A stretch of DNA of 64,000 nucleotides from Ligustrum vulgare (lineage: Eukaryota; Streptophyta; Magnoliopsida; Lamiales; Oleaceae), in assembly GCA_963555705.1 (NCBI GenBank), contig OY743181.1:23440513-23504512 (forward strand), given 5' to 3'. This document shows, in pieces, positions 1 to 64,000 of this stretch. The number at the start of each line of letters is the position of its first letter. The first letter of the stretch is position 1. Made by a program: the position numbers and the translations under genes. The notes under the pieces were generated by a model. The model did no database searches. It saw only the letters and a list, made by a program, of their open reading frames with translations, and had not been told where the DNA came from.

Positions 1-403
1 ATCCAAATAAATACCGTAATCTAAAAAGTTAATTCACAATCATGCATTGAATAAAAACTTTACATAACTTAGGTAAATAGAACAAAACAAAAGACACAGT
101 ATGGAGATTCCAATCCTCTACAAAATAAAATGTAAAACACGAATCTTGGAGTACTGCAAAATTTGTTCCTACTCCTTTTCTAATTTAATTTCCTTGTCGT
201 GCTTGATGTTAGAGATCTTTTTGTATGAGCCACCATTAGAAATAAACTACTATTAGATGTATCATCAGTAGGCTCAACATGGGCTCTTTATTGAAGCTTT
301 GTTGTTGTTCCTTTCTTCACTGTCACTAATTGAGAAATCTATCTTTAAAATGAACAAAATATCAAAATCTATCACTGAATAAGATACACATAAGTTTAAT
401 AAA
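1..403. other. 5' flank without recognisable gene
   Basis: AT-rich sequence outside the first retrotransposon. I see no convincing coding region, RNA gene or repeat. The last five bases (399-403, ATAAA) are the left target-site duplication of copia A1. Confidence 0.6.
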
Positions 404-1815
404 TGTTGGAATTATATATGCCCATAGAGTATAATTCACGACATTCGAAATAAAATGTTTATTGATTGTATTAATATAAAGTTGCGTTTGTCCACGGGTC
501 GATTTGATATTACAAATTGAGTGTTTAAGTTGTTAAACACAGAAAGATTCAATTTGTGATTCGATCTAAAATTAACGTTCACGATCAGTAAATAAATATG
601 GACAATTTATTTTTATAAGATCGTCTCGATTTTATTAAAGTCTATCTTTGACTTTGGTAATAAAATTGAGAGTACGTTTCGAACATATTGGACGGGACCA
701 CGTGAAATTAATTTGTGACATTGACCATACAAATTTAATTTCACTTGATTATCGTACGTGGGACCTTAATCCTAATCGGATAATGGACTTCGATTACTAA
801 CTTGAAGTTCTTTGAGGTATCAATGGGTGAGATCAAATTGCTGACCAATATCTAGGTACTTTGGAAATTAAAGTGAACTAACGAGGAACATATATTCGTG
901 TTATGGAATCCGTCACCTTTTACGTATGATCATAATCTCACTGGTTCTTCTAGTGGATAGTTGAATCTGAGCTCAGTAATTCGACAGTGACTATTGAATT
1001 CTATGATGTGATGGGATCACATCGAACTGTCAGATAGAAGTGAGAGTTGAGAATTTATGAATATTCAGAGAAGGGCATTTTGGTCACTGTAACTTGCTCC
1101 GAATATTCGAGTTGATCGATGGGGGTAACATGTAAGAACGATAAGTCAGAGGATATAATTATTGATTAATTGTTTCAATAATTTCAATTTTACTAAGAGT
1201 GCAATCAAGTTCTTTTAGTGGAATAGAACGTGATTAATAAATTAATTTTGACTGATCAAGAGTTGATTGTGCCATAATTAATTTATTGGAGCTTAGTTTA
1301 ATTGGGTCCGATCAGGTTCCCTCGGTGGCTTCACTATAATGAGTTTATACTGGCTTACTACCTGTATTGGGCTGTGCATAAATGGACCTTGGTTATGGTA
1401 CTAGGCCTGGTAGGGTTTTTGGAATGTAAAGAGGTTACAAATAGTCTCCTAAGACTATTTTTCTTAACCTAATTGACAAAGTGGCGAGACACACACTAAA
1501 GTGCGTAGTGTGTATTTTCTCTTTACAAAAAAACCCTAATCCTAGTTTAACCTAAGTTTTGAAAAAGGTGACCAAACACCTGCACAGCTGCCATTGGAGA
1601 ACACCGAGGAAAGCTTGAGGGTTTGAAGCTTTGGTGAAATCAAGAAGCAGCGAAAAGAGATTATTGTAAAGCACGCTACAAGGGTAATATCTCTTTCTTT
1701 TGTGTGCACAAAATTATTCATTCCAAGTTGAATACATAGAACAGAAAATCCTGTAACGGGATGATCTATCACAAGAAATTAATTTTTGTTAGTAGAACAA
1801 CCCGGGTTCCCAACA
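404..1815 (+). repeat. 5' LTR of copia A1
   Basis: 1412-bp LTR, matched by 7597-9009, with terminal inverted repeat TGTTGG/CCAACA. The position equivalent to the A2 TATA box reads TTACAAATAG here and in the 3' LTR, so the canonical TATA of A2 (TTATAAATAG) was absent before insertion. A telomere-like AAACCCTAA box near 1531 is kept in this LTR but altered to AAATCCTAA in the 3' LTR. Small open frames in it are not genes. Confidence 0.93.
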
Positions 1816-1817
1816 AT

Positions 1818-1830
1818 TGGTATCAGAGCG
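1818..1830 (+). other. Primer-binding site, tRNA-iMet type
   Basis: TGGTATCAGAGCG begins two bases after the 5' LTR. This is the usual plant copia minus-strand priming site, complementary to the 3' end of initiator methionine tRNA. Confidence 0.9.
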
Positions 1831-4019
1831 TCAGGTTTTTGATACTGTTTTGTGTATTTAGTAATAAATAATTTTGTTATGCATGTGTTAGTTGAGCGGT
1901 GTTAGGATTATGTGATTTATGTTGTTATTAGATGGATGATGTTTGATTGAACTAATTTATGGCCTTAGATTTTATTTTGTAAAATCTTGTATTTGTATTA
2001 TCGAGTCTTGTAACAAAGGGGGTTGATTACGACTCCATGTTTTCCCCTTTGAATTTAAATTTTGCAATAAAATTTTGGTTTTTATTATTTCTATTGTAAT
2101 TGTAAAATCTGAAGGACCAGATCTTCCGTTTTAATTCTGAGGAGCTACTGATGCAATTTCAGAAGAAGGACCACTCTTCATCTTCTTCAAAGGCACAGGG
2201 ACCTGCAATGTAACTTTGCTAAAAATTTTGAAAATCAGCAGGGGCACCACTGGGTGCGGCTGATGCGGTCGAAGGTCGAAGGCGCTGCCGTCTTGTCTTG
2301 ACTGTGGTGCGGTGAAACCACTAATAGCTGCAAATGAGGAGCGCGACAACGTGGGTGTGCTGCAACCATACGCGTGAAGCAGTAGTGTTTTAAACTCTGA
2401 CGATGCGCGGTCGTGGCGGTGGGGCAGTACCATGGAGTCCGCTTTCTCGGTGATATTCAGTTTTCTCTCCAGTAGAACAAGTTTCGACAGTAGACCTATA
2501 TCGCTGCTGCGTTTCTGTAGATATCCCGTCGCCTGTGCGTGGCGAGGTTGCTATGCGGTGAAGGCGGCAGCAGCGGTGGTTCATGAAGCTGCTGTTGTGG
2601 CCGCAGTGGTTGCAGCATTTTCCGGTGATGGCGTTAATGAAGATGGCAACTTCGTTTCTTTTGAATTTTGCTAGGTTACTGCCATGCAATTTTCGAGAGG
2701 GAGATGGGTCCAATGGATTGGGCCAGTATTTGTGTTATCTTCAAGTTGGGCCAGATTCTGGTTTTGGACTAAAATGCTCAATATTCATTTGGGCCAGATT
2801 TTGATGAAATTAAATATGGCCCAGAAATTGTAAAATTGATCCATTTTTATTAATTGCAATGTGGGCTAAATTATTTAGCTGGGCCAATGCAATGTGGACT
2901 GAATTTTACAATGGGCTGGAATATTTAATTGGATCATTACATTTTGACATTTGGGTTGAAGACTGAAACTTTGCAGATTTGGAATGGACACTTGCAAATG
3001 GAAATTGAAGGATTGGGTCGGCTTGTGGCTCAATAGACTATTTAATTAATTTGTAATTTTTGTGTCTAGGTTTGGTCATAAATTATGTTCATATTTGTTT
3101 TATTATTGCATTTATTTATTTATTGCTTTAATAATTTGTGAATGGATGTCATTAAATAACATGTCATGTAGATCGCATAAACACCGCTCTAGGTACTATA
3201 CTCTCATGCATTGTTTTATATTTTATTTTCTTTTCTAAATGTTAGATTAGAAAATAAATATATTTATTAATAATTAAATTGGTTTTAAGAGTTAAAATTG
3301 ATTAGGTAATTGTTAATTAAAACCCAAGAGTTCAAAATATTAAGTGAGCGAGGGTGCAATTTTTGAACCCACGGCCTCCCCTATTAGTCCATTAGTAAAA
3401 ATTTGTGTATGCCTCGTGCTAATCTAATTAGTCTCCCTATAGGAGGGCTGCACTATTTTGGTTACTGGATTGGGCCCAATTATGTGATGATTTTTTAAGT
3501 GTGAATTAATCATGATTACCCTATAGGTGATATAATTAATTTGGTACTTGAAATATTATTAATACAGGGGTTAGACACTTAAATCAATGACATCGTGGGG
3601 ACTTCCTATAGAATATCCAAACGATGTCAATGATGGCCAAATTTTAACGACTATAAATTAAATATTGCATGAGATGCTAGATATATTTAATTTAGTGGGA
3701 GGGTCCCAGTCTAGCCATAAATCACATTTATTTCTCCTATAGAGAAATGTATTTAAGATTTTGGGGTTTTAGGTTGTCGTCATATTATAGTAGTTTTGGG
3801 TCTACTTGTGCATAATTTTTCTTCATGCATCATATATGAAAGTATTCATCATTTATGCAACTCGTGTTTAATACATTTATTTTATTTGAATGTCGTATTT
3901 CCACAACTAGTTATATGTTTAGACATCACCAACTAATTTGCGAAAACTGTAACATGTCTCGTTATAATTCTTTCCACTTATGACATTTGTTCGTGCTAGA
4001 AGATCCTTGTTAAAAAATA
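1831..4019 (+). other. Leader of copia A1, non-coding
   Basis: Long untranslated leader between the primer site and the gag remnant. Three zones can be seen. About 2130-2690 is GC-rich and differs strongly from the equivalent part of A2. About 2700-2940 contains repeated TGGGCC or GGCCCA motifs. About 3040-3860 is strongly conserved with A2 positions about 15480-16310. The last zone holds four hairpins with an identical CTATA loop (3404-3761). Open frames in the GC-rich block (for example 2432-2674) are not shared in translation with A2 and are not called as genes. Confidence 0.75.
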
Positions 4020-7000
4020 ATTATAAATCTTCCAATGAAAATGGTTTTATTTTGATGAGATGTTTTATTGGATAGTTTTGATTCTCACGTCAAGTACTTC
4101 GCAATAAAGACATCAAAATAGGGTACCATATTTATTTTCTCGATGGAAGAGTATTTATGATAATTTGAACATTTTAAATATGGAGTTATACAAAATATGC
4201 TATCAAGCTATAATATATCTCTACTTATGAACCAATCACGATTTTTACAAGAGACCATTTGGTAAAACATGATTGGTCACTTTAACCTGGTGGAGGTTCC
4301 ACTTGCAAACATTGATTCATGTGACATAATGCTTGAGAAATCTTTTAAGATGATCTCTTGCGGTTCAGTGTGGACTATATTCACCAGGATGAACATGTAC
4401 CTGAAAGGTTCAATGTAAGCTATTCATAGAGAAGAGATTATTTTAAAGCAACGGATAGTATGGTAGGCCTCTAACCTTTTTGCTTTTGAGCAAAGATAGG
4501 ATTAATGAGGAGGTAGCCTTCCTTGGAAACTCTATAATGGAGTCAGACTCTATTCATTGTGTTATGGTTAGTAATTGAGTCTATCTTGATTATAGATTCT
4601 AGAATAACTGATCACTATTGCAAGTTGTTGCAATATGGTCCTAGGTGACCAAATGATACAATGAGATAGAGTATACTATAAGGATAAGCACGGGTACGAT
4701 AATATGGAAAGAGCCGTTGGGCTTTTATGTTTGCGAAACAATTTGATTGTTATTTTGTCTCTTTATTATTTGAGCGAATTATTTGGCACTTAATCTACAG
4801 TTATTAGTTGGAATTAAGTTAAATAATGCTCTTATTATTGCAAGACAAATGTTTAACAATCTCAAAGCCTTGTAAATGGTTCTAAGTGTAATATTACTAC
4901 AAATGATAATGGATAGATGATTCCTTGTATTAATGAACTCTTTGATAAGATCTTAAGATAATCATATTTATCTAAATAAGATTGAAAGACTAGTAAAGAT
5001 AGCCTCTAATTATTTTGGAGGTGGAATCTATGTGGGCTTTTGAATTTTATTTAGAGGGTAAAATGATTAAGATCTTAGGCTTGGTTACACTTATCCAAAA
5101 CTCGATTCTAATACTAGTAAGGGATGGACCTCAAAAGGATCTGAGGTCGAATCTATATTTTTTTCTGAATCTTGTTTAGAGGATTAGATAACCAAGAGTC
5201 CTTATACATTAAATGGACTTAAGAGTTTGGGGATTAATACACTTCGATATGTGTGGATTCTTTGGTACTCAAGATATGAGAGAGTACGAGTAATTCCTCA
5301 CTTTTATTGATGATCACTCCACATCTCGATTCTATACTTAATATCTCATTGATCTGAAATGTTGAAGAATTTCTAGAATTTTGGTCAAAAGTTGAGAAGT
5401 AATTAAGAGAATCGAGATACTTCGATTTCATCGAGGTTTGTGTATCTCTATATGAGTTTAGGAACCATTTATCGGAAAGGAGAACAAGGTATTACCAAAT
5501 CAATAATGAGTTATCATCGTTACTAGTTTCATTTGGGAATGTGTACCGGAGATAGTCAGGTTCCTTCATAGCTTAGTACCATTGATTCGTTTCCTGAAAT
5601 ACCCCTAGAGTTGTGGCATAGGTGCAAGCCCAGTCTACACCACATTCAGATTTGGGGAATTTTGGCACACTAGCTGAAAGCAATGATTGACGAGATGTAG
5701 GCAACAATGAAGGTTTGATTATAAGGCATGCAGCGAAACTAGAAATTATTTCTTCTATAATCCTCTGGTCAAGAAAGTATTTGTTGAGTACAAATGTAGC
5801 TTTCTTAGAGGATAAAGCATATAGAAGAATACAAATCAACAAGTAATATTCTATTGCATGAGATGTTAGAACGTGGTTCAAACAACTTGATTCCAGATTT
5901 CCGCATAGAATTAATCTTGATGATTTGGAACTTCCTACGGAACCGATGGTTGCTGATCCTAGTGGGAGAATGGGCAAGTGGTTCAACCACTATTCTTGCC
6001 TGGTGATCCCAATGGACAGGGGAAAACCAAAGGTTGTAGTCGAAGTTGTTCTCACTGTTCTGTCTCTTCTTTATGTTCATAAAGAGGCAGTGAAGAGGTT
6101 GATCCCAATTAGGGATATACCAAGTAGTGGGAGAAGAGGAAGGGACTCTGTTTGGACATTATGGAAATACACTTCCAGCGACTAATTGGAGTGGGAGGGT
6201 TGTAAGACCACCTTCTTGACGCTTATTCTATGGAGAATCTTTTTAGATAGTCTCTACTGAAATAAGAGAAGAACTCCTCATTTAGGGAAGTGGTAGAAGT
6301 CATAGGCTTGAAATCATGGAAGGTGAATGTGAACTCGGAATTAGATTCCTAGTAATCCAACAAGTTTGGATATTTGTAGACGCACCCAATGGGGTCAAAC
6401 CTATAGGGTGTGATGATTTTTAAGATGATAAAAGAATGGTAGATGGAAAGGTTGATACCTTTAGTGCAAGGCTTATGGTTGTGGGTTTGTGAAACCCTTC
6501 TCGTCAATAGCCATGCAGAAGTTTACCTGGATCTTTTATCCATTGTCGTTCATTGTGAAAATGAGGTACAACAAATGGATGTCAAGATGTTGTTTCTTGA
6601 ATGCATCTTGAGGAAATCATTTACAAAGTGTAATCTGATGAGTTCATATTAAAGACCATGAAAGTAAAATTCATGACTTACAAGTTTCCAACTTTGGATT
6701 TGGGTAGTTGTTCAAGATATGGAATATAGAATTTGATAGAACCATTGTGATACATGTTCTTGATCAAAATCTTGATATATCTTAAGTATACTCGTGTATA
6801 CAGAAAGATGAGACAGTTTTTGCGACTATTGATTTGAATGACACTCTACTTATGTGTGAGAGTATTTTCATTAAATAGTAATTGGTACCAGCAATTAGAC
6901 TTGAAGGACTTGTAGATGACTGTCTATTTTTCTAGACATCCGTACTTTTCGGAGTGGGAGAAAAATGGAATAGAATATTCTCAAGTTTCATGTACCGTAC

Positions 7001-7580
7001 TTTTCGGAGTGGGAGAAAAATGGAATAGAATAGTCTCAAGTTTCATGTAATAATAAGATACTATCTACATTTGAAATATTGAAGTCTTGAAAGGAATAAT
7101 GTTCTTTGTGAACTTTATCTATCTTATGAGCATTCTCATAAGACTCATGGTAAGATAGAGAAGGTTCCTTATGCTCCGGCTATAGGAAGCCTTACTTTGC
7201 ACTAGATAGGTCATATCTTATGCTGGGGATATTGTTGGTAATTATTAGTCTGATCCAGGATCAGATCATTGAATAGAGGTAAAGCATATACTGAAGCGTT
7301 TTCGGAAAACGAGTAAATATTTGCTTATCTATTCAGTTTGTGATCTGATGGATTAAAACTAATTAAGATCCGATTTGACTAGGACTCTCGAGAGTCGTCA
7401 AAATTGGAATATAGTTTGGAGATAATGTGGTTAATTGATTGGGTATAACATAATCTTGGATTGTTTGTTATACAACCGTGACTTACATCGAAAGGAGTTA
7501 CTATCTTGGTTGAGGACATAATCATTAGTGTAATGATGGTGTTGACAAGATGGATGATTCGATGTTTCATGTATACTCTT
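4020..7580 (+). pseudogene. Decayed copia gag-pol
   Basis: No long reading frame survives, but nucleotide patches align in order with the intact gag-pol of A2. There is a gag patch near 4330, a protease patch near 4600 (equivalent to the DSG region of A2 at 17235), and integrase patches near 5220, 5470 and 5740. Reverse transcriptase follows near 6370-6640 (equivalent to 19008-19280) and RNase H near 7150-7320 (equivalent to 19785-19960). Stops and frameshifts occur throughout, so no protein product is expected. Order and spacing match the autonomous relative, indicating decay of a normal gag-pol rather than a foreign insert. Boundaries are approximate. Confidence 0.75.
6940..7049 (+). repeat. 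55-bp tandem duplication
   Basis: Two adjacent copies of a 55-bp unit (6940-6994 and 6995-7049) starting CCGTACTTTTCGGAGTGGG, differing at one base. The duplication lies in the decayed pol of copia A1. Confidence 0.9.
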
Positions 7581-7596
7581 AGGGCAAGTGGGAGAT
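7581..7596 (+). other. Polypurine tract of copia A1
   Basis: AGGGCAAGTGGGAGAT lies directly before the 3' LTR. It matches the tract of A2 at 20474-20488 and is the plus-strand primer site. Confidence 0.85.
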
Positions 7597-9009
7597 TGTT
7601 GGAATTATATATGCCCATAGAGTATAATTCACGACATTCGAAATAAAATGTTTATTGATTGTATTAATATAAAGTTGCGTTTGTCCACTGGTCGATTTGA
7701 TATTACAAATTGAGTGTTTAAGTTGTTAAACACAAAAAGATTCAATTTGTGATTTGATCTAAAATTAACGTTCACGATCAGCAAATAAATATAGACAATT
7801 TATTTTGATAAGATCGTCTCGATTTTATTAAAGTCTATCTTTGACTTTGGTAATAAAATTGAGAGTACGTTTGGAACGTATTGGACGGGACCACGTGAAA
7901 TTAATTTGTGACATTGACCATAATAATTTAATTTCACTTGATTATCGTACGTGGGACCTTAATCCTAATCGGATAATGGACTTCGATTACTAACTTGAAG
8001 TTCTTTGAGGTATTAATGGGTGAGATCAAATTGCTGACCAATATCTCGGTACTTTGGGAATTAAAGTGAACTAACGAGGAACATATATTCGTATTATGGA
8101 ATCCGTCACCTTTTAGGTATGATCATAATCTCATTGGTTCTTCTAGTGGATAATTGAATCTGAGCTCAGTAATTCGACAGTGACTGTTGAATTCTATGAT
8201 GTGATGGGATCACATAGAACTGTCAGATAGAAGATGAGAGTTGAGAATTTATGAATATTCAGAGAAGGGCATTTTGGTCATTGTAACTTGCTCCGAATAT
8301 TCGAGTTGATCGATGGGGGTAACATGTAAGAACGATAAGTCAGAGGATATAATTATTGATTAATTGTTTCAGTAATTTCAATTTTACTAAGAGTGCAATC
8401 AAATTCTTTTAGTGGAATAGAATGTGATTAATAAATTAATTTTGACTGATCAAGAGTTGATTGTGTCATAATTAATTTATTGGAGCTTAGTTTAATTGGG
8501 TCCGATTAGGTTCCCTCGGTGGCTTCACTATAATGAGTTTATACAGGCTTACTACCTGTATTGGGCTGTGCAGAAATGGACCTGGGTTATGGTACTAGGC
8601 CTGATAGGGTTTTTGGAATGTAAAGAGGTTACAAATAGTCTCCTAAGACTATTTTTCTTAACCTAATTGACAAAGTGGCGAGACAGACACTAAAGTGTGT
8701 AGTGTGTATTTTCTCTCTACAAAAAAATCCTAATCCTAATTTAACCTAAGTTTTGAAAAAAGTGACCACACACCTGCACAACTGCCATTGGAGAACACCG
8801 AGGAAAGCTTGAGGGTTTGAAGCTTTGGTGAAATCAAGAAGCAGCGAAAAGAGATTATTGTAAAGTACGCTACAAGGGTAATATCTCTTTCTTTTGTGTG
8901 CACAAAATTATTCATTCCAAGTTGAATACATAGAACAGAAAATCCTGTAACGGAATGATCTATCACAAGAAATTAATTTTTGTTAGTAGAACAACCCGGA
9001 TTCCCAACA
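7597..9009 (+). repeat. 3' LTR of copia A1
   Basis: 1413-bp direct repeat of 404-1815, ending CCCAACA and followed by the duplication ATAAA (9010-9014). I counted about 41 differences from the 5' LTR, mostly transitions. Confidence 0.93.
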
Positions 9010-9139
9010 ATAAAAACTAAGAAAACTACTCTCTTACCTCGATGACCTCTTCCCCCGACTTAGCAAGCCACATAAGTAAATCAGCTTTCTACTCACAAAC
9101 CAACACTAAATCATTGTCTTTTAAAAGTCAGCAAAGTTT

Positions 9140-9866
9140 AATTTAGATACACTAAATCCCACAACTGCGCGACTTTGATTTGTGTCTTCTTATGCGTTTC
9201 AATTAAATGCGGGTTGACGCAAATACGATTCAAAGAAAACATGGGAACACTTCCTAAGTTTTTGTCTCTAACGTTGACCTTAAAAAGGAAGAGACGTCCA
9301 ACCAGATTCTCTAGATGTAAATGAAAATCATAAAAGTATATTATAATGAAAATTTAGAAAAAATTTACAGTTGCAATGCGCTCCCTTTTTGCTTGGAGAG
9401 CTTCGCACACCCCGTCCCATAGAAGAAATGATGAGTCGTGTGTCCCATCTACAACATTGACTTTAACCTTGTATCGGGGTATAGCATTGTTTGCTCGTAT
9501 CTTACAAGGATCAAGTAGTATCCCCTTGGGGAATCCTCTAGTTTTTTTTTTGGCATTTTTTGCAGCTAATCTTGGACCAGTCACATTCTGAAACAATGGC
9601 AGATATTCTTGCGACCACACAATAAAATCCTTTCTGGAATTGTAGGAAACATAATAATTGACTAATGAATGCAGCCTAAAATACAATCTATTAATGTTGA
9701 AATAAGTTTCTATTTTAGCATAAAAACAATCATTTTTGCAATTTACTATCTCATCAAATGTCATGATTTCAACATTACCACACTCTAATTCATCGACCAA
9801 AGTTGTAATTGGTGAAGATGGAAGATGCGCTATCGGATCTGTCGAGTTGTTATCGTCAAAGCACAT
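9140..9866 (-). pseudogene. RPA1-like OB-fold protein remnant, two exons
   Basis: On the minus strand an open exon (9866 down to 9369) encodes about 166 residues. It contains an OB-fold-like strand pattern (RYKVKVNVVDGTHDSSFLLWD) preceded by a segment like the C-terminal DNA-binding region of replication protein A large subunit. After a GT donor (9368) and an AG acceptor (9310-9309), a second open stretch (9308 down to 9140) reads NLVGRLFLFKVNVRDKN and continues in the same phase to a TAA stop. That implies an intron of about 60 bp. The zinc-binding cysteine pairs of true RPA1 are not visible. Plant genomes carry many such RPA1-like copies, some in Helitrons; no Helitron ends were found. The ATG at 9866 may be internal, since a pyrimidine-rich AG precedes it. 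Family call is moderate; functionality is unknown. Confidence 0.5.
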
Positions 9867-10432
9867 CCTTAAACAGTAACATAAATAATGTAAGTGATTG
9901 AGGAAAACTTAGAAGCGTACTGAGTAGGAAATTGAATACATGGATATATTTAGGGCATTACTTCCTAAAATCCTCTATTTCTGGTAGACTAGAGTTGATA
10001 AAGAGTTTGGTAGCATGGTAAGCATTGCACAAACCAATATGTAATTTCAATGTAATTTTCTGGGTCAAAATTATGGCTCATGGGGAGAACTGGTAATTTG
10101 GACTGGGTCAAAGTCAGGGACAACTACATTGTAAATGTTTGTATTTAGGTCAGTTTATATGTGTTGCTAAAATATTAAATGATTATAAAAATCAATTATA
10201 TTAAAAATCTAAATTTTAACATGTAAGTAATTTTTTTATTATATTTTTACGTAATTATTTACTAGATACCATTGTTGTAATATTTTTTATGTAATTATTA
10301 ATTAAACTATGTATTTTTTCAAAATTGTAAAACACGATATATTACATGAATTTATAAATTTGTGATTTACTAATCTGTTGTCGCCGCTACCATCGCCATC
10401 GCATAACAGCGCAAAAAAAAAAAAAAAAAAAA
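9867..10432. other. AT-rich flank ending in a poly(A) run
   Basis: No supported gene. The stretch ends in about 21 A residues (10412-10432), immediately before retrotransposon-derived sequence starts. Confidence 0.5.
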
Positions 10433-10612
10433 CTCACAACACTCAAGTTGGTTCGCTTTGACGTTTCGAACAAAGATGTGAGTTGATTTGTATTATTGAA
10501 GTCTATGGTGAACATGTTGACACAACAAAAACATTTGACATTTTCTAGTTTTGTCTAGTAGTTTACTTTTCAATTGTTCCAAGACGAACAATAATTCTAG
10601 TTTGGGGGTATT
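10433..10612 (+). mobile_element. Truncated 3' internal end of a gypsy B element
   Basis: This 180-bp stretch aligns with the last part of the interior of gypsy B1 (about 25010-25164). It includes the conserved GACGAACAATAATTCTAG block and a polypurine tract (TTTGGGGGTAT) directly before an LTR. Its presence upstream of the B1 5' LTR means the LTR at 10613 is preceded by internal sequence of another copy. The arrangement is therefore a truncated tandem element rather than a simple insertion. Confidence 0.8.
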
Positions 10613-11480
10613 TGATAAGTGTATTTTATACACATATTTATATGTTTAAATTAGATTATATTATTGTCACTCTTGAGTAATTATTACTTAATTGTTTTAT
10701 ATTTGTTCATATTGTAGGATTTTTCCCAAAGTCATGAGAATGAAGTATTAAAGTGAAAAAATTGACATTTGGATGTCATTTGAGGCTAAAAGGAGCAAAA
10801 TGGATGATGGTGTCGTCAACTGAGACTTCCAAGGAGAGACGAGTGGAAGAAATCAAGGTTCGCAAGCTTAATTGAAGATGGAATGAAGCTTGGAAGAAGA
10901 TTTGAAGTGTTTGGGAAGTTCAAGGATTTAATTGTCGCAATCAAAAGACGAAGTACTTATGTGCAAATAGAGTTCAGGGGCCAATGATCTAGATCTAGGA
11001 ATATAACCAGGTAATTGAACGAGTGATAGAGATATACGCTTGTTTTTATTGCGGTCTTAATTGAGTTCTTGTATTCTATGCACCTAATCATTACAAACAA
11101 CTGTTCATTAATACGGTTAACTAATTAGGTAGAGTTGACTTAAATCCGTGAGGAGAATTTCATGTGCATAAGTGAGCTCGACCAATCATATTAATAGATT
11201 AAAACTTGAGTAGTGAGGTTAAAGGTAGTGAAATCGTGAAATCCCAACTCTTCTTCAATTGATTTAAAAAAAAAAAAAAAAACACTTTTATTGCTTGTCT
11301 ATTGTTTTAGTTGAATTTTTAGAATCATCATAACTTCAATTATTCATCATTCAAATAAAGTAGAAATTTTAAAAAACTTGGTACTTAATCCAAATCCTCG
11401 TGGGTACGATAACTCGGACTCGAAAAATCTACTTTATTACTTGGATGCAACATTATACACTTGCAATTTAGCACACATCA
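10613..11480 (+). repeat. 5' LTR of gypsy B1, internally deleted
   Basis: 868 bp against 1487 bp for the 3' LTR. The missing piece corresponds to about 25536-26156, and the break shares AA on both sides. The lost segment includes the TATA box (25741-25748) and the GC-rich motif cluster upstream of it, so this LTR has probably lost its promoter. Confidence 0.88.
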
Positions 11481-11510
11481 AGTTTTTGACGCTGTTATCG
11501 GGGATCTGAG
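11481..11510 (+). other. Primer-binding site region of gypsy B1
   Basis: TTTTTGACGCTGTTATCGGG follows the LTR. It is a decayed version of the TTTTTGGYGCCGTTGCCGGGG site seen on the minus strand of B2 (46170-46190), typical of Athila/Tat-like plant gypsy elements and usually assigned to tRNA-Asp. Confidence 0.75.
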
Positions 11511-11602
11511 ATTAATACCAATTTCTTTTGATTTTTGTTTTAATTTGAATTTTATTTTTCGTAATTTTTATTTCTATACTAAGAATATCTAAGAGTTGTG
11601 AT

Positions 11603-12475
11603 TTGCTTCCTTTTGATTCAGAAATTGAGCGTACTTTGAGAAGGAGACGTAGACAACAGTTGGAAGCAACTCAACTACCAAATTTGGGAATGGCAGTTGA
11701 CGGAGTTCCCTTAATTCCTAACAATCCGTTGGTTCATCACAATCAACCAAATGAGGCACTTGGGACAGCCTCAAGCACGAGGAGGACGACCATTGAGAGA
11801 GTACATGATCCTGCTATAGGAAATATCATGACATACGTCGTGCCACCAGCCATCCCTGCGAACAACTACGGAATCAAAACTTCATTGATCTCTTTGATCC
11901 AACAGTCAGCTGTGTTCCATGGGCTACCTTCAAAAGATCCCCTTGGGCATCTGAGAGCTTTCCAAGAAATTTGTGACATGTAGCGCATGAATCGAGTTCT
12001 AGCAGAAGCTGTCAAAATGAAACTACTCTCATTCTCTCTCGTAGACAAAGTTTAACAATTTGGGAAAGTAGCCAGTACATGCCATTCAAGCAAACCAAGT
12101 TTGTGACAATTGTTTTGAAAATCATGGGGTCCATGAGTGTCCTGCTGCACTATAGGATCAAACAGTTGTGAAGTAAGTTAACTACATGGGAAAAATCAAC
12201 AGCAAAAAGGGTCTTATTCCCAAATTTAAAATCCTGAGTGGAGAAAGCATCCAAAATTCTCATGGTCAAATAATCAAAACATTCATAATTCTCCTGATTT
12301 TCATCAGCAGCAACAGCAAGTTCAGATGACTCTGAAGGACAATATGGATATGATTGTGCAGCTAGTGAAGATTCAGCAAGACATGTTGCAAAATCAACAC
12401 ACAAAAATAAAAGAGCTGAAGAATCAAGTTAGTCAATTAACAGTGAAGAGGACAGAAAGACAGCTTGAGTAGTTG
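11603..12475 (+). pseudogene. gypsy B1 gag remnant
   Basis: The frame from 11603 encodes an Athila/Tat-type Gag N-terminus (PFDSEIERTLRRRRR), then a GIKTSLISLIQQSAVFHGL segment and DPLGHLRAFQEICD. These are hallmarks of the plant gypsy capsid domain. The frame stops at 11981-11983. Further pieces follow in other frames, including KMKLLSFSLVDKV near 12015 and a glutamine-rich helix near 12300-12470. The central capsid part is shortened. No ATG opens the frame at 11603 (the codon is TTG), so the true start lies upstream or is lost. Structural protein of virus-like particles in intact relatives; not functional here. Confidence 0.72.
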
Positions 12476-12516
12476 CCTAGCAATACTGAGTCAAACCTAA
12501 GGAGAGTGTTTGTGCA

Positions 12517-13128
12517 ATGACTACCAGATGTGGGGTTCAGCTGAAAGAAGCCCAAGTTGAGAAATCTGATCATGTTGATAAGGAACAAAAGGAGGAGAGT
12601 TCAAATGAGAAAATTCAATCTGAAGAAAGGAAGAGGACAGCAGTGGAAGAAAAGAAAACAAGGCCACAACTAAAAGCTTACATTCCTCCTATCCCATATC
12701 CTCAAATGGAGAGAAAAGTCAATGAAGATCGTCAGTTTTCAAAGTTTCTAGAGATGTTGAAGAAGTTGCATATGAACATTCCCTTCATTGAAGTAATCAA
12801 GGAGATCCCGAGCTATTCAAGATTTTTACGAGAGTTGATGGCTAAAAATAAAAGACTTGAAGATTGCGAGACGGTGGCTTTGAATGAGGAGTGTAATGCA
12901 ATCCTTCAAAACAAACTACCTCCAAATCTAAAAGATCAAGGGAGTTTCTCAATTCTTTGTTTAATTGGTGATTCAGAATTCATAAAGTTTTATGTGATTT
13001 GGGATCTAACATTAACTTAATTCCTCTTTCTGTTTATAGGAAATTAAACTTGGGGAACCCAACACCAAACACCATCATGTTATAGCTAGCTAATAGATCA
13101 ATCAGGTACTCTTATGGGGTGATAGAGG
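12517..13128 (+). pseudogene. gypsy B1 gag-protease segment, 5' part
   Basis: An ATG-started frame reads MTTRCGVQL and then a basic linker. It continues with the conserved plant gypsy block before the protease (FSKFLEMLKKLHMNIPF, LNEECNAILQNKLPPNLKDQ, then SFSILCLIG). The usual catalytic Asp-Ser/Gly region downstream is frameshifted around 12990-13020. The frame is cut at 13128 by copia A2; the C-terminal part resumes at 21933. Confidence 0.75.
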
Positions 13129-14567
13129 TGTTGGAAAGTGTATGCCCGTCGAGTTAATTTATTTGTACTCGTGACGTTTTTTGGAATAAAATATTATCTT
13201 ATATATTTGATTATATTATTTTGAGCTTGCATTAATCCATAGATCGATTCGATATTACTAATTGAGTGTTTAAGTTGTTAAACACAGAAAGATTCAATTT
13301 GTAATTCGATCTAAAATTATTGTTCACGATCAGTAAAATAAATATGGATAATTTATTTTTGATCGTCTCGATTTCATTAAAATCTATCTTTGATTTTGAA
13401 AATGAAATTGAGAGTACATTTGATATGTATTGAACGGGACCACGTGAAATTAATTTGTGACATTGACCGTGCAAATTTAATTTCACTTGACTATCGTACA
13501 TGGAACCTTAATCCTAATCGGATAATGAACTTCGATTACTAACTTGAAGTTCTTTGATGTATCAATGGGTGAGATCAAATTGTTGGTCAATATCTCGGTA
13601 CTTTGGGAATTAAAGTAAAATAACGAGGAACATATATTCGTATTATGGAATCCGTCACCATTAGGTATGATCATGATCTCACTGGTTCTTCTAATGGACA
13701 GTTAAATCTGAGCTCAGTAATTCGACAATGATTGTTGGATTTTATGATGTGATGTGATCACATAGAACTGTCAGATAGAAGATGGGAGTCGAGAATTTAT
13801 GAATATTCAGATAAGGGTATATTGGTCGTTTAACCTTACTTCGAATATTCCAGTTGATCGACGGGGGTAACATGTAAGAGCGATAAGTCAGAGGATATAA
13901 TTATTGGTTATTGCTTCAGTAATTACAATTTTACTAAGAGTGCAATCTCGTTCTTTTAGTGGAATAGAACGTGATTAATAAATTATTTTGATTGGTCAAG
14001 AGTTGACTGGATCAGAATTAATTTATTGGAGCTTAGTTTAATTGAGTCCGATCAGGTTCCCTTGGTGGCTTCAATAAAACAGGCATATACAGGCTTATAA
14101 CTTGTATTGGGCCGTGCAGAAATGGGCCTGGGTTATAGTATTAGGGTTGGTAGGGTTTTAGAGGGTAAAGAAGTTATAAATAGTCTTCTAAGACTATTTT
14201 TCTTAACCTAATACACATGTGGGCGGGACACACACTAAAGTGTGAAGTGTGTGTTTTGTTCTCTTGATAAAAACCCTAACCCTAGTGTAACCAAAAGGTC
14301 AGAGAAAAGTGACCACACACTTGCATAGCCTCTGTTGAAGAACACCAAGGAAAACTTGAAGGTTTGGAGATTGGTGGAATCAAGATCTACACAGATAATT
14401 GTCAAAGCACGCTACAAGGGTAACGATTGCTAAATTATTATTTGTTCAAAATTATTTGATCTAGTCAAATACATAAAATGGCGAATTCCTATTATGGGAT
14501 GATCCAAATCACAAGAAATTAATTTTTGTGATTAGATATCCCGTTGCGTCAATTTTTTTTCCCAACA
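13129..14567 (+). repeat. 5' LTR of copia A2
   Basis: 1439 bp, TGTTGG...CCAACA. It carries two TGGGCC motifs (14108 and 14123), a TATA box at 14175-14182 and a telomere-like AAACCCTAACCCTA box at 14271-14284. The two small minus-strand open frames in it recur identically in the 3' LTR and are not genes. Confidence 0.97.
14175..14182 (+). promoter_or_regulatory. TATA box of copia A2 LTR
   Basis: TATAAATA lies 47-67 bp downstream of two TGGGCC (site II-like) motifs. The equivalent in the 3' LTR is 21535-21542. It probably marks the U3/R boundary about 30 bp downstream. Confidence 0.7.
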
Positions 14568-14568
14568 A

Positions 14569-14586
14569 TGGTATCAGAGCGCCAGG
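14569..14586 (+). other. Primer-binding site, tRNA-iMet type
   Basis: TGGTATCAGAGCGCCAGG begins one base after the LTR. It is a canonical initiator-methionine tRNA primer site. Confidence 0.93.
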
Positions 14587-16354
14587 TTTTTGATACTGTT
14601 TTATGTATTTAGGGTTAAATAATTTTGTTATGCATGTGTTAGTGGAGCGGTGTAGGTTTTATGTGATTTGATTTGTTATTGGTTGAATGATATTTTAATG
14701 AACTGATTTATGGCCTTAGATTGTTTGTTGTGAATTATGTATTTGTTTTATCGAGTCTTGTAACAAAAGGGGTGGATTACGACTCCATGTTTCCCTTTTG
14801 ATTTTGATTTATTGTAAAAAAATAGAATTAGAGTTAGTTTTTCTATTATATTTTGTTGTAATCAAAATCATGAGGACCGAATCATCACAACTGAAATTGG
14901 AGGACTTCTGCTGCAATACAAGAGCTGGACCAGTCTTCATCTTCTTCATTAACCGAGGGACCTTCTCTGCAATTTCACCAAAAATACACAAAACGCATCT
15001 GGAAGCATGGGAAGGGGAAGCAACGGCACTTTGGATACTGCCCTTCTGTCGGAGATCGATGGAAGCACCTTCAGTGCCGCGATCTCACCTTGAAGCGGCG
15101 ACATCGGGGCTGCAGTGCCGCTGCGTTTCGTAGTCGCGCGCCATGCGTGGCGCGGCTATGCGTGGCGTGGCTGCGCTGGAATGGTGTCGCGACGGCGCAT
15201 GTTGACTCCCTTCTGGCGACTGAGGTCTCTTCCGACGGTGGTGTGGTCTCCAGTGGCGGCTGAATTCAGATCGAAAGGAAGGACACCGGCTGTGTAGAAA
15301 CAGGAAGCAGAGATTCAGTATTTGGGCTGTAATTTCAGTTGGGCCTTGCTTTCTTCTTGGGCCGGCCGGTTAGACTGAATTAAAAATTGCAGATTGGACC
15401 ATTTTGAAGTCGGGCCAGATAATTATTATTTGAAGAGTTCGAGTAATGGGCTGGACACTTGCAAATGGAAATTGAAGAATTGGGCCGGGTTGTGGCTCAA
15501 TGTAATCTTTAATTAATTTGTAATTTTGTGTCTAGGTTTTGGCCATAAATCATGTTCTAGTTTATTTTATTATTGCATTTATTTATTGCTTTAATTAAAT
15601 TGTGGATGAATGTCATTTGATAACATGTCATGTAGATCGCATTAACACCGCTCTAGGAACTATACTGTCATGCATAGTTTTATATTTTATTTTCTTTTCT
15701 AAATGTTAGATTAGAAAATAATTTTGATAATTATTAAATTGATTTTAAAAGTTAAAATTGATTATTTAATTATTAAATGAAAACCCAATAGTTTAAAAAT
15801 ATTAAGTGAGTGAGGGTGCAAATTTTTGAACCCACGGCCTCCCTTGTTAGCCCATTAGTAAAAATTTGTGCATGCCTCGTACTAATTTATTTAGTCTCCC
15901 TATAGGAGGGCTGCACTGTTTTGGTTACTGGTTTGGGCCCAATTAGGTGATGATTTATTTAAGTTTGAATTAATCATGATTACCCTATAGGTAACGTAAT
16001 TAATTTGGTACTTGAAAAATTATCAATATAAGGGTTGAACACTTAAATCAAAGACATCGTGGGGACTTCCTATAGAATATCCAAACGATGTCAATGATGG
16101 CCAAATTTTAACGACAATAAAATTAATATTGCATGAGATGCTAGATATATTAATTTTAATGGGAGGGTCTCAACCTAGCCATAAATCTCATTTATTTCTC
16201 CTATAGAGAAATGTGTTTAAGATTTTGGGGTTTTAGGATGTCGTCATATTATAGTAGTTTTGGGTCTACTTGTGCATTATTTTACATTCATGCATCATAT
16301 ATGAAATCATTGAATGCATAGCTCATTTTCTTTATTTTATTTTATTTCAGAAAA
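14587..16354 (+). other. Leader of copia A2, non-coding
   Basis: Long untranslated leader. About 14990-15300 is a GC-rich block with a repeated ATGCGTGGCGYGGCT motif (near 15141-15170). About 15320-15500 carries six TGGGCC/TGGGCT-like motifs. About 15480-16310 is conserved with copia A1 and contains the four CTATA-loop hairpins. The final bases, TTTATTTCAG then AAAAATG, resemble a 3' splice site five bases before the gag start. Open frames in the GC-rich block (14798-15133, 15115-15297) have no counterpart in A1 and are not called genes. Confidence 0.8.
15868..16225 (+). promoter_or_regulatory. Four-hairpin CTATA-loop leader structure (predicted)
   Basis: Four inverted repeats share the apical loop CTATA but have different inner stems: CTCC/GGAG (loop 15900-15904), TTACC/GGTAA (15985-15989), TTC/GAA (16070-16074) and ATTTCTC/GAGAAAT (16201-16205). 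Each also has an outer stem: GTGCA/TGCAC (15868, 15912), AATTAAT/ATTAATT (15968, 15999), GACATCGT/ACGATGTC (16053, 16085) and AAATCT/AGATTT (16183, 16220). All four recur in copia A1 (3404-3761) at nearly the same spacing. The position, just upstream of gag, suggests a genomic-RNA packaging, dimerisation or translation signal. The role is inference; the repeats are directly visible. Confidence 0.6.
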
Positions 16355-19300
16355 ATGTCTGGAAATTCACTGTCCATTATCTTAACTAAAAATCAACTGG
16401 TTGGAGAAAATTTTATTGATTGGAAACGTAATTTGATGATTGTTCTCACCGCCGAGAAGCATAAATTTGTGCTAACTGAACCCCGTCCCAATGCACCGAC
16501 TCGGACTTCCACACCTGAACAGAAGGCCGCATATGAGAAGTGGATCCATTCTGATGAGATGGCCCGCTGCTACATTTTGGGTTCTATCTCAAATGTGTTG
16601 CAGCAGAAACATCAGAATATGGAAACTGCTGCTCTGGTTATGGAGAGCCTTCAGCAAATGTTCGAACATCAAGGTCGTCAGGCCCGTCAGGCTGCTATTA
16701 GGTCTATTATGAACATGCGCATGAAACCTGGAACACCCGTTAGAGATCATATGCTTGCATTGATTGGTCAGTTTAACGTGGCTGAGGTTTTGGGGGCTGA
16801 AATCAATTCGGAGACGCAGGTTGACATGGCTTTGGAGACTCTCCCAGAGATGTTCTCTCAGTTCAAAGTTAGTTATAACATGAACAAGCTGGATATGTCA
16901 CTGACTGAGTTGATGCAGGAGCTTCAAAATGCTGAGACTGTTCTTAAGACCAGGGCCAATGATGTGTTGACTGTTGCTTCTGTTGGACCATCCTCTTCCA
17001 AGCCGAAAGGCAAAGGAGGCAACAAGAGGAAGAAGTCTAACAAGAAGGGACCACAGCAGCAGGTCAAGAAAGCAAAGACAGAAGGCAAGCCAAAGGGGAA
17101 ATGCTTTCATTGTGGACAGAAAGGTCATTGGAAGAGGAACTGCCAGGGATACCTAGCTTCCAAAAGGCAAGGTAATGGTGAGTTATCTTATATTGAGTCT
17201 TGTTTAGTGGTTGATTCTACATATACTTGGATAGTAGATTCTGGAGCCACTAATCATGTTTGCAATTCATTGCAGGGGTTCCAAGTAACCAAGCAACTCA
17301 GTGAAGGGGAGCATACTTTAAGGGTTGGCACAGGAGCAGTGGTTTCTGCGAGAGCTGTTGGAGTAGTTTATCTTTATTTTAATAATAAACATTTGGTTTT
17401 GAATAATTGTTATTATGTTCCGGATATTACCCGAAATTTGATTTCGGTTGCATTACTTTTTAAACATGGTTATTCTGTTTATTTCACTTGTTTGATGGTG
17501 AAAATTGTTATGAATAAAGTTTTAATTTGTGAGGGACATATGCTTAACAATTTGTATACTTTGAAACCTGCCGATAGCTCTCTATATCACATTGCATCTA
17601 ACAAACGCATTAAGTTATCTCCTACTAATGAGACTTATTTATGGCACCTGAGACTTGGTCATGTTAACCTAAATAGGATTCAAAGACTTGTAAGGGATGG
17701 TCTTTTGAGTGACTTAAAAGTGGAATCCCTACCAATTTGCGAATCCTGTCTGGAAGGAAAAATGACCAAGAGACCTTTTACTTCAAAGGGGTATAGGGCC
17801 AAAGAAGTCTTGGAATTAGTACACTCTGATGTATGTGGACCCATTAATGTCCAAGCTAGAGGTGGGTATGAGTACTTCGTCACCTTCACTGATGATTACT
17901 CTAGATATGGTTATGTTTACCTAATGGCACGCAAGTCTGAAGCTTTTGAAAGGTTCAAAGAATTCAGGACTGAAGCGGAGAAGCAATTAGGTAAGAACAT
18001 TAAAACACTTCGATCAGATCGATGTGGAGAATATCTATCCCATGACTTTAGGTCATATCTATCAGAAAATGGGATTGTATCCCAATTAAGTGCACCAGGT
18101 ACTCCCCAACAGAATGGTGTATCTGAAAGGAGAAACAGGACCTTGTTGGACATGGTCAGATCAATGCTAGGCTTCTCAACTCTCACAACATCTTTTTGGG
18201 GATATGCTCTACAAACTGCAATATACTTGCTTAACATGGTTCCATCTAAATCTGTCCCTAAGACACCCCTGGAATTGTGGAATGGGCGAAAGCCTAATCT
18301 GGCACATATACGGATATGGGGATGTCCTGCACACGTGCTTAAGGGAAAGGTGGAAAAGATGGAATCAAGATCACAAGTATGCATTTTTGTAGGATATCCA
18401 AAGGGAACAAGAGGATATTACTTCTATAGTCCTCAAGATAAGAAAGTTTTTGTGAGTACAAATGCAACTTTCTTAGAGGACAAGTATATAGAAGAACGTG
18501 AATCAAAGAGCAAGGTTCTTTTGGAAGAGATGAAGGGAAAGGTTCCCAGTTCATCAACCCCAGTAATCCGCATTGAACCTACTCAGGATGAATTCACGTC
18601 CCCACCAGTTACGGTACCTGAATTCAGTGGGAGACAAGTGGAGGTTATACCTTCCATGTCTGCTGGATCACTGACACGTAACTTGGAGGAGGAACAAGTT
18701 CCCATTGCATCACCACTTGGTATTGAAATTGGAAACGAGGGACTTGATACCAGAGAGCCGGTGGTAGAACAAATACAAATTCCAATCAACCAGGAGCCTC
18801 CTCAGCATAGACGAAGTGAGAGAGTCATTAGACCACCCTCCAGATACTTGCTCTATGGAGAGTCTTTCGAGGCAGTCTCCACTGAACAAGAGGAGGATCC
18901 TACTTCGTATAAAGAAGCTGTGAAGGATGTAGACGCTGACCATTGGAGGAGTGCCATGGACTCAGAAATGAAATCCATGTACACTAACTCTGTCTGGGAT
19001 CTTGTAGATGTACCTAATGGGGTAAAACCCATAGGATGCAAATGGGTCTACAAGAGAAAAAGAGGGGTAGACGGAAAGGTAGAGACCTTTAAAGCTAGAC
19101 TGGTCGCTAAGGGTTTCACCCAAAGAGAAGGTATCGATTATGAGGAAACCTTCTCACCTGTGGCCATGCTTAAGTCTATTCGGATCCTCTTATCCATTGC
19201 AGCTCATTTTGATTATGAGGTGTGGCAAATGGACGTCAAGACAGCATTCCTTAATGGAAATCTTGACGAAAGCATCTATATGATGCAACCAGACGGTTAT

Positions 19301-20473
19301 ACCCAAAAGGGTCAAGAGCATAAAGTATGCAAACTGCGTAGGTCTATTTATGGACTTAAGCAGGCGTCTAGGTCCTGGAATATCAGATTTGATCAAGCTG
19401 TAAAAGGTTATGGTTTTGATCAGAATCTTGATGAGCCTTGTGTTTATAAGAAAATTAAAGAAAACAAGGTGATTTTTCTCATACTGTATGTAGATGACAT
19501 CCTGCTCATTGGGAATGATGTAGGAGCATTAACATCGGTTAAAAACTGGTTGGCGCAACAGTTTGATATGAAGGACTTGGGAGAAGCCAATTATGTTCTA
19601 GGAATCCAGATCCTTCGGGATAGGAAGAACAGGAGAATTGCGCTATCTCAAGCTTCATATATAGACAAGATTGTGGTGAGGTTCGCTATGCAAAATTCCA
19701 AGAAAGGTCAAACGCCTTTCAGACATGGAATTCACTTGTCACGGGAGCATTGTCCTAAGACTCCTAGTGAAATGGAACACATGAAACAGGTTCCTTATGC
19801 TTCGGCTGTAGGAAGTCTTATGTATGCTATGCTATGTACTCGCCCAGATATCTGTTATGCTGTTGGAATTGTCAGTAGATATCAGTCAAATCCTGGACCA
19901 GAGCATTGGACTGCTGTAAAGCATATACTCAAGTATCTTCGCAGAACTCGAGATTATATGCTGGTTTACTCAGCTCCAGATTTGGTGCCAACGGGTTACA
20001 CTGATTCTGATTTTCAAGCTGATAAGGACTCCCGAAAATCCACATCTGGATCAGTGTTCACACTGGGTGGTGGTGCCGTTGTTTGGAGGAGTATCAAGCA
20101 ATCATGCATTGCTGATTCCACCATGGAGGCAGAATATGTGGCAGCTTGTGAAGCAGCCAAAGAGGCAGTATGGTTGAAGAAATTCTTACTGGACCTTGAG
20201 GTGGTTCCATCTGCATCTCAGGCCATTACTCTATACTGTGATAACAGTGGAGCAGTGGCGAATGCAAAAGAGCCCCGCAGCCATCAGCGTGGAAAACACA
20301 TTGAGCGTAAATACCACTTGGTTAGAGAAATCGTTCAACGAGGAGATGTGACAGTGTGCAAGATAGCATCAGCAGAAAATCTTGCAGACCCTTTTACCAA
20401 AAGCTTACCAGCTAAAAGTTTTGAGGGTCATATTGAAAATATGGGTGTACTTAACATGTCTCATTTACTCTAG
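16355..20473 (+). CDS. Copia Gag-Pol polyprotein, intact
   Basis: Single 1372-codon frame starting ATG at 16355, the first in-frame ATG after the conserved leader. Domains in order: UBN2-type Gag (about 1-240); zinc knuckle CFHCGQKGHWKRNC (250-263); aspartic protease with WIVDSGATNHVC (Asp295); and integrase zinc-binding HHCC (His431, His436, Cys462, Cys465). The integrase core has Asp492, Asp555 and Glu591, giving the expected 35-residue D-E gap. Reverse transcriptase has YVDD at 1045-1048. RNase H has Asp1217 in YTDSDF and Glu1258 in STMEAEY. Length and order are normal for Ty1/copia. One oddity is the integrase motif LRSDRCGEY, where the family nearly always has Gly in place of the Cys at 557. 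It should form cytoplasmic virus-like particles, copy its RNA to DNA and integrate it. All main catalytic residues are present, so activity is plausible but unproven. Confidence 0.96.
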   Translation: MSGNSLSIILTKNQLVGENFIDWKRNLMIVLTAEKHKFVLTEPRPNAPTRTSTPEQKAAYEKWIHSDEMARCYILGSISNVLQQKHQNMETAALVMESLQQMFEHQGRQARQAAIRSIMNMRMKPGTPVRDHMLALIGQFNVAEVLGAEINSETQVDMALETLPEMFSQFKVSYNMNKLDMSLTELMQELQNAETVLKTRANDVLTVASVGPSSSKPKGKGGNKRKKSNKKGPQQQVKKAKTEGKPKGKCFHCGQKGHWKRNCQGYLASKRQGNGELSYIESCLVVDSTYTWIVDSGATNHVCNSLQGFQVTKQLSEGEHTLRVGTGAVVSARAVGVVYLYFNNKHLVLNNCYYVPDITRNLISVALLFKHGYSVYFTCLMVKIVMNKVLICEGHMLNNLYTLKPADSSLYHIASNKRIKLSPTNETYLWHLRLGHVNLNRIQRLVRDGLLSDLKVESLPICESCLEGKMTKRPFTSKGYRAKEVLELVHSDVCGPINVQARGGYEYFVTFTDDYSRYGYVYLMARKSEAFERFKEFRTEAEKQLGKNIKTLRSDRCGEYLSHDFRSYLSENGIVSQLSAPGTPQQNGVSERRNRTLLDMVRSMLGFSTLTTSFWGYALQTAIYLLNMVPSKSVPKTPLELWNGRKPNLAHIRIWGCPAHVLKGKVEKMESRSQVCIFVGYPKGTRGYYFYSPQDKKVFVSTNATFLEDKYIEERESKSKVLLEEMKGKVPSSSTPVIRIEPTQDEFTSPPVTVPEFSGRQVEVIPSMSAGSLTRNLEEEQVPIASPLGIEIGNEGLDTREPVVEQIQIPINQEPPQHRRSERVIRPPSRYLLYGESFEAVSTEQEEDPTSYKEAVKDVDADHWRSAMDSEMKSMYTNSVWDLVDVPNGVKPIGCKWVYKRKRGVDGKVETFKARLVAKGFTQREGIDYEETFSPVAMLKSIRILLSIAAHFDYEVWQMDVKTAFLNGNLDESIYMMQPDGYTQKGQEHKVCKLRRSIYGLKQASRSWNIRFDQAVKGYGFDQNLDEPCVYKKIKENKVIFLILYVDDILLIGNDVGALTSVKNWLAQQFDMKDLGEANYVLGIQILRDRKNRRIALSQASYIDKIVVRFAMQNSKKGQTPFRHGIHLSREHCPKTPSEMEHMKQVPYASAVGSLMYAMLCTRPDICYAVGIVSRYQSNPGPEHWTAVKHILKYLRRTRDYMLVYSAPDLVPTGYTDSDFQADKDSRKSTSGSVFTLGGGAVVWRSIKQSCIADSTMEAEYVAACEAAKEAVWLKKFLLDLEVVPSASQAITLYCDNSGAVANAKEPRSHQRGKHIERKYHLVREIVQRGDVTVCKIASAENLADPFTKSLPAKSFEGHIENMGVLNMSHLL

Positions 20474-20488
20474 GGCAAGTGGGAGAAT
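20474..20488 (+). other. Polypurine tract of copia A2
   Basis: GGCAAGTGGGAGAAT lies directly between the gag-pol stop (TAG, 20471-20473) and the 3' LTR. Confidence 0.9.
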
Positions 20489-21927
20489 TGTTGGAAAGTG
20501 TATGCCCGTCGAGTTAATTTATTTGTACTCGTGACGTTTTTTGGAATAAAATATTATCTTATATATTTGATTATATTATTTTGAGCTTGCATTAATCCAT
20601 AGATCGATTCGATATTACTAATTGAGTGTTTAAGTTGTTAAACACAGAAAGATTCAATTTGTAATTCGATCTAAAATTATTGTTCACGATCAGTAAAATA
20701 AATATGGATAATTTATTTTTGATCGTCTCGATTTCATTAAAATCTATCTTTGATTTTGAAAATGAAATTGAGAGTACATTTGATATGTATTGAACGGGAC
20801 CACGTGAAATTAATTTGTGACATTGACCGTGCAAATTTAATTTCACTTGACTATCGTACATGGAACCTTAATCCTAATCGGATAATGAACTTCGATTACT
20901 AACTTGAAGTTCTTTGATGTATCAATGGGTGAGATCAAATTGTTGGTCAATATCTCGGTACTTTGGGAATTAAAGTAAAATAACGAGGAACATATATTCG
21001 TATTATGGAATCCGTCACCATTAGGTATGATCATGATCTCACTGGTTCTTCTAATGGACAGTTAAATCTGAGCTCAGTAATTCGACAATGATTGTTGGAT
21101 TTTATGATGTGATGTGATCACATAGAACTGTCAGATAGAAGATGGGAGTCGAGAATTTATGAATATTCAGATAAGGGTATATTGGTCGTTTAACCTTACT
21201 TCGAATATTCCAGTTGATCGACGGGGGTAACATGTAAGAGCGATAAGTCAGAGGATATAATTATTGGTTATTGCTTCAGTAATTACAATTTTACTAAGAG
21301 TGCAATCTCGTTCTTTTAGTGGAATAGAACGTGATTAATAAATTATTTTGATTGGTCAAGAGTTGACTGGATCAGAATTAATTTATTGGAGCTTAGTTTA
21401 ATTGAGTCCGATCAGGTTCCCTTGGTGGCTTCAATAAAACAGGCATATACAGGCTTATAACTTGTATTGGGCCGTGCAGAAATGGGCCTGGGTTATAGTA
21501 TTAGGGTTGGTAGGGTTTTAGAGGGTAAAGAAGTTATAAATAGTCTTCTAAGACTATTTTTCTTAACCTAATACACATGTGGGCGGGACACACACTAAAG
21601 TGTGAAGTGTGTGTTTTGTTCTCTTGATAAAAACCCTAACCCTAGTGTAACCAAAAGGTCAGAGAAAAGTGACCACACACTTGCATAGCCTCTGTTGAAG
21701 AACACCAAGGAAAACTTGAAGGTTTGGAGATTGGTGGAATCAAGATCTACACAGATAATTGTCAAAGCACGCTACAAGGGTAACGATTGCTAAATTATTA
21801 TTTGTTCAAAATTATTTGATCTAGTCAAATACATAAAACGGCGAATTCCTATTATGGGATGATCCAAATCACAAGAAATTAATTTTTGTGATTAGATATC
21901 CCGTTGCGTCAATTTTTTTTCCCAACA
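20489..21927 (+). repeat. 3' LTR of copia A2
   Basis: 1439 bp, identical by eye to 13129-14567 except C at 21839. It ends CCCAACA and is followed by the duplication AGAGG. Confidence 0.97.
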
Positions 21928-21932
21928 AGAGG

Positions 21933-22282
21933 ATGTGCTAGTTGAAACTAAAAAGATTGTGTTTCCTGCAGATTTCGTGGTCTTAGATATGGAAGAGGAC
22001 GAGAGGATGCCATTGATTCTAGGGAGGCCATTCCTAATAACTTCTATGGCGTTGATTGATGTTGAGAAGAGGGAGGTCATATATAGAATGGAGAAAGATA
22101 AGGTTACTTTTGACCTCGCACGAATGGAGAACAATGATCCCAATCTTGAGAATTGCTCAAAGATTGAAGTGGACTCCATTTTGGAGGACAAAGGGAAGCA
22201 AAAACAAGGGGCCTCAGGGTGTATGAAGAACAAGTCCGAAAAGGGAGAAATTATCTTGACTCCAACCCATGAGCCACCTTGA
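21933..22282 (+). pseudogene. gypsy B1 protease C-terminal part
   Basis: The frame continues the B1 protease after the copia A2 insertion and one copy of its duplication. It reads [20 protein letters not shown] then GRPFL and [10 protein letters not shown], the conserved end of plant gypsy retropepsin. A charged tail runs to TGA at 22280-22282. In complete relatives reverse transcriptase would follow; here non-coding sequence does. Confidence 0.82.
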
Positions 22283-25164
22283 AGATCTCTAACAAAAGTC
22301 GAGCTTTAGACTTTAAATGGAGCGCTTGTTGGGAGGCAACCCAACCCGTATCCTTTTATTATCTATTTATGCTTAATTTTATGTTTTACGCGTAAGTTAG
22401 GATTTATATGCTTTAGTAGTGTTTTTGTTGATATCATTGAGTTTTGCTTTTGCCCTTCATCTTTGTTTCATATTAAAAAGTTACCATGAGCATGTTCTTT
22501 ATGTTAAGTATGTTGACATCAATGCCATCATAAGTATCTAGCCTTAGAAGTTAAAACATAATATGTTGCATGAAAACCTATTCATTCCATAGCATTAGTT
22601 GGTTTACGTTGCATGCTAGAATTTGGTGGTTAAGTCATAAACTCATGCATGGAGCCTTAGTTCAAAGTAGGAAGCAAAGTTAGGCGAGTGAGCCTATTGA
22701 AGACAAGATGTTTTGGGGTTAGGAATTGGAGTTGAAATTCAAAATTGACATAAAAATCTCTTTCAGCCGGAGAACCCCACTGTAGTGTCATTGCACCTTG
22801 TTGGCCGCTTGTTGTCTTTTAAAATAATAAATCACCTAAGTTGCATTTTTTACACATGGAATTGAGCACTACACATACATACATCACATCTCAATTTTCA
22901 AAAGGTATGAATTTCTCCTTTACTTTACAATTTTGAAAATCTTGGGGGTTTTCTTAGTTTTCTTGAGATTTGAAATTCATGGATTGTTGTGTTATGAAAG
23001 GCTAGAATGTTGTGTTCATTGGATTGTCAAACTTAGGTTTAAAATATTTTTTTGGATAACTTCATGTTTCAAACTCCATGATTTCTACTTGTTTTGTTTT
23101 GTTTTGTTTCGTGCACACTATGTGTTTGATAAAATGTCTAAGTAAGACTTTCATCACATTATTGGAAATTCCTTTGAACAACATTCATCACTTCATATTG
23201 AACATTAATTATGCACCATTCCACAACCCTTATGCACTTTAGATGACCTAAATCTTTGATGTGTTATAGACCACACTACATACTTTCATGTTTCCGAGTT
23301 CCGAATATGGATAGGAAAAATTTCAACTTTTCATAGCAATGTCGGGGGCTGAACAAGGAGTACTTTGACCACTTTCAAAACAAATTCAGATTTAAGTTTT
23401 GCTTTAGTTTGGGGGTTGTAGATATGGTTTCCTATATTTCCTTTCAAATTTGAAGCTTCTAATGTACTTGTTTCACTTTTTCGAGTTACATATAATTGGG
23501 ACACATAAAAAGCAAAAACAATGGAACATACTTGAATCATCCAAGTTGATATTTAAGAAGAAGCTCCAAATTGAAAATTTTACATCCACAAACCCGAGAA
23601 GCACTTTTGCCCCTCGTTATTTTTATGTTGTTTCAATCATCATGTCTTCATGACATATATTGAGGCCAATGTACAGTTCTAGTTTGGGGGTGAAATCTAT
23701 TTCATGTTAAATGCTTCATGTGTTTCATTTGTTAATATGCTTCTTTTGCTTCACTTACATTCTTTTAATTGGGAAATTTTATTTGAAAAAAATAAAAAAT
23801 AATAATTTGAAAATTTTGAAAATTGTGTTGACATGTTTATTACCCAAGATATATTATTCATCAATTTTTGCTTTGGCTTGAATAATTGAATAACATCAAA
23901 AACTTGAATTTTATTCACTGGTCATGACATGCTTGATTTCATCTTATTGCGTACATAGCCATTGTTGAATTATAACTTGTGTAGGGATGTTTTTAATACT
24001 TGTGGGGTAAGTTTATGCTATTTAAACTTAGGAATGACTTGAAAATCCCTAAAATTAGAACATAAAGCATCCCATCCCTAACTTAGAACCAAACGGTTCA
24101 AAAGCAAGTTTGGGGGTAGAATGGTTAAGAGGTGCATGTTTCGATAGGTGGGAGATTTGTGATTCTCGGTTTTGCACTTTTGTTAAAATAGTTTGGTCAA
24201 CGGGTATAAATCATAACCAGCATAAAAACAAAAAAATGTTGAAGATCTTATTCTACTCTTCAAATGTCTTTTTAACTCGAGAAAGTAAGCTTGTAAGGGT
24301 GTTGAAACCTGGTACCCTAAACTCAACTGAGTTGGGAGCCATCAGTCCAAAGCTCATTACAGGGGTCAATTAGAAAGTAAGTAAGGAGAGTGGACTTACA
24401 CATAAGTCAAACATACATCTTTAACTTTTCTTTATTTCTTTTGTGACTCGGGTAATTAAGTCTGAGGGGTTCTTTGAACCTGGTGCTCTTAAATAGTATG
24501 GCTTGGGAGCTCCAAACCCAAAACTCGCTACAAGGATCATATAGAAAACAAATGAGAAAAATATTGCACAAAGATGATAAAAGACAGGAATATTAAAATG
24601 AAAAAGTCGTCCATAAAGAGAGAAATTGTTAAGTATAAGCTTTGTTGAATGTAACTGTGGAGATTGATGTTGTAAAATTGGGGATTGCTCACTTTTGACT
24701 TGTTGTGCATGCATACTTCTGATTCTAACTGTCTTGTATGGAAAAAGCAATGAAAGATATTTGAGAAACCACCATAGAAGGAATATGGGATTTGAGAGAA
24801 AAGCAGTAAGTTGTGATCTTCCATGAGCGATGAGAGAAAAATCTATAGAACTTCATAGGTTGACCATGTGGGATTCGGGCTTCATTTTGCATATTAAACT
24901 ACACAATGTTAAGTATATTTTTGCATGACTAAGCATTCGACATTGGCTATTCACACACACACTTGAAAATTTAGCATGACTTGACTAAAGCAATTTGTAC
25001 TTCGTTGTTCAAAACTCTTTGCCAAAGATGTGAGTTTATTTGTATTATTGAGGCCTATGGTGAACACGTTGAAGCAACAAAAACATTTGACATTTTCTAG
25101 TTTTATTTAGTAGTTTATTTTTGCATTGTTTGAGGACGAACAATAATTCTAGTTTGAGGATATT
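22283..25164 (+). other. Conserved 3' non-coding region of gypsy B1
   Basis: 2.9 kb without supported genes. It starts with the block GGAGCGCTTGTTGGGAGGCA, followed by ACCCAA, which also occurs inverted in B2 near 43890-43910. It carries polypurine-like AGTTTGGGGGT motifs near 23405, 23678 and 24108, and the real tract (degraded to TTTGAGGATAT) just before the LTR. Two related modules near 24308-24365 and 24479-24540 (CCTGGTACC ... TTGGGAG ... CCAAA ... CTC) are also present in B2. Small open frames here are not conserved. Confidence 0.75.
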
Positions 25165-26651
25165 TGATAAGTGTATTTTATACACTTATTTATATGTCTA
25201 AATTAGATTGTATTATTGTCACTCTTGAATAATTACTACTTAATTACTTTATATTTGTTTACATTGAAGGAATTTTTCCAAAGTCATGTGAATGAAGCAC
25301 TAAAGTAGAAAAATGGACATTTGGATGTCATTTGAGGTAAAAGGAGCAAAAGGGATGATGGTTTCGTCAACCGAGACTTCCAAGGAGAGATATGTGAAAG
25401 AAATCAAGGTTCGAGAGCTTAATTGAAAATGGAATGAAGCTTGGAAGAAGATTTTTAGTGTTTGGGAAGTTTAGGAATTTAATTGTCTCAATCAGAAGAT
25501 GAAGGACTCATATGCAAATAGAGTTCAAGGGCCAACTTAAACGTACCAAAAAGATGGAAATTGCATGTGAAAATTTATACTGCGTGACCACGGGTTATCA
25601 ATGTGGTGGCTACTCGAGAATACTTAAATCAACAGAAATACTTTTGGTTCTACTGCTCGGCCACCAGACTTAGGAGGCCTAGCGGGAAAAAGGTCATGCG
25701 TGATTTTGAACCTTATTTTGCCTAGGTTACGGGAATAATCTATATAAGCTATTTTCATGCATGAGATAGGAAACTTTGCACACATACTCTAGAGGTACAA
25801 TTCACCATAAAAGTTTGGAGATTTTGGAGGCTCAATTGAAGGTGAAGGCAAGGAAATATGAAGATAAATTCGTGGAAGAAACTTCTTGGTGCAAGGGTTC
25901 TTTTACTTTTCTCTTCAATTTACTTATGATGTCTAGTTTAGTTTATTATTGCATTCATATTACTTTCATTGTGAATAACTAAACTCTTTGTTGGGATCAA
26001 GCAATGTAGCGTAGTTTTACGCCTTTAATTCCGTTACTCGAGTTTTACGATTTGATTGCATGTGTATGATTTTATTTTGTGTTCAATGCATGAATTTACT
26101 GGCCACTAATTCATTAATTAAATAGATCGTTTTTCATAATTTGAGAGGTGAGCTAATGATCTAGATCTAGGAATATAACTCAGTAATTGAACGAGTGATA
26201 GAGATATACGTTTGTTGTTATTGCGGTCTTAATTGAGTTCTTGTATTCCATGCACATAATCATTACAACCAACTATTCGTTAACATGATTCACTAATTAG
26301 GTAGAGTTGACTTAAACCCGAGAGGGGAATTTCATGTGCATAAGAGCTCGACCGATCTCATTAATAGATTAAAACTTCAGTGGTGAGGTTAAAGGTATTG
26401 ACTACGTGAAATCGTGAAATCCCAACTCTTCTTCAATTGATTAAAACAAACTCTTTTATTGCTTGTCTTTTGTTTTAGTTTAATTTTTAGAATCATCATA
26501 ATTCAATTATTCATGATTCAAATAAAGTAGAAATTTGAACAACTTTGGAACTTAATCCGGCCAAATCCTTCTGGGTACGATAACTTAGACTCGAAAAATC
26601 CACTTTATTACTTGGATTTGACATCCTACACGTACGATTTAGCACACATCA
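25165..26651 (+). repeat. 3' LTR of gypsy B1, full length
   Basis: 1487 bp from TGATAAGTG to CACACATCA. It includes a GC-rich motif cluster at about 25580-25700 and a TATA box TATATAAG at 25741-25748; both are missing from the 5' LTR. The open frame at 25776-25982 lies in the LTR and is not supported as a gene. Confidence 0.88.
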
Positions 26652-26654
26652 ATA

Positions 26655-27232
26655 TACATTTTATGGTCACGGTTACAAAAAATCTGTATAAGTCATAAAT
26701 TAACAAATTAATTGATTACGACTTATTTCTCGGTTACAAACTATATAAAAGTTTTATCATGACTTATCTATTGGTTACAAATTACAAATATTTAGGTCGC
26801 AACTTATTTTTCGATCACAATTTGTCACATAAATAAAAATATAAATATTATAGGTCGTGACAGACTTCTCAATCATAAATCACAAATTTTATAAGTCATG
26901 ACTTCTTTCTTGGTCACGACTTATTTTTCTATCACAGTTTACAAGTTTCTTAAGTCACAATTTATTTCTCGATCACAAATAATGAATTTTATAGGTCACT
27001 GCTTATTTTCGGTCACAAATCTCGAATATATAGGTGACGACTTATTTTTCAATCATAATTTACAAATTTCTTAGGTTACAACTTATTACTCAATTACTAA
27101 TCTCAAATTTCGTAGGTCACAACTTAATTCACGGTTACATATTCGAATTTTGTGGGTCACAAATTATTTGAAGGTCACATGTTTCAAAGTAATTAGTCAC
27201 AACTTAAAAGATTATGACTCACAATTACAATT
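26655..27232. repeat. Degenerate tandem repeat of about 40-50 bp
   Basis: Roughly a dozen diverged units alternate GTCACGACTTATTT-like and CGGTCACAAATT-like blocks. On the minus strand the unit reads approximately TTTGTGACCGAGAAATAAG then TCGTGACC. The style recalls subterminal repeats of CACTA transposons, but no CACTA terminus was found. Confidence 0.7.
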
Positions 27233-27238
27233 TAGTCC

Positions 27239-27243
<5 letters not shown>

Positions 27244-27282
<39 letters not shown>
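27244..27282. repeat. Poly(A) run, 39 bases
   Basis: Uninterrupted A39 directly after the degenerate tandem repeat. It could be a retroposon tail or slippage; no retroposon body was recognised upstream. Confidence 0.9.
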
Positions 27283-27284
<2 letters not shown>

Positions 27285-27850
27285 ATATCATACTTATCAT
27301 TTGAAGTGTCACAATCACCTATAATTTGTCACAAACACTATTCAAGTTAACCCTATCCTACCATATCCCATCCCATCCCACCCCTATCATATCTCCACTC
27401 AAGCCTAACCCCACTCCTCCTCCTCCACTACAACCGTCGGTCGGTACCCAACCCAACCAACCAACATTACCTCCAATCCAAACACCTCACCAATATCACC
27501 ACCACCACCACAACCACAACCGTCACCTCGTCGCCAACACCCACCACCACCACCACCACCTCCAACACCACCACCACTCTACCTACCTCCACCAAAAATA
27601 GAAAAACTTATCAAACTTGCTGCCACCACAAGTGCCATTTGACAAACTCATTATTCTCATCTCACAAGTGTAACGTCAGTTCTCAATGAATCTTCGGCAA
27701 AGACAGTTGCACTCTCGTCATTTGAGCTCAACCACGAAGCACAGGGCATGCATCAAAGTCATATCGACACCATTTCTACGTAGGTTTCCACATAACAATA
27801 TACATATGCACACCACCACACACACCACCACAAGAGAACAAATAAAATGA
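27283..27850. other. Low-complexity CCA/CAC-rich flank of copia C
   Basis: C-rich sequence with runs of CAC/CCA triplets at about 27480-27590. The open frame 27326-27601 only yields Pro- and His-rich low complexity and is not supported. Bases 27846-27850 (AATGA) are the left target site of copia C. Confidence 0.6.
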
Positions 27851-28481
27851 TGTTAGAGCAATTGGACCAGTAGAATCTTTGAAGCCCAAAAGCCAGAAGG
27901 CCCAGCCGGAATAAGAAGCCCAAAATTCACGTCTACTGATTGAGCCCAATGCCAAAGCTTTAATACTGGTCTCCAATCAAATACTGAAGCCCAACCACAT
28001 TTCGAATCTATTGGCCCAACACTAGACCATCCCTTCAGTCTAAGATGTTGGATCGTCACAAACACATCTGAACCGTCCATTTTAGGGATAAAGACACATT
28101 ACACCTGTTGATTTTCTTATTCTAGATTTTTCTGATTTCTCTCTTTATCTCTCTAGCTATTCGCCTTCTTCGTGGTTTCTTTGAGACAAATCTCATCTCT
28201 CGTACAAATTCTTCATAGTTTATTCTCTGATTCTGTGTGTATATCAGAGATTTATACTTAGTGGTTATATGACAGAATTGATCTGTAATCTTTGTGGTTT
28301 CTTAGTGGTATTTTTGTGTGAGTTACTATTTTTGTAATATTTCTGAGTTGTTGTGTTTGATTTTGTAAAACCTTCACTTTTTTGTACTTTAATCTTGTTT
28401 TGAATAAAGTCTTTAAATTTTTAAGTTTTTGAACAAACTCGGTGGTATCTTTGTGGTGATTCTGAACCTGTAATCGTAACA
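27851..28481 (+). repeat. 5' LTR of copia C
   Basis: 631 bp. The first 170 bases contain six GCCCA motifs (near 27884, 27900, 27918, 27944, 27989 and 28014); five are kept in the 3' LTR. Confidence 0.9.
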
Positions 28482-28482
28482 G

Positions 28483-28495
28483 TGATATCAGAGCC
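28483..28495 (+). other. Primer-binding site of copia C
   Basis: TGATATCAGAGCC follows the LTR. It matches the tRNA-iMet site TGGTATCAGAGC with one change. Confidence 0.8.
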
Positions 28496-29478
28496 TTAGG
28501 GTTCCTGTGATTTTTCACTGATTTACGACTCAGAACTTGTGGATCTGGTGTTATCTGGAAGACTCTTTGGGGGTTTCTCTCAAAAATAATTTTAGGGTTT
28601 TCAATTTCTTTGTGGTCCTTTAAGAAACTAGTGATTTCTTGAATATATTCTAAAAACCCATTCTGAAACATTTTTGTTTTCTGAAAATCTTTTTGAAATT
28701 TTTCTGATTTGAAGGATTCTTCAAAATTACTTTAAATAATCTTCGTGGTATTTTTCTTTGTGGGAATTTCTTGAAACCAAAATAAGGGTTTGGTATGTTT
28801 TGGTGTCTGGATTTTGATCTCTGAGTCAAAATCAAAAGATCTATAGATTTCAGTATATTTTTAAAATATATTGAAAATCCTTAGAAGGGATCTGACATTC
28901 CTTGGTGACTGAACTTTGTGGATACTGATTAAACTTTGTGGTATTGGAACTTGGTGGTATTGAATCTTTGTGGAATTAAAGCCTTGTGGAACTGCAGTAA
29001 CCCTAATTTGAAAAGGGTGATATCTTTACATATTGCACTTAAGTACTATTAATTATTTTTTCAAATTTTTCGTTCTCTCCAAAATCTCTCTGTTCTTGAA
29101 GCCTATTCTTGGACCCCTTCACTTACCTTTGTACAGGATTCCTTGAGAATTCGGGGAATCTGAGGGAGTTTTGGGCTAACCCAAAGTAGGATGAGGGATA
29201 TACTAGAAGAACATTTTTATTTATAGTACTTACTAATTCTTTGTGGTTTTCATGCCGTGTGATTATACTTTGTGGATTGTGATCACCTTAATTGCTAGTG
29301 CCTGATATTTGTACAGTGTGACATACTATATATTTTTACTTAGTGGACTGCCTTTGTTATTTGCAATACTTTGAGAAACTATTCTGCATTCCTCTGCAAT
29401 ATTTGCTGAATATTTTTGTAGCAATAAGGCTTCTGGTTCTTGTAAAAAGTTTTTCAAAATTATCTGGACATTATTTCA
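28496..29478 (+). other. Leader of copia C
   Basis: About 1 kb, T-rich, with many TTTGTGG motifs. No supported coding region on the plus strand, and the minus-strand open frames at 28258-28835 are low-complexity shadows of this T-rich sequence. Confidence 0.65.
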
Positions 29479-32400
29479 ATGCCTACTATTAAAGTAGATG
29501 TTGAAATCTAGAATGGTAAAGGAGATTTTAGTCTCTGGAGCCAGAAATGAAAGTCTTATTACTTCAAATGAAATGTGCTAAGGCTATTGATCAATCTTTG
29601 CCTGCTAACCTAATCAGGATAGACAAACCGTGATGGATGAAACAGCCTGGAGTACTCTGTTTCTTCACCTATCTGATAATGCCATTAGACAAATAGGTGA
29701 GACAAAAACTGCAATGGAACTTTGGGATAAATTAGAGGAAGTTTACAACACTGTTTCTCTACAAAATAAATGTTTTCTTTGGAAACAATACTTTGCTTTT
29801 AAATTTGATCCTTCCAAAGGTGTAGATGAAAATATGAGCATTTCACACTTCCCTTAAGAATAAGGAGCTGGAATTAAGAAACAATCATAAAGAATCCTAT
29901 AGTGCTATAGGAACTTCAAAGAAAAAGAACTTCTTTAGGGACAATAAACCTGTGAAAAATTTCAACAAAACTTGGACAGCCCCCAATAATAATAGGAACT
30001 GGAATAACTTGAATAATATGCCTGTTAGGGGTAACTATCAAAAGAAAGATAATTTTTATGAACCTAAGGATAATTCTTTAAGAGTTCAGTACAACTTTAG
30101 GGGTCAAAACAATCCCAGAAATCAAAACAACTTTAGAAATCAAGACAACTTTAGAAACCAAGACAATTTTAGAGGTCCAGATAACTCTAGAGCTCAAGAT
30201 AATATTCTCAGATCTAGACAGTGTTATTATTGTGGTAAACATGGACATCATGTTAGAGACTGTTTTAAGAAACAAAATGAAACAGGAAACAATAATCAAG
30301 CAGAGGTTGTAACTCATGATAATAATAGTTTGTTTATGTTATTACTGAAACTGATACCAAGTATGATTGGATACTTGATTATGGCTGTACTTTCGATATG
30401 TGCCCTAAAAGGGATTTTTTTGCTATGTTCAGTAATGATTCTTATGGTTCTGTGAAACTTGGAAACAATCTGACTTGTGATATTAAAGGCATTAGTAAAG
30501 TTTTGTTGAAACTTGAAAATAACAAGACACTTGTTTTAAATCAAACTAGACATGTACCTGATTTAAAAAGAAACTTAATTTCTCTTGGTGTACTAGATTC
30601 TGAACTATATGATATTAGATTGCATAGAGGTTACCTTAGTATTCTGCACTCCCAAAACAAATGGAATATATGTTTTGAAAATACATCCTTTATGTGCCAA
30701 CTCTTTCAATGCAGTCTCTGAAAGTGATAAAACTATTTTATGGCATAAAAGACTTAGACATTTAGGTGAAAAGGTCTTAAATTGCTTGAAACGAAAGGTG
30801 TTTTTTGTAAAGATGTTTTACATAAACTTGATTTCTGTGAAAAAAATGTTTTGGGAAAACAGAAAAGAAATTCTTTTGATAAAGACATTCACAAATCCAT
30901 TAATATACTTGAATACTTGCATGCTGATATGTGGGGGATTGCCCCAGTTAATTCTGTTTTAGGTTTTAAATATTTCCTGCTTATAGTTGATGACTATTCT
31001 AGGAAAACTTGGGTTCATTTGTTAAAATCTAAGGATGATACTGTGTGGGTGTTTAAAAATTGGATTACTTTGATTCAAAATTTAAAAGATAGACTTTGAT
31101 TCCTTCTATAGCAATCTAGGTATTCTTAGACATAAGGACTGTTATCTACAGTCTACAACAAAATGGGGTTGCTGAGAGGATGAATACGACACTTTAAGAA
31201 AGAACAAGGTGTCTACTACTTGATTCAGTCTTGCCAAAAAAAATTTGGGGTGAAGCAGTGAAAACTGCTTCATATATGATCAACATTTCTCCCTGCAGTG
31301 CTATTGATTTCAAATTACCTGATCAAATTTGGAATAATTCTCTTCCTGATTTTTCAAAACTGAAAGCTTTTGGCTGTGCATCCTACTTACACCAAACTGA
31401 AACCAAAATTGATTCCAGATCTTTAAAATGTGTTTTTCTGGGTTATGGAAAAGGGGTCAAGGGTTACAGACTATGGGTAAAAGAACATGGAGATTACATG
31501 GTTATTATTAGTAGGTCTGTTATTTTTAATGAAAATTATTTTCCCTGTAAAGATGAAATTTTAAAAGAACCACTCAGTGAAAAAGACTTCCTTATTTTTG
31601 AGCTGAGTACAGATCATTTGAGTGATGATAATGATCCCCCCCTAATACTCAGTTTCAGGTGGAGCAACCCCCACATTTTCACAACAACAATCTAGAACCT
31701 AAATCTTCAAATTCTGACCCTAATTCTGAAACTATTCCTAAAACAGAAACTGAAATAGAAACAGAAATCATTCTTGAAAGTTATCAACTTACAAAGGATA
31801 GAATAAGAAGAGAGATCATACCTCCTCCCAGATTTGAGGATCCTTATTTTGTTTCTACTTTTACATACTCTGAACCTTTACAGAATGAACCTGAATCCTT
31901 TGAAGAAGCAATTTCTTCAATTGATTCTAAACTTTGGCTTGCAGTAATGCAAGAAGAAATGGATTCCCTTATTAAAAATGGTACTTGGACTTCAGTTGAA
32001 AAGCCTGTTAATAAAAGGATAATTGACTGCAAATGGATTTACAAAATAAAAGAAAGTGAGTCTAAAGATGTGAAACCTAGGTACAAAGTTAGGCTTGTTG
32101 CAAAAGGGTTTTCTCAAAAAGAAGGAATTGATTACAATGAAATTTTTTCTCCAGTTGTTAAATTTACATCAATCAGAATTCTATTTTCCTTAATTGCTCA
32201 ATTTGATTTAGAACTGAGCAAATGGATGTTAAAACTCCCTTTCTTTATGGTTACTTAGATGAAACCATTTATATGAATCGACCAAAAGGTTTTGAAAAGA
32301 AGGGCAAAACTGATCTAGTGTGTTTGCTGAAAAAATCTTTTTATGGTTTGAAACAAGCACCAAGGCAATGGTATAAGAGATTTGGTTCTTTTATACAAAA

Positions 32401-33622
32401 CCTTAATTTTCAAAAAAGCCAATATGATTCTTGTTTTTATTTTAAGTCTGGTGAAACAGATTTTATGTATCTTTTATTGTATGTTGATGATATGTTGATT
32501 GTTGGCCCAAACATGCATGAGATTTATCTGCTTAAGCATAAATTGCATTCTGAATTTGAAATGAAAGACTTACGGCATGCTAAAAGAATTCTTGGAATGG
32601 ATATTTTTAGAGATAAGAATTCTGGAAACTTGTTTTTAAACCAAAAGCATTATATTGAATAGGTTTTAAAAAGGTTTAGCCTATCTAATGCAAAAGTTGT
32701 CTCATTACCTGTGCCAGCACATTTTAAACTATCTGTTGAACATTCTCCTAAATCTGATGAAGAAGTATTTAGGATGAAAAATGTACCTTATTCAAATGCT
32801 ATAGGATCTTTAATGTATCTTATGGTCTGCACCAGAACTGATATAGCTTTTGCAGTCAGAGTACTTAGCAGATTTATAAGTAATCCTGGTGAGTTACATT
32901 TGGAAGCCTTGAAATCTTTATTAAAATATCTGAAAGGCTGTGCAGGACTTAGTTTAGTTTTTTCTAAAACCAAAAATGATTTTAGCCCTTGTTTGATTTT
33001 CTACATTTCTCAAAAAAATTTCTACAGTAATCAATCTCAACCATCCAAAAAATTCAAACCCACAATTTTTTACTTTTCAAACTACTTTTTAACCACACGA
33101 TTTTCCAAAACTTTTTTTTTCCCAAAAAGTTATAAAATCAAACACACACTTAAACTTAAATGTTTTGTTGATTCTGATTTCGCTGGGAACATTGATAATA
33201 AGAAATCTACTTCTTTATATTTCTTTACTTTAAATTGTTCTTGTATTAGTTGGAAATCTCAGTTGCAAAAACTTGTTGCTTTACCTTCAACTGAGGAATA
33301 ATATATAGCTGCCAAAAATGCTGTTAAAGAATGCATTTGGTTGAAAGTTTTACTTTCGGAAATTGGCTGCATTGACAATTCTGAAATTGAAATTTGTACA
33401 TATAGTCTTAGTGCTTTACATCTTTGCAAAAATCCCGTTTTTCATAATAGATCAAAACAAATAGATGTAAAATTTCATTTCATTAGAGATATTACTGAGA
33501 AAGGAATTGTCAAACTTTATAAAATACCAACCCAGCTAAATCCTGCAGATGCTGGAACAAAAATTATTCCTATAAACAAATTTAAGGATGCTTTAAGATT
33601 TTTAAATCTGTTAGAATTTTGA
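29479..33622 (+). pseudogene. Copia C gag-pol, broken
   Basis: From the ATG at 29479 copia domains follow in order, in several frames. A Gag segment lies at 29630-29857, and the Asn-rich Gag tail with zinc knuckle CYYCGKHGHHVRDC in 29952-30455. The protease motif is changed to DWILDYGCTFDMCP (DSG became DYG). Integrase pieces include LWHKRLRHLG, LHADMWG and, after a gap, QNGVAERMN; the LRSDNGGEY region is missing. RT contains YVDD near 32480-32491. RNase H contains CFVDSDFAG and, with a TAA at 33299-33301, PSTEE then YIAA. Frameshifts near 30400, 30700, 31100-31230 and 32220, plus in-frame stops, make it non-functional. Confidence 0.88.
32985..33149. mobile_element. Tourist-like MITE in RNase H
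   Basis: 165-bp insert with imperfect terminal inverted repeats (TTGTTTGATTTT against AAAATCAAACAC) and a TTA duplication on each side (32982-32984 and 33150-33152). Without it and one TTA the RNase H frame reads continuously. TWA duplications of 3 bp are typical of PIF/Harbinger-mobilised Tourist MITEs. It contains no stop in the host frame. Confidence 0.75.
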
Positions 33623-33673
33623 TACTACCATATGTATTTTTGTAGGAGAAGTTGTTCCAATTGAGGTGGAGAT

Positions 33674-34291
33674 TGTTAGAGCAATTGGACCAGTAGAATC
33701 TTTGAAGCCCAAAAGCCAGAAGGCCCAGCCGAAATAAGAAGCCCAAAATTCAAGTTTCCTGATTGAGCCCAATGCCAAAGCTTTAATACTGGTCTTCAAT
33801 CAAATACTGAACCCCAACTACATTTCAAATCTATTGGCCCAACACTATACCGCCCCTTCGGTCTATGTTGTTGGATCATCACAAACACATTTGGGCCGTC
33901 CATTTTAGGATAAGGACGCATTACACCTGTTGATTTTTCTTATTCCATATTTTTTTGATTTCTCTCTGGCTATTCGCCTTCTTCGTGGTTCTTTCGAGAG
34001 AAATCTCATCTCTTGCACAAATTGTTCATGGTTTATTCTCTGATTCTGTGTGTATCGGAGATTTATACTTAGTGGTTATATTGTAGACTTGATCTGTAAT
34101 CTTTGTGGTTTTTTAGTGGTATTTTTGTGTGAGTTACTGTTTTTGTAATATTTCTGAGTTGTTGTGTTTGATTTTGTAAAACCTTCACTTTGTGTACTTT
34201 AATCTTGTTTTGAATAAAGTCTTTGAAGTTTTATGCTTTTGAACAAACTCGGTGGTATCTTTGGGGTGATTCTGAGCCTGTAATCGTAATA
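33674..34291 (+). repeat. 3' LTR of copia C
   Basis: 618-bp direct repeat of 27851-28481, preceded by the purine-rich TTGAGGTGGAGAT tract (33661-33673). Confidence 0.9.
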
Positions 34292-35922
34292 AATGTAAAC
34301 ATGTTATAGAAGTCGCCTACGCGTAGAAAGTAGATCGAACACCTACATCATATCCTGAAGCTGGTACTGTTGTAATTGCTACGTGCGGAGATGGTGTGAT
34401 CTCCTGCTTGCAGTTGTGGTGATTTCTATGTGGTTCTAGTTGAGGTTTTGTGAAGATTTTAGGTTAAATCTGGGTTTGGGGGAGAGGGGCGGGTGGTGGG
34501 TAGGTGGTTCAATTATATTAGTTGTTTGTGGTTGAATTAGGGGTGTGGGTACAATATTTTACTTTAATAATATTATTTATTAATGTTTAAAAGAGAATTA
34601 GCTCTTGATTTTAGTATAAATAACTTCCAAATACGGTTTTTGAATTGTAAATTAAAAAAAAAAAAAAAAAGCCGTGTGTGTAGTTTCCGATGTGAGGGGC
34701 TTTCTTACTCAAGAAGCTTTCATCATGTACAAGTTTTTACCCATTGGACTAATAATTTGATTGATCTAATTGATAAAGACCACTTGAGTAAGGAAAAAAA
34801 CTTTAAAAAGTTGAACTGTGATTTCACATTTTAGTATTCATGGTTTAAATAAGGAAAATATTTAATTTCATTTTAAGAGAAATACAACATCAAAGTGAGG
34901 GATTGATTCAGTAAATAGCAAATTCTGAAAGAATGTAATATTTTTGAGATTTTGTTTGCATTGAAAACTTTGTTTTAGTTGTCATGTATTTCATAAAAAT
35001 GAGGTTAATCATCCTAAATAATTAATGAACTAATTTTTATGATTATCAAAGTATTAGACAAAATGTTATTATCATTGTGTTATGTTACTCCCAAATTATG
35101 TCACATTTGTTGATTCAACTTTTTCAGTAATATAAGGTAGTTGGGTATTCAATATGTCATTGATGGTGGTAATGGAATGTTTATAAAAATAGTGGTTGAA
35201 GAAGATTATAAATGCATGTGTTGAGGTATTTCTGATATATCGTTCTCGACAAATTATAAATGTTGAGATCGATGTTTTCAAACCCGGCTCTGTCATCGAC
35301 CCGGCTGAGAGATTGGGTTTCGGGCGTGACCCGACCCGATTTCTGCCTCGAGTTTGAAAACACTAGTTGAGACTAACATTTTGAATGCTGTTATATAATG
35401 TTGAGAATGGCCGTAACTAAATTGGCAGTGACTATGAATTTCATGTGTTAGCATTTCAAATGTGTCGCAGATGGATAGCATATGTGTTGACTTTTTGTGC
35501 GAGAAAATTGTATATTATTTTATACATCTAAGAAAAGAAATAATATACAACTGAAATATTAAAGACATTATTTAGGAAAATACTATAACTAGTTAGATTT
35601 ATTAATAAAACAAAAATATTTATTTATAAATCATTCAACATTTACTAAAATTATAAAGGATAATCAAAGTTTATAAGTAACTTAGAAAAAAAACTGAAGC
35701 ACTAAATTAAATACAATTATAGAAGAAAAAACTTTAACATGTAATAGTAAATTTTATACATTTTATTGTAATAATCACTATTTTTTGGATCTAGATACTG
35801 CATCAAAAAATTAAATTTTTAAAAAATTTATGCATGTTTACTACCCTCATATACTTTGTAAAAAAAGAATAAATTTAATTAGAATATTTAGAATTATATA
35901 GAACAGGAAGAGATTTAAGTAC
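34292..35922. other. AT-rich intergenic sequence
   Basis: No convincing gene. It holds an 18-base A run near 34652 and a short inverted-repeat element at 35274-35361. The open frames at 34583-34834 and 35096-35481 have no recognisable domain. Confidence 0.55.
35274..35361. mobile_element. Short inverted-repeat element, possible MITE
   Basis: About 88 bp bounded by GTTTTCAAAC and GTTTGAAAAC with a GC-rich core (CCCGACCCG-type words) in an AT-rich setting. No clear target-site duplication. Confidence 0.45.
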
Positions 35923-36349
35923 TAAGAGCATCTCCAACCCAACTCTATTTTGGAGTTTTTCCCCAAATTGAAGTAAAATCCATTCTCCAACCGAGCGGCA
36001 TATCTGTCGTCAAAATGGAGTGTCATTTTATAGTCTTTTTTTTCCCCAATTTTGCCCTTAACTTTGTACATTAAAATTGTTTCTTCCATCTATGTCCATG
36101 AATCATTTTTTTGTTATTATTTTGTTTGGTTAAAATTTATTATATTCTTCGTTATTTGTTATTATTTTTATTAACATAATGAATTAATTTAATCTAATAT
36201 AAATAACAACTAATGATAATATTAAAATAAAATTGCCCATGATTACAAAAAAAAAAAAAGTTACATACTTGATGAACATAAAATTACGAGACGATAACTA
36301 AATATGACAGAATAAAATACGACAAGTAAATTACGAGAATTTAATAATA

Positions 36350-37215
36350 TGGTAAGTCATTTCGAGATCCTCCTAGACCATCAAAATATTGACTGAATGA
36401 AGTTGAGCAATTAGAGATTCCTTGCTTCTTTGTTGAGATCTCTTTTCTATAATTCACAGTTGTTCGGTTCGAATAAACTCACGTAGACTTGGATCTGGTA
36501 TGGAGTTCAAGTCTTTAAGTAAAATTTTATTCTCCTCTCGAAATTCTTTAATGGCTACTTTTTTCAACTCGGTTTCAACTCGAAGCATCTGAATTTCATA
36601 ATTTTTTTTTGTCTATCATCGCTTCATTTCTTTAGAATCTAAGTGATTTTTCGATTATTCTCTGCAATTGATTGAATTATACCTGAAGATTCTTCATCAT
36701 TTTTTCTTTTTTCTTTTGCTTTTTTTTACCCCAATGGGTCGTTGGACAGAAGCGCCACTATTATCTTCATTTAGATGAAGAGAAAACGATAATAATCCAG
36801 GAGATGCATGTGTTGGATGAACGGAAGTGGGAGACTCTGATTATGACGATGCAAAATTTCCACTTTCCATTTAAAAGTGTGGAAATGTTGTACTAACATC
36901 GTTAGTAAACTTTTCGATATCTTTCAGGATGTACCAGACATGATCAAACTTGAAACCTTTCTGCTCAACCTTGTTTTGTCTTATCTTGTCTTGTCTTGTC
37001 TTGTCTTGTGCAAACAATATTTTTGCTCGATCCAACTGCAAGATTGTGGAAAATAATTAAGTTTCTGAACTCATTCAATATAGAATTTTGAAATACAATA
37101 TTATAAATAATACTCACGATATCTTGTTCAAATGCACCACTTGGATTAAGAAGTTCCACCTGTCGAACGCATCCCCTCAACTTAGCAACAGCAGTTAAAA
37201 TAACAGACATTCGAG
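36350..37215 (-). pseudogene. Harbinger ORF1 (NAM-associated/Myb-like)
   Basis: Read on the minus strand, segments match the companion protein of plant Harbinger elements in order: QVELLNPSGAFEQDIV (near 37150), KGFKFDHVWYILKDIEKF (near 36920), SGASVQRPIGVKK (near 36740) and a C-terminal REENKILLKDLNSIPDPSLR region (near 36500). Frames change between segments. A pentanucleotide run (TTGTC on the plus strand, about 36971-37008) sits inside and encodes repeated TRQDK. In active relatives this protein brings the transposase to the DNA ends. Confidence 0.72.
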
Positions 37216-37342
37216 ATTGTAAAGACCTCAGGGGTCGACTTTGAGTGATATATTCTGGTTTGGAGCTATTATAGCTAGACTCAACTCAAGACCAGGATTT
37301 ATCCTTCGATTGGTTAATACCAATAATTGAATTTTGGGAAAA

Positions 37343-38150
37343 AAGTGGACAAGATAATGGTGTAAGATTTAAATCCAACGATTCCAAGCAAATGAAATCA
37401 ATCCAACGATTAAGATTTGATTTCTTTGATTATGATGTGACAACTCATAGTGGATGAGATAATGGTGTAAGATTTAAATCCAACGATTCCGAGTAAGTGA
37501 AATTGATCCAACGGTTAAGATTTGATTTCTTTGATTATGATGTGACAATTAAATGTGGACAAGATAATGGTGTAAGATTTAAATCCAACGATTCCAAGCA
37601 AATAAAATTGATCCAAGGGTTAAAATTTTCTTTGATTATGATGTGACAACTCAAAGTGGATGAGATAATGGTGTAAGATTTAAATCCAACGATTCCAAGT
37701 AAATGAAATCGATCCAACGGTTAAGATTTGATTTCTTTGATTTTGATGTGACAATTCAAAGTGGACAAGATAATGGTGTAAGATTTAAATCCAAGGATTC
37801 CAAGCAAATAAAATTGATCCAACGGTTAAGATTTGATTTCTTTGATTATGATGTGACAACTCAAAGTGGATGAGATAATGGTGTAAGATTTAAATCCAAC
37901 GATTTCAAGTAAATGAAATCGATCCAATGGTTAAGATTTGGTTTCTTTGATTATGATGTGACAATTCAAAGTGGACAAGATAATGATGTAAGATTTAAAT
38001 CCAACGATTCCAAGCAAATAAAATTGATCCAACGGTTAAGATTTTATTTCTTTGATTATGATGGGATAACTCAAAGTGGATGAGATGATGGTGTAAGATT
38101 TAAATCCAACGATTCCAAGCAAATGAAATTGATCCAACGGTTAAGATGTA
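37343..38150 (+). repeat. Dimeric minisatellite, 8 x about 105 bp
   Basis: Eight units of about 105 bp, each containing GTGTAAGATTTAAATCCAA. They alternate strictly between a GTGGACAAGATAATGG type and a GTGGATGAGATAATGG type, giving four roughly 212-bp dimers. The array lies between the ORF1 and transposase genes of the Harbinger element and reaches almost to the possible transposase start at 38152. Confidence 0.9.
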
Positions 38151-38151
38151 A

Positions 38152-39420
38152 ATGAAATCATTATTGGACGACTATATAGTGTTGGTTGTGCTAAAACGAA
38201 TTCATCAAATTGATTCCAAGCAAAAAATGAATCTCAATATTGGATGTCCCTCTAACTATTCATCTTCTACTTCGTCTTCTCTTTCTGATGGAGATGATGA
38301 CAAAGATCAACAACTGACTCTTGATCTTGATGCAATTGATACACAAGAAGAACTGATATCTCATTGTATCACAACAACAACCTCTGCATCTCTCACTTCC
38401 TTGATCAACAACGAAACAACTCGACTCATGGAGGCTAAATACCTGGTCATGTCGTTACCAATCGTGATCGAGCTATTGATGATGTAAACCTTTTTAAAGA
38501 CTATTTTGCTGAAAACCCACGTTTTGGCGAATTGCTGTTTCGACGACGATATCGAATGTCACGAAGCTTATTCTTACGTATACTTCAGGCAGTCCAATCA
38601 CATGACAACTACTTCGTACAGAAGAGAGATGGGCTAGGTAGACTCTGTTTATCTGTTTTCTAGAAGATTACAGCTGTGATGAGGATGTTGGGATACGGTA
38701 TTGCGGTAGATGTAGCTGATGAGTACGTTAAAATAGGAGAATCCACTATAATTGAAAGTTTGAAGGGATTTTGTCAGTCAATTGTAGAGATATTTGCTCA
38801 ACAATATCTTAGATCGCCAAACGCTAATGACATTGCTAGGTTACTCCATATTGGTGACCAACGTGGTTTTCCAAGCATGCTGGTTAGCCTAGATTGTATG
38901 CATTGGAAGTGCAAAAATTTCCCAACGGCTTGGGGGGGACAATATACAAGTCGTAGTAGATTCCCAAAAATTCTTCTCAAGGAGGTAGCTGATTATGATT
39001 TCTGGATATGGCACGCACATTTTGGTTTGCCAGGATCTAACAATGACATCAATGCGTTGGAGGCATCCCACTTGTTCTCAAACCTCGCTAAAGGTATAGC
39101 ACCTTTTGCTAATTACATCATTAAAGGAAAAGAATATGACATGGGTTACAATTTAGCTGATAGTATATACCCAAAATGGTGTACCCTCGCGCAAACAATC
39201 CATGATCCACAAGGTCCAAAAAAAAGTATTTTGCAGCACGAAAAAAAGTTGTAGAAAAGAAGTTGAATGAGCCTTTGCTATTCTTCAACAATGATTTGCG
39301 ATAGTCACTGGACCGGCACGATTTTGGTCCAAACAGGTGTTACATGATATAATGACTGTGTGCATTATTATGCACAACATAATGACTGGATAGTACAAAA
39401 TTACACTATTTTAGTGCAAA
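38152..39420 (+). pseudogene. Harbinger transposase, broken
   Basis: The longest intact part (38676-39254) contains the plant PIF transposase core. It has SLDCMHWKCKNFPTAWGGQY (first catalytic Asp), FGLPGSNNDINALEASHLF (second Asp) and YNLADSIYPKW. Upstream homology (LFKDYF, LFRRRYRMSRSLFLRI) runs in another frame from about 38440 and meets a TAG at 38661-38663 where relatives have Gln. After 39235 frameshifts split the region around the third catalytic residue (Glu); the ending FWSKQVLHDIMTVCIIMHN is still recognisable. The N-terminal acidic stretch (38152-38487) is probably part of the same protein. The enzyme would cut and paste the element; it is inactive here. Confidence 0.88.
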
Positions 39421-39460
39421 TTTACTCCAAAATGGAGTGAATGGGCTGGAGATGCTCTAA

Positions 39461-39525
39461 AGCTATAAAATTTAATAAAGAAATTCATAGATTTTCAAAA
39501 GAAAATTGAGCATATAAAAAATTTA
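39461..39525. other. Short spacer
   Basis: AT-rich spacer between the Harbinger element and the truncated LTR of gypsy B2. Nothing recognised. Confidence 0.5.
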
Positions 39526-40947
39526 AATGTTTTAGTTCTTATCCCCTACTTGAACAAACGAATTTTGTTTGGAGTTTTAAACTAAAACTAAGAAAATTAA
39601 CTAAAAAATTAAAATTACGAAATTGTTTTATTTTTAAAAACAATTGTAAAGTAGTTAGGATTCACAATTTCACCTAACCAATTAAATTAACTCTAATTCT
39701 AGTTTTATTTCCTAATATATTGCATTCGGTCGAATTTATTAATTTATATTGAAATTCTTCTCTCGAGTTTAAATCAATTCTACCTAAATAAGTCAATTAT
39801 GCATCTCTACAGAGGGTCTGAATATTCCTTATCTAGATACAATAAACACAAGAATTCACACAAAACCGCGATAATAACAAAAATATATCTCTATACCTTG
39901 TCCAATTACCGGGTTTATTACCTTGATCTAAGTTATTAACTCACATCTCGGATTATGGAAATAACTCATTAAATCATGAATTAGTGGCCAATTAATTCAC
40001 GCATTAAACACAATAAATCAACACATGCAACGAATAATTAAAACAATGAAATTTGGAATTAAAATAATATAACTAGGCTACGTCGTTCATCTCAACATGA
40101 AGTTTATTACACATCATGAACAAACAACAACAAAAATAATAAATAATTGCGTTCATTGCAAATAATATAAGAAAATGGAATGTCTGCACCAAGTATCGAT
40201 TCTCCACATGATCTTCAACTCTAGCTCCTTGCCTTTGCTTTAATCTCCCAAGAATTTAACGTGAAAAACTCAATTGTATGATATTCTTAGGTGAGGCAAA
40301 GGTTTAGATTTCCTACCTCGTATGTTGTATATATAGGTTAGGGAAAAAAACCTAGGTGAGAGAAGGAGAAAAACTGTTGAAAATCGCTCAAAAGCCAAGA
40401 ATTACGGCCCAGCCGGATGCCTGTGCGGGCTCGCAAGCTAAATTCCCCAGGTCTCGCAGGAAAAATATTTTGGTTCTGACAATTCAACGAGAAGTCTTGC
40501 GGGCTCACTACTAAACACGTGCGGCCGCACAGTTATAGCTTCCAGTGCAAATTTCAACTTTAAATCTGTATAAGTTGGTCCTCCTCTTTTATTTGCACCT
40601 CAAGTCCTCCACTTTCAATTTGAAAGATTTGGTCCCCAAACTTCTAAATCCTTTCAATTAGCTCATTCCAACTCTCAACTTCTTCAATTATGTTCTCCAA
40701 CTCTTGATTTCTTAAATTGAACACCATGTATCATTCTCGGTTGACGTCATTAATCTCTCAATTGCTCAATTTAGCTCCAAAAGTCATCTAAGTGTGCATT
40801 ATTTCTATCAATTTCTTCATTCTTCATCTTTTTGGGATATTTCCTGAAATGTAAATAATTAAACACAATTAAATAGTATTTATTCTAAAAAGATAATAAA
40901 ATATTCTAATTTTGACATATAAATAAGTGTATAAAATACACTTATCA
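39526..40947 (-). repeat. 3' LTR of gypsy B2, truncated
   Basis: 1422 bp, matching 46300-47713. The last roughly 110 bp of the LTR (equivalent to 46191-46300) are missing at the 39526 end. It contains GC-rich near-palindromes (TGCGGGCTCGCA, GTGCGGCCGCAC) at 40400-40545 and a TATA-like CTATATATAC on the minus strand at 40335-40328. Confidence 0.85.
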
Positions 40948-43935
40948 AATACCCCAAACTAGAATTATTTTTCGTCCTCGAACAATGTAGAATTAAACTA
41001 TTAATCAAAATAGCTAAGTAACAAATATTTTTGTCATGTAAACATTTTTACTATATGCCTCAATAATCAAGAATTCGTACTTCAGCAAAAGTTAAGAACA
41101 ACCAAGTAAAATAAGTCTAGTTATTTTATGCCAGATTTTCAAGTGTGTGTGTGAATAGCCAATGTCAAACCCTTACTCATGCAAAAATATACTTAAAATT
41201 TTGTAGCATCATTATGCTAAATTAAGCTTGAATCTCATGTGGTCAACCTAATGAATATAATGATTTTCCTTTCAAAGCTCATGGATGATCACAACTTACA
41301 TGCTTTTTTCTCACATCCTTACTTTTCATCTATGGTTGTTTCTAAACATTTTCTTTTCTTTTTCCACACAAGATAGTCAAAATTAGAAATATGCTTACAC
41401 AATAGATCAATGGTAAGCAATCCTTAATTCTACACCCTTTTATCTCCACAGTTTCAGTCAACAAGGCTTATACCATGCATTTTTTTTTCTTTTTATGGAT
41501 GACTTTTTCTATTCTTTTTCTTTCATGTCCTTGTCTCTTACCATCTTTGTGTAATAATTTTCTCATTTGCTTTCTATGTGACCCTTTTTAGCGAGTTTTG
41601 GGTCGATGACTCCTAAGTCAGACGACTTTAAGGCACCAGGTGTAGAGAACCCCTCAAACTTAATTACCCGAGTCACAAAGGCGACAAAGAAAAGTTAAAG
41701 ATGTTTGATTGTCATATGTGTAAGTCCACTCTCATACTTGCTTTCTAGTTGACCCATGTAACGAACTTTGGACTAATAGTTCCCAACTCAGTTGAGTTTA
41801 TGGTACCAGGTTTCAACACCCTTACAAGCTTACTTACTCGAGTAAAAAAGGCTTCAAAGAGTATAATAATACCTTTAGCATTTTTTTGTTTTTATGCTAG
41901 TATTGGTTTAACCCGTTGACCAAACTGCTTTAACTAAAGTGCAAAATCAAGAACCACAGACCTCCAACCCATCAATACATGCATGTTCTAACTATTCCAC
42001 CCCAGACTTGCCTTATGAGCACGTTTGATTCTATTTTAGGGACGGGATGTCTAATGATCTAAGTTTAGGGATCAACAAGTCATATCTAAGTTCAAAATGC
42101 ATAAGTTTTCCCCACATGTATTAAATATATCCCCACACAAGTGATAATCAATAATGGCTATGTGCACATGAAGATGAGATCTAGCAAGTCATAACTAGTT
42201 CATAAAATTCATGTTTTCATGTTGTCCCATATTCAAGCCAAAGCATAATTTGATCCATATTATATCATGGTGATAAACATTTCAACAAAATTTCAGAATT
42301 TTCAATTCATTTTTGTATCCCAATAAAAATCGAATGAATAGTTTGAATAAATATAAAAAAAATTATATAAATGAGATTTTCCACCACCAAACTGGAAAGA
42401 AACATTGTCCTCAATGTTTGTCAAATAGATATAACTATGCAAAATAAGACAAAAGGAAGAGAGAAACAAAACTTCCCAAGTGTAATGGAGATGTGTTGTT
42501 GCCTTAGAACTTTCATTTTATAGCACTTGGATGAATTTGACCCGTTCCTTGTATTCCTCAACTTGGTTCGAGGTGTTTTTCTTGTAGACAAAAGATAATT
42601 AAGATTAGAAATCATAAACATCAATAAGAAACAATGAAAGTTCAACACCAATACCCACAAACTAAAGATAAAGCAATTTCATGAATTCAAAAATGGTCGA
42701 CGACTCGATCACACATATTCAAGCGGAAAGCCCCGACATCGCCTAGAAAACTCAAATTTTTCAAAGCCATCTTTTATATGTTAAATTTCACAACATGATC
42801 TACAACATATTAAAAATTCAAGTCATTTTGAGTTCAATGGGTTGTGATAAACTATGGAGAAATAGGTGACGTGAGCTAATTTTCAGGTGTATTGCCCTCC
42901 ACTGGCCTTGCAGTGGGCTACAATGATGCAAGAATGGTTTTCATGAATTTTACGCAATTTAATGATCCAAACCATGAACTAATAACATAAAATCAATGAT
43001 AAAAACGTGATGAACATAAATGCTAGGAAGATTTTCTCAAATTTGAACAAAAAAGTCTTTGTGACATTCTATCGAACATTTGGAGTGCATTGTGGAAATC
43101 AAATGGTATGCATAGAGTTGGAAACATGGATTGACCTAAAATTTTCACCTAATATAGCACAATCCACGTACACAATTGATTGACTAACCTAAGCCCATAT
43201 TTCAATCCTCATAAATTAAATTTCACAAATTCATAGAAAATTCCACAAATTTGAGTAAACTCTAAATTAGGTGAGGAATTCATACCTTTGATTGGATTTT
43301 GAGGTGATAAGAGCAAGGTACTTAAAGCAATTCAGTGTTAATGAGATGCATAAAAGATGAAAGATCAAGTATGAAGTGATTTGGGGAGAGAAAACGAGTT
43401 TGAAATGCTGAAAAAATAAAATAATGAATGAAATACTTAAAGACTGCCTTTCTGTCCAGAATTTTCTTGCAGGACCGCGCAGGAAAAATGCTGTGCAGTC
43501 GCGCAGGCATTCAAGTAGAAGGTAATTTTTTGTATTTTTTTCTGAATTTCAAACCCATTGTTAACCCCAAGTTACTTCATAATCTGTGCTATAATCTACC
43601 AAGCAACATTTTCATGACCTAAACTAGTGTGTGTGTGTGTGGGGGGTGACAATAAAAGCCTAGTCTAACTAAAACATGCAAAATTAAAAACTAAAACATG
43701 CAAAATTAAAAACATACCTAAACATGCAAAATAGTGCAATAAGCAAAATTGTCTTAACCTGCAAACACGCAAAACACTTTAAATATGTCACCTATCATGT
43801 ATATATTTTTTTAAAAAAAAGTAATGAAATAAATACTTGGTGCATAATAAATAAAAGGGAAGAAAATTGGGTTTCCTGGGATGAGCACTCCGTTTATAGT
43901 CTAAAGCCCGACTTTTTACCGTGATAGTTCAAGGG
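40948..43935 (-). other. Conserved 3' non-coding region of gypsy B2
   Basis: About 3 kb that aligns in pieces, in reverse orientation, with 22283-25164 of B1. Shared pieces are the block after the coding region (near 43910), the polypurine-like motifs near 42385 and 41996, and the two CCTGGTACC ... CCAAA modules near 41750-41815 and 41581-41645. It also contains a pair of CGCGCAGG/TCGCGCAGG words near 43472-43508 and a GT run near 43628. No supported gene; the open frames at 42421-42660 and 43322-43924 are not conserved in B1. Confidence 0.7.
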
Positions 43936-44006
43936 ATTCGAAATAAGGTTTTTGATGACCTTCTTTGTTTGTGTCGGCTGAACTTACTCCAATTTGTATT
44001 TAGACT

Positions 44007-44730
44007 TCAAAATCTTGCCTTGCCCATGTCATCTATGTTGACATCTCCACTAAATTCAAACTGTAATATGTAAACATCGATTAACTTGTCGGTGCCAATG
44101 ATGAAATCAATTATGTAGTTAGAGAATTGCATTGTAAAGTTCACACCCTTAAGTGTCTCTTTGTTTGTCTGCTCTTCTGTGATCAACTTCTCTTTCTCCA
44201 ATTGATCTTCATTTTTTATTGAAGTTTTCTCGAGTTGGATATCTGGAATTTGAATTGTTGAGACATTTGGACAATGACATTTTCGTGACAGCTCTTTTCT
44301 TCTAGTTGATCCACTCTTTCAGGTTGTTTTTTTTCCTTCGGCTATTTCAACCAATTTATCTGACTCATCTGCATTTTTCACTTGACTTTATGGCAACTAC
44401 AGTGGTTATTTCTCTGACATGCTCACTGTCAACTACCCCATCAACTTCTTGATTTCATTAATTTCAGCTTGTTGATTTTGCAATTCATGAATTATCAAAT
44501 CTTGATTGTCAAAATCTTTAGTTTCAACTTGAATTGCATGTACTGGTGGACACTTCTGCTGTACTAGATAATAATTTCCCACACAATCAAACTTCCATAT
44601 ACCATCTTGAGGTGCAATAGGACAATATATAAAGCATGATTTCCCTAGTAGAGTCACGCATCAAATACATCTGAGCTGCAGTTCGATCAAAGAGCTATTG
44701 ATTATTGTTCGCTGCCATCTTCCTATGTTG
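44007..44730 (-). pseudogene. Coding remnant of gypsy B2, identity uncertain
   Basis: On the minus strand an ATG near 44718 begins MAANNNQ, then an in-frame TAG, and continues in scattered frames with LFDRTAAQMYLMRDS, SCFIYCPIAPQDGIWKFDCV, HELQNQQAEINEIKKLM and VNFTMQFSNYIIDF. It occupies the gag-protease position of the element, between primer site and 3' non-coding region. I do not recognise a named domain in it. It could be a rearranged Gag or an element-specific protein. Confidence 0.45.
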
Positions 44731-44816
44731 CCTCTAACTATCAGAAAAGTCATTCAATACCTAAAAAGAAAACAATTCAAAACCTTTAAAAATAAAATAA
44801 AAATAAAGAAAAAGTC

Positions 44817-46120
44817 TGATTAGTGCTTTTAGAGCACATATTTGATTCACTTATTGTTGTGTTTTGTTGCTTGTTCCTTGTCATTAAACTCTCATTTAAC
44901 GTGCTTTCGTGTATTTCATTGGGTAGGACCACAAAGAGAGAGAGAGAAAAACTGAAAAATGGTCAAAAAGTGCTAAAAGTCAAAAACTAGGGATCAGAGC
45001 AGGAAATTATTTACGGCCATTAGAAAGTCATTCACTGTCGTAAGTCATTGTCAAAGAGAAAAAATTTCAGAGGACAAGTTACGTCCGTAACTCCTTTATT
45101 CACTGTCATAACTGTTGCGCAGAATATTTTCCTAATCTGATTTGGGATCTATCTTTGGCAACTCTTTATGGGACTATTAGGGTACAATTTGAAGGTATAA
45201 AAAAGGAGAAAAACAAGAACAAAAGGAGGCTGAAAAATATTAGGTTTAAGAGAGTTTTCTTGGAGCTTTGGGAACAAGAACGAATTCAACAATAAGGTGA
45301 AAACAAGAGTGAAAATTATGGTTCTCCATGACTATGCTCGGCTAAGCCTCTCTATCTAGTTCGAAGGGGATGTTGTATTTTATATCGCTACTTTATCACT
45401 TTTCCCAAACTTGTAATGTAGTTTCTAATTTCTATGATTTGCTTGTTGGATTTTTATGAACTTTTCAATTCAATCGATGTAATAATTTATTTGATCATGG
45501 CCTTATCTTATATTTTGTTGTGTTGATATGTGCTAGATTGAATGATTTGATCCATAATTGTCTCGTTGTTCAATTCAAAGTAGCAGTTGGGAATATTGTG
45601 TTTCTAATGAAAATCCAACCTAGGTTAACCAATACAAGCTTGTGTGATTTGTAATCTAGTTTATCCTATTTCATCTAAAAAATCATCTAGTTATTGCATT
45701 AAACATAAAGAACCTATTTTAGGTTGTCCAATAGCTAAGGTCTAGTTAGAGAGCTTATTCTAACTAAATACAAGAACTGGAGTAGTTAGAGCTTGTTAAC
45801 TACTTACAGATGATTAATCAAGAAATAGAATATATACATGTTTCTTGGAAGGTGATGACAATTGCGAAAGAATACAACCAAACCTAAGAACTAGGATTCC
45901 TTAACATTTGATTTTTTTCAACAAAATTTAAATACTTTGCTTTATTATTCAAGTCATTTAAAAATATTTCAAACTCAAAACCCCCTATTGGTTCTAATTA
46001 TTATTAACACTACTTTAGTTTTTGTTCCTCGTCGGATCGACTCTTGCTTCCATTACTACATTCTTAGTAATAGTAAACAAGGAATTTGAATTAAATTTTG
46101 GTGCATCACGACACGCATCA
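44817..46120 (+). repeat. Solo LTR of another gypsy-like family
   Basis: 1304 bp starting TGATTAGTGC and ending GACACGCATCA. The flanks AAGTC (44812-44816) and AAATC (46121-46125) look like a 5-bp duplication with one change. No internal sequence or second LTR is adjacent, so it is a solo LTR left by recombination. It carries two pairs of TTACGGCC-type motifs at 45011-45111 and a TATA box (TATAAAAAA) at 45196. Confidence 0.82.
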
Positions 46121-46190
46121 AAATCTAAACTAAAGTAAGATCTAATTGATATCGATATCAATTAACAGTCCCCGGCAACGGCACCAAAAA

Positions 46191-47713
46191 CGTATTCACT
46201 TTATTTTACAATGCAAAATATACCCACAAGTGTACAAATCGTGAAATTAATAAAGTGGAAAAACGAGTCTGGATTATCATCCCATGAAGACTGTTATTAA
46301 GTATCAAAATATTTTAGTTCTTATTCCTATTTGAACAGATGAATTTTGTTTAATGTTTTAAACTAAAACTAAGAAAATTAACTAAAGAATTAAAATTGCG
46401 AAATTATTTTGTTTTTAAAAATGATTGTAAAGTAGTTGGGATTCACAATTTCACATAACCAATTAAATTAGCTCCAAATCCAGTTTTATTTCCTAAATAT
46501 GCATTTGGTCGAATTCACTAATGTATATTGAAATTTATCTCTCGAGTTTAAATCAATTTTACCTAAATAAGTCAATCATGTATCTCTACAGATATTCCTT
46601 ATCTAGATGCAATAAATACAAGAATTCACACACGACCTCGATAATAACAAAAGTATATATCCATCTCTTATCCAATTTCTGAATTTATTATATTGATCCA
46701 AGTTATTAACTCAACTCTCAGATTATGAAAATAACTCGTTAAATCATGAATTAGTGGCCAATTAATTCACGCATTAAACACAATAATAAATCAACACATG
46801 CAGCGAAAAACTAAAACAATAGAATTTGGAACTAAAATAATATAACTAGGCTACGTCATTCATCCCAACATGAAGTTTAGTTACATATCGTGAATAAAAA
46901 ACTAAAACAATAAATAATAGCGTTCATTGAAAATAACATAAGAAAATGGAAAGCTTGCACCAAGTATTGATTCTTCACGTGATCTTCAACTCTCACCCTT
47001 GCTTTGCTTTGATCTCCCAAGAATTTGACGTGAAAAACTCAATTGTATGATGTTCTTAGGTGAAGCAAAGGTCTAGATTTCATGCCTCATATGTTGTATA
47101 TATAAGTCAGGAAAAACTAGGTGAAAGAAGGAGAAAAAATGTTGAAAATCACGCAAAAGCCAAGAATTATGGTCCAACCTGAAGCCTATGCGGGCTTGTA
47201 GGCTAAAATCCCGAGGGCTCGCAGGAAAAATATTTCGGTTCTGACCATTCAATGGGAAGTCTTGCAGGCTCACAGGCTAAACATGTGCGGCCGCACAGTT
47301 ATAGCTTTTAATGCAAATTTCAATTTTAAGTATGTATAAGTTTGTCCTCCTCTTTTATTTGCACCTTAAGTCCTCCACTTTCAATTTGAAAATTTGGATC
47401 CCCAAGCTTCTAAATCTTCTATATTAGCTCATTCTAACTCTCAACTTCTTCAATTAGGTTCTCCAACTCTTGATTTCTTAAATTTAACACCATTTATCTT
47501 TCCTAGTGGACGTAATTAACCTCTTAATTGTTCAATTTAGCTCCAAAAGTCATCCAGTTGTGAATTATTTTCATCAATTTCTTCATTCTTCATCATTTTG
47601 GGATATTTTCTGAAATGTAAACAATTAAACACAATTAAATAGCATTTATTCTAAAACGAAAATAAAAAATTCTAATTTTGACATATAAATAAATGTATAA
47701 AATACACTTATCA
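46191..47713 (-). repeat. 5' LTR of gypsy B2
   Basis: About 1.52 kb. The minus-strand start TGATAAGTGTATTTTATACA is shared with B1. It carries the same GC-rich word cluster (47186-47295) and a TATATATA-type box near 47096-47103 as the 3' copy. The inner end is adjacent to the primer-site region. Confidence 0.85.
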
Positions 47714-48504
47714 ATCATGAACAATATATGTTTTGCTATTTTCCATCAGTTTTTCGTTTGCTTATTCAAGAAGGGAAAGCATATTAGATCAAACGTTGAT
47801 ACTAAGCAAAGCTAAAGTGTTCAAGAATTATGCATTTGTATTTATTTTATGACAAAGTTCATCACTGTCAACCAATTGACGGGTTACCAGAAAGGACCAA
47901 ATATTTTAAATTCTACTATCAGTTGGTCAAATATTATGACACTACTATTTAAAACCAAATTATAAACAATTTTTTCGGTTTATATTCAAATTACTGTGTG
48001 GAGAATTATTAATCAGACTTCTGATAATTGCTGATAAAGATTATTCTCAATTGCATTCATTCTGCCACATAATTAGAGCATCATCCAAATCGAAATTGTA
48101 ACAGTTCAATGTTAGGTTTCATAGTTTGGCATGCGACTGCCTTTGCAATTAGATAAAAACTGCGTAGAATTTGATTTCGAAAAGCAGTTAGTGGGCTTTC
48201 CATATTGAAGATATGCTTTTTCCTAATCCAATTTGAAGCTATTGAGACTTGAGGCATTGAGTTCATTGCCACCCGTTTATTCCAAGTGTGATATGCAAAT
48301 TTTCATATTTTGATGATATTTGAATAACTGAAACATACGTAACCATACGAAGTTATCCACTATGGGAAGTATCGCTCCGCAAAAATAAAAAAAATAAAAA
48401 TTAATAAAAATTAAAAAAATAAAAAAAAATTCTATATTTAAGCTATAACCAGTACTACTAAAGACTTGCAGACAACTACTAGACCCCCGAAGCATGGTAT
48501 TGTA
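47714..48504. other. Intergenic sequence
   Basis: AT-rich, with no recognisable gene or repeat. The open frame 48081-48272 has no known domain. Confidence 0.5.
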
Positions 48505-49492
48505 GACGGAGAAAAAGTTTCTGGTACACCATGTATACCGAGCACTCGGTACAACATTCATACAATTTTCAACATGTGGTAAGTGAGACATATAAATTAA
48601 AACAAATAAGAATTTCATTTTTATCCATCTTTTCAGTCTGTGAACTGTCGTTTATTCCATTAACTTGAGAATTAATTTTTCAATATGTTAATGGTCCGCT
48701 GCCACCAATATTTTTACCATTCCTTCATTTTTCAATTCCATGTGTGCCGCTGCTAATTTTTTTCACATTTTTGTTCCGCACCAATTTTCCCCTTTTCTCA
48801 ATTCTTTGTTCCCACTTCAAATTCTTCATAATTACTCTCATTTCCTTTTTGATTTCTTCTTCTAAGGTTTATTCATTTTGGTTATAAGGCATTAGTTCCA
48901 AGGTGTATTCATTTTAGTTTTAGTATTAACATTTAAATAGTATCTGCCCTTGATTTTTAGATCACTTGCTAAATTTGCAGCATGTTGGAGTCTCAAAGTG
49001 ACTAATTAGCAACACCAAGTGCCAATTTGGTTCGCTCGACTTAATGGGGACGTTAAATGTGTATTTGGTTAGCTAAATTCAATTTTTTTTCCTCAACGAG
49101 AAGGAAGATATTCTTAAAGTTTACAAACAGTAAATTTTATTTGTATAACAACACAATGATTAAAAAAAGAATTTTAAAAAGAAAAGAAAAAGATGAGAAA
49201 TCATGAAAAGTGGGTTCCTGTGGAACAAAAATGAGAAATAGAATTAGCAATGGCGCACGTGGAATTGAAAAATGAAAGGATGGCAAAAAGATTGGTGGCT
49301 ACTGATCCATTAACCTATTGAAGAATTAATTCTCAAGTCAATGGAGTAAACGGAAGTTCATAAACAGAAAGATGGATGAAAATGAAATTCTTATTTGTTT
49401 TAATTTATATGTCCCACTCGCCACATGTTAGAAATTGTATGGACGTCGTACCGAGTGCTCGGTACACACGGTGTACCAGAATTTTTTTCGCA
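48505..49492. mobile_element. Foldback (long inverted-repeat) element
   Basis: Left arm about 48505-48790 and right arm about 49215-49492 are reverse complements. Each carries a palindrome near its outer end (GTACCGAGTGCTCGGTAC in the right arm, GGTACACC-type words beside it). The centre has no supported gene. Long arms and no coding capacity suggest a non-autonomous foldback or MULE-type element. The exact ends and duplication are not clear. The paired open frames on opposite strands (48277-48618 and 49376-49582) are translations of the two arms. Confidence 0.75.
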
Positions 49493-49570
49493 TACTTCAC
49501 CAGCATTTATTCTGGTACTAACCAAATTGCAGATAAAAAATATATAGAAATTAAGGTTGCTGATTCACAT

Positions 49571-50189
49571 TGTTTCGCATGAGAAAGTCGCTAACAATTA
49601 AAAGAAGATTCAGATAATGTGTAAGGAACAACAACCCCTCGAGACAAAGTCCCAACGAAGGGTGTTTATTTACCAAGAATACAACGAAAGCAAAACGCCT
49701 CCAAGGGGCACAAGCACACAAAGTAAACAAAAGTTTACAAGGAAATTGAAATGAAAATAAATTACATAATTCTCTATTTGAGAGTTGATTGATCGGTCCT
49801 CTGAACATCTAAATTTCTACTATATATACAAATTGAATATAAACTAGTTATAACTGCCTTATATTATTTGAGTCTCTGATTTACCGCTTCAATTTGTAAT
49901 TTGGATGAGATAATCGTGGCTCATCATGTTGCATAACTAACGCTCACTTGTGTAACTGCTACCCACTACTTTGCACTAAGTGACTTCTATGATCTTCTCC
50001 AACTGCTCATAATGACTAACTACAATGTGAAATGAGTTGTAAGAATTGTTCATATATCCTTATCTGGCTCGATAATCCAATCGCCCTATCGCCTAAGCAT
50101 TCTGATAATCGCCCTTTCATCTATGATGGGCTATCATGTTTAGGGTATTTATGCTGAGCCTTCAAATTGGGTATTTTTATGTGTCAACA
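49571..50189 (-). repeat. 3' LTR of gypsy D
   Basis: 619 bp. On the minus strand it starts TGTTGACACATAAAAATACCC and ends GCGAAACA. The first 250 bp (plus strand 49571-49815) match 58438-58685. The open frame 49551-49808 is LTR sequence. Confidence 0.82.
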
Positions 50190-50656
50190 ATTACCCCCTA
50201 ATATGACCAGATTAATATCAATTATTAATCTTGTGTCATATTCATGCATATTGCTTTTTGTGGAATTGTTAAATAGAATAGAACTTTTGGTATTTTGATT
50301 TTTCTCCTTTCCAAGATTTTGAACTTCAATTTCGGTTACTATGCATGTATATGGCCATTCGCATCCCATCTCTTCACCTTCCATCCCTCTATAAAGTTGC
50401 GTATTTGTTACATATTCGTCACCTAATTCTTTGGCCTGCCTGCTGGGTTAATGTACTTCAACCATAATCGTTTTGTCCTCTTGTGAACTCACGCATTTCA
50501 ATAACACATCATCTGAGCATTTCTTGTATAGCTCTTCATATATCAGTATGAAATTTAATGAGCGCAACTTCGTTTTCCTATCACCTTCTTTGTTAGGTTA
50601 TTTGTAGACATTTCCTCCTCTAAGCAATCTACCTTGTTGACTACTTGGCCAATATT
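50190..50656 (-). other. 3' untranslated part of gypsy D
   Basis: Sequence between the protease remnant and the 3' LTR, including the purine tract (plus strand TTACCCCCTAATATG). No supported gene. Confidence 0.6.
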
Positions 50657-51500
50657 CTACTCCAACTCGAGCATTGCTAACCTGTTCATGAACATCATTA
50701 TTGTTGTTTCCTCTCCTGTCTTTGCTCTACACTCCTTATTGAAAGCCACCAGTTTGGTTTTGAAGGCTTGAATATCGGCCAGGTTTTGATTGAACATTTC
50801 AGTAAGTGCATCTACTGAACCTCTCCACAGAGTTTGCTTCTGCGACAAAAGCATGTTGTCTGCTTGCACGACTTCTGCTTCTCGTTTATCGTTCCAAAAA
50901 ACTAGGCATTGGTGGAGTGATGAAGTTATGCAACGACTCCCATAAATCCAATCTCTTCCTAATAGCACATTGTAGCTGCTAGGACCATCTATCAAAAAGA
51001 AGACATTAGTCCTAGTAGTTGTCCCGAAAATTATGTCTAAAGGCATCACCCATTTAGTTGAAGTCGCTCCTCCATTGAAGCTTTTTAGTATAACCTCTAT
51101 TGGAATCATGTCGCTTTCTGTTTTTGGAAAATTTCTCATCATCCTAGAAGGGATGGTATTATAGCTGCTCCATTATCTATAACTAGTTTAGCCACGGGGT
51201 ATGCCGTTAACTAAGGCCTTTACATATAACGGTCTCAGGTGTTTTGTTAACTTCATGGTTGGCCTCTTAAAGATGAGCTTCCCAGCTGCATCTATTTCCA
51301 CTTCTTGCTCCTTATCCTCTATTGAATCAACTTCTCGTGTCAAATCAATTTGTAATGTTTCATTCGGAATCCCTGTATCTTGGACTTTCTTTTTACTTTC
51401 CTTTCTCAATTCTTCATCTGTTAACCAACCTGTAAAGGGAGGTAAAATCCTAGGAGGTGATCCTTAATTCTTAGAACGTGTAATCCTTACTTTCCTTTTT
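50657..51500 (-). pseudogene. gypsy D protease region
   Basis: Minus-strand frames at 51409-51188 and 51142-50657 encode a Tat-type retropepsin. KHLRPLYVKALVNGIPRG leads to a decayed LVIDNGA-like active-site region across the break, then MIPIEVILKSFNGGATSTKW and SYNVLLGRDWI followed by SSLHQCLVFWND. The frames change at about 51150, in the active-site region. The C-terminal tail (about 50850-50657) forms a probable helix rich in charged residues. Inactive remnant. Confidence 0.8.
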
Positions 51501-51589
51501 TGGCATTCTATGTAACACATAAAAGTCAAAAGAACACCCAGATAAGTATCCCAATAGATCTACTTCACGAACGCCCTCCTGAAGCAATT

Positions 51590-53064
51590 GTTTCAATAAA
51601 GTGTTGTACGATACTCCTCTTTTACTTCTCTCTCTACTTCTAGGTTTATTTCTTCTTCAATATCAGTCATGCAGTCATCCTCCTCTTCCTCATTATACAC
51701 TTCCTGGGACGTTTGACCTTTCTCATACTCCAGCATGCATGCTTCCTCCTCATTATCTTCCCTTTCTTCTTCATCATTTTCCTTATCTTTAAGCTCATTG
51801 GCTAGCATGTAATTATTAGCCATAACTGGAGGTAAAGTACAGAATTGAATGCAGAGGGGTCACCCTGGATCTTCCCCATCTTCATCTTTTTTGCTACTTT
51901 GAACTTCACTTTCCAGAAGAACTTTCTAATGATTTCTCCATTGACTCTCCCATACTAGCTTCCTTACTATCATTGAGAACATTCTTGTTAGCCACCTTAA
52001 GTAATTTAGGTACTTTAGGATGTGATGATACATGCTGCTGTCTCATCATTCTCCCATAATTCCTCTAAAAATGCCTTTGTTGCATCTTGGTCATCTCATT
52101 AAAAGGCACAACCCTTCCTACATTATACTAGAACAAATGCCATATGTTTGGATGACGAGGTTGAGGTCTGAATGTTCTTTCTCTATTCATCGGCCTGAAC
52201 TACCTTTCAAAAGGTGATTTTCTATAGAGCGACATACTCCGTCATTTTTCGGGCTAGAAATTAGGAACAATATTAGGATGATTGTAATGCCCCCATGTTC
52301 CTACTTTTTCCACATGCTCGCTTACTTTCCCTTTGCATCTAGCACACAAGACGCATTCATCTTTTCTAGGTTCCTTTCCTTCGAGTCATTCAAAAACACT
52401 AGGATGAGACTCAGAATCTTCCTTCCCGTCATCTATGACCAATTTGGATTATGGTAACCATTTTTCAAATCCAGTTGCCATCATATTTACCCCAAGTGGT
52501 TGTGATAAAAGATTTTCATCCAATGCCATTTTCTTTTTGGCTACAAAAGTGATTCACCCAGACTCGATAGCATCCTGTAACACATGGCGGGAAATCAGGA
52601 AATTATTAGTCATATGTGACCATGCATTGTGTCATTTACAATATTTCTTACCCTTGATTTGTTCAGGATTTGGCAATTTATGCTTATCGCTCAACTTTAT
52701 TTACTTATCCTTATATGGTTTGTCAAATATAAGGTCAGCTTTAGTTACATCAAATGAAAACACCCTAGCCCTTTTATTTTTATCCCCTACAAGCTCATTC
52801 TTAACCATTGTATTTAATTCAGCCGCTAAAGAGCAAACATATGCATCTCCCTAATCAATTCGACTAAACATACTTCAGTCTGGTCATAATATTCATCATC
52901 AACAAGGTGAACGTCAAAATTCGGGTCTCTATAGTAAGTCCCTTTACTGGAAGTTTTCATTTCTTTTTATTCTCTTAATAAATGTTCATATCTAATCACA
53001 TTAGCACTCAACTGAAAGAGGTCATGAAATTCCTTGCCCTGGAATTTCTTTTTAAATCGAAACT
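51590..53064 (-). pseudogene. gypsy D gag, C-terminal part
   Basis: Minus-strand pieces resemble Tat-lineage Gag in order: GKEFHDLFQLSANVIRYEHL (near 53030), KYCKWHNAWSHMTNNFLIS (near 52640), LGVNMMATGFEKWLP (near 52470) and an acidic stretch (EEEREDNEEE, 51823-51593). Many stops. It joins the part at 57352-58235 once gypsy E is removed. Confidence 0.72.
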
Positions 53065-53924
53065 TGATGTGATGTGAAGTAGGCATCAAAGGGAGAAGTC
53101 AAGCTATCAGTAATATAACAGTGACCTAAGTGAAAAATGGAGTAAGTTGCATGTTGGGGTTGAGCCGAGAAGATGAACGGATCAAGCCGAACCGAAGTAT
53201 CAAAGTTTGAGGTCCAAAACGAAGCTTACGGCCGTAATGCTCCAAAGTCACGGCCGTAAAGATGTATCAAGTCAAAACGAAGAATTGAGAAGTTTTCATA
53301 CTTACGGCCGTAAATCATATTGTCACGGCCGTAACATTTTCATGGGTGAAATTGAAGATTTCCAACAAAACAAGACTTACAACCGTAAGTCAAGGAGTTA
53401 ATACCGTAACCCTTAAGCCGCAAGCTGACTACGGCCGTAAATGATTTCTTCACGGCGTAACTGCAATTGTCCCGAATTTTCACAATTTTTATTTAATTTC
53501 TGTTTTTAGTTTATTATTTCCATAATTTAGGGTCCATTAGTGGCTAAACCTAGTTTATTTCAATTTTTACTTTATATTAGCAATTTCATTCATTGTAAAA
53601 GATAGTTTTGAGGATTATTGAATTAAATTGAGAGAGTTTTCTCCATTGAAACGTTGAGGAGTCCCTTTTTTTAACTTATCAAAGATTGAATCTTTGTGGT
53701 GTTCACCCACAAACTTATCAAGGAATTAGGCAATCCTTGTGGCGTTCACCAATTCTAGTTCTTTTCTCTGCATCGTCAATTTTTGCGTCGTGAGGTTTTG
53801 TTTGGAATCCTATCGTCTAATTTTTATTGTTTTCATGCTTAATATGATTTAGATCTTTCCTAGGTTATTGTTTGTGTTTATTCCACTTCTGTTTTCTTCA
53901 AGATTCCGGAGCAGGATCGTGTCA
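53065..53924 (+). repeat. 5' LTR of gypsy E
   Basis: 860 bp, TGATGTGATG...CGTGTCA. It contains four pairs of CG-rich palindromes based on TTACGGCCGTAA at 53226-53460. No strong TATA box; CTTTATATTAG near 53570 is the best candidate. Confidence 0.9.
53226..53460 (+). promoter_or_regulatory. Four pairs of TTACGGCCGTAA-type palindromes
   Basis: Sites start at 53226, 53248, 53302, 53323, 53377, 53398, 53429 and 53450. Within each pair the partners are 21 or 22 bp apart, about two helical turns. The first partner reads TTACGGCCGTAA or a close variant and the second usually TCACGGCCGTAA. The same pair design is in the solo LTR at 45011-45111. Function as an upstream activating or host-protein binding array is inferred. 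Confidence 0.65.
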
Positions 53925-53926
53925 GG

Positions 53927-53938
53927 TGGTATCAGAAC
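53927..53938 (+). other. Primer-binding site of gypsy E
   Basis: TGGTATCAGAAC lies two bases after the 5' LTR, a Met-tRNA type site with one change. Confidence 0.8.
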
Positions 53939-54332
53939 TTGGATCTAATTCAGATTCTTGCCTTTTCTTGTTTTTCTTGGTTTCTTTGTGTACTTCGTGT
54001 TCTTTTTGCCAGTAAACTTTTTCAGCTTTTGAACCATAAAAAATCCTACCAAAAAAATTCAAAAGTGTTTTTCTAGTTTATTTTTTGTCCAAATCCAATT
54101 CCCTTTTTTCTTCCATAATCGTAATCAAGTTTCCTGGTAGTTAAAAAAAATCCAAAAAAATTTGCCAAAAAATCCTAAGCTTCGAGAATTTCTCAATTTT
54201 CTAATTTTTTTTTTGGTGTCTTTCATAAATTCCTTGACTGTTGATCATTGATTAGTTCTTGGGTGAAATTTAAAGGGATAAGAGTGATACATGAGCGAAA
54301 ATACACGTGAGGAAATTTTCCTGTTCTTAAAA

Positions 54333-55600
54333 ATGTCTTACAGAGAAGGATCTACGTCATCATCGTCCATGGGTAACAACAAATAGCTCAAGGGTGAGAA
54401 AAGGAAAGTTGAGCAGGGTAATGAGGTGATTGCAGCAATGCAAGTGCAAATTGAGAAGATAATGGCTCAGATGGAGAAACGAGATACAGAGCGTGATCAA
54501 CGACACCAGGCACAATCTCATGGTGGTTCTAGGGTTAGAAGAAGTCATCGAAGAGAGGTTAGTATGGATGATGAGGGAAAGGGTAGTGAGAGTGGTAGTG
54601 TATCTACTGTGACAAGTGTGCGAAGGAGGGATAGAGAAGATAGGTATGGAAGGAGGTATAATAGGGAACATCGTGATGTTAGGAGGCACCGGGAAGGTAG
54701 GAATATTGAGGATGGAGACCTTAAGAACATTAAAATGAAAATACCTGCGTTCTAAGATAGGAGTGACCCAGAGGCATACTTGGATTGGGAAAGTAAAGTT
54801 GAGCTACTGTTTGATTGTCATCATTATTTTGAGAAGAAGAAGATGAAATTGGCAGTGGTTGAGTTCACGGATTATGCAATCAGCTGGTGAGATCAATTGG
54901 TGACAAGTAGGAGAAGGAATCTTGAAAGGCTAGTGGAAACTTGGGGTGAACTGAAGACTATAATGAGGAAGCGGTTTGTGCCAACTCATTATTATAGGGA
55001 TATATATCAAAGACAGTAAGGTTTGACTCAAGGGATGAGGATGTGGAGGATTATCACAAGGACATGGAAGTGGCAATGACCAGGGCCAACGTGGTGGAAG
55101 ATCGGGAGGCTACAATGGCGAGGTTTTTGAGCGGTTGAACAGGGACATTACCAACATTATTGAGCTGCAACATTATGTGGAGCTGGAAGAAATGGTGCAC
55201 GTGGCCATGAAGGTGGAAACACAGCTGAAGCGGAAGGGAGCAGCAAGGCAACCTTCGGGTTCATATCCAAAACAAGAAGTCAACGACGATCATGTCCCGA
55301 AAGCAAAGGAGGAGCCGACAGCTAAAGGTAAGAATATTGTTGAACCCCAACCTATTAGGGATAGAAATATCAAGTGTTTTAAATGCTTGGGTTCGGGGCA
55401 CATTGCTTCAAATTTTCGTAATAAGGGGGTTATGATTTTACGTGAAAATGGGGACATTAGTTCGGAGGATGAGTTTAAGGGGATGCCTAGATTACAAGAT
55501 GCTAGGGCAAGTAGTAGCGATGAAGAAGGGCTAAATTATGCAGTGAAGGGGTCACTTGTCAATAGGTGTGTCCTAAGCTCTAGAGCTAAGATAGATGAAA
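54333..55600 (+). pseudogene. gypsy E gag
   Basis: The ATG at 54333 opens a frame that meets TAG at 54384-54386 and continues from 54426. It shows MQVQIEKIMAQMEKRD (coiled-coil-like), an Arg/Asp/Glu-rich stretch, MKIPAF, then after a TAA the capsid domain (DPEAYLDWESKVELLFDCH, MRKRFVPTHYYRDIYQR). From 55135 to 55677 the frame shows NIIELQHYVELEEMVHVAMK and a zinc knuckle CFKCLGSGHIASNF, where Phe replaces the last Cys. The stops fit CAA, CAG or TGG codons changed by C-to-T type mutations. Structural protein, inactive here. Confidence 0.85.
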
Positions 55601-56493
55601 TTGATGAACAGAGGGATATCTTGTTTCACACCAGATGTTTAGTGGATAAAAAAAGTATGTGGAATGGTGATTGATGGGGGTAGTTGTACTCATGTGATTA
55701 GTACACTATTGGTTGAGAAACTGGGGTTGTCAAAGTTAAAACATCCTAACCCTTAAAAAATTCAATAATTGACTGAGTCGGGGAAAATTAAGGTGAACCA
55801 GCAGGTTGAGGTCAAATTTAGCATTGGGGGCTATAAGGATAAAGTCGTTTGTGATGTTGTGCCTATGGATGTTGGCCATATTTTGTTAGGAAGGCCCTGG
55901 CAACATGATAGAAGGGTGGTGCATTATGGTTTTAAGAACTAATATTCTTTTGTGAAGGGTGGGAAAAAAATTATCCTTGTTCCGTTATCTCCGAAAGAGG
56001 TTCAAGAGGATCAATTAAAAATCAAAGGTGAGTTTAAAAGAAGAAATAAGAGTGTTAAGGCCACGACCTCAGAAAAAGAAGAGGGTGTGAAAATTGAAAA
56101 CAAAAGTGTTGAGGCCACGACCTCAGAAAAAGAAGAGCTTGAGTGCAAAAAGAAAAAGGAAAGAGAGTCCACCGCCAAATTGAATTTCTTTGCACGAAGG
56201 TTGATATACAAGGATTCAAGCCTTGCATTTAACCAATCTAACACGCCCCTCCCCAATTCTATTAAATCTATTTTGCAGGTACCAAAATCAAATTCCAAGA
56301 TTATGGTTGGGCTTGAATGTGATAGCAAGAAGAAACAGTCCCGAAGGCCTAAGGAATGCACAAAGCATACGCTTGAACATCAATCCCTCAAAAGCAAGTA
56401 TAATCATGAACTCAGGGCCAACAAACACGGGAGCTACAAGAGGATTGGACCAGTTCTAGATTCGAGGTTGAATCATTTTCAAGAGAGGGGAAA
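55601..56493 (+). pseudogene. gypsy E protease and truncated tail
   Basis: After a frameshift near 55650 the retropepsin reads VIDGGSCTHVISTLLVEKLG (active-site Asp codon 55673-55675), VKFSIGGYKDKVVCDVVPMD and GHILLGRPWQHDRRV. It then meets a TAA near 55940 and resumes as FVKGGKKIILVPLSPKEVQE. A Lys/Glu-rich segment with two copies of a VKATTSEKEE-like repeat follows (55952-56506). In complete relatives reverse transcriptase would begin about here; it is missing. The polypurine tract AAGAGAGGGGAAA (56481-56493) ends the interior. Confidence 0.82.
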
Positions 56494-57351
56494 TGATGTG
56501 ATCTGAAGTAGGCGTCGAAGGGAGAAGTCAAGCTATCGGCAATATAACAGTGACTTACATAGAAAACGGAGTAAGTTGCATGGCGATGTCGAGTTGAGAA
56601 GACGAATGGATCAAACCGAACCGAAGTATCAAAGTTTGAGGTCCAGAACCAAGCTTACGGTCGTAGTGGTCCAAAGTCATGGCCGTAAAGATGTCTCAGG
56701 TCAAAACAAAGAATTGGGAGTTTTTCATACTTACAGCCGTAAATCATATTGTCACTTCCGTAACATGTTTACGGGCGAAGTCGAAGATTTCCAGCAAAAC
56801 AAGACTTACGACCGTAAGTCCAGGAGTCATGGCTGTAACCCTTAAGCCACAAGCTGATTACTACCGTAAATGAGTTCTTCACGGACATAACTGCAATTGT
56901 CCCGGATTTTCGCAATTTTTATTTAATTTCTGTTTTTAGTTTATTATTTCCATAATTTAGGGCCCATTAGAGGCTAAACCTAGTTTATTTCAGTTTTTAT
57001 TTTATATTAGCAATTTCATTCATTGTAAAAGACAATTTTGAGGATTATTGAATTAAATTGAGAGAGTTTTCTTCATTGAAAGGTTGAGGAGTCCCTTTTT
57101 TTTAACGTATCAAAGTTTGAATCTTTGTGGCGTTCACTTACGAACTTATCAAGGAATTAGGAATCCTTGTGGCATTCACCAATTCTAGTTCTTTCCTCCA
57201 CGTCGTCAATTTTTGCATCGTGGGGTTTGGGTTAGAATCTTATCATCTAATTTTTTTTGTTTTTCTGCTTAATCTGATTTGGATCTTTCCTAGGTTATTG
57301 TTTGTGTTTATTCTGCATTTTTTGTTGAGATTCCCAAGCGGGATTGCGTCA
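56494..57351 (+). repeat. 3' LTR of gypsy E
   Basis: 858-bp copy of 53065-53924. Many differences from the 5' LTR fall in the CG-rich palindromes (56655-56890) and are mostly CG to TG or CA changes. Confidence 0.9.
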
Positions 57352-58235
57352 AAACTCAATTAACTTTGAGCGACCTTGACAAATTCCTTTTCGGGAAGGG
57401 TGCGAAACATTTGCTCCTAGCTGTTTTGAACCTCTGAAGAAAACCTTCTGCCCATTTTTTAAGCGTTTGATGAAGATTCGCCAAATCAGATAGACTCACT
57501 TCAGACTCAGTTTTATAAAATTAAGCATGGAATAATTGTTCTAACTTTTGACATGTCTGAACAGAATTTCCTAGCAAATTAATGAACCATGGGAAACTTG
57601 CTCCTTTTAATGAACTAGGGAATAATCTCATCTTATGGTAATCAGTTACTTCACCACATTATAATGTAAATCGCCTGATGTGTTCTAGAGTAGAGACTTC
57701 CCCCAGGCTAGTGAACAATGAAAATTATGGTACTTTGTACCCTCTAGGCCGTGGATATGCTTGATCTACCCAATCAGGGTATGACATTGTGTAAGTCGGC
57801 CTCATACAAGGACGCATTCCAACAGCCATTTGGTCTCGTACTATCTCAGGGATTTGATATCTCAATAAGACATTAGGGTCATAAAGGGATACCCATGGGT
57901 TGGTTTCCTGGTATCACCTGAGGCCTAATGTTTGGTAATGGATTTGTGGCAAAAGCAACATTGTTACCATTAGCCCGAATATTTCCCACATCATTAATAA
58001 GTGAGGTGTTATGTCCGTTGTTCTGGACATTGTCCCTTACATTTACCCCCCCCCCCAAGTTTGGCATCTCATTACCACGTAAATTAGCCATTCCACTACC
58101 CCCCAGGTTAGAAGTAGATGGTCCAAAAGGTGGTTCTGTTCTCTGATTTGGACTTACAATTGTGGGATTATGTCCCACAATCGTTCTAGCTTGAAATTTG
58201 TGTCCAATATAATTGGAAAAGTTGATTGACAAATT
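57352..58235 (-). pseudogene. gypsy D gag, N-terminal part
   Basis: The minus-strand frame 58232-57879 is rich in Asn and Gly (NLRGNEMPNLGGGVNVRDNV). It continues in other frames into MRPCMRPTYTMSYPDWVDQA and RGYKVPNF, a conserved Tat-type Gag segment. It ends at the duplication of gypsy E and continues below 53064. Confidence 0.75.
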
Positions 58236-58437
58236 TGTCCTATTAACTTATTCATAGTGTCATGTAAAGTTCTTAGTTGTTTAACCATGTTGTCATAATG
58301 TACTCTTTCATTTTGAATAAACCTTTACGTATTATGACATATTGTAGATTTACCTGTTCAACTACATCTTGGGTAAGTTTTCCAAATAGTGAACACATGG
58401 TCCGAGGACTTAAGTGGTCCCAATGGGTGTGTCAAAT

Positions 58438-58685
58438 TATTTCACGCGAGAAAGTTGCTAACAATTAAAAAAAGATTCAGGCAATGTGAAAAGAATAACA
58501 ACTTCTCGAGATAAATTCTCAATGAGGGGTGTTTATTTGCGAAGAATACAATGAAAGTAAAACTCCTCCAAGGAGCATAAGCATACAAAGTAAACAAAAG
58601 CTGACAAGGAAATTGAAACGAAAATAAATTACATAATTCTCTATTTGGGAGTTGATTGATAGATCCTCTAAACATCTAAATTTAG
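58438..58685 (-). repeat. 5' LTR of gypsy D, truncated
   Basis: 248 bp matching 49571-49815. The rest of the LTR is missing; at about 58685 the sequence switches to copia F gag. Confidence 0.82.
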
Positions 58686-59204
58686 CAATAATTGCTCCTA
58701 CTTGAAATGATTCTAAAAGTTTTATCTTCACCGCTTTAAATTTATTGACAATCATTTGCAATTCATGCACTTGGTGTAATAAAGGAACATTTTTCCAAAA
58801 ACTTGAAATCAAAATTCCTTGTAATTAGGAATTTAGTAGTACCTTCCTCTTCGGCCTTGTATTTGTTTTCAAGTGCATTCCATATCTCTTTTTGCAGATT
58901 TTGTGTTGGTGTACAAGTCATAGAGACGATCCAACAGAGCATTCAATATGTGACCACGACACATAAGTTCATCTTCTACTCACTTCTTTCTATCAATCCT
59001 TGCTTGTTTTGTGTCTTTGTCGGAAGGTTCAGGTAGGTCTTCCAATTTAGGATCAAGAATGTAGAAGATTTTCAACGCCGTTAGTAGGAACTTCATTTTT
59101 TCTTGCCACCTTGTGAAGTTTGTACTATCAAAGCGATCCAACCATACCAAGTCTTGATTCATCAACTTGATTGTAGCCATAGTTGTGTCTCCTTCGGATG
59201 CCAT
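58686..59204 (-). pseudogene. Copia F gag fragment
   Basis: On the minus strand an ATG at 59204 begins MASEGDTTMATIKLMNQDL and continues with WLDRFDSTNFTRWQEKMKFL, the N-terminus of a UBN2-type copia Gag. Then CRGHILNALLDRLYDLY, EEEGTTKFL and LHQVHELQMIVNKFKAVKIK follow across two frameshifts. Homology stops at GAIIAK, where the LTR of gypsy D is joined. Only the first part of the element survives. Confidence 0.85.
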
Positions 59205-59224
59205 ATCAAATTTAGCTTTTAGAT

Positions 59225-59911
59225 TGTTGATAAAATTCCTTTCTCATAGTGAAATATCTGCTTTTTTGAACTAGACACAAACTTGAAATCAAAGAACCAA
59301 AAAGATAATAGAAAATAATGGAGAAGAATATAAAGACTTGAATCACAAAGAATGCTATCCTAAAAGCTAAATTTACGCCCTCTCCAAAGAGAATGCTAAA
59401 GGGTCTCCAAGCAAATTGCTTTACTAAGTATCCAAAAGTACAATTGGAAACTTGGAAATAAGGAACAAGAAGAGCAATGGAAAGAGATTCTAAGTATGAA
59501 GAACAAGAATTTTAAGGTGATTATCTCAATGTAAAATATGATAATCTTGTGTTGTAAAACATGAATTCTATCCCTATTTATAGAATTCCATCACCTTTAT
59601 TCGTTGTTCACACAACTCTTCACAAAAGAGTGCAAAATATTAATGAAAAGGTGCATGCAAAATTCTGAAAAATTCTGCCAATAGTCGGATTTTATAACCA
59701 TGCGATCGCTTGATTTTAAAACCAAGTAATTGCTTGATGTGAACTGCTTAAGATTAATCCAAATCGCTTATACCAAGAGATCGCTTAACTGTGAACCAAG
59801 CGATTGCTTGGTTCATATTATTGACCGGATTGGTTAGTCTGACCCGGTCCTCTAATTCATTCTAACCGATCTGTATGGTCCGATTTTTGCACTTTTTCAT
59901 CTTTATACTTT

Positions 59912-59915
<4 letters not shown>
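59225..59915 (-). repeat. Putative 5' LTR of copia F
   Basis: 691 bp on the minus strand from TGTCAAAG to TATCAACA, directly upstream of the gag remnant. It contains a TATA box (TATAAATAGGG at 59583-59573) and, upstream of it, repeated GCGATCGCTTG-like words at 59702-59812. No second LTR is present to confirm the ends. No Met-type primer site is visible in the 20 bp between LTR and gag ATG. Confidence 0.6.

Positions 59916-59976
<61 letters not shown>
59915..59976. repeat. (TA)n microsatellite
   Basis: About 31 uninterrupted TA dinucleotides beside the copia F LTR end. Confidence 0.95.
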
Positions 59977-59979
<3 letters not shown>

Positions 59980-60056
59980 AACAACATTTTTTATGACATA
60001 TAATCAGCATACTGCGTTCTGATCAGGTACAAACGGCATACCCACATGGATGAGAT

Positions 60057-60312
60057 TGTTAAGGAATATACGATGGAGTCAATCGAACCAAGCCAAACGA
60101 ATCATGTAGCCAGCCCTAACTAGATCAACATGGAAATATATTCTTATATTATATTCTTATCATTAAAGATTTGATTTAGATTGATTTAGTCAAATATTGT
60201 ATTAGATTATATTTAAATGATTTAGTTTCCTTTGTATTCAAAACTGTTGTACTCTATATATTCGCGTATGTGCATTAATAAAAGTGTGTATTCTCTTATA
60301 TTATTTTCTATA
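60057..60312 (+). repeat. 5' LTR of a short-LTR copia element G
   Basis: About 256 bp from TGTTAAGGAATATACGATGG to ATTATTTTCTATA, directly followed by a Met-type primer site. It contains CTCTATATATTCG as a TATA-like region near 60255. No 3' LTR in the window. Confidence 0.75.
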
Positions 60313-60324
60313 TGGTATCAGAGC
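60313..60324 (+). other. Primer-binding site of copia G
   Basis: TGGTATCAGAGC, an exact plant tRNA-iMet site. Confidence 0.88.
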
Positions 60325-60562
60325 TAGTGTAAGACTTCCACGAGCAACCCTAGTTTTCTTCTCCTCGTTGGCCCTTTTTTTAAAAGCACCATTCGGCCTC
60401 TTCCCCGTATATTTTTTTCTTCTTCTTCTTCCAGCATCCAAAATTCACTAGGCAGCCTACCATTAAATTCCACTAATTCCCTTACCTTTTTTCTGCCACT
60501 AATTCCCTCATCAACCTCTATTTTTCTTCCTTTTCAATAACCTTCCGGCAGTCATAATTCTA

Positions 60563-60600
<38 letters not shown>

Positions 60601-60624
60601 AACCTTCCGGCAGTCATAATTCTA

Positions 60625-60661
<37 letters not shown>
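60325..60661 (+). other. Leader of copia G with duplicated (CT)n unit
   Basis: Pyrimidine-rich leader. A 62-bp unit starting CAATAACCTTCCGGCAGTCA and ending in a (CT)n run is present twice (60535-60596 and 60597-60661). No gag frame follows; the sequence changes at about 60662. Confidence 0.7.
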
Positions 60662-60666
<5 letters not shown>

Positions 60667-61860
60667 TTTGGGTTGAAACTGTCTCTAATTACGCTCAAAA
60701 TATACTTACGGTTATTGCAATTTAGATTGAGGTGTCGGTCCCACGAGGAAATGTCAAACAATAAGAATTAGTGAACGAAAACATTTGACTATAATTAATA
60801 ATAAGATAAACAAAAATTAGATTACGAGTCTAGTGATAAAATATATTTTAGAATAATAAAATTGAAAAGGCATCTGGAATCATCTTCAAGTCCGTTTTCA
60901 CTACTTTCTTACTTTGATTCAATTGTATAACTTAGTTGCATGTTTCACATCCCAAACATACAATCGTAAAATATTCAATAGAAGATCATAAAAACACAAT
61001 GATATTTGATTGGAGAAAACTCTTTTCTATTAAATCATGTTCCTACCTTTCTTACAAGTTAAATCGACAACATATCACGAGACAATATATCAATAATGGA
61101 TAAACCTGTAAAATAAATTCACGAATAACAACTATAATTTAACAAAAATCACATAAACAAAGCATGGCTGAATTTATATGAAAGAAGCAAAATATAATTT
61201 GTTATTGGATTAGAAAAGGACTAACGAAAAATAAAGAGTTTAAACCTAAACAAATGTAACAACTTATCAGAACATAGATGAATCAAAGCTTGAATTAAAG
61301 GAAATTAGACTTGAAGGATCATCCCTAGCCTTGTTTGTAGTTTAGCAGAACTTGCAACCCATGTCTTCCTTTTTATTTTCTTTTGAAACTTGTCTGTTTT
61401 TGTGAAGAGAGAATCTGGTCGTGAACTCCCCTGCCGGCTGCCCTCCTCCTCAAGCTCCAGCCTCGCCTCCCTTTTATGTCCAGCACAGTAGGTTCGTTCA
61501 AGAGATTCACCCATTGGGCTTTTGTTTTGAATAATTAAATCATGGCCTTGAAAAATGGACTTAAACCCACTATCGGCTCCATTTTGTTCCAGCAAGCTCC
61601 AGCCCTTTTTTTTCCCTTCGACCCACTTTCGGTTCTCTCTTTTCATCCCCAGAAATTGCTCAAATAAAGGACAGTAGGTTGAGATGAAAATCCACCAATT
61701 GGGGCTGATTTTCCTTAGCTTGGGAGTTAGGTGGTTGCTTGAGTTGGGCTTTGTCTTGGTGGATAGTTGTTTATGGGCTGGAAATAAATAAAACAAGATA
61801 ATTTCTTAAACTAGTATTTGTTCAATAATAATAATAGAAATATCACGATAAGCCTAATTT
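60662..61860 (-). repeat. Probable LTR fragment, minus strand
   Basis: About 1.2 kb breaks the pyrimidine-rich context on both sides. A GTCGGTCCCACGAGGAAATG block near 60738 resembles the downstream end of gypsy-type LTRs read in reverse, and the other half carries repeated GCCCAA words. No internal domains, no second copy and no clear duplication. The 163-codon minus-strand open frame at 61305-61796 has no domain and is not called a gene. Confidence 0.4.
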
Positions 61861-62289
61861 ATTGACAAATATCCCTAATAAATCACTATCTCAAGCATAC
61901 TTTCAGGCATTCATCAGTCTCCCGGCAGAATCTAATTTTGCAGCTTCCTCTATCCACTTCTCCATCATCTTACACTCCTCCGGAAAATTATTCGTTGCTT
62001 CATTAATTTTTCGGTCCCCTCTCTCCAACTCCTTTTTCTTCCTTGCTTCTTTAATATTTCGGCATCCCCCAATTTTTTTTTCTCGCCGCATCATTAATAC
62101 ATGGCCCCTACTATTGATTGTTGTTCTTTTGTGCAAACCGTTCGGCTACCTTTTTTGATGACTTTGTGAACATTTTTCCATGGGGGAATCTGGAGATTCT
62201 TTGGGTCCAATTTACATGGAGTTGCCTTGTGTCTTGGGCTCTAACCTATGCCTCCTCAAATTCTTTCTTTCTCTATTTTCTGTTTAATT
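61861..62289. other. Pyrimidine-rich sequence, possibly more copia G leader
   Basis: T/C-rich with TTCCGG- and TTCGGC-type words like those at 60380-60560, so it may be the continuation of the copia G leader. No supported gene. Confidence 0.4.
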
Positions 62290-63029
62290 CACCCTCCTTC
62301 CATAGCCGAAACGATGAGAACCAAGGAAGTCAACCCTCGATTTGCATGTTTGCGGGGCCCATGACGAGGTCCAAGGACAAATCGGTTCAAGAGTTGATGG
62401 AGGGACTCATTTACAAGCTACAAAATAAAGTTCACATAGAAGAAAGCAAAATCGAAGTCAATTGCCTAATTTTGAAGCTTCAGGCACTTTCGATCGACCG
62501 AAAGTCACCTTGGTCGACCGAAACTCTGCAGGAATTTTGGAGACAGCCTTAGTCGTTATCGGTTGAGCAATGTTCGACCGAAACTGTCATTACGGTTGAC
62601 CGTGTCGGTCGATCGAAACACGCTGAACTTGAAAATGCGGGATTTTTTGTGCAATTTCCTATTTTTCATTCTTACTCCAACTTTTGTAATATAAAAACAT
62701 TTCCTCACACCTCCAAACCCTTGCTTGAACTTTGAAGACTCTTGAGAGCATTGTGAAGAGGTAAATTCCTTTTCTTTACTTATAACAAATCTTGAAATTT
62801 CTTCAACTTTATTAAAGAATTATTATTCTTGTGTATTATTGTTGTTGTTTCACAAATCTTGGAATTTGCTATTATTCTCTCCATTGGGCTAGGATTTATA
62901 TTCTTTAGAATTTTGGTTAGGATTAGCTTGGGTCAAGATTATCACTTACTTTACCAACTTAGCTTTTTTGGGTTTGATACAAAATTGTTGTGAAAATTTT
63001 TGGTCCAAACACCAAAGGGTTTCGCATCA
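62290..63029 (+). repeat. Gypsy-type LTR region H with Pol C-terminal peptide
   Basis: The 5' part encodes GPMTRSKDKSVQELMEGL, like the C-terminal tail of plant gypsy Pol proteins. It is followed by a cluster of TCGACCGAAA-type words (62491-62620), a TATA box TATAAAAA (62690-62697) and an end TTTCGCATCA, directly followed by a Met-type primer site TGGTATTAGAAC (63032-63043). I read it as a 5' LTR whose U3 carries the end of the pol frame. The left boundary is uncertain. Confidence 0.5.
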
Positions 63030-63043
63030 TTTGGTATTAGAAC

Positions 63044-64000
63044 TTGATGGGTGTCGAATCCAACAAATATAAGTATTTTCTTCCTCTTATGAAAATAAAT
63101 TGTAATAGTCGTGATCAAGGTCGAATCCACATGGATTAGTTAGATTTAATTCTTCGAGTAAATTAAAACAATAAATTAAAAACAAGGGGGTTTTGAATTT
63201 TGAATGTGAAATCAATTTGTAAATAAACAAGTGCGAAATAAAAGTGGAGAAAATATCAAATTAAATAAATATTCAGCCCAAGGTATAATCTCAGTATTGA
63301 TTCATAGAATTGATCATGGATGAGAAAAAAAATCTTTTACTCATTTTCTAAATTGATTATGGTCATTGATATGATCTAACAACCTATATTTCCTTACTAT
63401 CTCGATGATCAAGAGACCCTCGTTGATTATTTCTCTAATCAATAAATAATCCTAGATACGATTTTAGGATTTAATTTACCAATAGCATTAACTTCTAGAG
63501 AGACGATCAATTCTAACCAAAAAATCACACGTGTGATTTATTTAAGCTAGGTTATATATCTCCATAACATAAATCCAAAATCAATTTATAATCAACTATG
63601 TTATTTTCTACTTGTATTAGAAAATCTAAACAATTACGGATTTAGATTTCTAATTGACTAAGTATCGTTCTGATAATTAAAACAATGTGCACTTTGTATT
63701 AATAAATCAAAACAACAACTTCAAGGCAAACAAAAGATATATAAATAGAAAAGAGATAAAAGACAAAAAGCTGACATAGGTGTTATGGGTAGAATTTTGT
63801 TCACATCTTAGATCTAGGAATTTACTCATCTTCCATAAAGGAGTCGAATGAAATCAAAGTTTCATGTTCGGTTTTGAATTAGAGACGTTCAAAATGCTGA
63901 ATCGACGTCGACTATAGAACAATAAAACTAATTAGATCTCACAATTCTTGAAGAATCAACACTTCAATTATCCTTAAGCTTGAATAATAAATTAGCTACT
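63044..64000 (-). repeat. LTR-like fragment running off the window
   Basis: AT-rich, with a GGTCGAATCCACATGGATTA block near 63120 and text resembling the downstream part of gypsy-type LTRs in reverse (compare 39800-40000 and 46550-46750). No coding domain and no second copy. Low-confidence assignment. Confidence 0.35.

Follow-up and report, generated by a model that had tools for sequence, protein, structure and literature searches.

Two related Ty1/copia retrotransposons, A1 and A2, lie in the 64-kb stretch of Ligustrum vulgare DNA analyzed here (the window), and the untranslated leader of each presents the loop CTATA four times, on hairpins whose stems are mutually unrelated. A1 is an amplified non-autonomous family, dead in its coding region, that carries the array. 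The quartet is probably a multi-copy RNA ligand, putatively for Gag and specific to each family. The constant loop on variable stems and its folding as RNA, both advanced in the earlier note from the A2 leader, are upheld by computation, with a repeated ligand as the best reading, and that reading is strengthened because a family without proteins retains the quartet and because two relatives have other hairpin arrays.

A2 is a young and intact element, with LTRs that are 99.93% identical and run from TG to CA, a primer site that is taken to be of the initiator Met tRNA type, and a 5-bp target-site duplication, AGAGG, read from the sequence on both sides. As expected of Ty1/copia elements, the integrase precedes the RVT_2 reverse transcriptase in a single frame, which contains gag (51-197), rve (486-584) and RVT_2 (878-1122) domains as well as a CCHC zinc knuckle in Gag (22.0 bits against a cut-off of 20.8). 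The best named relatives of its gag include proteins from Paulownia, Primulina, Rehmannia and Henckelia, genera of the Lamiales. Between 14419 and 16351, a donor-like AAGG|GTAA occurs in U5, the same as in A1, and an acceptor-like TTTATTTCAG ends 4 nt upstream of the gag ATG.

Table 1. Features of elements A1 and A2, in window coordinates
Feature	Position	Strand	Remarks
Element A1, non-autonomous relative of A2	404-9011	+	
A1 LTRs	404-1817 and 7597-9011	+	97.1% identical to each other
A1 CCTATAG quartet	3436-3742	+	loops 3437, 3521, 3606, 3737; absent from the earlier note
Element A2, young intact Ty1/copia	13129-21928	+	
A2 5' LTR (TGTTGG...CCCAACA)	13129..14568	+	end by BLAST; 14567 by eye
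A2 primer-binding site TGGTATCAGAGC	14569..14580	+	directly after the LTR
A2 untranslated leader	14569..16354	+	1786 nt, 41 upstream ATGs
A2 hairpin 1	15868..15916	+	loop CTATA 15900-15904; fold z -2.53
A2 hairpin 2 (long stem)	15948..16025	+	loop CTATA 15985-15989; fold z -4.47
A2 hairpin 3	16053..16092	+	loop CTATA 16070-16074; fold z -4.67
A2 hairpin 5	16115..16161	+	without CTATA; absent from the earlier note
A2 hairpin 4	16183..16225	+	loop CTATA 16201-16205; fold z -2.64
A2 gag-pol, intact reading frame	16355..20473	+	1372 aa
A2 3' LTR	20489-21928	+	

The A2 quartet lies beyond the LTR, near the end of the leader; it falls within the final 490 nt and is 1.3 kb away from the primer site (Table 1). 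The four hairpins reported earlier are found exactly where they had been placed, with all CTATA loops closed by a C-G pair and starting 85, 85 and 131 nt apart, with inner Watson-Crick stems of 4, 5, 3 and 7 bp, and with the outer stems that had been listed. The reported excess of the heptamer CCTATAG, which had been put at about 0.02 expected occurrences, also holds, as four are present in the 380-nt leader stretch against 0.017 expected. On both strands of the window, CCTATAG has 20 matches against 4.27 expected, and 12 of these fall in the A1 and A2 leaders (four sites each, two per leader matching on both strands). Four hairpins with a common 5-nt loop (stem of at least 3 bp) did not arise in any of 20,000 dinucleotide shuffles, 18 of which gave three, nor did four same-loop hairpins arise in 3,000 shuffles when loops of 4-8 nt were allowed. 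In a scan of the 64 kb that took the best 450-nt group for each loop and strand, the A1 and A2 leaders were, among the groups listed, the only places with at least four same-loop hairpins on four different arms. The remaining groups listed come from a tandem repeat with units of about 105 bp (37342-38147), from a long palindromic (AT)n run (59914-59979) and from a CGGCCG group with three members. A search of Rfam 15 with window positions 13000-23500 and with the leader-bearing relative L001, described below, gave no match at E up to 1.

In predicted folds, the loops are presented as the hairpins suggest. The minimum-energy fold of 391 nt of A2 leaves all four CTATA loops open and is more stable than any of 100 shuffles (z -4.29); the hairpin stretch of A1 gives z -3.64, with none of 100 shuffles as stable, and a 915-nt fold gives z -5.82, with none of 20 as stable. 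When the whole leader is folded, the 20 CUAUA loop positions are unpaired with probabilities of 0.74-1.00 in A2 (leader mean 0.34) and 0.77-1.00 in A1 (leader mean 0.33), while the closing C-G pairs form with probabilities of 0.68-0.99. Structured RNA, as computed, therefore lies between primer site and gag, and it is retained in non-autonomous copies.

The second element of the window, A1, presents its four loops with gaps of 84, 85 and 131 nt, although its LTRs share only about 84% identity with those of A2 (1345 nt aligned). Stops interrupt all three forward frames of its internal region (129, 129 and 152), where the longest open run is 107 codons; pieces of the A2 protein match it only as fragments (24-60% identity), and the coding DNA of the two elements can be aligned over a single stretch of about 278 columns (69%). 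Searches of the 1.38-Gb genome yielded at least 40 scored matches among 1126 candidates with the A1 leader, and at least 40 among 918 with the dead coding region, the window's own copy being included in each. In the 1500 nt downstream of the hairpins, no stop-free run exceeds 111 codons in any of the 30 A1-type copies fetched, whereas the same 1500 nt are fully open (500 codons) in all eight A2-type copies fetched; each set includes the window's own copy. All 29 other A1-type loci match the dead region, 26 of them unbroken across about 1500 nt. A1 is hence represented by many similar copies without working coding, its LTRs and primer site being known from the window copy.

Because A1 has multiplied without working genes, it must have been copied in trans, and A2-like elements, which share its LTRs and leader, are presumably its helper. 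In these coding-dead copies translation cannot maintain the array, so its presence throughout an amplified family favors a signal for replication or packaging in cis over a translation element. A signal retained by a family without proteins should act in cis in transcription, packaging or reverse transcription, and the hairpins, kept as they are by a relative that is copied with help, probably serve as a recognition tag for the element's own RNA.

The leader is unevenly shared between the two elements. Across the 700 nt that include the hairpins (15569 to 16268), identity between A1 and A2 is 0.88-0.94 in 100-nt bins, and the CCTATAG heptamers contain no difference at all. At 14969 to 15368 identity is 0.51-0.53; this middle part (2149-2748 in A1) is unrelated between the two, and few of the 29 A1 copies align there, despite dead coding that is about 95% identical.

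The earlier note had held that its structural reading would fail if family copies kept their primary sequence without compensatory changes, and on this point the outcome is divided. Between A1 and A2, pairing is kept: of the pairs in the A2 structure, 6 are broken by the 38 substitutions where 14.8 would be expected (P=0.0001), and 3 are changed on both sides against 0.64 expected (P=0.02). On the A1 structure, 9 pairs are broken against 16.4 expected (P=0.0026), with two double changes (P=0.11), and with confident A2 pairs only, 5 are broken against 11.6 expected (P=0.004), again with two double changes (P=0.09). Two of the double changes are clean compensatory pairs in hairpin 5 and the third lies outside all five hairpins; within the four CTATA hairpins, the changes are one-sided and three pairs are broken. 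Among copies of both types, 46 distinct rows were obtained from 60, and 95.8-99.9% of cells are paired across the five hairpins; 58 of the loci had been chosen by hairpin similarity, which biases heptamer variation low. In these rows, pair 15871/15913 of hairpin 1 is CG in 20, UG in 22 and UA in 3. In A1-type copies chosen by dead coding, pair 3594/3623 of hairpin 3 changes from CG to UA in a single copy. Double-sided change in the CTATA hairpins is thus scarce, with only the hairpin 1 pair showing it in more than one copy. The comparison of the two types provides good evidence of constraint. Within the A1 family, shared variants do not significantly avoid breaking pairs (15 among 28 copies chosen by dead coding against 17.8 at random, P=0.21), and the same applies to singletons (31 against 35.9, P=0.12).

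All four heptamers are intact in 25 of 28 A2-type copies (8 + 20 copies, from the 40 matches listed) and in 19 of the 28 A1-type copies that span the hairpins, the latter set having been chosen by dead coding (30 fetched of at least 40, less the window's own, leaving 29). Differing cells in the A1 copies number 9/784 in the heptamers, 392/9723 in the other hairpin stretch and 1483/28786 in the dead coding. The nine heptamer differences are all private, and counted as events they occur at a rate similar to that found elsewhere (9 per 28 sites, compared with 140 per 348 in the rest of the stretch and 378 per 1000 in dead coding); random sets of four 7-mers reach equally few differing cells with P=0.10. 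Shared variants, which are taken as marking change during propagation, number 0/28 in the heptamers, 46/348 in the other hairpin stretch and 191/1400 in dead coding, and four random 7-mers lack them with P=0.05-0.065. The hairpin stretch diverges by 3.7%, less than the 5.1% of dead coding at 4801-5800 (19 of 28 copies lower, P=0.001) but not clearly less than the adjacent 3901-4300 (4.3%, P=0.19). The A1 leader just upstream of the hairpins (2949-3348), which had no part in choosing the copies compared, shows 6.1% divergence against 4.0% for dead coding, and this speaks against constraint in that stretch. An apparent retention of the hairpin stretch in the A1 family (98% against about 95% downstream) was set aside, as those matches had been chosen by the same stretch. 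Overall, evidence of constraint within the A1 family appears weak, because the heptamer, shared-variant and pair-breaking tests gave weak or negative outcomes.

Relatives of A2 with hairpin arrays of other kinds were encountered in bacterial records, which are best understood as holding plant DNA. L001, a contig of 7.6 kb from a Streptomyces assembly, presumably plant contamination, was alone confirmed among 63 candidates; its copia element shares 54% identity with A2 in gag and 73% in RT. In its leader, a 27-nt motif occurs four times (1755, 1849, 1920 and 2154) and folds as CCAUC-CCUUC-GGUGG (first copy CCACC-CUUC-GGUGG) above a constant GG/A internal loop. The outer stems vary, with 94.7% of cells paired against 41-61% when slid; three pairs carry double changes, with 10 of 500 shuffles equally good, but the slid control at -3 likewise has three such pairs, the rows number only four, and copies 1-3 of the motif are near-duplicates across 62 nt. 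A likeness of the L001 and A2 leaders around the hairpin that precedes the array was noted by visual comparison only, and BLAST gave nothing significant.

Two further relatives, L002 and L003, are 99.4% identical, recorded as Streptomycetaceae plasmids, and their RT is 76.9% identical to that of A2. The U3 of L003 contains, at 3932-4303, an array of 12 strong AT-rich hairpins, and in 7 of the 12 the loop contains GAG, on six different arms; 1000 shuffles of 550 nt of this U3 gave on average 0.39 strong hairpins and at most 3, and the fold has z -10.7. The same loop group is present in L002. The sequence of L002 stops short of the primer site and that of L003 extends about 290 nt past it, so that the near-gag leader falls outside both. 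No loop is common to three or more strong hairpins in the A1 or A2 LTRs or at the 3' end of L001, which argues that the U3 array of L003 is not general. Same-loop hairpins thus appear to recur in all of these three related families, with a different loop in each and at two locations in the RNA, as judged from a small sample found by chance.

With about an even chance of being right, the quartet is a cis-acting element of the genomic RNA whose multimeric partner, most likely the element's own Gag, gathers that RNA for packaging. If the hairpins fold in the cell as predicted, they would present C-CUAUA-G four times on unrelated stems in the genomic RNA, and a multimeric partner, most likely Gag through its zinc-knuckle part, would recognize the loops and gather the RNA for packaging. 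A1, which retains the array, would then depend for its copying on proteins supplied from outside, presumably by elements like A2. Four identical loops would suit a multimeric protein, and Gag, which has a zinc knuckle, is the evident candidate for it. A wider proposal, rather doubtful and put forward tentatively, is that copia families of this clade tag their RNA by family-specific loop arrays, each read by its own Gag, the loops being CUAUA in A1 and A2, CCUUC with the GG/A bulge in L001, and GAG in the U3 of L003.

The main rival is dimerization, in which CTATA loops would kiss and thereby link two genomes. CUAUAG and UAUA are palindromic, so that any loop can pair with any on a second RNA, and the loops are open in the folds. 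A kissing contact of 4 bp of A-U is weak, however, and the loops of the relatives (CCUUC in L001 and GAG in L003) are not self-complementary, so that kissing would not explain the shared architecture. Dimerization is therefore considered unlikely, although Ty1 RNA has been modeled, in the part of the source available, to dimerize via kissing loops and palindromes (PMC5454406).

Somewhat less probable still is a role in translation, splicing or export, whereby the leader would let ribosomes pass upstream ATGs, control the removal of an intron or recruit export factors. Upstream ATGs are indeed numerous (45 in the L001 leader, besides the 41 of A2), a CAG stands just before the ATG in L001 as the acceptor-like TTTATTTCAG does by A2 gag, and a donor-like AAG|GTATGG is present in the U5 of L001 and L003. 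Yet the fetched A1 copies retain the array without a working frame, and the splice sites are consensus matches only. Given the acceptor-like CAG before gag, the donor-like U5 sites and the 41 upstream ATGs, a putative leader intron of A2 is possible; its excision would strip primer site and hairpins from the translated RNA and might leave the array in genomic RNA only. As for export, a plant pararetrovirus is described, in the portion of the review available, as using a structured leader for this purpose (PMC12786077).

The recognized object could also be DNA, with CCTATAGG-type inverted repeats serving as protein-binding or cruciform-prone sites and the RNA fold being secondary. Two cores are perfect in this sense (CCTATAGG at 15899 and 15984), but only these two of the four are 8-bp palindromes, the long imperfect stems with G-U pairs suit RNA better, and the site lies downstream of the LTR and the presumed promoter, all of which makes this explanation improbable. 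That the array has no function, being left over from an ancient internal duplication or made up of chance repeats that a young family has taken with it, fits the A1-family hairpin stretch, which has shared variants as often as dead coding and whose pairing is not significantly kept, but is the least probable reading of all, since duplication does not explain stems that are mutually unrelated, loops, spacing and pairing are kept between A1 and A2 though their LTRs differ by about 16%, and relatives have other arrays.

A packaging ligand of this kind would have partial counterparts in known systems. In retroviruses, the Psi/DIS region likewise places more than one hairpin between the primer site and gag, and some of these hairpins bind Gag or kiss; A1 and A2 differ in showing one pentaloop four times, on unrelated stems 85-131 nt apart. 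In barley, a relative of the Ty1/copia element BARE1, BARE2, is unable to make Gag and is packaged in trans, and it is said to keep packaging and dimerization signals (PMC3735527). The pair resembles A2 and A1 in uniting a Ty1/copia element with a defective relative, as far as the available part of that paper goes, but the BARE relative lacks Gag whereas A1 has no working coding that could be found, parasitism has been demonstrated for BARE and is deduced for A1, and repeated same-loop hairpins, present in A1 and A2, are not described in that part of the text (PMC3735527). In yeast, Ty1 requires structured 5' RNA for packaging and has hairpin loops that act between RNAs, according to the available part of the report; the likeness lies in structured RNA near the 5' end and in hairpin loops, and the difference in a pseudoknot and different loops as opposed to four same-loop hairpins in a long non-coding leader (PMC5454406). 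For RNA viruses, several short degenerate packaging signals per RNA have been proposed in the section available (PMC6475782), while the array of A1 and A2 is confined to one leader and its loop is exact.

The means by which plant retrotransposons select their own RNA for packaging are little known. Among titles and the beginnings of abstracts in the open literature, no same-loop hairpin array in a plant copia leader was found, which is not a claim of absence from print, and a review of 2025 speaks of transcript pools and, in its available part, names no such RNA signal for plant elements (PMC12786077). A loop that recurs four times without change on unrelated stems, and that an abundant family without proteins has kept, is a short candidate ligand that can be tested. 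If other families use other loops, the co-evolution of Gag and loop and the tracking of hosts by parasites become direct questions, and the wider proposal, if true, would mean that each family addresses its RNA by a code of its own, which parasites have to imitate.

Searches for further relatives covered several kinds of record. With copia gag and RT, viral contigs gave no confirmed relative, and two exact patterns likewise gave none; the phage search gave no RT match. The plasmid search gave no gag match but an RT match in four records, at 77% in two of them; the other two (H3 and H4) are L004 and L005. A loop scan of L004 listed groups with between three and six members, most of them AT-rich or confined to one arm, with a three-member TTGAAAA group as the exception. 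The window also includes a more distant copia element (27851-34289), in which same-loop hairpins do not form any group of three or more. Its leader, at 28480-29479, contains CTTTGTGG seven times in 1000 nt; for the 7-mer, CTTTGTG, shuffles give 0.2 expected, and CTTTGTGG occurs 12 times on the plus strand of the window.
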